This document shows positions 1 through 39,125 of a stretch of DNA of 39,125 bases, one piece after another; position 1 is the first letter of the stretch; every line of letters begins with the position of its first letter. The notes beneath the pieces are model-generated. The model did no database searches and was not told the origin of the DNA. It saw nothing but the letters and a program-made list of their open reading frames with translations. The translations under genes were made by a program, and so were the position numbers. Origin of the DNA: Bacillota bacterium (GTDB taxonomy: Bacteria; Bacillota; Bacilli; Alicyclobacillales; SLC66); NCBI GenBank assembly GCA_021846285.1, contig JAJZCB010000027.1, forward strand, positions 1 through 39,125. The letters run 5' to 3'.

Positions 1-2
1 AA

Positions 3-764
3 TCACGCTACCGTGATGGGATTTGATGCTAGGAAGTGAAGGATCGAATCATTCGCAAGGATGGGATTTTCTCTTAATACATGCGGTCCATGACCACTCC
101 CCCGCACGATAAGATAGCGAGATCCTCTTACGATGGAGCTTAACGCCACGACTCTTTCTTCACCGGCGAATGGGTCATGTTCTCCTGTGATGAAGAACGA
201 GGGGCAGTTAATACTCTCTAGCTGACCTCGTGTTAACTTCGGGTATTCACGCCAGTCGATCGCGCTTTGCCTTACATGCTCTTGCCAGTTTCCTCTATGA
301 GCTTCTTGATGGCGTTGGATCAGTTGATTGATGAACTCCTGTTGTCCACGTTGAATCAGCGATTCCACTTCATAATCCTCAACACCGGTTGAGACGCAAA
401 CACCGCCAGTACCAATCGTCGTAAGGGTTGCTATTCTTCCGGGATTGTTTACCGCTACATACAGTCCCACGTTAGCGCCAAGGCTATAGCCAATAAAATG
501 TGCTTTCTCTATGTTCAACTGGTTCATAAATTCAACGATGTCATCCGCGAGTTGTGATGTATTCCATGCCAAGCTCTGGCACTTGGTTCTTCCGTGTCCC
601 CTAAAGTCGGGAAAATAGCAGGTGAATTGCTTCTGGAAATCCAGTATCTGACTTGCAAAAGCCAGTATGCCTCGTGAATAACCACTGTGTAAAAACACCA
701 CAGGTTCACCGACACCCATGTGCTCGTAAAACATTTCCAAGTCCTTCACCTTTATGTAGGGCAA
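3..764 (-). CDS. Alpha/beta hydrolase
   Basis: A 253-residue cytoplasmic alpha/beta-hydrolase-fold protein; the substrate cannot be told from sequence. Visible are the oxyanion-side HSGYS stretch near residue 26, the PDFRGHGRT strand-turn (52-60), the nucleophile elbow GYSLGA with Ser94, an acid candidate Asp197 in GEHDPF, and a C-terminal His225 in GSGHGPH. The catalytic triad therefore looks complete and the length is normal. The start is TTG: a GAGGTG ribosome-binding site lies about 7 bases upstream and no ATG fits. The gene is separated from the upstream DinB gene by about 60 bases, so the two may be co-transcribed. No junction repeat lies between them, unlike most neighbours to the right. 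It could be an esterase, a haloperoxidase-like or a C-C hydrolase. Confidence 0.9.
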   Translation of the reverse strand: MPYIKVKDLEMFYEHMGVGEPVVFLHSGYSRGILAFASQILDFQKQFTCYFPDFRGHGRTKCQSLAWNTSQLADDIVEFMNQLNIEKAHFIGYSLGANVGLYVAVNNPGRIATLTTIGTGGVCVSTGVEDYEVESLIQRGQQEFINQLIQRHQEAHRGNWQEHVRQSAIDWREYPKLTRGQLESINCPSFFITGEHDPFAGEERVVALSSIVRGSRYLIVRGSGHGPHVLRENPILANDSILHFLASNPITVA

Positions 765-824
765 TTTTTGTACACCTCACACGATTGGTCGTCGCCACAC
801 TCATTAAGACATAGCGTTCTGGGA

Positions 825-1358
825 CTACCACTGTAGTTGCCCTTTCCTCATTTTCGCAATGTAAACGATCTGTCCAGTGTGACTAGGCAAATGTCTAAAT
901 TGATGTAGCAACATTTCAAGGGTGGTAGCTTCATTGTCGACACCACTGTTCGTCAACGAAGGCAAATTCAAATAAGGTTGTTCCAATAATTTCTCCGGAT
1001 TTTCTTTGGCGTTCTCAAGAACCTGAATGATGCGGTCGTATGATTTACCTATTAATTCCATCGCTTGTTCTTTGGACATTTGGAGACCCCGTTCGAATTC
1101 CTTATCCCTATCTCTTGTATCTGGAACGTCAAAGAAAACGGTTTCATATCGTTGGTGTACAGTTCCCCAAATATGTGCCACCAAGTTAGCTATGCTGTTA
1201 CTTTCTGGAGCTGGCGACCATACGATGTCTTCATCGGATAACTGGGTGATTACTTGTATTGTGCCTATTTGATCCGCTCGATATTTCTTTAATAGAAAGT
1301 CAATCAATATAGTCGAGCTATCCAAAACGGATTCACGCCCCAACATTTTTACTACCAT
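825..1358 (-). CDS. DinB-like / DUF1572 family protein
   Basis: A 177-residue four-helix-bundle protein of the DinB/YfiT superfamily, closest in pattern to DUF1572. These proteins usually bind a divalent metal with three histidines, and many act as thiol-dependent transferases or stress proteins; the exact role here is unknown. Candidate ligands are His62 (LVAHIWG) and His156 and His160 in the C-terminal HQFRHLPSHTGQI helix. The protein ends shortly after the last helix, slightly short for the family. The ATG at 1358 and a second ATG five codons in both lack a clear ribosome-binding site, so the start is uncertain. Upstream lies a full junction repeat (1436-1540), consistent with a cassette-like single gene. 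Confidence 0.85.
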   Translation of the reverse strand: MVVKMLGRESVLDSSTILIDFLLKKYRADQIGTIQVITQLSDEDIVWSPAPESNSIANLVAHIWGTVHQRYETVFFDVPDTRDRDKEFERGLQMSKEQAMELIGKSYDRIIQVLENAKENPEKLLEQPYLNLPSLTNSGVDNEATTLEMLLHQFRHLPSHTGQIVYIAKMRKGQLQW

Positions 1359-1435
1359 AATATCAAACGTCTGAGCATGTGGGGGGTACTATTTCAAATC
1401 CTACCGGAAAGTTGCATTGACATGCTATTGGATTA

Positions 1436-1540
1436 AACTGCCCGATTACGCAGCACTTGCCCTTCTGACCGTGCCGGATAATCATACACCTCCGTGGCTC
1501 TCACCGACGACTTTCAAGTCGCAGCCCGTTACCTGAATAA
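1436..1540. repeat. Junction repeat (attC-like), long class
   Basis: Lies between the VOC pseudogene and the DinB gene. The left end is TTAAAC followed by TGCCCGATTACG. The right end is CCCGTTACCTGAATAA (1525-1540). AAC (1436-1438) to GTT (1528-1530) spans 95 bp, against 93 and 97 bp in the other two long copies. The middle shares TAATCAT, CAC and other blocks with the copy at 5175-5283. GCACTTG (1453-1459) can pair with CAAGTCGC (1515-1522) leaving one bulged C, which recalls the imperfect L boxes of attC sites. Repeat status is clear by eye; attC identity is inference. Confidence 0.55.
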
Positions 1541-1551
1541 GACAATTCGCA

Positions 1552-1941
1552 TTAAGGAGCTACCAGCTCAACCTTGATTCAGTCAGGGTCTTAAAAATAG
1601 ACTGCATAATGGTCTTCTCCGCCTGCATATGGATGCCTGTCCTCGTAAAGAATTTTCATGCCGCTCGCTCGAATCTTTTCTGTCAATTCATCCCCTTGAT
1701 TACGGGAGTCCGCGTGAAAAGCCAAATGATTTAATCCGACCCGACTTCGGTTGTAGGGGGTACCTAGGTGTTTCTCCCTCACCTGGACAAACACCAAATA
1801 CGTATTGTCCAGCTTCCAGCTACGCCCTTCTTCCCACTCTTGAAACGGTTCATAACCAAGCTCTGATAAGAACCATCCCCAAAAATGAGTGGAGTGTTGC
1901 CGATTTGATACACATATCTCAACGTGGTGAAGACCACCCAT
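1552..1941 (-). pseudogene. VOC-fold (glyoxalase/bleomycin-resistance-like) protein with two nonsense mutations
   Basis: The open part (1591-1941, 116 residues) starts at an ATG behind GAGAGGTG and reads as a vicinal-oxygen-chelate protein: GGLHHVEICVS at the N-terminus with the first metal-ligand His, and the usual GLNHLAFHADS half-repeat near residues 69-79. The frame stops at TAA just after HYAVYF. Reading on in the same frame gives DPD, a TGA, then IKVELVAP and a TAA at 1552-1554. This is exactly how VOC proteins normally end (EDPDRIKVE), so the first stop looks like GAA to TAA and the second like CGA to TGA. The lost tail carries the final metal-ligand Glu. The gene is therefore probably inactive, or the strain is read through at both stops, which is unlikely. 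Confidence 0.8.
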
Positions 1942-1961
1942 AAAAACACCTCTCTCATTGA

Positions 1962-2033
1962 GGAATGCTGCTCGATTGCGCCGCAACTGTCTGTTTCCAT
2001 TCTACTGCATTCTTGCACCGTTACATTCAATTA
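1962..2033. repeat. Junction repeat (attC-like), short class
   Basis: Lies between the VOC pseudogene and the prenyltransferase-like gene at 2031. The left end GGAATGCTGCTCGATTG is almost identical to the left end of the copy at 6288. The right end ACCGTTACATTCAA (2017-2030) abuts the stop codon of the gene to the right. The end-to-end length is about 60 bp. TTGCG and CGCAA form a small hairpin next to the left end. Confidence 0.5.
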
Positions 2034-2960
2034 CGATATCTGTTGTATCCGTCCAAAGTCGTACAGAGATTTCAAGTTTCGAACAGTCAGATATCCCTTC
2101 CACTCCCTCTCAGCATCCAGCCAGTCTTCATCGTAATTCCCGTACCACGACCAATTGGGACTCCAACTTCCGTCTTCATTGATGTGTTCAATTTCATACT
2201 CCAAGTTCAACTGGATTGCGTTGCTTAGCATATCGGCAAACGGTGATGCAGGAGAATCAATAATCTGTAAAGGTTTCGCACCATAATTCGCCCATTGTTC
2301 TGGGCTCACATCCACGGTGAATGTAACGGACTTCATCAACTTGTCCTTAATGACTGAACGGTACGGTTCGGGAGCATATCTGTACAACCGCTGGTAGCAT
2401 AGAAAATCATGTAAGTCCAACTTCTCGGGCATCTGTTCCAGTTCCGACACCGCCTTGTCGGACAGTAAATGCAAAAACTGTCTTGGAGCCAATTCGTTAT
2501 AGCTCCACAGATAACCAAGGATCTCGGCGCTAGGATTTGCCCATGTGCCTTCGACACCGCACCGTCTCGTGGTTTCGTCAAAACTCCACCAAGGGGCATG
2601 AGGAACCAAGTTAATGGATGCTGGAACCGCATGCCACCGTTGCTCTTCGGCATCATACGCATCCAACAGATATCGAACTGCATCCTGAATCATCGGATCG
2701 GTCACAGGAAGTCCAATCTCCTGCGAATATTGCAGGGCTATCGACGTACCCATCGGCGATGACTCTTCCAATCGAAAATCAGGCTCTATGCGCTGCCCAA
2801 ACCCGCCGTCTGTGTTTTGAAAACCCTTGAGTGCGTTCCTAACATCATAAGAAGAACCTCCCCAAAAGTAGAATGCCGCCAATTGCTTGTCCAAAAGACG
2901 AGCTTGAGTCATGACAAACATTCGGGAAAGCTGGAATTGTCGTTCACTGAGTATCTTCAT
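2031..2960 (-). CDS. Prenyltransferase/terpene-cyclase-fold protein, copy 2
   Basis: A 309-residue soluble protein. It has the QNTDGGFG motif at residues 48-55, the QW-type turn of the alpha-alpha-toroid fold found in squalene cyclases and protein prenyltransferase beta subunits, followed by helix pairs and an ANPSAEILGYL segment. No cyclase DxDD acid or clear zinc ligands can be seen, so enzymatic activity is unproven. Its start overlaps the stop of the upstream copy by four bases (ATGA), so the two are translationally coupled. The shared GGSS, DGGF and NPSAEI-GYL segments show that the genes arose by tandem duplication. They probably form one functional unit, perhaps a heterodimer. Confidence 0.75.
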   Translation of the reverse strand: MKILSERQFQLSRMFVMTQARLLDKQLAAFYFWGGSSYDVRNALKGFQNTDGGFGQRIEPDFRLEESSPMGTSIALQYSQEIGLPVTDPMIQDAVRYLLDAYDAEEQRWHAVPASINLVPHAPWWSFDETTRRCGVEGTWANPSAEILGYLWSYNELAPRQFLHLLSDKAVSELEQMPEKLDLHDFLCYQRLYRYAPEPYRSVIKDKLMKSVTFTVDVSPEQWANYGAKPLQIIDSPASPFADMLSNAIQLNLEYEIEHINEDGSWSPNWSWYGNYDEDWLDAEREWKGYLTVRNLKSLYDFGRIQQIS

Positions 2961-3823
2961 ACGGTCATCCCTTCAATTCTGCCGTGATTCCGAAGTATTA
3001 CGAGCGTTTCCAAGGTCAAAATGCTTCTCCACGTGTCAACCTCTTCCACATCAGCATTCCAATTCAAAGGGAAAAATCCTTCAGGTGATTGCCTTGATAT
3101 TTCATAGTCAAGATTGAGGTTCGTTTCGTGTTTAAGATCACCATACAGCGGTGATGAAGGCGAAGGAACATACCAAATGGGTTTGGCAAAATACCCTGTC
3201 CAACTTGCCGGATCAATGTTTACAACGTTTCCAATCTCACGATGAAGGCACTCCAAAATCTCTGAAGTGATTCGTCGGGGAGTTCGTTCAGCCATACTCA
3301 GAAAACAAAGCGCCGCAAACATCTCTAGCGGTCGTGGAGAAGATCGGAGCTTATTAACGGCAATTTCAGTTAATTGTTCGAGAAAATTCCTTGGCACCAG
3401 ATCTTGGTACTCGTAAAGATACCCGACAATTTCAGCACTCGGATTTCCCCACAAATAATCGAATTGATCATCAGGAGGATCTTTTCGGCTGAGGTCGGGG
3501 AACCAATAACGGAGGTTGTCATCAAAAGAGTGCAGGAAATACGATATACCTTTTTGGACCAATTCATTCTCCACTGGGACATGTAACTCGCTCAGAATTT
3601 GAAAAGCGACACACGTGCCAATGGACGACGAACAGTTAGCATCGCCTTCACCCATTCCCGAAAATCCACCGTCTGCGCTCTGATGTTGCTCCAACACCGC
3701 TAAAACTGCCTCGGAACTGCCCCCTTCAAAATGATATCGGAACAACGCCTGTTCCAAAGGTCTACCATAGTCTGAAAGGTAGTCTCGTGCCCGCACAAAG
3801 TTTGACCTGCTCATGACCAACAT
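2957..3823 (-). CDS. Prenyltransferase/terpene-cyclase-fold protein, copy 1
   Basis: A 288-residue paralogue of the next gene. It aligns over its whole length: FEGGSS near residue 33, QHQSADGGFSG near 47, GNPSAEIVGYLYEYQDLVPRNFL in the middle, and a C-terminal LNLDYEI-PEG-PLNW block matching NLEYEI-DGSWSPNW in its partner. The fold is the alpha-alpha toroid, but no catalytic acid motif is visible. The likely start is the ATG at 3823 behind GAGGTG; a second ATG three codons on is possible. A complete junction repeat (3871-3980) lies directly upstream and none lies between the paralogues, so the pair behaves as a single two-gene cassette. Confidence 0.75.
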   Translation of the reverse strand: MLVMSRSNFVRARDYLSDYGRPLEQALFRYHFEGGSSEAVLAVLEQHQSADGGFSGMGEGDANCSSSIGTCVAFQILSELHVPVENELVQKGISYFLHSFDDNLRYWFPDLSRKDPPDDQFDYLWGNPSAEIVGYLYEYQDLVPRNFLEQLTEIAVNKLRSSPRPLEMFAALCFLSMAERTPRRITSEILECLHREIGNVVNIDPASWTGYFAKPIWYVPSPSSPLYGDLKHETNLNLDYEISRQSPEGFFPLNWNADVEEVDTWRSILTLETLVILRNHGRIEGMTV

Positions 3824-3870
3824 GTTGAATTATCACCTCACTTTCACAGTACTTTCGCTTCGGCTTGTGT

Positions 3871-3980
3871 CGTTAACCTTCCCGATCGCTACGTAATGAC
3901 AGCGTAGCACCGCCGAATTTTTATGCAACCGTCACGCGGCTCCGCTTTCTGCAGATATGTACACGTTAGGTCAGTAAGGA
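3871..3980. repeat. Junction repeat (attC-like), long class
   Basis: Lies between the NUDIX gene and the prenyltransferase-like pair. The left end is CGTTAACCTTCCCGATCG and the right end CACGTTAGGTCAGTAA, ending shortly before the NUDIX stop codon. AAC (3875-3877) to GTT (3965-3967) is 93 bp. On the minus strand the gene-proximal end reads ACCTAAC, which fits the integron R-box pattern RYYYAAC. A perfect GCTACG/CGTAGC hairpin sits inside the left half. Confidence 0.5.
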
Positions 3981-3989
3981 TTGCGGGTT

Positions 3990-4481
3990 TTATACCTCGA
4001 ATGAACTAACCCATTGGATGTCTCCCTGATAAAGTGACGTAAGCGTTTTTTGAATCACAGTAGGCAACACATCATGGCTCACAAGATTCTCTTCGTTAAA
4101 CTCCATCCAATAAAACTCGAGGTGAGATTCCGTTGAGTCTGGATTACTGGTTGGATTTAACGAGTCAACGTAAACCTCGAACAAATGACATACTTCGTGG
4201 ATGTAAGCCTCATTCGGAACCTCTTCGATGAAAACCTCCATCGCTCCAAGAAACCTACCAACTGAACAAGATTCAATTCCTAATTCCTCTTGGAGTTCCC
4301 GTTGTAAAGCTGATTTTGCTCCTTCTCCAGGTTCAACACCTCCGCCGGGCAGAAATGAATGTGCTCCTTTCATTTTCGCAATCAATATTTTGTTTTGCTT
4401 AACAATGACCGCCCGAGCAATTTGCCTAAATCTTATCTCCAGAACCAACACCTCCCGAAGTTCACGCAAAACACACTGCAC
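3990..4481 (-). CDS. NUDIX hydrolase
   Basis: A 163-residue NUDIX hydrolase. The complete NUDIX box (G-x5-E-x7-REL-x-EE-x-GI) is at residues 47-69 and provides the Mg2+-binding helix that cleaves nucleoside diphosphate-X compounds; the actual substrate is unknown. The N-terminal strand (LEIRFRQIARAVIVKQNKILI) is typical. The start is ambiguous. The ATG at 4481 has GAGG about eight bases upstream inside the shared junction motif. A much stronger GGGAGG lies eight bases before an in-frame CTG twelve codons downstream, close to where homologous proteins usually begin. It sits alone between two junction repeats. Confidence 0.9.
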   Translation of the reverse strand: MQCVLRELREVLVLEIRFRQIARAVIVKQNKILIAKMKGAHSFLPGGGVEPGEGAKSALQRELQEELGIESCSVGRFLGAMEVFIEEVPNEAYIHEVCHLFEVYVDSLNPTSNPDSTESHLEFYWMEFNEENLVSHDVLPTVIQKTLTSLYQGDIQWVSSFEV

Positions 4482-4484
4482 ATT

Positions 4485-4500
4485 CCCGTTACCTCAATAA
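4485..4500. repeat. Junction repeat, right-end half only
   Basis: CCCGTTACCTCAATAA, the right-end motif of the junction family, lies between the NUDIX gene and the methyltransferase pseudogene. The left end would fall inside the NUDIX coding sequence and is not seen, so this junction looks truncated or the NUDIX gene begins within the site. Confidence 0.45.
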
Positions 4501-4541
4501 TTCGACCGACGAAGTGGATGAATTTTCGCGCCAGAAATACC

Positions 4542-5104
4542 CTATTCCGGCACCGTGCCATAGGCGATCATCATCGTAGGAGCTGTAAGGGTATCGAATT
4601 CTAACCCATGGTCACGGAAGGTTGTTCCAGCCAAAACTTCAGACATAAATAGTTCCTTCGCCTCATCTTCACTCAACCCTCGCGCCACCAAGTCCCGGTT
4701 ATAGGACTCTTCGTCTTGAGGGATGTTCGATAACCCCTCTTCCGATAGTGAATCGTGAAGGGCTCTTGCTGACGAACGATCGCCGCGTGGATTTAAGTAG
4801 TTGACCTTGTCGCTGACACGGCAATTGACGTCGCTTAAACCGATCTCCGACATATAGACAGGAATTTTCATTCCCACGTTTCCATCTTTTCCACTTCTGG
4901 CTGCATCAAGCTCGTATAACTTTTGCAGGATACCGATCTTGACTATCTCTGACTGATCGACTCCATGAATGTAAATGTGCGACATGGCTGATAGCCAGAA
5001 TGGTTCGAAGCAAACTACCAATCCGTTGCTCCGAACACACCTCTTCATGCGTTGAAGAATTTCTTCAAATACTCGATTTTTTCATCCCAGTAGTATCGGT
5101 CCAT
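4542..5104 (-). pseudogene. SAM-dependent methyltransferase with deleted core
   Basis: The N-terminus is intact: an ATG at 5104 behind GGAGG encodes MDRYYWDEKIEYLKK, a typical opening of a class I methyltransferase, then stops after four more codons. The C-terminal half resumes in another frame (near EEILQRMKRCVRSNG) and runs about 170 residues to 4542 with GLVVCFEPFW, VDQSEIVKIGILQKL and GKDGNVGMKIP. Those segments normally follow the SAM-binding Rossmann part, and that part, including the glycine-rich motif I, is absent. An internal deletion of roughly 90 codons plus a frame change is the simplest reading. The remaining open frame alone cannot bind SAM. A junction repeat flanks it on each side. 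Confidence 0.75.
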
Positions 5105-5174
5105 ATTCGACCTCCAGTGGACGAAGTGACGTCAGCAACACTTGACCAGTATTCTTCACAGGAGTGCTCATGAA

Positions 5175-5283
5175 CTAACTCTGCTGCCCGAATTCTCAGG
5201 AACCGCGCTACTGGCTCCCTGCATAATCATCCACTTGTCAAACGACGGTAACAATTGCATTTTCACCCCCGTTACTTGAAGAA
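5175..5283. repeat. Junction repeat (attC-like), long class
   Basis: Lies between the nucleotidyltransferase gene and the methyltransferase pseudogene. The left end is CTAACTCTGCTGCCCGAATT and the right end CCCGTTACTTGAAGAA (5268-5283), five bases from the stop codon of the gene to the right. AAC (5177-5179) to GTT (5271-5273) is 97 bp. It aligns with the copy at 1436 through TGCCCGAtT, a central GCATAATCAT block and the shared right end. Confidence 0.55.
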
Positions 5284-5288
5284 GAAAT

Positions 5289-6257
5289 TTATAACGGTTG
5301 TCGAATTCGGAGCATCAATTCGTCTGCGGCTCTGCAGAGTTCATGTATTGAGCATGAATCCAATTTCGCGAAACCGACTCTCTCTAAATCTATCACCAAG
5401 TTCTTCGGTAATCGTTCGACATATTGGTCTAGTGGCAAGCCATTAGAGGTCTCAAGATAAAGCCAGAATGCCTCTCCTGAAAAATGCCACGCCAAACTTG
5501 CTAGTTGACCCGTTCTTACCAAGCGTTGAGCCTTTTTTGCATTCAAAGCATCTTGAAGCGGTGAAAGCACAAAGTCATTTGCCCTATCTGGATATTGCCT
5601 CCGTAAAAACTCTCTAAAGCGTTCGACGGCTCGTACCATCCGTGGTACATCCCCATCGGACACGACGAGCCATTTGCATATATCTTTAATGATTTGAAAG
5701 TCAAAATTGATTTCCATCCAAGGAATTAGCCGGCCTGTGGAACAAGAACCAGTATCAAAGAACATTGCCATGAAGGCGGCATCCGTCCAAGCGGCTCCGC
5801 CAGCGACGGTAGCCGAATACGGGGTGTTCTGCTCAATACTGTTGAGCGCCCATTGCTTCCTTTGCTCAACGAGCTTAGTCCATTTACCGAATGTCTCCAT
5901 CTGCCCAACAGTCGAACCAAAGTAATGGCATGCTTCGTCTTGAATGGCTTTGAATTGCCCAAGAGGATCGTACAATGGCTTGGATTCCAGCAAGTATCTA
6001 TAGTTCAATGGGTTGTCGCTAATCGCATGCGGTGAAATGGTAGCATAGTCTACCTGAACGAATTCACCTTCATAAATTAGGTTTTTCGGTTCGCATGTTG
6101 CGGACTCTTCCACACAAATTGTGATGTCAACATCACTGAATTCATCAGCATCCTCACGTCCCACTGAACCGCCAGCGAATGCGTATTTCACGTGAGGCAG
6201 ATTTAACTCATGAAGACACCTTCGTCCCAAGTCGAGGAGCATATCGTTACGTGTCAT
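5289..6257 (-). CDS. Nucleotidyltransferase-domain protein
   Basis: A 322-residue protein whose first 50 residues hold the polymerase-beta-type signature GGSVGR (29-34) followed by SDVDI with Asp42 and Asp44. This is the fold of aminoglycoside adenylyltransferases, MNT-type antitoxins and tRNA nucleotidyltransferases. A third acidic residue is plausible at QVDYA. The remaining 250 residues are helical and not assigned. The start chosen is the ATG at 6257 behind AAAAGGAC; 18 further open codons upstream are actually the junction repeat. The substrate is unknown: a drug, a nucleotide or a protein are all possible. No HEPN partner gene is adjacent. Confidence 0.75.
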   Translation of the reverse strand: MTRNDMLLDLGRRCLHELNLPHVKYAFAGGSVGREDADEFSDVDITICVEESATCEPKNLIYEGEFVQVDYATISPHAISDNPLNYRYLLESKPLYDPLGQFKAIQDEACHYFGSTVGQMETFGKWTKLVEQRKQWALNSIEQNTPYSATVAGGAAWTDAAFMAMFFDTGSCSTGRLIPWMEINFDFQIIKDICKWLVVSDGDVPRMVRAVERFREFLRRQYPDRANDFVLSPLQDALNAKKAQRLVRTGQLASLAWHFSGEAFWLYLETSNGLPLDQYVERLPKNLVIDLERVGFAKLDSCSIHELCRAADELMLRIRQPL

Positions 6258-6287
6258 GACATCAGTCCTTTTGAGAGATTTCTTGTG

Positions 6288-6369
6288 GAATGCTGCTCGA
6301 TAGTGACGCAAGACCTTTCGTTCGACAGCCCTTGCGTCATGTACGCCCCTTTAGCGACAGTACAGCAAC
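6288..6369. repeat. Junction repeat (attC-like), short class, with perfect hairpin
   Basis: Lies between the DUF2268 gene and the nucleotidyltransferase. The left end is GGAATGCTGCTCGATAG. Directly inside it, TGACGCAAG (6304-6312) and CTTGCGTCA (6331-6339) are a perfect 9-bp inverted repeat around 18 bases. The right end CCCCTTTAGCGAC is a diverged form of CCCGTTA. It is followed by AGTACAGCAAC (6359-6369), which recurs exactly at 11336-11346 beside another right-end motif. There is no T-run, so it does not look like a terminator. Confidence 0.55.
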
Positions 6370-6388
6370 GGCTCTGCTGTAAGCTTTA

Positions 6389-7162
6389 TCATTTGATGTG
6401 TTTATAACCACTATTCCAGAATAGTTCTTCATCTGGTATGTAATGGGCTTCTAAAATAGACATGCTATGTTTTTGCATATAAGCTCTCACAATACGGCTT
6501 CCAATCTCGTATGCTTTCAAACCAATGTATTCAATATAACCATTTGGACCAACAGCATCCAGATCGGCGCCGTTCCACCATGTCTTTTCATCTTCATCGG
6601 ATACGTTATAGGGTGGAATAGGTGCTGGATACAGCGTGTCACTCAGCACCATAGCTAAACCTTCAAATATAAGATAATCCCTGACGGTGTAGGGTACGAC
6701 TTCACCGTACCCGTGCTCGGTAGCTTGTGGTTTTTGCGTCATACGTACACCGTGACTGAACTCGTGAGCAATATTCCGTTGAAGTCTGACTGGTGCGAGT
6801 TCATCGATTTTGACACTCACAAGGATTTTCCCTGGAGCTATAGTACACCCACCACCAAACTTCTCGATTGCAGGAAAAATGTGCGTTTGGATGTCATTGA
6901 TTCGTGAGGGCAAGAGAGTTGAAACCCGCTCGCAACTTGTCCTTCCGACTTCCGCTAAATCAAAATTGAGTAAGTGTTGTAATTTCGCGTCTCGCGAGGC
7001 GTCGGTTGCAAAGGGCTTGACCGCATTGCGTATACTTGCTTGAACGAAGAAATTAAACGGATACGGCTGGTTTTTACTGAGATCATCGCTAATTCGGTCT
7101 AGAGTGGCAGTGAACGTGACATCATCGATGTGAATCAGTTCCTCGATGTAATTGAATATCAA
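6389..7162 (-). CDS. DUF2268 (YjaZ-like) putative zinc protease
   Basis: A 257-residue protein with HEFSHG at residues 133-138 and a downstream acidic FEGLA near 167. This HExxH-plus-Glu pattern of gluzincin-like peptidases is typical of DUF2268/YjaZ proteins. No signal peptide or membrane segment is visible, so a cytoplasmic location is likely. The start is TTG at 7162: GGAGG is eight bases upstream, and the protein from there (IFNYIEELIHIDDVTF) has a sensible domain beginning. The longer open frame upstream is junction DNA. In other Bacillota, YjaZ-type genes are uncharacterised predicted Zn-dependent proteases, so the peptidase activity is a family-based prediction. Confidence 0.8.
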   Translation of the reverse strand: MIFNYIEELIHIDDVTFTATLDRISDDLSKNQPYPFNFFVQASIRNAVKPFATDASRDAKLQHLLNFDLAEVGRTSCERVSTLLPSRINDIQTHIFPAIEKFGGGCTIAPGKILVSVKIDELAPVRLQRNIAHEFSHGVRMTQKPQATEHGYGEVVPYTVRDYLIFEGLAMVLSDTLYPAPIPPYNVSDEDEKTWWNGADLDAVGPNGYIEYIGLKAYEIGSRIVRAYMQKHSMSILEAHYIPDEELFWNSGYKHIK

Positions 7163-7393
7163 AGTACAAAACCTCCATCTGTATTCCCATGATTTTTTCG
7201 ATACCCTATCAGGGGTATTACCATTTCCGCAAGACATGTTATTGAATTCTACTGCCCGAGAGTCCAGGAAGGAAGAGCGGGAGGGAGGGAGGGAGTTCGA
7301 CGTTGTATGTTTATTTAAACATAATCGCAGGTCAAATCCTGAGTTGGGGCTCCAGCACAGTGGTACTGTGATTTCAGTGCTCAAAATGCTGAA
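7163..7393. other. Intergenic junction with half repeat, G4 motif and hairpins
   Basis: Contains the left-end junction motif TACTGCCCGAGAG (about 7250-7262) but no CCCGTTA right end. It also holds a perfect four-run GGGA tract (7279-7293, plus strand), an 8-bp palindrome TATGTTTA/TAAACATA (7306-7313 and 7316-7323), and a CACAGT-GGT-ACTGTG hairpin (7356-7370) downstream of the retropepsin stop codon. No convincing promoter is visible. Confidence 0.5.
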
Positions 7394-7774
7394 TTACTTT
7401 TGATAAATCTCCATTGCATCTAGGTCGATAACAAACCGTCCTGCCGTAAGAATGTCTGCTCCCAACAGACCATTGATTCCGAAGTGGGAATCAATGTTAG
7501 CAAAATCCAATTTGACTTCGGACAGTGTAAACGTTCCAAACTCGATTGACTCAATCTTTTTACGGATAGACCGTTCGACACCACCAATGCCATGCATGAC
7601 AACAATTTCATCATTAACATCGCCATAAATGCCGATATCATCAACCAGTTCCATTGATATCACTGAGTGACTTGCGCCGGTATCAAGCACTAAATGGTCG
7701 ATTAGTCTGCTTTGTCCTCGGAATGTCACCGTCATTGAGACAAATAGAAGGCCATCAATTGGTGCGATCTTCAA
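7394..7774 (-). CDS. Retropepsin-like aspartyl protease
   Basis: A 126-residue single-domain aspartic protease. It shows the flap-preceding catalytic motif LVLDTGASHSVIS with Asp31 and the late hydrophobic GLLGADIL segment that packs under it. One copy of D-T/S-G means that activity requires a homodimer, as in retroviral proteases. There is no signal peptide or membrane anchor. The TTG start at 7774 has GGAGG seven bases upstream and overlaps the end of the upstream gene by 20 bases, indicating translational coupling. Bacterial proteins of this type are mostly uncharacterised; the target protein is unknown. Confidence 0.85.
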   Translation of the reverse strand: MKIAPIDGLLFVSMTVTFRGQSRLIDHLVLDTGASHSVISMELVDDIGIYGDVNDEIVVMHGIGGVERSIRKKIESIEFGTFTLSEVKLDFANIDSHFGINGLLGADILTAGRFVIDLDAMEIYQK

Positions 7775-8018
7775 CTGGTGACCTCCTAAATCCCACGCGA
7801 GAAACAATCTCCATAACCATTTCTGGTCTACCCGTATGATAGACAAAGTTTTCATGTTTGGCCCTTAGAAGTTCTCTAGTAGCCTCCTGCGGATCTGGTA
7901 TGGAACGAATAACCGCCATTTCATCTACATACAACTTGCTGCCATCCTGGTGCGATTTTAATGCCTGCACCAGTACAAACTGATCCGGAAATAGCTCGCG
8001 AACCTCCGACCACAACAT
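7755..8018 (-). CDS. Small partner of retropepsin-like protease
   Basis: An 87-residue soluble protein starting LWSEVRELFPDQFVLVQALKSHQDG and ending VYHTGRPEMVMEIVSRVGF-R. From memory, a similar small protein (W-x-EVR start, VYHTSR-like end) commonly precedes retropepsin-like genes in Bacillota, so I regard it as a conserved partner, perhaps an inhibitor, chaperone or substrate. No known domain is recognised. It overlaps the protease gene by 20 bases. The ATG at 8018 has only a weak upstream GACGGTGA. Confidence 0.7.
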   Translation of the reverse strand: MLWSEVRELFPDQFVLVQALKSHQDGSKLYVDEMAVIRSIPDPQEATRELLRAKHENFVYHTGRPEMVMEIVSRVGFRRSPVEDRTN

Positions 8019-8111
8019 GGATTATCACCGTCCGTCTCATCAGTCACCTGTATTATACCATTTTGCGAACTGAGATGGTTCCACATAGCGCATCGTCGTC
8101 TGAATCGAGTC

Positions 8112-8181
8112 ATGTCCTGCGACCCTTGCGACGCGTTGCTTGTATGGTATGTTTTGAACCAACGCCCCGTTAGTTCATTAA
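8112..8181. repeat. Junction repeat (attC-like), probable short class
   Basis: The right end CCCGTTAGTTCATTAA (8166-8181) lies between the secreted copper-amine-oxidase-N-like gene and the retropepsin pair. GCGTTG (8133-8138) and CAACGC (8160-8165) form a perfect inverted repeat adjoining the right end. The left end is weak (TCCTGCGACC near 8116), giving a length of about 60 bp. Confidence 0.4.
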
Positions 8182-8215
8182 GATGACGATATTACGTCCA
8201 ATCAATTTTAGATTT

Positions 8216-8767
8216 TCATCCAATCGGGTGGAAATTTAATGACCATGTATCGTTTACCCCGTTCCAAGTTGCGCCCATTTTCCAATAGTAGTTTAGAATC
8301 GTGTCCAAGTAATAAATCGGCATGTACACTGTCTCGATACCTGAAGCAGAATTCCTCGCTACAAACTTCGGCACAACTGCCGAAGGAGGTGCACCAGCTA
8401 CAAGGTGTATTTGTATCTGATTCCTGGTAGCCGTCAGTGCCTCGGGATTACCCAGCGCTGCTAAGGTATATCCTGGTGGATATTTTACCAGGGAGAATGC
8501 TGTTCCATTCCAAGTCGTTTCAAAACCTACCTGTTTCAAGGTTTTTTGCACGTAGCTTATTGGTATCCAAGTTGTCTCCACACCACTCCACGGATCTTTT
8601 GCAACAACATGTTGTACGTGTAGAGATGCATGACCTGTCACTGAAATTGTCGTTGGTACATACCTGCCAGTCGTTTCTGTTGCAGCATTTGCGACGACAG
8701 GAAACAGACCCAGGGCGATTACAGATCCGACAGCAACCACTCCCGGTAATCCAGCTTTTTGTTTCAT
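8216..8767 (-). CDS. Secreted protein with two copper-amine-oxidase-N-like repeats
   Basis: A 183-residue secreted protein. The ATG at 8767 follows GGGAGG and opens a clear signal peptide (KQK, then a hydrophobic run ending VANAATE). The mature part has two similar units: WIPISYVQKTLKQVGFETTWNGTAF and YMPIYYLDTILNYYWKMGATWNGVNDTW. Both match the pattern of stalk-type copper-amine-oxidase N-terminal domains, in which a beta strand and helix are followed by a W-x-G turn. These domains are common in envelope proteins of Bacillota and usually act in binding rather than catalysis. Neither repeat shows a metal centre. It lies upstream of a junction repeat and alone in its interval. Confidence 0.8.
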   Translation of the reverse strand: MKQKAGLPGVVAVGSVIALGLFPVVANAATETTGRYVPTTISVTGHASLHVQHVVAKDPWSGVETTWIPISYVQKTLKQVGFETTWNGTAFSLVKYPPGYTLAALGNPEALTATRNQIQIHLVAGAPPSAVVPKFVARNSASGIETVYMPIYYLDTILNYYWKMGATWNGVNDTWSLNFHPIG

Positions 8768-9055
8768 AACAGCAGTCCTCCCGATGTGTTTTATCAATAT
8801 TCCCAAGTTATCTTTATACGTATTCGTCAATGTAGACGAATGAATGAAGTTGAAAGTTACACAATCCGATATGGAAAACATTTATAGGGATATTAGCGAA
8901 TGGGTCTTCCTGCACATGCCTGCCCGCAACGGTCAGCCATCCGATTGAAGCCGTATTGGACTTTAGAAATCGACAGGCGGTTGTTGACCCTCAGTTTATC
9001 AGGCGGTACTTCTCCCAGATTCGCCGTCAGCGAGTGGCGGTGGGGAACATCGCCG

Positions 9056-9967
9056 TCAAAGATCGCGACCGCCGACAACTGCCCAAGCCAAGTGGACATT
9101 TTCATTTGCATGATACATCTTCGCTGACCTGTCAAAGTCAAAGAAACGTTCCTGGATGTCGGCAGGACCTAAGTCTTCGTAGAGGTAAGATCCCAGCTTC
9201 TCTAGTTCTGCCCCAAGACTCGACGGGTCGAAGGTCGTATTCATCGATTCTCCCATTTTTTGCAACTCTTTGCGAATTTCATGCAGCCTTGCATCGGTCT
9301 TCGTGTGGTAATCAAAAATAACCGAGCTGCCTGCGGGGGCAATTTGCGTAATCGACCGTAGTGTTTCGAATACATCGTCGGGGGACAAATACATCGTGAC
9401 ACCCAACAAACTGAAGAGACTTTTGACGCTCGCGTTATACGGCGATCCAAGAAGCGCTTCACTTAATCTTTCCTTGCTAAGATCTGCGGACACAAAATGC
9501 AGACTACGTGGGATTCCCCAATTCAAATCAGCCAATCTTTCGCGCTTAAATTCTTGTGTACCCGGCAGGTCAACCTCAAATACCTTAATCTCTTTCAGCA
9601 AGTCACCGTGCCGAAATGCAAAGGTGTCCAGTCCCGCCCCGAGTATCACATATTGCCCGACGCCCTTGCCAATTTCCGATTTAAGATTATCCTCTGTGTA
9701 TCGTGATCGACTGATCACATTGGGAAGTCCCATTGTTTGCAGAATGGGTGACAGACTGACCTGATGCAGGTTAACAGTATCGCCGTCAGGACTTTCGGTC
9801 TGTGCCACAGCAGTGGTCAAGCCCTGTTCAATGAGCCTGCGTCTCCCTTCCGGTATCAACTGGAGGGCGAGGGAATCGTCAAAAACCACGGGGGTATCGT
9901 GCGCAGAATGGTAGCCTCGAATAAAGGCGGTCATGATTGCAGTAATGCTTACATGATCTGATGTCAT
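9056..9967 (-). CDS. SAM-dependent methyltransferase, leucine-carboxyl-methyltransferase family
   Basis: A 303-residue methyltransferase of the PF04072/TIGR00027 type (PPM1-like). Motif I is YVILGAGLDTFAFR (106-119), followed by the acidic strand FEVDLPGTQEFKRERL, which in this family contacts the SAM ribose, and SLFSLLGVTMYLSPDDV. Homologues in actinobacteria and Bacillota O-methylate small acids or peptides in secondary metabolism; the substrate is unknown here. The ATG at 9967 sits behind GGGAGG. Unlike its neighbours the gene has its own near-consensus promoter and a structured leader of about 95 bases, suggesting independent regulation. Confidence 0.85.
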   Translation of the reverse strand: MTSDHVSITAIMTAFIRGYHSAHDTPVVFDDSLALQLIPEGRRRLIEQGLTTAVAQTESPDGDTVNLHQVSLSPILQTMGLPNVISRSRYTEDNLKSEIGKGVGQYVILGAGLDTFAFRHGDLLKEIKVFEVDLPGTQEFKRERLADLNWGIPRSLHFVSADLSKERLSEALLGSPYNASVKSLFSLLGVTMYLSPDDVFETLRSITQIAPAGSSVIFDYHTKTDARLHEIRKELQKMGESMNTTFDPSSLGAELEKLGSYLYEDLGPADIQERFFDFDRSAKMYHANENVHLAWAVVGGRDL

Positions 9968-9972
9968 CTGGA

Positions 9973-10036
9973 ATCCTCCCTTGAAGGTGTATCCTTTAAG
10001 AGTTCAAAAGGATGGTATATGCAGAGAGAGTATACC
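9973..10036 (-). promoter_or_regulatory. Structured leader with two adjacent hairpins and possible SD-pairing arm
   Basis: Two perfect inverted repeats abut each other in the methyltransferase leader: GGTATA/TATACC (10014-10019 and 10031-10036) and ATCCTTT/AAAGGAT (9991-9997 and 10007-10013). On the transcript the ATCCTTT arm can instead pair with GGAGGAT of the ribosome-binding site (9973-9979) using two G-U pairs. The two foldings exclude each other, as in translational attenuators. A TTG-initiated 30-codon open frame spans the leader and ends overlapping the methyltransferase ATG, but it has no ribosome-binding site. Confidence 0.4.
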
Positions 10037-10070
10037 AGACACACAAATTGATTCAATAGACGGACTTCAT

Positions 10071-10099
10071 ATCATACCACATAAAAAGTTTCTTGTCAA
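10071..10099 (-). promoter_or_regulatory. SigA-type promoter of the methyltransferase gene
   Basis: On the minus strand, TTGACA (10094-10099), a 17-bp spacer and TATGAT (10071-10076) make a near-perfect housekeeping promoter. It lies between the junction right-end motif at 10147 and the methyltransferase gene. Confidence 0.8.
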
Positions 10100-10146
10100 T
10101 GACTCAAATTGGGTCCTTATACACATTCCGCGTTGTGCGCTATGCG

Positions 10147-10162
10147 CCCGTTACCTGAAGAA
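10147..10162. repeat. Junction repeat, right-end half only
   Basis: CCCGTTACCTGAAGAA, an excellent match to the right-end motif, lies between the GNAT and methyltransferase genes. Instead of a left end, the promoter and leader of the methyltransferase follow. GTTACC (10150-10155) has an inverted partner GGTAAC about 35 bases to the right. Confidence 0.5.
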
Positions 10163-10244
10163 CATGCCCAAAAGGATGAAGAACCGCCCATGGTAACCCA
10201 CCAAAATAGAGGCGGTCCTGTGTTGTTGAATTTACACGTCAGTC

Positions 10245-11285
10245 CTACACTAAAGTGGAAACAAAGCTGTCCCACTCCTCGTTCCCTTCAAGATGTGCGC
10301 ACTGTTTCAGAAGTGTTTCACGATCCATAGTGTGTCCGTTGCTCCATATATACCTGACGTTCTTTATGGTGTTTGAAGCATTATGTGCTAATGCCCAGCA
10401 CTGTGCCGCTTGCCAATGATATATCGGTTCCACCTCGTTCATGTCATCATAGTGTTTCCCCCACTCTGCCCACTGTTCGACATCCAAATCCGTGATATTC
10501 TCAATCGGTGGGTAAGGCGTGAAACTGCTGTAATCTTTTACGTGAGCAAACCCGACTCGCTCCGCTATTGTGTACGATCCGATGTTGGAATCAACACAAT
10601 GCCAGCCGATTTGCCTTATTCCATCGGAGATAGCCCTGTTCACTGTTGCACCCACCGCAATCGTTGCCAGCCCCTGTCGACGAAATTCAGGATCAGTTGT
10701 GACTCCAATCTCCATCTTATCGTCTACAATGCAATCCACGAGGCACCAGCTAACGATTTTTCTATCCGTCCTCACATACGCTCCTAAACAGAGCCCTGCA
10801 AAATCATTGAGGTCAGTGAAGTTGAACCAGTTGGTAACACGCTCTGCATTTTCGTATTTGAGATAATCGTAACTTCCTACAGACACATACTCCACGGTGT
10901 ACCCATCACTGTGCAGCTCCGTGAAATTCGTCAAACACAGCTTGGCTAGTTGATAATATCGTCTTGTATATTTCTTTACGGCTATGTTTCTATGGATGTC
11001 GCCTATACGCCGTTCCCATTCTTCTGTGTCACACATAATAGGGTGTTCCCAAAAGTTTAGTCTCTGCTTGACTCCTTCATTAAACTCCTGGTTGTTGGCA
11101 CAGCCAGCCACCAAATTGCACTCAGGTGTAATAAATAGTGCCGATAGAGGTTTTACAGTTTCATCCACGTAAATTTCTCCAATTGACGTTCCCTTGATAA
11201 CTGCCTCGATACACAGTTCATGATGGGAGTTCACAACTAGCTGGGCAACCTTGTGATGGTCATTCCGTGAAAGTTTTTGAAACAG
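10245..11285 (-). CDS. GNAT acetyltransferase (GNAT_acetyltr_2 type)
   Basis: A GNAT-fold acetyltransferase of the two-part PF12746 type, in which an N-terminal domain (AVIKGTSIGEIYVDE-KPLSALF) precedes the acetyl-CoA-binding domain. The latter has the V/T-T-x-PEFRRQGLA-T pyrophosphate loop and a downstream W-x-CVDSN-x-GSYTIAERVGF block. The substrate is not predictable. The first GTG (11234) cuts into the conserved N-terminal helix and has no ribosome-binding site. AAGGAGG lies eight bases before an in-frame CTG at 11285, and LFQKLSRNDHHKV from there fits the family opening, so a CTG start giving 346 residues is proposed. Confidence 0.85.
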   Translation of the reverse strand: MFQKLSRNDHHKVAQLVVNSHHELCIEAVIKGTSIGEIYVDETVKPLSALFITPECNLVAGCANNQEFNEGVKQRLNFWEHPIMCDTEEWERRIGDIHRNIAVKKYTRRYYQLAKLCLTNFTELHSDGYTVEYVSVGSYDYLKYENAERVTNWFNFTDLNDFAGLCLGAYVRTDRKIVSWCLVDCIVDDKMEIGVTTDPEFRRQGLATIAVGATVNRAISDGIRQIGWHCVDSNIGSYTIAERVGFAHVKDYSSFTPYPPIENITDLDVEQWAEWGKHYDDMNEVEPIYHWQAAQCWALAHNASNTIKNVRYIWSNGHTMDRETLLKQCAHLEGNEEWDSFVSTLV

Positions 11286-11920
11286 TGCGGACTCCTCCTT
11301 AATAAGGTCATTCTTCTTGAAGACTACTCTCCGTTAGTACAGCAACACATTCAGTTCTCCTTTGCCATACGCCCCAAAAATTCCGCTGCTTCCCACGCGG
11401 TTGGGGCCTTGAGCACATTCTCCTCGGCGTTATCAGTTCTGGTGATTCGGTCCTGAAACTCGAGTACTGATTGCCATAAACAGCCTCCTTCATGACGGAT
11501 ATCTATTTCAAAGTTCCTGAACCCCTCGCTCTTCCTACCTCCACTGTATCACCGCCCTCATTGTGCCGCAAGATCCGTTCGTTCCCCGTGTTCAAGGCTC
11601 CTGACTCCACAATCAGGCCCGAAGCGCTATAATGTCACGCTCTCCGTATAGCCTAACGCCTATGGTGACGATGTGATTTGTACGGTGGGTTATTTTCCAG
11701 TGGATCAACAAGCTCACGAATCAGGGGCGGGAATTTCGCGAGTGAGAGCCTGTGAGAAGAGCAACCAAGCCTGCGTCATCAAGACCGTATGGATGGCACG
11801 GGTATGTTATCGATGTTAGGCCGAAACATAGCCACCATCAGCCGTTTCAACAATGATCACCTTCGTGTTCGTTATGGAATTTCTTTCCCTGTCGATTTGA
11901 AGGCGTTTGGGAGTGATTCG
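11286..11920. other. Degenerate region between GNAT and MFS genes
   Basis: About 635 bases without an intact gene. At 11331-11340 is CCGTTAGTAC, a junction right-end motif followed by AGTACAGCAAC, as at 6359. On the minus strand an open stretch ending at about 11350 reads QDRITRTDNAEENVLKAPTAWEAAEFLGRMAKEN in pieces of up to 20 residues at a time. A good AAGGAGG plus ATG lies in another frame (14 codons), so this looks like a small gene broken by a frameshift. The stretch 11640-11830 has no recognisable coding. GCCTAAC (11651) and GTTAGGC (11815) are perfect complements but are 171 bp apart and lack inner pairing. Confidence 0.4.
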
Positions 11921-12844
11921 TCATGTTTCTTTCCCAAGACTACGCCTCTTCCAAACTAGCCCTGACGCCATTGAAAACAGGACTCCGGTAAAGATATAGG
12001 GAAACAGGGAGTTGAGATTATAGAGGCTTGTTCCAACCATGGGCCCGAGGGCAGTCCCCAGCCCCTGGGCAGCGCTTATGCGCCCGGCTACGGCGCCCTG
12101 TTCAGTCTGGTTTACGGACAAGGATGCGCCCGAGGTAGCGCCGGGCAAGACGAGTCCGACCCCCAGTCCCAAGAGTATGAACCCTATATAAACGGCCTGC
12201 ATATGGCTATGAAACAACAGACTCACAGAGGCCAGCAAGAAAATCGGAGCCCCAATAGTGAGGAGCGCCCTGGAGGATAGTTTCAGACGTCTCACAAATA
12301 GCAATTGCGACACTACGGAGACAGCACCCGCAAGCATGAAAAGAAACCCCGCAATTTGCGCCGTTCCACTCGATGAGAGATGAAAATGGCCTTCAATAAA
12401 GAAACCGGTTGTAACCTGAATGGCAAGTACAGAAGCCTGAAGAGAGGTGATGATGAAAAGATACATCCAAACCCGCCTATCAAATAATTTGATTCTCGCG
12501 GTAACTCTGGCACTCGCGCCGGACGTGACTTGTGATGGCGGCAGATAAGCCCATACCATAAGAAAGCCGATCAAAGGCAATAAGGACCCAAGATAGAGAG
12601 GGGCCATAAGGTGGTATGCAGAAAGTACACCCATAGCCGGTCCGATAATGGATCCCAGTCCGCTTGCCATCCACACCAGTGAAATTGCCGCAGTTCTTTC
12701 TCTGCCGCTCGTTGTATCCGCGATGTAAGCCTGAGCGGCGACGGGAACGGTCGAAAAGAAGACTCCCGAGGCGATTCTAATCAGCAAGAGCAATACGAAC
12801 AACAAGAAAGCCGGGGGGCGATGCGATATTCCCCAATCGCCCAC
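11921..12844 (-). pseudogene. MFS efflux transporter, 5'-truncated
   Basis: A 307-residue remnant of a 12-helix major-facilitator drug exporter. It opens in helix 4 (LLFVLLLLIRIASGVFFST, the R-x3-G region) and continues through the inter-domain loop (QVTSGASARVTARIKLFDRR) to helix 12 and a normal C-terminus. Helices 1-3 with motif A, about 75-80 residues, are missing. The first usable codon, GTG, lacks a ribosome-binding site. It lies ten bases after the DinB stop in the same reading frame, suggesting that a deletion joined the two genes. Loss of helices 1-3 should abolish transport. Confidence 0.75.
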
Positions 12845-12853
12845 AATGGCGCC

Positions 12854-13378
12854 CTATGAAATATGTGGCAAGTAGCGTTCTTGGAGAATAGTTCGATGGT
12901 GAAGTTCATGACCTGCAATGATGTAAGCCAAGGCAAGGGCAGACGTAGGATATTCTCCAACCGTGCTGCGTCGCGACCATGCATCTTCGGACAGTGTTCC
13001 AGTTAGACTCAGAGTGGCGTCACGCACGATTCTGAAGTCAGACAGGATTTGGTCAAATGGGATCTGATTTATACCGGCCTCTCGAACCCAGATGTCTTGA
13101 TCAAAACCAGGAAGCGCCGATGTATCTCCACGAGATGCACAAAGCAGACGGTAAGCCATGACGCGCTCAGTGTCGGACATGTGACTCACGACTTCCTTGA
13201 TCGTCCACTTATCGCTGTCGTAGCGGTAAAGAGAGGCTTTTTCTGATATGCCGGCCAACAACTCGACCGTGCCGCGATGCTGATGCACGAGGCTTTCAAG
13301 GATGTCGCCTTCAGGTACGAGCCTAATATATCGGTCAAAATAGGGGTTGTATTCGCTTGACACTGGTCGTGCTAACAT
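12854..13378 (-). CDS. DinB/YfiT-like metal-binding protein
   Basis: A 174-residue DinB-superfamily four-helix bundle. The three metal-ligand histidines are evident: His66 (EVVSHMSDTERV) and His157 and His161 in AGHELHHRTIL. The opening YNPYFDRYIRLVPEGDILE and the PGFDQD-W segment match a subgroup widespread in Bacillota. Possible roles are thiol-dependent transferase or metal-dependent stress enzyme; none is proven for this subgroup. The ATG at 13378 sits eight bases after GAGGAG; a GTG two codons earlier is possible. Unlike the DinB protein at 825 it keeps the HELHH form, so the two are distant paralogues rather than a recent duplication. Confidence 0.9.
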   Translation of the reverse strand: MLARPVSSEYNPYFDRYIRLVPEGDILESLVHQHRGTVELLAGISEKASLYRYDSDKWTIKEVVSHMSDTERVMAYRLLCASRGDTSALPGFDQDIWVREAGINQIPFDQILSDFRIVRDATLSLTGTLSEDAWSRRSTVGEYPTSALALAYIIAGHELHHRTILQERYLPHIS

Positions 13379-13429
13379 AGACACATCTCCTCACATTAGT
13401 ATGAAGTACTCGTTTGCTGCGCACTCGCA

Positions 13430-13440
13430 CCCGTTATTCC
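13430..13440. repeat. Junction repeat, right-end half, diverged
   Basis: CCCGTTATTCC lies between the small membrane protein gene and the DinB gene, 45 bases past the former's stop codon. TTTGCTGCGCACTCGC just to the left resembles a compressed left end. This is the last recognisable copy toward the right. Confidence 0.3.
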
Positions 13441-13483
13441 GTCACCATATTCGCGTAATTACTTCCCATGAATACTGTACCGA

Positions 13484-13747
13484 CTAAGCAGAATCACCGT
13501 ACATACGTTCCATAAACCACCACATTGCCAGCCCCCAAAAGTATCCGCCTACAAGGAACATCAACAAGCTGATGAAGGCACTTAACATGACCTCACTATT
13601 AAGATCAAAATGAACACCGAACGTGTTGCGAAGAATCGTAAATAATATCCATGTAGATACCCCCCATCCCAAGACACCACGGCGAAATATAAACCTGCGT
13701 TTCCCTCTTCGCCTTACTATTTCCCATCTATTGCTTGCTTTTCTCAT
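13484..13747 (-). CDS. Small two-helix membrane protein
   Basis: An 87-residue protein with a strongly basic N-terminus (RRRGKRRFIFRRG) and two hydrophobic helices, about residues 25-42 and 55-78, the second rich in Gly, Trp and Phe. By the positive-inside rule the N-terminus is cytoplasmic. I recall similar R-G-K-x-x-F-I-x-x-G-V-L-x-W-G proteins of unknown function in bacilli. The gene follows the SDR gene by about 50 bases on the same strand and may be co-transcribed with it. Function unknown. Confidence 0.7.
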   Translation of the reverse strand: MRKASNRWEIVRRRGKRRFIFRRGVLGWGVSTWILFTILRNTFGVHFDLNSEVMLSAFISLLMFLVGGYFWGLAMWWFMERMYGDSA

Positions 13748-13795
13748 TCCACGTCACCTTGCTTCCTACTGTAAGGGGCGACCGAGTATGCTAAA

Positions 13796-14572
13796 TCACC
13801 AGAAGCCACCATCGGAATGAATAATTTGTCCGGTTATCCATTCGGACTCATCACTCGCTAGAAATACGATTAACTTTGCCGCATCACGTGGTTCCCCAAT
13901 ACGACCCATCGGGAATTTTGGCAATAAAAACTCTTTCAATTCGCTACTCATCCACCCGGAGTCTGTTGGTCCAGGATCTACGGCATTAACCGTAATTTTA
14001 AGTGGTGCCAATTCGAGAGCGACTGATTTTGTAAAAGTGGAAATCGCACCTTTTGTTGTAACGTATGCCAAATTGCCGGGCTGAGGTGATTTGTCTTGCC
14101 CTGACACCATGTTAATGATTCGCCCACCATGTTTACCCTCAATTTGACGAGCAAACTCTACAGTCAAAAGACACGTTCCCCTTACATTCATACTGTAATG
14201 AGCATCGAGAATGTCTGCATTTATCGAACGAAAATCTACGTCAACGGAATGCGTCGCATTATTCACAAGAATTGATGGAGAACCTAATCTCTCATAAACT
14301 TCGTCGAGTAGTATCCTCGGCGCATCTGGTTGCGACAAATCCAATTCCATTGACTCACATCTAACTCCAACACTGCGGATCTCCGTCATCAAATGCTGTG
14401 ACCACTCGGAATCGTCCTCAATGAAATACTTCATCTGGCGATCATACCTTGACCAATGGGTGAAAAAAATATCAGCTCCCTCTCGGGCTAATTCTCGACA
14501 TATTGCAGTGCCGATGCCGTTTGCTCGGCTAGCACCAGTAACAATCGCAATCTTATTGGTTAATCGTTTCAC
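13796..14572 (-). CDS. SDR-family oxidoreductase
   Basis: A 258-residue short-chain dehydrogenase/reductase with a Rossmann fold. It shows TGASRANGIG (12-21) for the dinucleotide, NNA (104-106), the catalytic Ser157 and the Tyr170-x3-Lys174 pair, and NAVDPGPTDSGWM after the last strand. The MSGIIHSDGGF-type C-terminus is complete. A conserved bacillus subgroup with an SRANGIG loop and an HW-SRYDR insertion matches, often annotated 3-ketoacyl-ACP reductase without proof. The GTG at 14572 lies behind AAAGGGGATG; 39 more open codons upstream carry no ribosome-binding site and are not conserved-looking. Confidence 0.9.
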   Translation of the reverse strand: MKRLTNKIAIVTGASRANGIGTAICRELAREGADIFFTHWSRYDRQMKYFIEDDSEWSQHLMTEIRSVGVRCESMELDLSQPDAPRILLDEVYERLGSPSILVNNATHSVDVDFRSINADILDAHYSMNVRGTCLLTVEFARQIEGKHGGRIINMVSGQDKSPQPGNLAYVTTKGAISTFTKSVALELAPLKITVNAVDPGPTDSGWMSSELKEFLLPKFPMGRIGEPRDAAKLIVFLASDESEWITGQIIHSDGGFW

Positions 14573-14970
14573 AAAAACATCCCCTTTGTGGAAACGCTGA
14601 ACAAGCACTATTGGAGATGTACTATGTTCACCGATTATTGGTATGAGTGAATATGGACGTAATTGACCCATTTCGATCAAAGGAATCAACTATATCCATG
14701 CGGTTACTCAGCCATGAAAGGATGTCTCCCATTAATGTCCATGCTCCTTCCGTACATCTCCGCTTTTATATGGTATCGTGTTAGCCAACTTTGGTAAAGG
14801 ATCAAAACCGGTATCTTGCGGATTCCTGCTCCGATAACAGAAGAAGCCTTGGTCGCACGCGGTGCATATTCATGCTATCGGGCACAGTTCATTCGATACG
14901 ATAACTCCTCGAAGGGAAGGCACGAATTTGGATTGTACGTGCGGTGTTAAACTGTGCTGCACTCATACTA
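14573..14970. other. Non-coding stretch upstream of SDR gene
   Basis: About 400 bases with no gene-like frame on either strand. It should carry the SDR promoter. The only candidate, TTTACC and TACCAT 17 bases apart near 14780-14810 on the minus strand, is weak. It marks the change from A+T-rich accessory DNA to the envelope genes. Confidence 0.35.
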
Positions 14971-15017
14971 AAAGCCGCCTTCGCTTCGGCGTCTGTAGCC
15001 GAAACGAAGGCGGCTTT
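14971..15017 (-). terminator. Strong intrinsic terminator of the LysM gene
   Basis: AAAGCCGCCTTCG (14971-14983) pairs with CGAAGGCGGCTTT (15005-15017), and CTTCGGC inside pairs with GCCGAAA with one mismatch. The result is a stem of about 20 bp with a 7-base loop. The U-rich tail exists on both strands, so it may insulate both directions. It lies about 40 bases past the stop codon of the LysM gene. Confidence 0.85.
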
Positions 15018-15057
15018 CTCAAGACCGGGCCCCTTTTATAAGATATGCCGACGGAGC

Positions 15058-16677
15058 TTATGCGCCAGGCGCCGTGACGTTGACGGTCACAACGGTTGAG
15101 ACGGAGCCAGCAGTGATGGTAATGTGAGCCGTTCCCATCGCAGATAACGAAATAGGTATCGCGATGTTACCGTATTGATCGCTCGTTGCGGTGCCATTAG
15201 CAGATACCACACTTGGGTTATCACTTGAGTAGGTCACCGTTGCATAGGGCACACCCGTTCCGCTCTGATCCTTAACGGCGCCATCCAATGTGAATGTAGT
15301 TGGATTATAAGCGAATTGAATGGTGTTTGCTCCCATGTTAATAGTAGCTGGAGATCCAATCACATTGATCACCGCAGAATTCGAAGCCGTGGACGCAATC
15401 CCATTTACTGTTGCGGAGACTCTGTAGGTGCCTGGCGCTTGGGCCGTAAACAGATGTGTTGTTGGATCAACTGACGTCGTACTGGCATCTCCACCTTGTA
15501 CAGCCGTGACCTGATACGTGGGGGTTCCGGTCAAAGCCATCGGGGAAGTTCCCACCCAAATTGCATCTGTAGCTCCAGTCACCGTCGTAGCATCAGCTGC
15601 GTTGACGGTTACGGCTTCGTCCGACGTCGGCGTTGAAACAGCCATTGCGCCGGTCGCGTTGGTACCCGTAGCAAACGTCACCGCATCTTGTTCGGTAACT
15701 ACGGAGAGATCCCCCTGCAAATCGCCTTTGGCGAAGCCAAAATGCAGAGTAAACTGCCCATTGTCAGCGCTAAAGGCACCGAATCCGATTGTCCCCGTAA
15801 TGGATTGGCCAGGGGCTATCGAGGCATACTGGTTACCACTGAAATAACCCGGTATGAGGCTTGGGGATACATAAATCGGCGTGGTCTCCGAATAACCGCC
15901 AGCCGCCGTGATCGACCAGAGTTTCGGCTGGATTACACAATTGTTGACCGGGTCAGTATTGGTCACTGTTACAGTCAGCGTTTCACGCGACATCGAGTTG
16001 AACGTTATCTTCATGCCATTGGCATCTTCATAGCTGTACGGCAGCTGTGCTTTGGTTCCGTCCGACAATATAACCGCAACATCCTGACGAGGCGTGGTCA
16101 GACTCGATCCGGAAATTGTAGCCGATGGAACTTTCAGGACTTCCCCAACAGTTAGACTGTCGGGATAACTTAACGCGTTCGCCTGTACCAAAGCCTGAAC
16201 AGTGACGCCTGTTGCTTGGGCAATTTTCCAAATGGTATCTCCAGATTGAACTGTATAAGCAGCGTATCCACTTGGGATAATTAGTTTAGACCCAACTTGG
16301 ATTTGATCCGCATTGGCGACACCGTTCGCTTGCACGATGCTTTGCACAGAGGAACCTGTAGCCTGTCCGATTTTCCAAAGGGTATCACCCGATTTAACAG
16401 CCCAGATACTAGGGATTTTCAAGCCTTGCCCGACGTAAATTGAATTCATGTTCGTAATGCCGTTGTATTGAGCGATTTGTGCAACTGGAACGCCTGTACT
16501 TTGCGAGATTTTCCACAGAGTATCTCCACTTTTAACAATCCAGACGGTAGACTGATTCATACCGATGGTTGCAACATTAGTCACGGTTTGAGTGGATGCC
16601 GTTGTATTTGCGTATACTAACGGAGCAGACGTACCGAGAAGCGCAACAATTGTCATTACTGCTATTCCACGTTTCAT
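15058..16677 (-). CDS. Secreted triple-LysM protein with Ig-like C-terminus
   Basis: A 539-residue secreted protein. The signal peptide (1-23) ends LVYANTT. Three LysM peptidoglycan-binding repeats follow at about 45-89, 91-135 and 140-184, each with the V-K/Q-SGDT-L/I-WKI opening. Residues 195-325 form a beta-rich domain (PRQDVAVILSDGT, LTVTVTNTDPVNN) resembling DUF4352/accessory Ig folds. Residues 345-539 hold further bacterial Ig-like repeats (TYRVSATVNG, VTYSSDNPSVVSANG, the Big-domain signature). No hydrolase domain is present, so it is an adhesive or scaffold wall protein. The ATG follows AGGAGGATAA. It has its own promoter and terminator, so it is monocistronic. Confidence 0.9.
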   Translation of the reverse strand: MKRGIAVMTIVALLGTSAPLVYANTTASTQTVTNVATIGMNQSTVWIVKSGDTLWKISQSTGVPVAQIAQYNGITNMNSIYVGQGLKIPSIWAVKSGDTLWKIGQATGSSVQSIVQANGVANADQIQVGSKLIIPSGYAAYTVQSGDTIWKIAQATGVTVQALVQANALSYPDSLTVGEVLKVPSATISGSSLTTPRQDVAVILSDGTKAQLPYSYEDANGMKITFNSMSRETLTVTVTNTDPVNNCVIQPKLWSITAAGGYSETTPIYVSPSLIPGYFSGNQYASIAPGQSITGTIGFGAFSADNGQFTLHFGFAKGDLQGDLSVVTEQDAVTFATGTNATGAMAVSTPTSDEAVTVNAADATTVTGATDAIWVGTSPMALTGTPTYQVTAVQGGDASTTSVDPTTHLFTAQAPGTYRVSATVNGIASTASNSAVINVIGSPATINMGANTIQFAYNPTTFTLDGAVKDQSGTGVPYATVTYSSDNPSVVSANGTATSDQYGNIAIPISLSAMGTAHITITAGSVSTVVTVNVTAPGA

Positions 16678-16775
16678 CGGTTATCCTCCTGTAATCTATG
16701 AGTCATTGATTAGCGCCGTAACCCAACATACCATGCCACACACCATTGGTCATCGATCAAATGATGTTATGTAAA

Positions 16776-16825
16776 CATACTTACGACCAAGTATGGTATT
16801 ATCTTAGAAATAAGCTAAAAAACAA
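16776..16825 (-). promoter_or_regulatory. Probable SigA promoter with adjoining operator-like palindrome
   Basis: On the minus strand, TTGTTT (16820-16825), a 16-bp spacer and GATAAT (16798-16803) precede the LysM gene. Three bases past the -10 box is the perfect palindrome CATACTT-ACGACC-AAGTATG (16776-16795), placed where a repressor would block initiation. It is about 100 bases from the ATG. Confidence 0.5.
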
Positions 16826-16902
16826 GCTGACAACTTGCCACATTGTTCGTCCACCTTCCCGAGGCTTTTGTTGTCCAGCGTGTATCCCACTACTGAATGC
16901 CG

Positions 16903-17736
16903 CTATGGATGAATATCCCCTCGCGCAATATCGTACGCAGCTTGCAACTTAACTGCCGTTTTAGATCCCACAATCCCGTCTACAACTAGTTGGTGATCTC
17001 TTTGAAGTGACCGTACTGCGGCGTCCGTATTAGCATCAAACACACGACTAAGCGGAGCGCGATAATATCCAAGGGCTTGTAACATATCTTGTACCTCGGT
17101 TACATCCGGACCAGGTGACACGTTTAAATGTAGAACTCGGTGAGTGATTACTTGTCCTGTGATCGTTACAAGTGTTCCCATCGGTACGATATTGTACAGT
17201 TGTGTTACATCTGGGTTATTCATTCGGATACAACCATGACTGACGGAACGCCCAATATCCTGTGGATCGTTTGTACCATGGATAGCGTATCCCCCATTGG
17301 GGACAGAGAGACGCATCCAAGCCGCACCAAACTCCCCTCCTGGATTGGGGTATTTTTCAGTTATCACCCAATCCCCAAGCGGGGTCGGCGTACTGTTTTT
17401 TCCGGTTGATACTCGATAACTCGCCGTAATTTTGCCGGTATCATACAGGAAAAGCATGTTTCGAACGTTATCAACGTTGATATGGTAACGACCGCCACCC
17501 CATTGCACTTCCCCTGTTCCAAGTGCTGTCCACGTCATGGGACCAACAATTCCATCGGGATGAAGTCCACTGGCTTGTTGGAATTTTACAACAGCTTGCC
17601 GCGTGTCAGTATTGTAGACGCCATCCCACGGACCGGTGTAATACCCAAGCACGAGAAGACGCCTTTGAACTGCAATGACATCTGGTCCTTGCATATATGG
17701 TGTCGTAACTCGTAGAAACCGACTTGCAATTACCAT
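16903..17736 (-). CDS. L,D-transpeptidase flanked by two peptidoglycan-binding domains
   Basis: A 277-residue enzyme with the order PG_binding_1 (about 11-72, GYYTGPWDGVYNTDTRQAV-FQ), YkuD catalytic domain (82-194), and a second PG_binding_1 (198-269). The YkuD signature HG-x13-SHGCIRM is present with His153, His167 and nucleophile Cys169. It would form 3-3 cross-links or attach proteins in peptidoglycan. No signal peptide is visible from the ATG at 17736, which has GAGAGGGGAT upstream. B. subtilis YkuD also lacks a classical signal and is spore-associated, so a forespore or coat location is possible. An upstream extension to 17856 contains a hydrophobic stretch but no ribosome-binding site. 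Confidence 0.9.
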   Translation of the reverse strand: MVIASRFLRVTTPYMQGPDVIAVQRRLLVLGYYTGPWDGVYNTDTRQAVVKFQQASGLHPDGIVGPMTWTALGTGEVQWGGGRYHINVDNVRNMLFLYDTGKITASYRVSTGKNSTPTPLGDWVITEKYPNPGGEFGAAWMRLSVPNGGYAIHGTNDPQDIGRSVSHGCIRMNNPDVTQLYNIVPMGTLVTITGQVITHRVLHLNVSPGPDVTEVQDMLQALGYYRAPLSRVFDANTDAAVRSLQRDHQLVVDGIVGSKTAVKLQAAYDIARGDIHP

Positions 17737-17922
17737 GTTAATCCCCTCTCTTGCGATAACATCCTCCGAATGCAACTGCACCAACCGTTGTCCTCCACAT
17801 AGGCGTCCGCTGATATTTGAATATGCAAACAACAGCAAGGAGGAAACTCGGTCCATTAAAATGGGCGCCCAGTCTCCGTAGGGATTAGTCGGTCACCAGA
17901 CCCATAGGGCTGGATTGACGCC

Positions 17923-17953
17923 AAAAAGAGCAGGGTCGTTACGACCACCGCTC
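17923..17953 (-). terminator. Intrinsic terminator after CotS-like gene
   Basis: On the minus strand GAGC-GGT-GGTCG-TAA-CGACC-CT-GCTC is followed by TTTTT. The stem is interrupted by a small internal loop. It lies just downstream of the stop codon at 17971 and ends the predicted response regulator-kinase-ggt-cotS transcript. Confidence 0.8.
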
Positions 17954-17970
17954 CTGATTGACCCTCGTAA

Positions 17971-18966
17971 CTAGCGCAGTTCTTGCGCATAATGATCCAA
18001 CTCCATCACCCACTGGCGGATCTGCGCCTCCCGCCGCAACACGCGTTCCAGCTTGAGCGCCGCCGCTCCGTGCTCACCCAGGGGCGTCCGCGCCGCCCGT
18101 CGCAATATCTTGACTGATTTATACGGCAATAACATCCAACCAGCCAACAGATCACAATCCGCCCGCCCGAGCGGGGAGACTCGACGATATCCGTCCAATA
18201 TGGCCCTGGTCAACGAGAAATTCCAATCTGTATCCTTCCCGGTCAGACGAATCATCCGAAACAGATCATAGACCGGCAAGTCGATCCGCAGCGTTTCAAA
18301 GTCGATCAGGTGTGGACCGCTCTTTGTGAGCACAAAGTTGGCGGGTCCACTGTCGCCATGGCACAGGGAACCTGTCGCGCGCGCCGCGCTGACCAGAGAA
18401 GGGTAGTCGGCTGCAGTGAGTCGTTGAAGCGCTTTACTTGTCCGTTCCAGCAAATCATCTTTATACGGACCAAGCGCAGCGCTTAGTGCACTGGAGTGTC
18501 GAAATGGACCTGATCCCGCAATCGCCTGTTTGAGTATCTCCCGTCCTGACAGAAAGAACGCAGACCACTGGCCCAGTTCCTGCTTCGCGCCCGGTTGAAC
18601 GATCCGTCGAGTTCGCCCAGCGCGGTGAAACTTCGCCAGCGCAGCGGCGCAATTCGCGAGCGCCCCGCGGTCGGATGGTGATGGGGTGGATCCCTGCAAC
18701 CATGGGGTCATGACGTATAACGTTTCGTGACCCGGCAACCGCGCCACAGGCCCCCAGGCAAACTGTTCGAATCCGCGCTCCCTCACGATACCGAGCGCGC
18801 GCCCCATCCAGCGCAATTGCGCCCGTGAATAGGCCATTCGCTTCAGGCAGTACTGTCTGTTGCGTCCGTCCACAAGATGAAAGACGCCCGACTTGACAGT
18901 CCGTGCCACACGTACGTCGATCTTGAAAGCTTGCAGCACCTGTGACCTCAGACGTTCACTCACCAT
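17971..18966 (-). CDS. CotS/YutH-family spore coat kinase-fold protein
   Basis: A protein of about 331 residues with the aminoglycoside-phosphotransferase/choline-kinase fold used by spore-coat proteins CotS, CotI and YutH. The catalytic loop is LCHGDSGPANFVL (HGD-x4-N) and the metal-binding motif LIDFETLRID. An N-terminal lobe lysine is likely in YCLKRM. CotS-family proteins associate with the inner/outer coat; kinase activity is predicted, not shown. The start is uncertain: the ATG at 18966 follows AAAGGCGG by 12 bases, while a GTG ten codons upstream has no ribosome-binding site. The gene is the last of a probable operon, 110 bases after gamma-glutamyltransferase. Confidence 0.85.
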   Translation of the reverse strand: MVSERLRSQVLQAFKIDVRVARTVKSGVFHLVDGRNRQYCLKRMAYSRAQLRWMGRALGIVRERGFEQFAWGPVARLPGHETLYVMTPWLQGSTPSPSDRGALANCAAALAKFHRAGRTRRIVQPGAKQELGQWSAFFLSGREILKQAIAGSGPFRHSSALSAALGPYKDDLLERTSKALQRLTAADYPSLVSAARATGSLCHGDSGPANFVLTKSGPHLIDFETLRIDLPVYDLFRMIRLTGKDTDWNFSLTRAILDGYRRVSPLGRADCDLLAGWMLLPYKSVKILRRAARTPLGEHGAAALKLERVLRREAQIRQWVMELDHYAQELR

Positions 18967-19075
18967 ACGCCAAACCCGCCTTTGGAACGCTGTCACGCTG
19001 TTCCGCGATCGTTTTTGTATATCGTATGGTGAAGCCCTTATTTGCGAACCATCTCAGACATTGCGTATGCGCGCG

Positions 19076-20683
19076 TTACCACGCCGCAATGGCGCCGTCA
19101 GTGCGCCCCTCTGTTCCACCCGCCAGCACGCCCGACTCATCGCGCCAAATGATCTGTCCTCGGCCAAATCCACCACCGTCCAGCGCCAGATGCACGTCGT
19201 GACCAAGCTCCTTCAACTCAAGCGCGACATGCTCTGGAACACTCCGTTCCAGTTCCACGGCGCGGCCTTTCATCCACTGCCACCGCGGCGCATCCAGAGC
19301 CGCCTGCGGGTTCAGATGAAAATCGATGGCGTTCATGATCACCTGCACGTGCCCCTGCGGTTGCATGAATCCTCCCATCACGCCGAACGGACCGATCGCT
19401 CGACCATTTTGCGTAACGAATCCGGGAATAATCGTGTGATACGTGCGCTTGCCTGGTTCCAGATAGTTGGCCCTTGTGCTGTCAAGCGAAAACGTGTGGC
19501 CGCGATTTTGCATGCTGATACCGGTTCCCGGCACCACAATGCCAGAACCAAACCCCATGTAGTTGCTCTGAATCAGCGAAACCATCGCGCCATCCGCATC
19601 CGCCGTCGCCAAATAGACGGTTCCGCCGCGCGGAGGCGATCCCGCCGTCGGTTCACCGGCCCGATCGCCGATGAGTTCCCGTCGGCTCCGCGCGTAAGCT
19701 TGTGATAACAGCATCTCGACCGAAACGGTCATATGAGTCGGATCGGTAATGAATTCAAGCGCGTCCGCAAATGCAAGTTTGATTGCTTCGATTTGTCGAT
19801 GGTAAGTGGCAGGCGTCTCCTTGACGGTAAACTCATCGTGCTGCAGCATGTTCAGCGCCATCAGCGCGACCAGCCCCTGCCCATTGGGCGGAAGTTCCCA
19901 AATGTCGTAACCGCGATAAGAAACGCTGATCGGATTCACCCACTCTGGCCTGTACGCCGCCAGATCGGCCGCCCGGAGATAGCCGCCAAAGTCTTTGAAG
20001 CATTGTTCCATGCGCTCGGCCAGTTCCCCTTGATAAAAAGACAGCGCTCCAGTCTCTGCGATCGCGCGTAAGGTCGCGGCATGATGCGGCGACCGCCACA
20101 TTTCCCCAGGTTTTGGAGCGCGTCCTTGCGGCGCGAATGTCGCAAACCAGGCTGCATACTCTGGTCCTTTCAGATGCTTTGCATACACGTCATAGGCGCG
20201 CGCCCACGATTTTGCGAGAACGGGTGACAGCGGAAATCCCTCTTCTGCATAAGCGATGGCTGGCTCAAGGACAGTCGTCAAAGGCAACCGGCCAAATCGC
20301 CTGGAAAGCTCCGCCCACCCGGCAGGTGCGCCTGGTACTGTGACGGGCTGCACGCCAAACCGCGGCAGAGCATCGTAACCCGCCTTGCGGACCGCCTCGG
20401 CGGACATGAGCTGCGGAGCAGGCCCGCTGGCATTTAGACCATACAGGCTGCCGTCTTTATGGACGATGGCAAACAGGTCGCTCCCGATGCCATTGGCAGT
20501 CGGTTCGACCACCGTCAGACAGGCTGCCGAAGCAATCGCGGCGTCGATCGCGTTGCCTCCCTGCTGCAAGATCTGAAGACCGGCCTGCGCCGCCAACGGT
20601 TGCCCTGTGGCGACCATGCCGCGCTTTGCAAACACAGTGGTGCGGCGAGACGCGTAAGGATAGTGCGCAGCATCAAATTTCAT
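19076..20683 (-). CDS. Gamma-glutamyltransferase family protein
   Basis: A 535-residue Ntn-hydrolase proenzyme of the gamma-glutamyltranspeptidase family. It would autocleave before Thr355 in the PRGGTVYLATAD motif to give large and small subunits; the small subunit keeps NYMGFGSGIVVPGTGI, MQNRG and GGFMQPQGH. The N-terminus has no signal peptide, unlike secreted Ggt; the cytoplasmic YwrD-like branch is the better match. Likely reactions are hydrolysis or transfer of gamma-glutamyl groups, or cephalosporin-acylase-type amide cleavage. The ATG at 20683 lies behind GGGAGG. It follows the sensor kinase gene by about 23 bases, so the two-component system probably controls or is co-expressed with it. 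Confidence 0.9.
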   Translation of the reverse strand: MKFDAAHYPYASRRTTVFAKRGMVATGQPLAAQAGLQILQQGGNAIDAAIASAACLTVVEPTANGIGSDLFAIVHKDGSLYGLNASGPAPQLMSAEAVRKAGYDALPRFGVQPVTVPGAPAGWAELSRRFGRLPLTTVLEPAIAYAEEGFPLSPVLAKSWARAYDVYAKHLKGPEYAAWFATFAPQGRAPKPGEMWRSPHHAATLRAIAETGALSFYQGELAERMEQCFKDFGGYLRAADLAAYRPEWVNPISVSYRGYDIWELPPNGQGLVALMALNMLQHDEFTVKETPATYHRQIEAIKLAFADALEFITDPTHMTVSVEMLLSQAYARSRRELIGDRAGEPTAGSPPRGGTVYLATADADGAMVSLIQSNYMGFGSGIVVPGTGISMQNRGHTFSLDSTRANYLEPGKRTYHTIIPGFVTQNGRAIGPFGVMGGFMQPQGHVQVIMNAIDFHLNPQAALDAPRWQWMKGRAVELERSVPEHVALELKELGHDVHLALDGGGFGRGQIIWRDESGVLAGGTEGRTDGAIAAW

Positions 20684-20706
20684 CAAACAGTTCCTCCCTC
20701 GCTTGG

Positions 20707-22083
20707 TCAGGCGTCGCGTTTGCGATCTGTTGGCAGGATCACGCGAAATATAGTGCCCTGCCCCACTTTGCTGTCGACGTCAATGCGTCCATGATGACTG
20801 TCGACAATCCATTTGGCGATGGCGAGTCCGAGCCCTGCGCCAGAACCTCCTCGACTGCGCGATTTCTCGGCGCGGTAAAACCGATCGAAGATTTGCGGCA
20901 AATCGTTCGCATCAATGCCCATGCCTGTGTCCTCCACTTCAAGGCGCACAGCCGATTGTCGAATCCGCTCCAGGCGGATGCGAATTTCGCCTTCCAGCGT
21001 ATATTGAATCGCATTGTTAATCAAAATAACGCACAGTTGATGAAGTCTACCGGAATCGCCCCACACGGAGATTGCGCCCTCGACGTCGCCCTCATGCCCA
21101 CTGTGAGCTTCACCGGGGGAGTTCGGCGCTGCATTCGCATTCTGTCCAGGCGCCGCCTCACCCCCTTGAATGTCCACACGCATACCGATGCCCTTAGCTT
21201 CCGCGAATACCTGCAGCGTGTCAAACACCTCCAGGACGATTTCGTCCAACCGAACCCGCTCATGCGCGATCAGCGTCTGGTGTGAGTCCGCCTTTGCGAG
21301 AGTCAGCAGATCGCCAGTGAGTCGCACCAACCGTCGCGACTCTGATTTGGCGTGGTTAATCCACTCCAGATTGTCCATGACACTCTGATCTGCATGCCCC
21401 AGGACAATGTCCAGATTCGCCTGAATAACGGCAAGGGGGGTCCGCAGTTCGTGCGAGGCGTCGCCGACAAACTGTTGCTGTCGCTCCCAAGATCGGCGAA
21501 TCGGCCGCAATACGCGTTCCGAAGCAACAAAAAACACACCGGTGGCCAAGACGATGCCGCCGGCTCCCACCCACAAAAGAACACTGAGCAATCGACTGAG
21601 CAGAGCCATATCGCGGTCAATGTCGATCACAAACTGCACATATCCAGCCACACTGCCGCTGGCGCCTTCCAGTTGTACGGTCATCACCAGAGTGTGTATG
21701 CGCAATGCGCGTATGTAAACTGTCGAAAACAGCACGTTGTGACGCATGCCTGCCAAAGAAAAGGGAATACTGGACGCTAGGGAACTGTTGTCAGCAAACA
21801 GTACGGCCCCTTGGGGATTCCGGATCACCATCAGCGGGTGACGGGACAACGCAGAATATGGATGTTCCAATAAGATCCGGGTGTGCAGAGCGCTGGGACC
21901 CTCCAGAAACAGCAACGCCCGTCGCGCCAGCGGAAAGCTTTGCGAACTCAGTTGCATGTCCAACTCCCTCATGGTAAGCCGATCGGTGACCGTGTAAATG
22001 CCCACCGCAACCATCACATACAGCACAGCGAAAATGGTCACCAGCAGAAGTGTCAGTTTGATCCGCGCATGGGTGAACAACAT
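20707..22083 (-). CDS. Sensor histidine kinase
   Basis: A 458-residue membrane histidine kinase. Transmembrane helix 1 is at about 8-32 and helix 2 at about 163-187, enclosing an extracellular sensor of 130 residues. Then come a short HAMP-like linker (RVLRPIRRSWERQQQF), the H-box SHELRTP with His211, N-box INNAIQYT (Asn356/357), DTGMGI (385-390), a GAGLGLAIAKWIV G2 box and a normal end. An extra glycine/alanine/asparagine-rich insert (about 305-335) sits before the ATP-binding lobe. Its start is one base after the stop of the response regulator (TAATATG), so translation is coupled. The signal is unknown; position suggests envelope or spore-related cues. Confidence 0.95.
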   Translation of the reverse strand: MLFTHARIKLTLLLVTIFAVLYVMVAVGIYTVTDRLTMRELDMQLSSQSFPLARRALLFLEGPSALHTRILLEHPYSALSRHPLMVIRNPQGAVLFADNSSLASSIPFSLAGMRHNVLFSTVYIRALRIHTLVMTVQLEGASGSVAGYVQFVIDIDRDMALLSRLLSVLLWVGAGGIVLATGVFFVASERVLRPIRRSWERQQQFVGDASHELRTPLAVIQANLDIVLGHADQSVMDNLEWINHAKSESRRLVRLTGDLLTLAKADSHQTLIAHERVRLDEIVLEVFDTLQVFAEAKGIGMRVDIQGGEAAPGQNANAAPNSPGEAHSGHEGDVEGAISVWGDSGRLHQLCVILINNAIQYTLEGEIRIRLERIRQSAVRLEVEDTGMGIDANDLPQIFDRFYRAEKSRSRGGSGAGLGLAIAKWIVDSHHGRIDVDSKVGQGTIFRVILPTDRKRDA

Positions 22084-22084
22084 A

Positions 22085-22777
22085 TTATAGCCCCTTTAGC
22101 ACATAGCCAACACCGCGGACGGTGTCTATGCTGCAGCCCATGCCTTCACCGCCCGTCGTTTCCATAGATTGCAGTTTTTTGCGCAGAAAGTGGACGTAAA
22201 TCTCCACCGCATTGGTATCGAGCGGAGCTTCGAGGCCCCATACACGATCGAGAATCAGTTCCTTCGGCAACACCTGACCCGGATTACGCAGAAAGAGTTC
22301 CAACAGTTGAAACTCCTTGGCCGTCAGATGAAGGACCGCGTCGCGACAGGTGACCTGCCGCGTCAGCAAATTGAGACGAAACTCGCCAACCGCCAGTTCT
22401 TTGGTTCCCATCACATCGCCAGTACGTCTCGTCAAGGCCCGAATCCGTGCGAGCAGTTCAGTGGTGGCAAACGGTTTGACCAAATAGTCATCGGCGCCGC
22501 TGTCGAGTCCGTGAACACGGTCGTCAACCGCATCCTTCGCTGTGAGCAACAGCATCGGCGTTGAGACTCCTTCGTCCCGCAGGGTGCGCACGATGTCATA
22601 TCCGGACATGCCAGGCAACATGACATCAATGATAAGAACGTCATAAACTTCAGCGCGCCCCATGTCAAGTCCAGTCATTCCGTCATGGGCGACGTCCGTT
22701 GCGTACTGCTGCTCAGAGAGCAGTTGCGCCAGCGCCTGAGTCAACTTTACCTCGTCATCGACAATCAGGATGCGCAT
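22085..22777 (-). CDS. OmpR/PhoB-family response regulator
   Basis: A 230-residue regulator with a receiver domain (acidic pocket DDE at 7-9, phospho-acceptor Asp51 in IIDVMLPG, Thr79, Lys101 in LVKPF) and a winged-helix DNA-binding domain (about 128-228, LTAKEFQLLELFLRNPGQV and EIYVHFLRKKL). It is the cognate partner of the coupled kinase and probably activates its own operon with the gamma-glutamyltransferase and CotS-like genes. There is no strong ribosome-binding site (GAAGGGGTGAAGCG before the ATG). Confidence 0.95.
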   Translation of the reverse strand: MRILIVDDEVKLTQALAQLLSEQQYATDVAHDGMTGLDMGRAEVYDVLIIDVMLPGMSGYDIVRTLRDEGVSTPMLLLTAKDAVDDRVHGLDSGADDYLVKPFATTELLARIRALTRRTGDVMGTKELAVGEFRLNLLTRQVTCRDAVLHLTAKEFQLLELFLRNPGQVLPKELILDRVWGLEAPLDTNAVEIYVHFLRKKLQSMETTGGEGMGCSIDTVRGVGYVLKGL

Positions 22778-23071
22778 CGCTTCACCCCTTCACTCCAGAC
22801 TTCCGGATCCAGTTTAATTTTCCCTGCTTGAAAACGGCTTAATAACGCAGGGCCGATTTGGACCGACTCAGATCTGCGCTTTCAAGGGTATTTCGACGCA
22901 TGTGGCTGGACTGGCGCGTATGGTAGACACCTTTATCGGGTTGCCTGTGACTCGCCCGACATGCCGCTGTGCTGGCAATCGCCGGGCAGTGTGCAATGGC
23001 AATAACCCTGTCGCCACTCCAAATTATACTGGACCCGGGACAAGGAGAGTAGGGGTTCGGTTATGAACGTT
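22778..23071. other. Leader/promoter region of the two-component operon
   Basis: About 290 bases. A perfect TATAAT (23024-23029, minus strand) could be the -10 box of the operon, but no good -35 is seen at 17 bases. This would give a leader of about 240 bases holding a long imperfect stem, GCCCG near 22985 with CGGGC near 22957. No known riboswitch is recognised. Confidence 0.35.
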
Positions 23072-23581
23072 TTACGGTAACACGACGAGCATGCCAACCA
23101 TCGGACCGTGCTGCTCCACCGTCCGGTGAATCTCGCATACGATCGGGAAATACCCGGCATGGGTCGCGAAAAACCTCACGGTTTTCATCTCTCCTCGGGA
23201 GACGGACGTCTTGACGCCGTATGCTTCAATCGTTATGGGATGCACCGGCCCTTTTACTCCATAAAAATGAAGCGCCACATCGTCGCCGCGATGGACCACG
23301 ATCACACCAGGATCAAAGCGGTACACTGCAATCTCGGGATGCCCTTTGGGCGCGGACTTGATTTCATTGGTCACGATCGTATATTCCACAGTCGGCGCTG
23401 TGACGGCTGCCTGATGCGGTCGCGGCATTCCGTCTGTCTGTGTCGTGTGCGGCTTTGCTCCGGTGGCCGCCGCCGATACTCCTGTGTGCAGCGATAACCC
23501 GACGAACGTCTCTAGACTCGCAAGCGCCAACAGGCGCAACCATTTTCTCTTATGGCGGAACCATTTTTGCTCATAAGACAC
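23072..23581 (-). CDS. Secreted cupredoxin-like blue-copper protein
   Basis: A 169-residue exported protein with a basic N-terminus (KWFRHKRKWLR), a hydrophobic signal ending GVSAAATGA, and a single cupredoxin domain (about 65-169). Plausible type-1 copper ligands are His114 (GPVHPITIEAYG), Cys149, His152 or His158, and Met161 or Met164 in VCEIH-x5-HGPMVGMLVV, close to the plastocyanin C-x2-H-x-M pattern. It could shuttle electrons or buffer copper at the outer membrane face. The GTG start at 23581 is chosen because it directly precedes the signal peptide; its ribosome-binding site is weak, and the frame stays open for 34 more codons. No copper ATPase or oxidase gene is adjacent. Confidence 0.8.
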   Translation of the reverse strand: MSYEQKWFRHKRKWLRLLALASLETFVGLSLHTGVSAAATGAKPHTTQTDGMPRPHQAAVTAPTVEYTIVTNEIKSAPKGHPEIAVYRFDPGVIVVHRGDDVALHFYGVKGPVHPITIEAYGVKTSVSRGEMKTVRFFATHAGYFPIVCEIHRTVEQHGPMVGMLVVLP

Positions 23582-23934
23582 TGCCAGGACCCCACTCTCT
23601 TGACGAACTATGAGCGCGTTCAGGCGCACATACTGGCAATATGACCCCCGAACTGAAGAAGTATGCACAAGAACTTGCGCCAATCACTCTTGACCAACCG
23701 CCGCAAGCAACCTTCATGAATGGTACAATCCAGATGAGCGCCTGTCGGTGCAGGATATCGCCGATGAGTTGTCATCGCCGCAGGCAGTATCTGGAAGGCG
23801 GTGTTTCTCCGATCAACCCTCGGGCACTCATTGTTTTACGGATCGGCTGAACAAATATGCAGAATGGTTCGTCTCTCAAGTATGTGGCCGAGAGTGTGAC
23901 AAACGCCGCCAAATTGCCATAAAGGATGGTTTCC

Positions 23935-24555
23935 ATGTCTCCGCACGCACTTCTGGCGCATTACGGATACTTTGGCATTGTAATCGCCCTGATACTCGAA
24001 TTTCTTTTGATTCCATTTCCCGCAGAAACAATTCTGATCCTGTCAGGCATATTGTGGCATCGAGGCGTGCTGCATCTGTTTCCGCTGCTGGTGTTCGCTA
24101 CCTTGGGTTCCTTCACTGGATCGCTCATCGCCTACTACATCGGTTTTTATGTTGGTCGGCCTGTTCTGCTGCGCTACGGACGTTATGTGAAGCTGGACGA
24201 GGCTAAACTTGACAAAGCGGAACACGCCTTTGAAAAGTATTCCCTCCCTATCGTCGGACTGGGACGCTTCATCGCCGGCATTCGCGTTCTGATCGCCTAC
24301 GTTGCCGGTATGAATAAAATGCGCATCTGGCTGTATGTGATCATCACGATTATTTCGGCCGCCCTGTGGAGCGCGCTGTTTGTCCTGATCGGCGCCACTC
24401 TGAGCACCTATTGGCATGTGATCCTGGGTCTCGTCGTGAGATATCCGGTTCCTTCAGTCGCGGTCCTTGTAGCTCTCGTGGCGCTCTGTGTGTACTTCTG
24501 GCGCAAACAACGCCTCAAGAACCGCAAGACGCGCGTCTTCACAGCCGAGTCCTGA
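23935..24555 (+). CDS. DedA-family membrane protein
   Basis: A 206-residue integral membrane protein of the DedA/SNARE-associated (VTT) family, members of which scramble or flip undecaprenyl-phosphate or phosphatidylethanolamine. Seen are EFLLIPFPAETILILSGI near residue 21, GSLIAYYIGFYVGRPVLLRYG, the re-entrant GRFIAGIRVLIAYVAGMNKM motif (F-x-A/P-G-x-R), and a C-terminal single helix before a basic tail. The ATG at 23935 is preferred because AAAGG lies nine bases upstream; an ATG three codons earlier overlaps that site. The 250 bases upstream contain no clear promoter; an open stretch there reading LSVQDIADELSSPQAVS resembles a helix-turn-helix fragment. Confidence 0.9.
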   Translation: MSPHALLAHYGYFGIVIALILEFLLIPFPAETILILSGILWHRGVLHLFPLLVFATLGSFTGSLIAYYIGFYVGRPVLLRYGRYVKLDEAKLDKAEHAFEKYSLPIVGLGRFIAGIRVLIAYVAGMNKMRIWLYVIITIISAALWSALFVLIGATLSTYWHVILGLVVRYPVPSVAVLVALVALCVYFWRKQRLKNRKTRVFTAES

Positions 24556-24643
24556 TCCTTGCCCGTTTGCACAGGCCCATCCCACGCACCGTTGCCAGGA
24601 TATGTTGTACAATGAATCTTGGCACACGGACTGAGGTGACGGG

Positions 24644-26371
24644 ATGAACCGCCTGTTTTTGTACATCCGGACAAAGCATCGCATCGGTTGGCCAGACCTG
24701 CTGGTGACCATCATCATTGTAGGTGTGCTCTATGCCATTCTCGACATGGGCAGGAGCATGGTGGTGCCTTTGTCTTCAACGAACCAGCCAGTCATTCATC
24801 TGAATCCCATCTACCTGCCCTACTATGCGGGACAGTCGCTCATGCGCATGTTCATTGCGTACACGCTGTCCTTGGCGTTCTCTCTCGTATATGGCCGCAT
24901 TGCGGCCTATCACAAATTTGCGGAGCGCATCATGATTCCCGCGCTCGACATCCTGCAATCCGTGCCCGTCCTGGGCTTTTTGTCGATTACGGTGACTGGG
25001 TTCCTGGCCCTGTTTCCCGGCAATCTCTTTGGCGCTGAATGCGCCTGTATCTTCGCCATCTTCACAAGCCAGGCATGGAATATGACTTTCAGCTTCTACC
25101 ACTCGTTAACCATAATGCCCAATGACCTCAAAGAAGCCGCAGACATCTATCGATTGCGGCCTTGGGCGCGCTTCATAAAACTGGAAGTTCCCTCCAGCAT
25201 GATCGGTCTCGTATGGAACAGCATGATGTCATTCGGTGGGGCCTGGTTCTTTCTCGCCGCCTCAGAATCAATCACTGTGCTCCATAAAAACATTCAGTTG
25301 CCTGGTATCGGATCCTATATGTCCAAGGCGTATCTGAAGGGCAATGTGCAGGCGATGCTGTACAGTATCGCGACCATGATCGTCGTGATCGTGGCCGTCG
25401 ATCAGTTTGTGTGGCGTCCGATCGTTGCATGGTCGCAGAAATACAAACTCGATGTCAACAACTCGGAGAACGAACCCACGTCCTGGTTTTTGCAACTGCT
25501 GCGGCGTTCTGAATGGGTACAAGCCGTGCTTGGGGCCATCTTCCAACCGCTTGCCAATCTGCCGACGCAGATCGGGAGTTCCATGGCCAGATTGTCGATT
25601 CCCCGGCGCAAGCGAACTTTGCGACTCCCCAAAAAGACTTCCTGGATCTTGCTTGCGCTTGTCGTTCTTTTCGGCGCCCGCTTCACCGTTGGCGCCGTTC
25701 ACCAGGTTGTTCAACTTGGCTGGACACAGATTTTGAACGCCTTCCAGGTGGGTTTTTACACGTTCCTGCGCGTCATTGCTGCGACCGCCTTGGGCGCACT
25801 CTGGGCAATCCCTGTCGGCGTCATCATCGGGTTAAACAGCCGCCTGTCCCGTATCGCTCAGCCGATCGTGCAGGTCGCCGCTTCCTTCCCTGCCAACATG
25901 GTGTTTCCCTTCGTGACCATGTTCTATGTGGCCTGGCACTTCAACCTGAACATAGGCTCCGTTCTGCTCATGATGCTTGGCACACAGTGGTATATCCTGT
26001 TTAACGTGATTGCAGGCGCCATGGCCATTCCAAGCGGGTTGCGCGAAGCGTCGTCGATTCTTCACCTGAGCAGCCTCACACGGTGGAAAACGCTTATTTT
26101 GCCAGCCATTTTCCCCTATCTGATTACGGGGATGATCACGGCTAGCGGCGGCGCATGGAACGCCAGCATCGTGGCTGAGGCAACCAGGTGGAAATCGCAT
26201 ACACTGTCTGCTTCGGGACTCGGCGCGTATATCGTACACGCCACGACAGACGGCAACTGGGCGCAGATTACACTCGGCATCGCTGTCATGTCGATATTTG
26301 TCGTGATCGTTAACCGAATTCTGTGGCGACCGCTATACCGGCTGGCCGAGACCAAATATCGTCTGGATTAA
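24644..26371 (+). CDS. Fused two-domain ABC transporter permease
   Basis: A 575-residue membrane protein made of two BPD_transp_1 units of the NitT/TauT (nitrate/sulfonate/bicarbonate) type joined by a basic linker (about 280-325). Each half has its own EAA loop contacting the ATPase: LKEAADIYRLRPWARFIKL near residue 162 and LREASSILHLSSLTRWKTL near 465. Thus one polypeptide supplies the whole channel instead of a homodimer. SD is GAGGTGACGGG directly before the ATG. The partner ATPase lies 63 bases downstream. No periplasmic-type binding protein is encoded nearby, so substrate and even direction of transport are open; an inorganic anion importer is the family-based guess. Confidence 0.85.
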   Translation: MNRLFLYIRTKHRIGWPDLLVTIIIVGVLYAILDMGRSMVVPLSSTNQPVIHLNPIYLPYYAGQSLMRMFIAYTLSLAFSLVYGRIAAYHKFAERIMIPALDILQSVPVLGFLSITVTGFLALFPGNLFGAECACIFAIFTSQAWNMTFSFYHSLTIMPNDLKEAADIYRLRPWARFIKLEVPSSMIGLVWNSMMSFGGAWFFLAASESITVLHKNIQLPGIGSYMSKAYLKGNVQAMLYSIATMIVVIVAVDQFVWRPIVAWSQKYKLDVNNSENEPTSWFLQLLRRSEWVQAVLGAIFQPLANLPTQIGSSMARLSIPRRKRTLRLPKKTSWILLALVVLFGARFTVGAVHQVVQLGWTQILNAFQVGFYTFLRVIAATALGALWAIPVGVIIGLNSRLSRIAQPIVQVAASFPANMVFPFVTMFYVAWHFNLNIGSVLLMMLGTQWYILFNVIAGAMAIPSGLREASSILHLSSLTRWKTLILPAIFPYLITGMITASGGAWNASIVAEATRWKSHTLSASGLGAYIVHATTDGNWAQITLGIAVMSIFVVIVNRILWRPLYRLAETKYRLD

Positions 26372-26434
26372 CCCCATGGCCCACTGGGAACGTCCGCTCT
26401 ACCACTGTTTCGCACGAGAAAGGAGGCGTTCGCC

Positions 26435-27751
26435 TTGACTGCCGCCACATTGATTGAAGTCAAGAATCTCTCCAAGGTATTTTCCGGAGCAAACGGCAAC
26501 CAGTTTCACGTCTTGAGCGATATTGATCTGCGGGTGGCGGAAGGCGATTTTGTCGCCCTGCTCGGCCCCTCGGGATCGGGTAAAAGCACACTGCTGCGCA
26601 TCATTGCCGGACTGATTCAGCCGACCGCTGGACAGGTTTTATACAGGGGGCAGCCATTTACTGGAACCAACCCCGGCGTCAGCATGGTGTTTCAGTCATT
26701 CGCCTTATTCCCCTGGCTAACCGTTCTGGAAAATGTCGAACTGGGGTTGCGGTACGCGACCATCACCCGGACGCAGAAGCGGGACAAAGCGATCGCGGCC
26801 ATTGACATGATCGGACTTGACGGATTTGAAGGCGCGTATCCCAAAGAACTGTCGGGCGGCATGCGGCAGCGCGTGGGAATCGGCAGAGCGCTCGTCATGG
26901 AACCGGACATACTGCTCATGGACGAACCATTTTCAGCGCTCGATGTACTGACGGCGGAAAACCTGAAACGCGATATTCTAGAACTCTGGCAGATGGGTAA
27001 AATTCCGACGAAGGCGATCGTTCTTGTCACGCACGGCATCGAGGAAGCTGTCTATATGGCTGACCGAGCCCTGGTGTTATCCAGAGATCCAGCGCGTATT
27101 GTGAACAACATGCAGATCCCCCTCCCGCACTGGCGCGACCGCAAATCCGATCCATTCACCCGCCTCGTGGACGAATTGTACTCGATTCTCACTCAGGCGA
27201 AAGACGCCAAGGCGATCGTGGCGGAAACGAGCGCGCCCGCGGTTCGCAAGATAACGATCATTCCCGACGTCGCTCCTGGAGCAGTGACCGGTTTCATCGA
27301 ATTGGTGGACGACTTGGGCGGGCGGGTGGATCTCTACAAGATCGGCGAATCACTGGCCTTTGACCTGGAAGATCTGCTGCCTATCGTGGAGACATGCCGA
27401 ATCTTTGAATTTGCAACCGTGTCATCCGGCGACTTTGACTTGACGCCGATTGGCCGGAAGCTCGCCGATGCGACAGTTTTGGAGCGAAAGACCATCTTTC
27501 GCGAACAGTCGCTGAAGTATGTGCCGTTCATGGAGCGCATCCTCTGGGTATTGCAGTCCAAACGCAACAGTCAAATGCCCCGCGAATTTTTCCTCGAGAT
27601 TCTTCAAAAAAATCTGGGTCGGGAAGAAGCGGAAACGCAACTTGACACGCTGATCGGTTGGGGTCGCTATGCGGAACTGTTTGCCTACGACGAGGCATCC
27701 AAGCTTCTCTATCTTGAAGAAATGGACACTAACGACGCCGTGCCGGAATGA
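26435..27751 (+). CDS. ABC transporter ATPase with C-terminal AAA-associated domain
   Basis: A 438-residue ATPase. The first 260 residues are a NitT/TauT-type nucleotide-binding domain: Walker A GPSGSGKST (44-52), Q-loop VFQSFALFPW, signature LSGGMRQ (139-145), Walker B ILLMDEP (159-165) and switch His in LVTHGIEEAVYMADR. Residues 290-430 form the extra AAA-associated C-terminal domain (PF09821), which begins GFIELVDDLGGRVDLYKIGESL and contains a winged-helix-like segment. It may sense a regulatory ligand. The TTG start has AAAGGAGG eight bases before it. It pairs with the fused permease; this combination is typical of archaeal and acidophile transporters. Confidence 0.9.
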   Translation: MTAATLIEVKNLSKVFSGANGNQFHVLSDIDLRVAEGDFVALLGPSGSGKSTLLRIIAGLIQPTAGQVLYRGQPFTGTNPGVSMVFQSFALFPWLTVLENVELGLRYATITRTQKRDKAIAAIDMIGLDGFEGAYPKELSGGMRQRVGIGRALVMEPDILLMDEPFSALDVLTAENLKRDILELWQMGKIPTKAIVLVTHGIEEAVYMADRALVLSRDPARIVNNMQIPLPHWRDRKSDPFTRLVDELYSILTQAKDAKAIVAETSAPAVRKITIIPDVAPGAVTGFIELVDDLGGRVDLYKIGESLAFDLEDLLPIVETCRIFEFATVSSGDFDLTPIGRKLADATVLERKTIFREQSLKYVPFMERILWVLQSKRNSQMPREFFLEILQKNLGREEAETQLDTLIGWGRYAELFAYDEASKLLYLEEMDTNDAVPE

Positions 27752-27783
27752 CTGACTTCATCGTCTCATCGTTAGCGACGCCG

Positions 27784-27812
27784 TGCACACTGTTTTTCCG
27801 CTGTGATATAAT
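27784..27812 (+). promoter_or_regulatory. Extended -10 promoter of the bacilliredoxin gene
   Basis: TGATATAAT (27804-27812) is a perfect extended -10 element. The -35 position holds only TGCACA. It lies inside the 3' end of a spurious upstream extension of the bacilliredoxin frame, about 38 bases before its ATG. Confidence 0.6.
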
Positions 27813-27849
27813 CAATGTTACTCCGCATGAAAGGGAGGCACGGATACTA

Positions 27850-28281
27850 ATGGCATACGATTCACCGATCTTTTTGGAGATCATTCAACCCATGCGCGAA
27901 GAACTCACGCAGATCGGTTTCCAGGAACTGCGGACATCCGAGGCGGTCGAACAGGCGCTCGAGAAAAACTCCGGCACAACCCTGATTGTCGTCAATTCGA
28001 TTTGCGGGTGCGCTGCGGGCATTGCGCGCCCCGCTGTAGCTGCGGCATTGGCGCAAGGTCCTAAACCCGACCACCTGGTGACTGTGTTTGCAGGGCAGGA
28101 TGTCGAAGCCACCAAAACAGCCCGCACATATTTTACGAACTATCCACCTTCGTCGCCCTCGATTGGGCTCATGAAAGACGGACAGTTTTTACAATTGATC
28201 GAACGACATCAAATCGAAGGACACAGCACAGACGACGTAACAGCGCAACTGACGGCCGCCCTGCGAAAGCATTTCCTGTAA
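27850..28281 (+). CDS. Bacilliredoxin (BrxA/BrxB, YphP/YqiW family)
   Basis: A 143-residue thioredoxin-fold protein of the DUF1094 family that removes bacillithiol from S-bacillithiolated proteins. The active site is CGC (Cys52, Cys54) within VVNSICGCAAGIARP, as in BrxA and BrxB. The family motif ends GLMKDGQ are also present. The ATG at 27850 follows GGGAGG by 11 bases; the frame is open 34 codons further, but that part crosses the promoter. It implies that this organism makes bacillithiol, although bsh genes are not in the window. A terminator follows directly. Confidence 0.95.
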   Translation: MAYDSPIFLEIIQPMREELTQIGFQELRTSEAVEQALEKNSGTTLIVVNSICGCAAGIARPAVAAALAQGPKPDHLVTVFAGQDVEATKTARTYFTNYPPSSPSIGLMKDGQFLQLIERHQIEGHSTDDVTAQLTAALRKHFL

Positions 28282-28286
28282 GTGCC

Positions 28287-28323
28287 TGTTCAAGAAGGGT
28301 CTTACCTCGACCCTTTTTGAACA
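28287..28323 (+). terminator. Intrinsic terminator, bidirectional
   Basis: TGTTCAAGAAGGGTC (28287-28301) pairs with GACCCTTTTTGAACA (28309-28323) around a 7-base loop. The T-run inside the stem and the matching A-run let it serve both the bacilliredoxin gene and the convergent 2H-phosphodiesterase gene. Confidence 0.75.
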
Positions 28324-28345
28324 ACCTCTGTAAGCCGCGCTGCGG

Positions 28346-28924
28346 TCAAGCGCTGAAACCGGCAAGCGCAAGATCGTCATAACGTTCCCAACGGGCCTTT
28401 TGACGCGCATATACGCGAACGGCGTTGACGGGAAACGACACCAACGCCCTGCTGAGTTCATCGGCTTCGCGCGCGAGGTTCTTCATGTCGTCAAACCCTG
28501 TTCCAAATGACGACATGGCCAAGGTTACATGAGGACGAAACGGTCGTTCCTCCCTTTGCGAAACAAGACCGCGCTGCGTGCGCCAGGAGTTGGTGCGGTC
28601 CAGCAAGTCTTGGCGCAACACCCCCAGGGGGTCGGCGGAAGGAACAGGCCCGCCCTTGCCCGCGACAGCCAGCAGAACAGACAGATACAGGACTCGCTGT
28701 CCAAACCACGCGCAGGAACCCAACGATAGAAAAAATGGCGCATGTTTCTCAAGGACACTCTGCAGCGCATGCAGCCACTCCGCAGTTTCCGTATAGTCTG
28801 CTGGCGGAATCAGGGTGATGTGCGGTTCGATATGATCTGCATGCCGACCAGGGTAACGTCTGCGCAGGTCGTCAAGTTGCGCCTGGATGTCTGCGGGGGG
28901 CGCGATTCCTATAAAATATTTCAT
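28346..28924 (-). CDS. thpR: 2H phosphodiesterase (2'-5' RNA ligase / ThpR family)
   Basis: A 192-residue LigT-type protein with two H-x-T/S motifs: His35 and Thr37 in EPHITLIPP and His132 and Thr134 in RPHVTLAMS. These two tetrapeptides form the active site that hydrolyses 2',3'-cyclic phosphodiester bonds in RNA ends. The opening KYFIGIAPP is characteristic. The ATG at 28924 follows GGAGTG by about eight bases. It is the only minus-strand gene in this stretch, converging with the bacilliredoxin gene at the shared terminator and diverging from rocD. Confidence 0.9.
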
Positions 28925-28992
28925 CTGGAGACACTCCGTTCACATTGGGATGGATGTTAACGTCGATACTATCACACAGGAGGGATCAGAAT

Positions 28993-30195
28993 ATGAATTC
29001 ACAGGAAATCATCACGATGACGGAAACGTATGGCGCGCATAACTATCATCCCCTGCCCATTGTCATCGCCAAGGCAGAACGCATCTGGGTGTATGATCCC
29101 GCCGGCCGCAAATATTTGGATATGCTCAGCGCCTACTCGGCAGTCAACCAGGGTCATCGCCATCCGCGTATCATCCAGGCGCTAAAAGAGCAGGCCGATC
29201 GCGTGACCCTCACTTCGAGAGCGTTTCACAGCGACAATCTGGGCGCCTTTTACAAACGAGTTTCCGAAGTCACCGGTAAGGATATGGTGCTGCCGATGAA
29301 CACCGGAGCTGAAGCGGTTGAAACGGCGGTGAAAGCCGTACGGCGCTATGCGTATGACGTGCGCGGCGTTGCCCCCGGGCAGGCGGAGATCATCGTCTGC
29401 GAAGGCAATTTCCACGGCCGCACGCTGGCCGCCATTTCCATGTCTTCAAACCCCGAGTATCAACGTGGATTCGGACCGCTTACTCCAGGGTTCAAACTCA
29501 TCCCCTATGGCGACATCGACGCCCTCAAAGCGGCAATCACTGAAAACACAGCCGCGTTCCTTGTCGAACCCATTCAGGGTGAAGCGGGGATCATCATACC
29601 GCCAGAAGGTTACCTCAGACAGGCTTATGAACTCTGTCGGGAAAGCGGTGTGCTTTTTGTGGCCGACGAAATCCAGAGTGGATTCGGGCGCACGGGCCGG
29701 ATGTTTGCGTGTGACTGGGAAGGTGTGAACCCGGACGTCTATGTGCTTGGCAAGGCGCTCGGCGGAGGCGTGATGCCCATCTCAGCCGTTGCGGCAAACC
29801 GGGATGTGCTTGGCGTCTTTGAACCGGGCTCCCACGGATCCACCTTTGGCGGCAACCCGCTTGCCTGCGCCTGCGCCATCGCCGCCCTGGATGTCATCGA
29901 ACAGGAAGACCTGCCTCAACGTTCCCTGGAACTGGGCCAATACTTTATCGAAAAACTCCGTCAGATCCGCAACCCCGCCATACGGTCCATCCGGGGCAAA
30001 GGTCTGTTTGTGGGCGTAGAACTGACTCACGCCGCCCGTCCTTATTGCGAAGCACTGATGGAACGCGGTCTGTTGTGTAAAGAAACACATGAAAATGTAA
30101 TCCGCTTTGCGCCTCCGCTCATCATAACCAAAGACGAACTGGATCTCGCGCTCACCGAAATCACTCAAGTACTTAGCGCTCCGGTACGCGCATAA
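28993..30195 (+). CDS. rocD: Ornithine aminotransferase
   Basis: A 400-residue class-III PLP aminotransferase that turns L-ornithine and 2-oxoglutarate into glutamate-5-semialdehyde and glutamate. [12 protein letters not shown] and the [18 protein letters not shown] segment are typical of RocD. The PLP site shows DEIQSG with Asp225 and the Schiff-base Lys254 in VLGKALGGG. The ATG at 28993 lies eight bases behind AGGAGGG. TTGGGA and TACTAT 16 bases apart just upstream form a weak promoter candidate. No other arginine-catabolic gene is adjacent, so it probably acts in proline/arginine turnover with enzymes encoded elsewhere. Confidence 0.95.
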
Positions 30196-30332
30196 GGGTA
30201 AATCGTAAGGGAACACCCATGCGAACCCGAACTGGATCCAGCGTTCACTGGCCGCCCGACCAGAGACATCCGGATCTCTCGTCACCATATCGTCATCCCA
30301 ATGTCAGGACATTTGTCGTAAACTGTGGTACG

Positions 30333-30620
30333 ATGACGACTAATTCCGAATTTGGTCGAATACACACTACGATAGAGAAATCGGGTGCTCAAGAGGTGCC
30401 GAATCACACCAACGGCTCGCGCCCTGACCGTGATTCCCTGCCCGCGGACGCATTTCAGACAGTCGAGCAGATGGCCGCGCTGCGCAGACTCATGGAAGAA
30501 CTGTTCAGCCAGAACTGCAGTCTCCACGATCCCTTAATGATCAGTCTGTCATCGCAACTGGATGACCTGGTCGTCCGTGAGATGCGCAAACGATCCCGGA
30601 ACACCAGGTCATCTCGCTGA
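30333..30620 (+). CDS. Spo0E-family aspartyl-phosphatase-like protein
   Basis: The C-terminal 45 residues (LRRLMEELFSQNCSLHDPLMISLSSQLDDLVVREM) form the two-helix hairpin of Spo0E-like phosphatases with the S-Q-x-L-D signature that dephosphorylates Spo0A-P. The upstream part is hydrophilic and unlike any known domain. Spo0E proteins are normally 50-90 residues; from the ATG at 30333 this one has 95, but that ATG has no ribosome-binding site, so a downstream GTG or ATG may be used. The gene lies 33 bases before the transglycosylase gene and may be co-transcribed with it. Confidence 0.7.
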   Translation: MTTNSEFGRIHTTIEKSGAQEVPNHTNGSRPDRDSLPADAFQTVEQMAALRRLMEELFSQNCSLHDPLMISLSSQLDDLVVREMRKRSRNTRSSR

Positions 30621-30652
30621 TCGCCCGCCGTCCAAGCCGGGAGGAATTCGAC

Positions 30653-31351
30653 ATGAAAAAGGCGCTTTCCACGCTCATTGCGCTTGTCCTCTTAGTCACA
30701 CTGTCCAGCGCGCTTTATGTACAATCCGTATGGAATCCCCGTATGCCAGCTCTACTGGTGGCCCGGGTGCGAAAGATCGCCGCCGCGCACGGCGGCTACG
30801 TTCCTCTTCAACGTATTCCTATATTCCTCCAACTGGCGCTGATCGCGACTGAGGACCGCAGCTTCTACCACAATGACGGAATCGATTTCGAAGGCATCGC
30901 GCGCGCCTTTGTCGTCGATATAACGCATGGAAAACCGCTTCAGGGCGGCAGCACTATTACAGAACAATTGGTGAAAGACATATTTTTGTCAGATGCCAAG
31001 ACCATCCCGCGCAAGCTCAAGCAAATCGCGCTCGCGATCATGCTCAGCCGATCCATGTCGAAAAACGAAGTCCTGTCTCTATATTTGAATGAAGTCTATC
31101 TCGGACAAGGATCCTACGGTGTCGGGCAGGCTGCAAATACATATTTTGGACGTCCAGTATGGAATCTTTCGCCGGCGCAGTGCGCAATCCTGGCGGGTCT
31201 GCCGCAAGCGCCCAGTCTCTACGACCCTCTGACCGATCCCCGCTTGGCGCGTGTACGACAGGCAGAAGTGTTGCAGGGCATGGTAGCAGTGGGGTACATT
31301 ACCACTCAGCAAGCGCGGGCCATCAGCCGCCAACCACTTGGAACCGTGTGA
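30653..31351 (+). CDS. Monofunctional peptidoglycan glycosyltransferase (GT51)
   Basis: A 232-residue membrane-anchored transglycosylase polymerising lipid II. One N-terminal transmembrane helix (about 4-24) is followed by the GT51 motifs ATEDRSFYHNDGID with catalytic Glu67, GGSTITEQLVKD, RKLKQIALAIMLSR and LYLNEVYLGQGSYGVGQAA, then CAILAGLPQAPS. There is no transpeptidase domain, as in MtgA-like monofunctional enzymes; the C-terminus is complete at QPLGTV. The ATG follows GGGAGG. Most Bacillota rely on bifunctional class A PBPs, so a stand-alone GT51 may serve spore or stress wall synthesis. Confidence 0.95.
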   Translation: MKKALSTLIALVLLVTLSSALYVQSVWNPRMPALLVARVRKIAAAHGGYVPLQRIPIFLQLALIATEDRSFYHNDGIDFEGIARAFVVDITHGKPLQGGSTITEQLVKDIFLSDAKTIPRKLKQIALAIMLSRSMSKNEVLSLYLNEVYLGQGSYGVGQAANTYFGRPVWNLSPAQCAILAGLPQAPSLYDPLTDPRLARVRQAEVLQGMVAVGYITTQQARAISRQPLGTV

Positions 31352-31841
31352 CAGCTACAATGGTCGTCGACTGCCTTTTCCTAACCTGACGTACCACTGC
31401 CCTTCGTCCGCAACATAAAAGCGTATGCCAATCCACTTCAGCGGCGACCACACCTCCATAACTCGTGTGCGCATGCCTGGACACCCCCCGCTTCGACCAT
31501 AGCATCCCGGCGCGCAGATCACTGTCGAACGCTGCTGTCTGTCAGATTTTTGTTTTCGACCAGACCAGACGTTTTCCCAAGCAGTGTGACAAACTTCCCT
31601 TCACGGTAATCTCTTCCCCCTGCGCATGCCGTCGCTTTAACGGTATCTGTGAGGTGTTGTGTCGCTGCTCACCCGCCGCGCAGGACAGCCTGTTCCAGCG
31701 CATAACACCCGAACCGCCCGGGTACAACTGACAAGATTGGCAGAAACCGAGGGTAGTCCGAGCCCTGCGCACATGATATGGTGAAAGAAATCGCTCCGCA
31801 TGATGCAGTTTCCAGGGAGCAGACATCCCCGAGGAGGTCCT
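31352..31841. other. Long non-coding region upstream of LysM-SleB gene
   Basis: About 490 bases with no gene-like frame. AGCAGTGTGACAAAC (about 31581-31595) recurs almost exactly at the cheA promoter, so it may contain a -35-type element; TAATCT 15 bases on is a poor -10. The 3' half is rich in short G/C hairpins. A leader RNA is possible but no known riboswitch core can be recognised. Confidence 0.3.
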
Positions 31842-32702
31842 ATGCAAAAGAAACGAATTGCGGGCATGATAAGCATTGCCGCCCTGTCGCTGAGTTCATT
31901 GCTGTTCGGCGCCCCGGCGTTTGCCGCCCAACTGTATACAGTGAGCGCCAATGACACGCTCTGGCTCATCAGTCAAAGAGAGCATGTGTCTCTGACCAGC
32001 CTTGAGGCTGCAAATCCGGGCTTGCAGGCGAATAATCTGCAAATCGGCCAACAGTTGCAACTTCCGCAGCAGACGGCGGCCACAACTCCCGCAGCAACTA
32101 CGGCCAGCACGGCGTCAAACCGAACGTATACAATACAGCAGGGCGACACCGAATGGCTGATCGCGAAGCGTCTGGGAGTGTCCTGGTACGCATTGCAAGC
32201 CGCCAATCCGCAAGTGAGCCCGACAGACCTGCAACCCGGCCAGATACTTCAAGTTCCGGAAGCAAACAGTTCGTCGCCCGTTGCATCCACTGGCACTTCT
32301 GGTTCTGCGTCCGCAGCGACGACAGCGAGCGGAGGCAATGACCTGTACTGGCTGACCCGCGTCATCGCAGCCGAAGCCGGACAACAACCAATGAATGCCA
32401 AGATCGCCGTCGGCGATGTGATTGTAAATCGGATGCACAACCCTTATTATGCAAACACGATCCAAGGGGTAATTTTTCAAACCATCAACGGACATGCGCA
32501 ATTCACATGCGTCGCCAATGGTTGGATATGGAAGGTGCAGCCGACAGCGCTGGATGCGTCGGCGGCCAAGGCTGTCCTGAACGGAGACAATGTGGTGCCA
32601 AACGCCTATGTGTTCTACAATCCAGCGCAAACCCCATCCAACAGTTGGGTGTACACCCAGACAGTGATTGCGAGCTATGGCAATCTGACCTTCGCGGAAT
32701 AG
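31842..32702 (+). CDS. LysM-SleB family cell-wall hydrolase
   Basis: A 286-residue secreted protein. The signal peptide ends GAPAFAAQ at about residue 29. LysM 1 is at 31-75 (LYTVSANDTLWLISQ), LysM 2 at 95-139 (TYTIQQGDTEWLIAK), then a Ser/Thr/Ala linker, then a hydrolase_2/SleB-like domain (167-286) starting YWLTRVIAAEAGQQPMNAKIAVGDVIVNRM with Glu178 as the likely acid. SleB-type enzymes are lytic transglycosylases of the spore cortex; with LysM domains they are usually vegetative or coat-associated. The ATG at 31842 follows GAGGAGG. A terminator ends the gene, so it is monocistronic. Confidence 0.95.
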   Translation: MQKKRIAGMISIAALSLSSLLFGAPAFAAQLYTVSANDTLWLISQREHVSLTSLEAANPGLQANNLQIGQQLQLPQQTAATTPAATTASTASNRTYTIQQGDTEWLIAKRLGVSWYALQAANPQVSPTDLQPGQILQVPEANSSSPVASTGTSGSASAATTASGGNDLYWLTRVIAAEAGQQPMNAKIAVGDVIVNRMHNPYYANTIQGVIFQTINGHAQFTCVANGWIWKVQPTALDASAAKAVLNGDNVVPNAYVFYNPAQTPSNSWVYTQTVIASYGNLTFAE

Positions 32703-32724
32703 ATCCGCATGACTGGAAATCTAA

Positions 32725-32755
32725 CGCAACCGTCACCGGTTGCGTCTCTTTTTGC
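32725..32755 (+). terminator. Intrinsic terminator of the LysM-SleB gene
   Basis: ACGCAACCG (32725-32733) and CGGTTGCGT (32738-32746) form a perfect 9-bp stem with a 4-base loop, followed by CTCTTTTT. Confidence 0.9.
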
Positions 32756-32825
32756 ATAGATTCTGTTATATTTTCCCTCAAATACCGACTGACCCCGTCG
32801 TAACAGCCGAATCAGGACCAGCAGT

Positions 32826-32855
32826 GTGACAAATCGCCCACGTCTATGCTAAGAT
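32826..32855 (+). promoter_or_regulatory. Promoter of the cheA-MCP-cheW cluster
   Basis: GTGACA (32826-32831), an 18-bp spacer and TAAGAT (32850-32855) preceded by TGC (extended -10). It is the only good candidate in the 316 bases between the LysM-SleB gene and cheA. The leader would be about 160 bases. Confidence 0.55.
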
Positions 32856-33018
32856 CACCTTGATTACGTGATAGGCAGCAACTCAGTATAAACCGTATAG
32901 ATCTGCCTGACTGGCGTCTTCCAATCGCGGGCGCTGCATGAATATCCGACTTGATCGAGACGCCGATCATGCGACACGGCAGGCCAACTCGGAGGTACAG
33001 CGTAGGGAGTGACCGTGT

Positions 33019-35007
33019 GTGCCAAGAGAATATCTATCCATGTTTATCGACGAAACCCGTGAGCATCTCCAGATATGGTCGGACGGTCTTATGGAAGTGG
33101 AGAGAGCAGGAGACCTGTCCACCATCGCCAATGTGTTTCGGGCCGCTCATACTATTAAAGGCATGGCCATGACCATGGGTTTTTCTCGAATGAGCGATAT
33201 TACGCACCACGCGGAGCATTTGCTGGAAGACTTGCGGCAACAGCGCATCGCGAGTTCCCCGGCGGTGATCGGCGCGCTTTTGCACGCCCTGGATACACTT
33301 GAGACCCTCGTGGACGCGATAGCAGACACCGGGATGGAACCCGATTTGCCGCTCCATGAGACGTTAGAGGAACTTGCGAGCGCTCTCGCCCCGGAGATGG
33401 CGATCGCCTCACCACCTCCCGGGAAACCCTCTCTTCCGGCTGCGGCAGAGTTCCCAGGACCTGAGACTGTTGCCGTACTAAGGACGATCATCGATAGCGG
33501 CCATCGTATATACCAGATTCACCTTGGTTTTACAGAGGACTGTCTCATGCCGATGGCCAGATTCGCTCAGTGGCTGCAGCGCATCGATCAAAACGACGTG
33601 CTGTCCATGTATCCCGACGCAGTAGTGCTTGAATCAGGGCACTATGCAGGAGACATCAAGGTACTGCTTGCATCCACGGAAGACAGAGCCACTGTGGAAG
33701 GTGTTCTGGGGGAGATTTCGGAACTCGTTGTCCAGTCGATCACAGAGTGGGCGGACGAGAACCAGCCCGGCGTACTTTCGCCGTCAACCCCCGCTCATCA
33801 GGAGGCGGCAACGGGAGATCTCGCCAACAGCGACAGTTCGATGCCACTGAACAAAGCCACTGAACGGTCGCAACGAAAGCACGGCTCGACTGTACGGGTG
33901 GATACCGACAAACTTGATCAGCTAATGAGCCTGGTCGCCGAACTGGTCATCGATAAAACTCGTCTGGAACGCATCCAATCAGACATAGATCACAGCGGCC
34001 TCAGCGACACCGTCGATCACCTGAGCACACTGTCAGGCCAGTTGCAGGAGTTGATCATGTCCACACGCCTGGTTCCCCTTCAGACAGTATTTAGCCGCTT
34101 TCCGCGAATGATGAGAGACACAGCCCAACAATTGGGGAAATTGCTTGATTTCGTCATCGAGGGCGAAGCCACGGAACTTGACCGCGCCGTGGTCGAAGAA
34201 ATTGGGGACCCGATTATGCATATGCTGCGAAATGCCCTGGATCATGGATTAGAACTTCCTGCCGACCGGGCTGCAAAGGGGAAACCCCCGACTGGACGCA
34301 TTGTGCTACGCGCCTTTGCCTCGGGCAATCATGTCTTCATTGAAGTGGAAGATGACGGGAAGGGCATAGACCTGCAGAGGGTCGTCGCCAAAGCCATGGA
34401 CCGCGGACTCGTGGATAGACACACCGCGTTGTCAGATCAACAGATCCAGCAACTGCTGTTTACTCCGGGATTCACGACGACCGACACTGTGAGCGATCTG
34501 TCAGGCCGCGGAGTAGGTCTGGACGCCGTCAAGAACAAGGTAGAATCGCTGTCTGGAAAAATCGATACACACAGTGAACTTGGCAAAGGCACTCGCTTCA
34601 CCGTGCGGTTGCCCATGACTCTCGCCATCATGACCGGTCTGCTGGTGCGCATCGGCGACAATCCTTACTTGATCCCGGTGAACAGCATTGGTGAGACTGC
34701 CATCCTGAAAACAACGCAAACAGTAGGGGGCAGAGAGACCGTCGTCTGGCGAGGAAGGGTCGTAGATGTCGTCCGCTCCCGTCAACTATTCGCGGAAAGT
34801 GGTCAAGGTCAGGAACGTCATATTGTGTTTATCAATAGAGGGGATCGCGTGGCAGGCCTTGTTGTGGACGAGCTGCTCAATCAGTCAGAAGTCGTTGTCA
34901 AGGCGCTTGACAACAAACTCACAGCAATTCCCTATTTTTCCGGAGCGACGATATTGGGTGATGGAGAAGTGGCGCTGATCATCGATCCAAACGCATTTAT
35001 GGAGTGA
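33019..35007 (+). CDS. cheA: Chemotaxis histidine kinase CheA
   Basis: A 662-residue CheA with all usual domains: P1/HPt (1-105) with phospho-accepting His44 in [10 protein letters not shown], a P2-like region (about 150-245), P3 dimerisation helices (290-355), P4 ATPase (N-box RNALDHG at 404-410, DDGKGID at 445-451, GRGVGLD at 496-502) and a C-terminal CheW-like P5 (about 530-662). The GTG start lies behind GGGAGTGA. The P2 region resembles the CheY-docking fold, so a CheY partner is expected, but none is in this window. It heads a three-gene operon. Confidence 0.95.
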
Positions 35008-35065
35008 CGTCAGAACGATCTTTCCACCTGACGGGGATGGGCACAATGAAAAAGGTGGTATTCTC

Positions 35066-36775
35066 ATGGTAAGCATTCGCATGAAACTCGTCATTTCAGC
35101 GCTCGCGGCAAGCATCATATTTGTCATCACGATTGGACTTGTCGCTCAGCAGTATGGACGGTCACAAACGCAGGCCCTGAACATCCTGACCGGTGATGAT
35201 CGAATCCTGACCGCCATTGAGACCGTCGATCATCTGGTGCGGTCGGCGGATGATCAGAGCGCCCGTTACCTGATGGCGACCGGAAACCAGGAGCAGACCT
35301 ACATGAACGAATATCAGGCAGATCTCACGGGAATTACCGCCCATGTTGAGAGCTTGCTCACGTTGATCAAACAGAGTTCACCCAGTCAACAGGCGATCTA
35401 CAACCGTGACCTGAAAACGTTCGAGCAAAACTGGTCTTCGTATCTGCTAAAGAATTACCAGTGGATGACCATGATCGATACCAGTCAACAGCGAACGCAA
35501 GCGCAGGCCGACTTCGTGAAAATTCCACTGAGTCCGATTACGCGATCGCTCACTGACTTCACCACAAGCGTCAGGCTTAACCGAACCACCGCACAGGCGG
35601 CTTTCGAAAAGAACATGGCCTCTGCGCGTCTGACCGCGCTTATCGGCACCATCATCGCTCTCATCGTAGCGCTGGCGCTCCAGATTGCGCTCTCCGCGCA
35701 ACTCACGGCCGGCGTACGGCGCGTCGTCGAACTCGCCAAAGACATGGCCAAAGGCCAGTTCACTCATTCGTACCAAGGCCCTGTGCCAAGTGACGAAACG
35801 GGGGAACTTCTCAAGGCGTTTGGGCAAATGGAGCTTGCCATGGCGCAATTGATCGGCGAAATACAAAACACCGCAAGCGAGCTCGCGGGCACGAGTGAAG
35901 AAATGAACGCGACCACGGAGGAGGTCGCCTCCGCCGCCGGTCATCTGGCAGAATCGGCTATGCACGTCAGTGAAGCAGCCGACCTGCAAAACGCGCACAT
36001 TAACGCCATGGAAGCCGTCTTGCAGCAAGTTCTCTCGGCCATTTCAACTGTCGAGGAGAGTGCGCTCGCAACTTCACGGTTAGTCACTGAACTCGTAAAC
36101 AAAAATACACAGGGTGACTCGGTTGTCAAGCGCACTCTGTCCCAGATGAATCTGATTGCAGACAATGTGGAAAGCAACCAGGTGCGCATCGACCGACTGG
36201 GCGCACGTTCGAACGAAATCGGTGAAATCATCCAGTTCATTGACGATCTCGCTGAACAGACCAACCTACTCGCTCTAAACGCTGCCATCGAGGCCGCGCG
36301 GGCAGGCGAACAGGGGCGCGGATTTGCCGTCGTCGCCGATGAGGTGCGAAAACTCGCGGAAAAATCACGCGCGGCGTCATCGGACATTGCAAAACTGATA
36401 GTACTCATCCAACAGGAGACAGCCGCTTCTGTCAGGGCCGCAAATGAAGAAAAGAAACAGGTCGACGCCGGCACCGCAGCCATGACAGAAGTCAGCGGTA
36501 TATTTGCCGTCATTGACTCGTCCGTCAAGGATGTATCGGAGCACACCGCGGAAGTCTCGCTCTCTGCCACGCACATGGTCCGCCAAGCGATGGCCCTGCG
36601 CGAAGCTATGCAACACATGAGCGGACTGTCGTCGCAGGTCGCTGAGGAAATCATGACCGTTTCAGCAACGGCGCAAGAACAGACTGCGGCCACGGAAGAG
36701 ATCGCCGCCGCAGCGGCAACAGTGTCAGAACACGCGCAAACTCTCAACCGCCAGTCGCTGCGATTTCAAATCTAG
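35066..36775 (+). CDS. Methyl-accepting chemotaxis protein
   Basis: A 569-residue transducer: TM1 at about 7-28, an extracytoplasmic four-helix-bundle sensor (about 30-185, 4HB_MCP type), TM2 at 189-211, HAMP (212-265), and a coiled-coil signalling domain with the hairpin tip [33 protein letters not shown]. Possible methylation sites flank it (for example ATTEEVA and ATEEIAAA). The ATG at 35066 follows AAAGGTGG. It is placed between cheA and cheW, suggesting a dedicated array. The ligand is unknown. Confidence 0.95.
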
Positions 36776-36806
36776 CCAGTATCACCGCATTGGAGGAGGC
36801 TTTCCC

Positions 36807-37187
36807 TTGAAACTCGTCAAGTTCCGCATCGCGCAGGAGTACTTTGCTCTCCCCATCGAGGCAATCCGGTCCATCGAACGTGTACCGACCGTTCGGCGTG
36901 TGCCGACAGCCCCGTCTCATATCCTCGGCATAACGAATCTCCGCGGTACAGTAGTGACAGTCATCGACATGCGGCAACGGCTTGGGGCGGTTCTCGCCCC
37001 TTGGGGAGATGATACCCGACTGCTCGTGACAAAGGATGCCGCGTACGTCGTCGACGAAGCACTCGACATTCTGGAAGTCGACGAGGCGCTCATAGAGTGG
37101 CGGAACAGAGAGGGAGATTCCGCCCACGGCGTGTTGCAGGAACACGATCATGTAGTGGGCGTGCTTCGGTTGGACGCGCTCGCGTAA
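36807..37187 (+). CDS. cheW: CheW-like coupling protein
   Basis: A 126-residue single CheW domain (KLVKFRIAQEYFALPIEAIRSIERVPTVRRVPTAPSHILGITNLRGTVVTVIDMRQRLG), which bridges the CheA P5 domain and the receptor tip. It is shorter than the usual 140-160 residues, mainly in the second half, and ends VLRLDALA. The TTG start has GGAGGAGG upstream. It closes the operon and converges on hemH, with 20 bases between the stop codons and no obvious terminator. Confidence 0.9.
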   Translation: MKLVKFRIAQEYFALPIEAIRSIERVPTVRRVPTAPSHILGITNLRGTVVTVIDMRQRLGAVLAPWGDDTRLLVTKDAAYVVDEALDILEVDEALIEWRNREGDSAHGVLQEHDHVVGVLRLDALA

Positions 37188-37207
37188 CAGCGGCGAGCGG
37201 GGAGCAA

Positions 37208-38158
37208 TCAATCCAGCCAGGCCTCGACAGCATCGGCGAGAGCCGCAATCAGCCTCCCGTCTGTGTTGAGTGAAGCCGTCCGCTCGAAATGGATCCCCAG
37301 CCCCCCGGCCCGCGCTGCTGCCTCGATATCCAGGTCGTACAGCACCTCAAGATGATCGGACACAAACCCGACAGGGCAGCTGAGAACCGCCCTGTACCCC
37401 TGCGTCGCCAGGTCGTCCAGCACCTGCAAAATGTCCGGACCCAACCACGGCTCTGCAGTGCGGCCCGCACTCTGCCAGCCCAATTGCCAGTCTGGCCAGC
37501 CGACGCGGACGGCTAGCGCTCTGCTCGTCTCCAGCAGTTGCGCAGGATACGGATCTCCCTGTTCCACGATCCGCGCGGGAAGGCTGTGGGCCGAAAAAAC
37601 GATCTTGAGGCGTTCCTTTTCTTCCTCAGAATAGCGACCCAGACTCACCTGCAGCCGCTCTTGCAGCGCATCCAACAATGCGTCCTGCAGATGCCACTGG
37701 CGCACGAACGACAGATCTTCGACGCCATACTGTGCCGCAGCTTCAGTGGCTTCCCGGATGTATACAGCAACGCTCATGGACGAATAGTGCGGCGCCAGCA
37801 CAATACCGACGCATCGTGTAACGCCCTCTCTCGCCATCTGCGCAACGACATCCGCGATGAATGGGGAGCAGTGCTTCATGCCCACATACACTCTGCACTC
37901 TCCATGACTCACGGCATCGCTTCCCCGCTCTGGACGGTGGCGTCGGTTCAACTCTTCCTCAAGCAATCGCGCCTGTTCCCGCGTAATCTGATTGAGCGGT
38001 GAACAGCCGCCGATCGCTTCATACCGACCCTTCAACTGATCCAGCAATTCCTTCGTGGGTGGGCGTCCGTGCCTGATGTGCGTGTAGTACGCTTCGATTT
38101 CATCCAGATTGGCAGGCGTTCCATACGCCATCAACAAGACGCCCAGCGCGTCTTTCAT
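37208..38158 (-). CDS. hemH: Ferrochelatase, probably coproporphyrin III type (CpfC)
   Basis: A 316-residue ferrochelatase inserting iron into a porphyrin. The catalytic His191 is in VFSAHSLPARI and Glu271 in VSDHLEVLYDLDIEA; LLMAYGTPANLDEIEAYYTHIRHGR opens the protein. In Bacillota this enzyme acts on coproporphyrin III in the coproporphyrin-dependent pathway, after which ChdC decarboxylates. Its start overlaps the hemE stop by four bases (ATGA), so translation is coupled. The usual hemY/cgoX gene does not follow here; the next gene on this side is convergent. Confidence 0.95.
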   Translation of the reverse strand: MKDALGVLLMAYGTPANLDEIEAYYTHIRHGRPPTKELLDQLKGRYEAIGGCSPLNQITREQARLLEEELNRRHRPERGSDAVSHGECRVYVGMKHCSPFIADVVAQMAREGVTRCVGIVLAPHYSSMSVAVYIREATEAAAQYGVEDLSFVRQWHLQDALLDALQERLQVSLGRYSEEEKERLKIVFSAHSLPARIVEQGDPYPAQLLETSRALAVRVGWPDWQLGWQSAGRTAEPWLGPDILQVLDDLATQGYRAVLSCPVGFVSDHLEVLYDLDIEAAARAGGLGIHFERTASLNTDGRLIAALADAVEAWLD

Positions 38159-39125
38159 GGACGGATTCCCTCGCTTCGTTCCATTAACTTTTGCCCGCTG
38201 TATTCATGTACAAAGGCCGTCAACCGCCGCAACTGGTCCACCTCAACCATTTTCAACACCCCATGACCCAGATTGAATATGAACCCTGGGTGCTGAATGC
38301 CCGCGTCGATGATCGCACGGACGCGCCGCTCCACTTCCGGCCACGGGCCCAACAGAACAGTTGGATCCAGATTGCCCTGCAGCGCAAGATCGTTCCCGAT
38401 TCGCTGACGCGCGGTGTGCACAGAGGTGCGCCAGTCGACGCCAATGACATCGGCGCCGGTTTCCCGCAAGAGCGGCAACAGATCCGCCGTCGTGACCCCG
38501 AAGTAAATCAGGGGGGCATTGAGATCCTTGAGGCTGGCGAAGATTTTTTTCATCGCAGGCAGGACATATTCCTGAAAATCCTCAGGGGCCAGACTCCCCA
38601 CCCAACTGTCAAAAATCTGAATTGCCGACGCCCCCGCCTGAATCTGAGCCCGCATGTAAACGATGATCATTGTCGCCAGTCGATCCATGAACTGTTGCCA
38701 GGTCTGTGGATCTCTGTACATCATGCTCTTTGTCAACAGGTGTTCTCGAGACGGTGCGCCCTCTATCATGTAACTCGCGAGGGTAAACGGACCGCCTGCA
38801 AACCCGATCAAAGGCACGGTGAGTTGGCCGTGCAACAGACGTATGGTCTCGAGAACATGAGGCAAATCGCGTTCAGGATCCACTTCCGTCAGTCTCGCAA
38901 CATCCTCTTGCGTGCGGACCGGCCGGTGAATCACCGGACCACGGTCCGCTTCGATTTCAAAGGGCACCCCCATGGCGCCAACGGGAATCATAATATCAGA
39001 GAACAGTATGGCGGCGTCAACCCCCAACTGCTGAACAGGAAGCATGCTTACCTGCGCGCATAATTCTGGCTGTTCGCAGATCTCCACCAGGCTGTACCGT
39101 TCCTTGATCTTGCGATACTCAGGCT
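38155..39125 (-). CDS. hemE: Uroporphyrinogen decarboxylase, 5' end outside window
   Basis: The C-terminal about 323 codons of uroporphyrinogen III decarboxylase, which makes coproporphyrinogen III. The frame enters from the window end reading PEYRKIKERYSLVEICEQPELC and is open throughout; the N-terminus with the RQAGR substrate loop is not included. Recognisable are ILFSDIMIPVGAMG with the family Asp, GFAGGPFTLASYMIEG, QIFDSWVGSLAPEDFQEYVLP, GVDWRTSVHTAR and QGNLDPTVLLGPW, ending FNLGHGVLKMVEVDQLRRLTAFVHEYSG. It overlaps hemH by four bases. Confidence 0.95.
   Translation of the reverse strand, partial: PEYRKIKERYSLVEICEQPELCAQVSMLPVQQLGVDAAILFSDIMIPVGAMGVPFEIEADRGPVIHRPVRTQEDVARLTEVDPERDLPHVLETIRLLHGQLTVPLIGFAGGPFTLASYMIEGAPSREHLLTKSMMYRDPQTWQQFMDRLATMIIVYMRAQIQAGASAIQIFDSWVGSLAPEDFQEYVLPAMKKIFASLKDLNAPLIYFGVTTADLLPLLRETGADVIGVDWRTSVHTARQRIGNDLALQGNLDPTVLLGPWPEVERRVRAIIDAGIQHPGFIFNLGHGVLKMVEVDQLRRLTAFVHEYSGQKLMERSEGIRP

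Follow-up and report, generated by a model that had tools for sequence, protein, structure and literature searches.

Gene Units and Repeat Sites of the Window

The window, the whole stretch of 39,125 nucleotides that was analyzed, carries in its left part a run of gene units on the minus strand. They are given below, with reference to a genome of the same genus (G001).

825–1358, minus strand: DUF1572/DinB gene unit
1591–1944, minus strand: glyoxalase/VOC-like gene unit
2031–3823, minus strand: overlapping gene pair, one unit, no Pfam match
3990–4454, minus strand: NUDIX gene unit, 88% counterpart elsewhere in G001
4542–5048, minus strand: gene unit, no Pfam match
5289–6257, minus strand: nucleotidyltransferase-like gene unit
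6389–7177, minus strand: DUF2268 predicted protease gene unit
7394–8018, minus strand: overlapping pair with retropepsin-like protease
9056–9967, minus strand: leucine carboxyl methyltransferase-like gene
10245–11234, minus strand: GNAT acetyltransferase gene unit
11921–13384, minus strand: MFS fragment and DinB gene units, both present in G001 with order kept
13796–14572, minus strand: short-chain dehydrogenase gene, the final gene ahead of the syntenic backbone

The original prediction was that a diverged element recurs between these genes. In its complete form this site is an element of ~100 bp composed of two dif-like simple sites, LH and RH, with a short middle between them. The sites of the window, with their E-values in a sequence-only model (R2), are as follows.

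Site a, 1430–1537, minus strand: exact TTCAGGTAACGGG (LH end) at 1525–1537, RH end TCGGGCAG at 1438–1445; R2 right half 1437–1491, E = 1e-4
Site b, 1965–2031, minus strand: LH end TAACGG (2023), RH end CGAGCAGCATTCC; R2 at 2001/1967, E = 0.37/0.54
Site c, 3877–3978, minus strand: full site; R2 E = 2.3e-14 (partly circular)
Site d, 4485–4500, minus strand: LH end only (TTGAGGTAACGGG); R2 E = 4.1 alone
Site e, 5183–5284, minus strand: full site; R2 E = 5.9e-13 (partly circular)
Site f, 6292–6375, minus strand: RH end CGAGCAGCATTCC, LH-like CTAAAGGGG, 9-bp inner stem; R2 E = 0.16
Site g, 7250–7278, minus strand: RH end only (TCGGGCAG); R2 E = 0.09
Site h (predicted at 8112), 8154–8182, minus strand: LH end (CTAACGGGG); R2 E = 1.6
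Site i, 10141–10163, minus strand: exact LH end TTCAGGTAACGGG; R2 E = 1.1
Site j, 11308–11346, minus strand: LH end (CTAACGGAG); R2 E = 0.17
Site k, 13407–13436, minus strand: LH end (TAACGGGTGC); R2 E = 0.088
Site l (new; element 14831–14875), 14817–14905, minus strand: centre GCATGAATATGCA, RH-like TTATCGGAGCAGG; R2 E = 0.0045

R2 was built from 45 sites, none of them from the window and three from other contigs of the window's genome. With filters off, it recovered all 11 predicted places on the minus strand, three of them individually strong (3877–3978, 5183–5284 and 1437–1491) and the remaining eight at noise level singly and above noise collectively, which indicated that the recurrence is real. 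The elements at 1962 and 6288 had been called full copies; each has both ends and a short middle, and for these two the label was too strong. The E-values of 3868–3972 and 5175–5280 are partly circular because the R2 seeds were reached via searches with both elements. Element 1430–1537 also served as a query, its matches staying outside R2, and the other window places were never queries.

At E ≤ 5 there were 24 R2 matches, with 17 on the minus strand of 1–14.95 kb, three on the plus strand there and four in the rest of the window. Fourteen of the 17 lay at predicted places or at the new site and three elsewhere (1626, 2942 and 11935). The core TAACGG occurs in 1–14.95 kb eight times on the minus strand, always at predicted places, and four times on the plus strand. 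A repeat finder run on the window reported one pair of elements only (D2), an Rfam search of the window at gathering thresholds gave zero matches, and TTCAGGTAACGGG at ≤3 mismatches was not in excess in the window (10 occurrences compared with a shuffle mean of 8.5). At ≤1 mismatch, four of its seven matches in the whole genome fell inside the window array.

Several window sites have counterparts elsewhere. Part of site a is a 25–27-bp sequence repeated in other genomes, and CAGCATTCC, which follows the core of site b, is present after the core in G042 and G048 simple sites as well. Site c has matches in 9 of the 59 genomes of the window's order, its own included, and site e has further matches in contig C140 of its own genome and in G007. 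Site l is the array end, at the synteny break relative to G001.

Architecture and Folding of the Sites

The LH model consensus is cTTcTTGaaCtAAC-GGGGGC-atAAgttcAAgAAg (lower case, weak), found soon after a gene, and RH is ..TTATGGcGCTaTc-GGGCAG-R', ahead of the next gene. Sites of Bacillales read AACTAAC-GGGTGC-TTTAGTT..AACTAAC-GGGGCAG-GTTAGTT. GTTRRRY ends were not seen by eye, as the window ends are GGGCAGTTTAAT, GGGCAGCAGAG and GAGCAGCATTC, and those of Bacillales GCAG-GTTAGTT.

No excess of single-strand folding was detected in the window's order (mean z −0.29 compared with −0.31 for controls, p = 0.47, dinucleotide-keeping shuffles), and the window-family alignment had no consensus base pairs. 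In Bacillales, 75% of cells were paired compared with 24–44% when slid, but most of this pairing would follow from the presence of one inverted-repeat core in duplicate. Alignment A2 held 61 of 113 candidate sites, hand-picked by length (about 90–98), 161 having been found overall; alignment A7 held 45 of 53 sites. By eye, the Bacillales middles resemble intrinsic terminators.

Sites across the Window's Order and in Bacillales

Sites were identified in 45 of the 59 genomes of the order, with a per-genome maximum of at least 68. The window's genome has 17 at E ≤ 0.01 and 36 at E ≤ 1, and at the latter threshold nine contigs besides C133 had at least two matches, every one of them one-stranded (five on C7, four each on C30, C107 and C93, and two each on C128, C139, C62, C90 and C99). 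The stop of a frame of at least 60 codons lay ≤150 nt upstream of 33 of 53 order sites, compared with 23/53 on the other strand and 16/53 random places. The 139 matches at recombinase-side loci of the order include loci that overlap one another. Pattern searches with TTCAGGTAACGGG in relatives returned mostly chance matches, in numbers close to those of a reversed control pattern, and yielded the loci G007:C83 and G014:C23.

Recombinase homologues with large arrays were found across Bacillales. Model R1, a Bacillales covariance model, gave 435 matches in 82 loci, which taken together hold cassette arrays beside the recombinase. Among 307 full-length sites, 299 were on the strand opposite to the recombinase, and 224 had a stop ≤150 nt upstream compared with 74 of 307 random places. 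The arrangement in Bacillales is thus mostly one gene per unit in one orientation with the site after the gene, and it is weaker in the window's order (33/53). The simple sites alternate (LR 231, RL 228; also LL 165, RR 112); the shuffles for this alternation, and those for site and array searches in the order, kept base composition only. Simple sites also flank the recombinase gene on the array strand (LH at 51/81, RH at 37/80; opposite strand, 2 and 5), and in many loci this gene is in reverse orientation, with LH on one side and RH on the other.

The sites of Bacillales and of the window's order differ too much to be captured by a single model. R1 had zero matches in the window at E ≤ 5 and, across 36 loci from the order, six weak ones, the best at E 0.033. 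As R1 is nearly silent there, what connects the two groups is the recombinase, together with core letters common to both (TAACGGG...GGGCAG).

A Dedicated Recombinase beside the Arrays

The search for a tyrosine recombinase, proposed as a check in the original prediction, found one adjoining one-strand site arrays in relatives (G007:C83, G051:C138 and G048:C54); in G007, G051 and G048:C54 its gene is on the array strand. No recombinase accompanies the window array, and the copy in its genome, on contig C93, is broken. At E ≤ 1e-30 the recombinase was identified in 20 of the 59 genomes, or 18 without G012 and G056, whose proteins group with XerC. The median site number was 17 in the 18 recombinase genomes compared with 1 in the others (p = 6e-6). 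Many sites with zero recombinase at threshold were present in G043 (54), G040 (31) and G026 (29), and in G044 the sites were ~12 kb from the recombinase on the other strand. In a sample of 398 Bacilli genomes it was found in 32, from 24 of 145 genera (E ≤ 1e-70), the weakest of which may be other Xer proteins.

Directly past the recombinase stop codon, G042 and G045 have a fused simple site, TAACGGGCAG; in G027 the fused site lies past the conserved end of the recombinase, inside a longer frame. These three are individual examples of an attI-like site next to the recombinase, and the window array, being without a recombinase, has none.

A true integron or CALIN, in which the elements would be attC sites with diverged ends served by an IntI-type integrase, would account for small accessory genes arrayed on one strand, for the pair of simple sites in each element, for the attI-like site and for the gain and loss of units, and the Bacillales site layout is close to attC simple sites. 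However, the recombinase scored 71 bits against the integron-integrase model TIGR02249 (cut-off 265) and fitted XerD better than IntI4 (145 vs 76 bits). The insert specific to IntI, which precedes the HxxR motif and was present in 5/5 IntI rows, was absent from the four cassette-recombinase rows compared, from XerC/XerD and from the ten rows of alignment A1. This insertion has been described as indispensable to integrons, although its conservation is incomplete (PMC8138268). In the tree the recombinase was among Xer proteins, outside the IntI clade (support 100/100); the cassette recombinases as one clade had weak support (79/70), and the L185 recombinase, whose frame has a stop, was left out. 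The middles, moreover, do not travel with genes, and the window family lacks a folding excess. We consider this explanation improbable, and a true IntI integron was rejected on integrase-model score, XerD fit, missing insert and tree position. The suggestion of an integrase-less attC cluster was not supported, since the recombinase is not IntI, GTTRRRY ends and, in the window family, a folding excess were not seen, and the middle is not inherited with its gene.

Unit-Wise Differences between Genomes and Separate Inheritance of Middles

The backbones of the window and G001 are colinear from 14910. Ahead of it the NUDIX unit is located elsewhere and other content is replaced, so that the order and presence of gene units differ between the two genomes with breaks at sites, as the original prediction had anticipated for gain or loss of units. 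In a shared-segment test of Bacillales loci, 20 of 2181 local matches had their start close to an RH site in each of the two loci. Six of these 20 were inspected: four had clean breaks at R' and R'', L165/L173 had one clean 5' break and L153/L185 had none that was clear.

The middle of a site is inherited apart from its gene, as seen in 15 pairs, all from Bacillales. Where the upstream gene was homologous (9 pairs) the middle was ≥85% identical in one, and where the downstream gene was homologous (6 pairs) also in one. A whole-module test with both middles had six homologous pairs and gave no usable count. The middle of window site c is found in G051 at 84%, behind a gene of other sequence, and the NUDIX gene ahead of site c has a different middle in G001.

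These data bear on a second explanation, that dispersed repeats of MITE, REP or terminator type settled after genes and that the gene differences arose via ordinary horizontal transfer and homologous recombination. Elements numerous and scattered in some genomes, the terminator-like look of Bacillales middles, the repetition of part of site a in other genomes and the modest stop-codon proximity in the window's order are in keeping with it. The one-strand clusters, the alternation of LH and RH, the sites flanking the recombinase and the 4/6 pairs whose shared units break at R' and R'' argue against it, and we regard it as unlikely.

A Proposed Cassette System of Bacilli

Based on the sites, their arrays and strand bias, the association with a recombinase and the unit-wise differences, we think it likely that the left 14.9 kb of the window represents an array in decay, belonging to an integron-like gene-cassette system in which a Xer-type recombinase acts at simple sites. 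The functionally similar cassette system of the original prediction is supported by same-strand, site-delimited units, by the dedicated recombinase of relatives, some of which also have an attI-like site, and by gene units that differ between genomes. DNA would be cut and joined at the simple sites by a Xer-type tyrosine recombinase belonging to a separate group, its catalytic role being predicted, and gene units [R'-gene-R''] would be inserted, lost and reordered through such cutting and joining. The receiving site may be the attI-like fused site that adjoins the recombinase (R''-GGGCAG-R') or any array site. The data suggest that both LH and RH are active, presumably in a double-strand mode, which would be why middles and genes are exchanged separately. 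Movement in the window is probably over, because its array is without a recombinase and the C93 copy is broken.

That the sites are Xer/dif-type modules used by the host XerC/XerD, with the recombinase found here a passenger, is the least probable explanation: the dif-like arms and 6–7-bp spacers fit it, and the genome's own XerC and XerD look intact because XerD scores above and XerC just at the NCBIfam cut-off (334.8 vs 335.15 bits), but the sites adjoin or enclose a dedicated recombinase, whose presence tracks site number, and they keep one orientation where pdif modules alternate.

Returning to the cassette system, we lean slightly towards Bacilli having a counterpart of the integron that evolved independently, one in which a Xer-derived recombinase works on two alternating dif-like sites and gene and spacer modules are shuffled separately. 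The spacer modules would then be terminators, or the recombinase gene itself. The system is apparently widespread in Bacilli and undescribed; in a search of published papers, preprints being outside its scope, no earlier description was found. Standard integron tools would be expected to miss it because they are keyed on IntI. Integrons are reported to be extremely rare in Firmicutes, with one complete integron (Limnochorda pilosa) and a few CALINs (PMC9024848). If our proposal is correct, a group thought integron-free has a large cassette pool of its own, gene-cassette capture arose more than once, and there is a second, testable case of a Xer recombinase turned gene-capture machine. Ideas on the acquisition of accessory genes by spore-forming Bacilli would also have to be revised.

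Comparison with Known Systems

The system shares with integrons (superintegrons, CALINs) the one-orientation arrays of small accessory genes with a two-simple-site element after each gene, the attI-like site by the recombinase, the unit-wise gain, loss and reordering, and clusters without a recombinase. It differs in that the recombinase is of Xer type without the IntI insert, GTTRRRY was not seen, the folding excess is absent in the window's order, middles are exchanged apart from genes and the recombinase gene of many Bacillales loci is reversed between LH and RH.

Inverted-arm simple sites, a 6–7-bp spacer and a Xer-family recombinase are common to XerCD/dif and pdif modules. The latter are known from Acinetobacter plasmids and are bounded by dif sites of alternating orientation, whereas the Bacillales and own-genome sites are one-oriented; a dedicated further recombinase, two alternating spacers and long arrays also set the present system apart. 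The XerA-type recombinases by hsdS genes of lactobacilli (L209, L210) are among the nearest annotated relatives outside the cassette-recombinase group, being ~40% identical over the 201-aa part searched, but their genes lie between or before restriction specificity subunit genes.

The Repeated Element and the Array

The genome from which the window comes amounts to 3.89 Mb in 164 contigs, and the window is contig C133 in full (39,125 bases). The array occupies the left part of this contig.

Left ~14.9 kb, minus strand: mutually unrelated genes for abhydrolase, DinB (two), VOC, NUDIX, nucleotidyltransferase, DUF2268, retropepsin-like, LCM methyltransferase, GNAT, MFS and SDR proteins
14831–14875, minus strand: an additional element, the end of the array

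Each site is an element of about 100 bp composed of two dif-like simple sites, one after the gene (LH) and one before the next gene (RH), with a middle between them. Read on the gene strand, it starts with a TAACGGG core beyond a stop codon and ends with CGGGCAG or CGAGCAG ahead of the next gene. All eight occurrences of TAACGG on the minus strand of 1–14.95 kb fall where the original prediction had placed the repeat. On its gene strand the window has four pairs of the two cores spaced 30–140 bases apart, each of them within the array; the opposite strand has none. TTCAGGTAACGGG, at one mismatch or fewer, occurs seven times in the genome, four of them in the array. Model R2, derived from a 45-site consensus alignment of the window's order that included no window row, recovered the repeat at all eleven places first named for it. 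As an observation the repeat holds, with 8 of the 11 sites being weak when taken singly.

Site a contains, at 1503–1527, GGGCTGCGACTTGAAAGTCGTCGGT, for which several further genomes of the order have repeats that are 93–100% identical; some part of this site was matched in 12 of 59 genomes, including its own. GGGCTGCGACTTGAAAGTCGTCGGT resembles the end of an IS200/IS605-type element. A strong inverted repeat (14971–15017, 20-nt arms, 95%), which separates the array from the LysM gene, is probably a terminator. An 81-bp piece on contig C139 of the same genome (L117, 6730–6810), some 3 kb from the sites of that contig, is 95% identical to window 3646–3726, inside an overlapping gene pair, and is perhaps a leftover gene fragment.

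Sites across the Order and Unit-Wise Change

Further copies genome-wide, on which the proposal of a cassette array had hinged, were found. R2 sites were present in 45 of the 59 genomes of the order, with at least 68 in one, and the window's own genome had 36 matches at E ≤ 1; on each of its nine other contigs with at least two matches, these lay on a single strand. Element c (3877–3978) had matches in 9 of the 59 genomes (own counted), and element e (5183–5284) in two, its own (also on a second contig) and G007. Profiles without window rows retrieved both, plus more sites on recombinase-bearing contigs, and an iterated search of this kind, over loci that in part overlap, gave 139 matches at E ≤ 0.1; composition-shuffled sequence gave 2 at E ≤ 1. 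The consensus of the 45 sites was TTnTTGnnCnAACGGGGGC..CAAGAAG..TGCATGAATAT..TTATGGnGCTATnGGGCAG. Proximity to stop codons was modest in this order (33 of 53 sites; opposite strand 23, random places 16).

The predicted differences by whole units were also seen. From 14910 rightwards, the window and G001, a member of its genus, are colinear at about 95%; they differ in unit content to the left, where MFS and DinB are common to both, the NUDIX unit is relocated (88%) and the remaining content is replaced. At base level, the NUDIX homology extends to CTTACTGAYCTAACG plus a few bases, the LH end, and then stops. In 4 of the 6 Bacillales pairs that were inspected, the common units started at GCAG-GTTAG and ended at CTAACGGG.

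The Associated Recombinase

In two genomes of the order, G007 and G014, a tyrosine recombinase lies directly upstream of several such units in succession (MFS, metallophosphatase, GNAT, DinB and HAD, as judged by eye), its reading frame being broken in G007. Relatives at E ≤ 1e-30 were found in 20 of 59 genomes; those of G012 and G056 group with XerC in the tree, and the other 18 genomes had more sites (median 17 versus 1). Some relatives are intact, with open frames of 294–327 codons, and ten intact members, when aligned, kept R138, K162, H228, R231, H254 and Y263, which we take to be the expected catalytic residues. The window's genome has a broken copy on contig C93, in a region 98.7% identical to G001 across 10.7 kb. 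Some genomes had many sites and no recombinase at this threshold, and in G044 the sites closest to the examined recombinase were about 12 kb off, on the opposite strand.

A simple site, TTCAGGTAACGGGCAGCATTCC, stands directly beyond the recombinase stop codon in G042, with a similar one in G045, and in G027 CTCAGTTAACGGGCAGGTTAACGC stands beyond the conserved end of the recombinase, within a longer frame. Each of these simple sites consists of the window element's two ends, joined.

Two other recombinases were observed near sites. The start of contig C139 (116–403; L005/L117) holds part of another Xer-like recombinase, which by eye resembles the intact one on C49, with sites nearby at 2546 and 3577. 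In G004, a site after a GNAT-like gene (L050, 5601–5669; E = 1e-4) lies near a different, shorter tyrosine recombinase (6585–7160).

Bacillales Arrays and the Proposed Use of LH and RH Sites

Plasmid homologues of the recombinase had 51–53% identity across the part searched, and on one plasmid NUDIX and hypothetical genes form a 12-kb array in which an inverted-repeat site occurs 20 times. Scanning genome contigs yielded 453 relatives, from which 79 loci were kept, with titles nearly all of Bacillales genera (one Chryseobacterium). In the resulting 82 loci, including three plasmids, a model of 61 sites (R1) had 435 matches at E ≤ 0.01; applied to the window, R1 does not reach it. A profile located 307 full sites; in 299 cases the site and the recombinase lie on opposite strands, and a long-frame stop codon lay within 150 bases upstream of 224 of them, versus 74 of 307 random places. 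In weight-matrix scans the array strand had 488 LH sites against 23 for the other strand, and 404 RH sites against 76; shuffled sequence had none. In a class-level sample, the recombinase was present at E ≤ 1e-70 in 32 of 398 genomes and 24 of 145 genera.

Many middles in the Bacillales alignment resemble intrinsic terminators by eye (a stem, then a T run), which would insulate transcription of each unit. Two loci have discordant names: the recombinase of L127 (CP053689.1), named Arthrobacter citreus, shares 95–96% identity with its counterparts in Gottfriedia acidiceleris and a Bacillus sp., and the strain name may be wrong; L142 (JAGGQZ010000033.1), titled Chryseobacterium sp. ISL-80, has a Bacillales-like recombinase and is likely mislabelled or contaminated.

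On the array strand, 51 of 81 Bacillales loci had an LH site after the stop of the recombinase (other strand 2; random places 2 of 82) and 37 of 80 had an RH site before its start (other strand 5; random places 0 of 82), a looser scan of the same flanks giving 73 and 58 of 82, respectively. Where the recombinase is so flanked, its gene stands in the place of the middle. In the simplest model, LH and RH would both be crossover sites, which would also account for fused R''-GGGCAG-R' sites as LH × RH products.

Comparison with Integrons

We rejected IntI, the integron integrase, as the identity of the recombinase, which scored 71 bits with TIGR02249 (cut-off 265), matched XerD best among solved structures (145 bits; IntI4 76 bits) and has no IntI insert; IntI formed a separate clade with support of 100/100. 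The cassette recombinases cluster weakly (79/70).

Nor did the middle travel with the gene. When, between two Bacillales loci, the upstream gene was homologous and the next was not, a similarity of 85% or more between middles was reached in 1 of 9 pairs (the median being 72%, against 66% for random pairs), and when only the following gene was homologous, in 1 of 6. Within the window's order, the middle of site c was found in G051 behind a gene of different sequence. No excess folding was seen in the window family, so an attC-like single-strand mechanism is unsupported there.

We found no earlier description of such a system in the literature searched, a scope outside which preprints and most subscription papers fell. 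PMC9024848 describes integrons as extremely rare in Firmicutes and gives Limnochorda pilosa as the only complete case. The original prediction of an integron-like cassette array stands in its anatomy but not in tested defining features of integrons, among them the integrase and carriage of the middle. Since the array has the one and fails the other, we describe it as a distinct cassette system beside integrons, with putative recombination.
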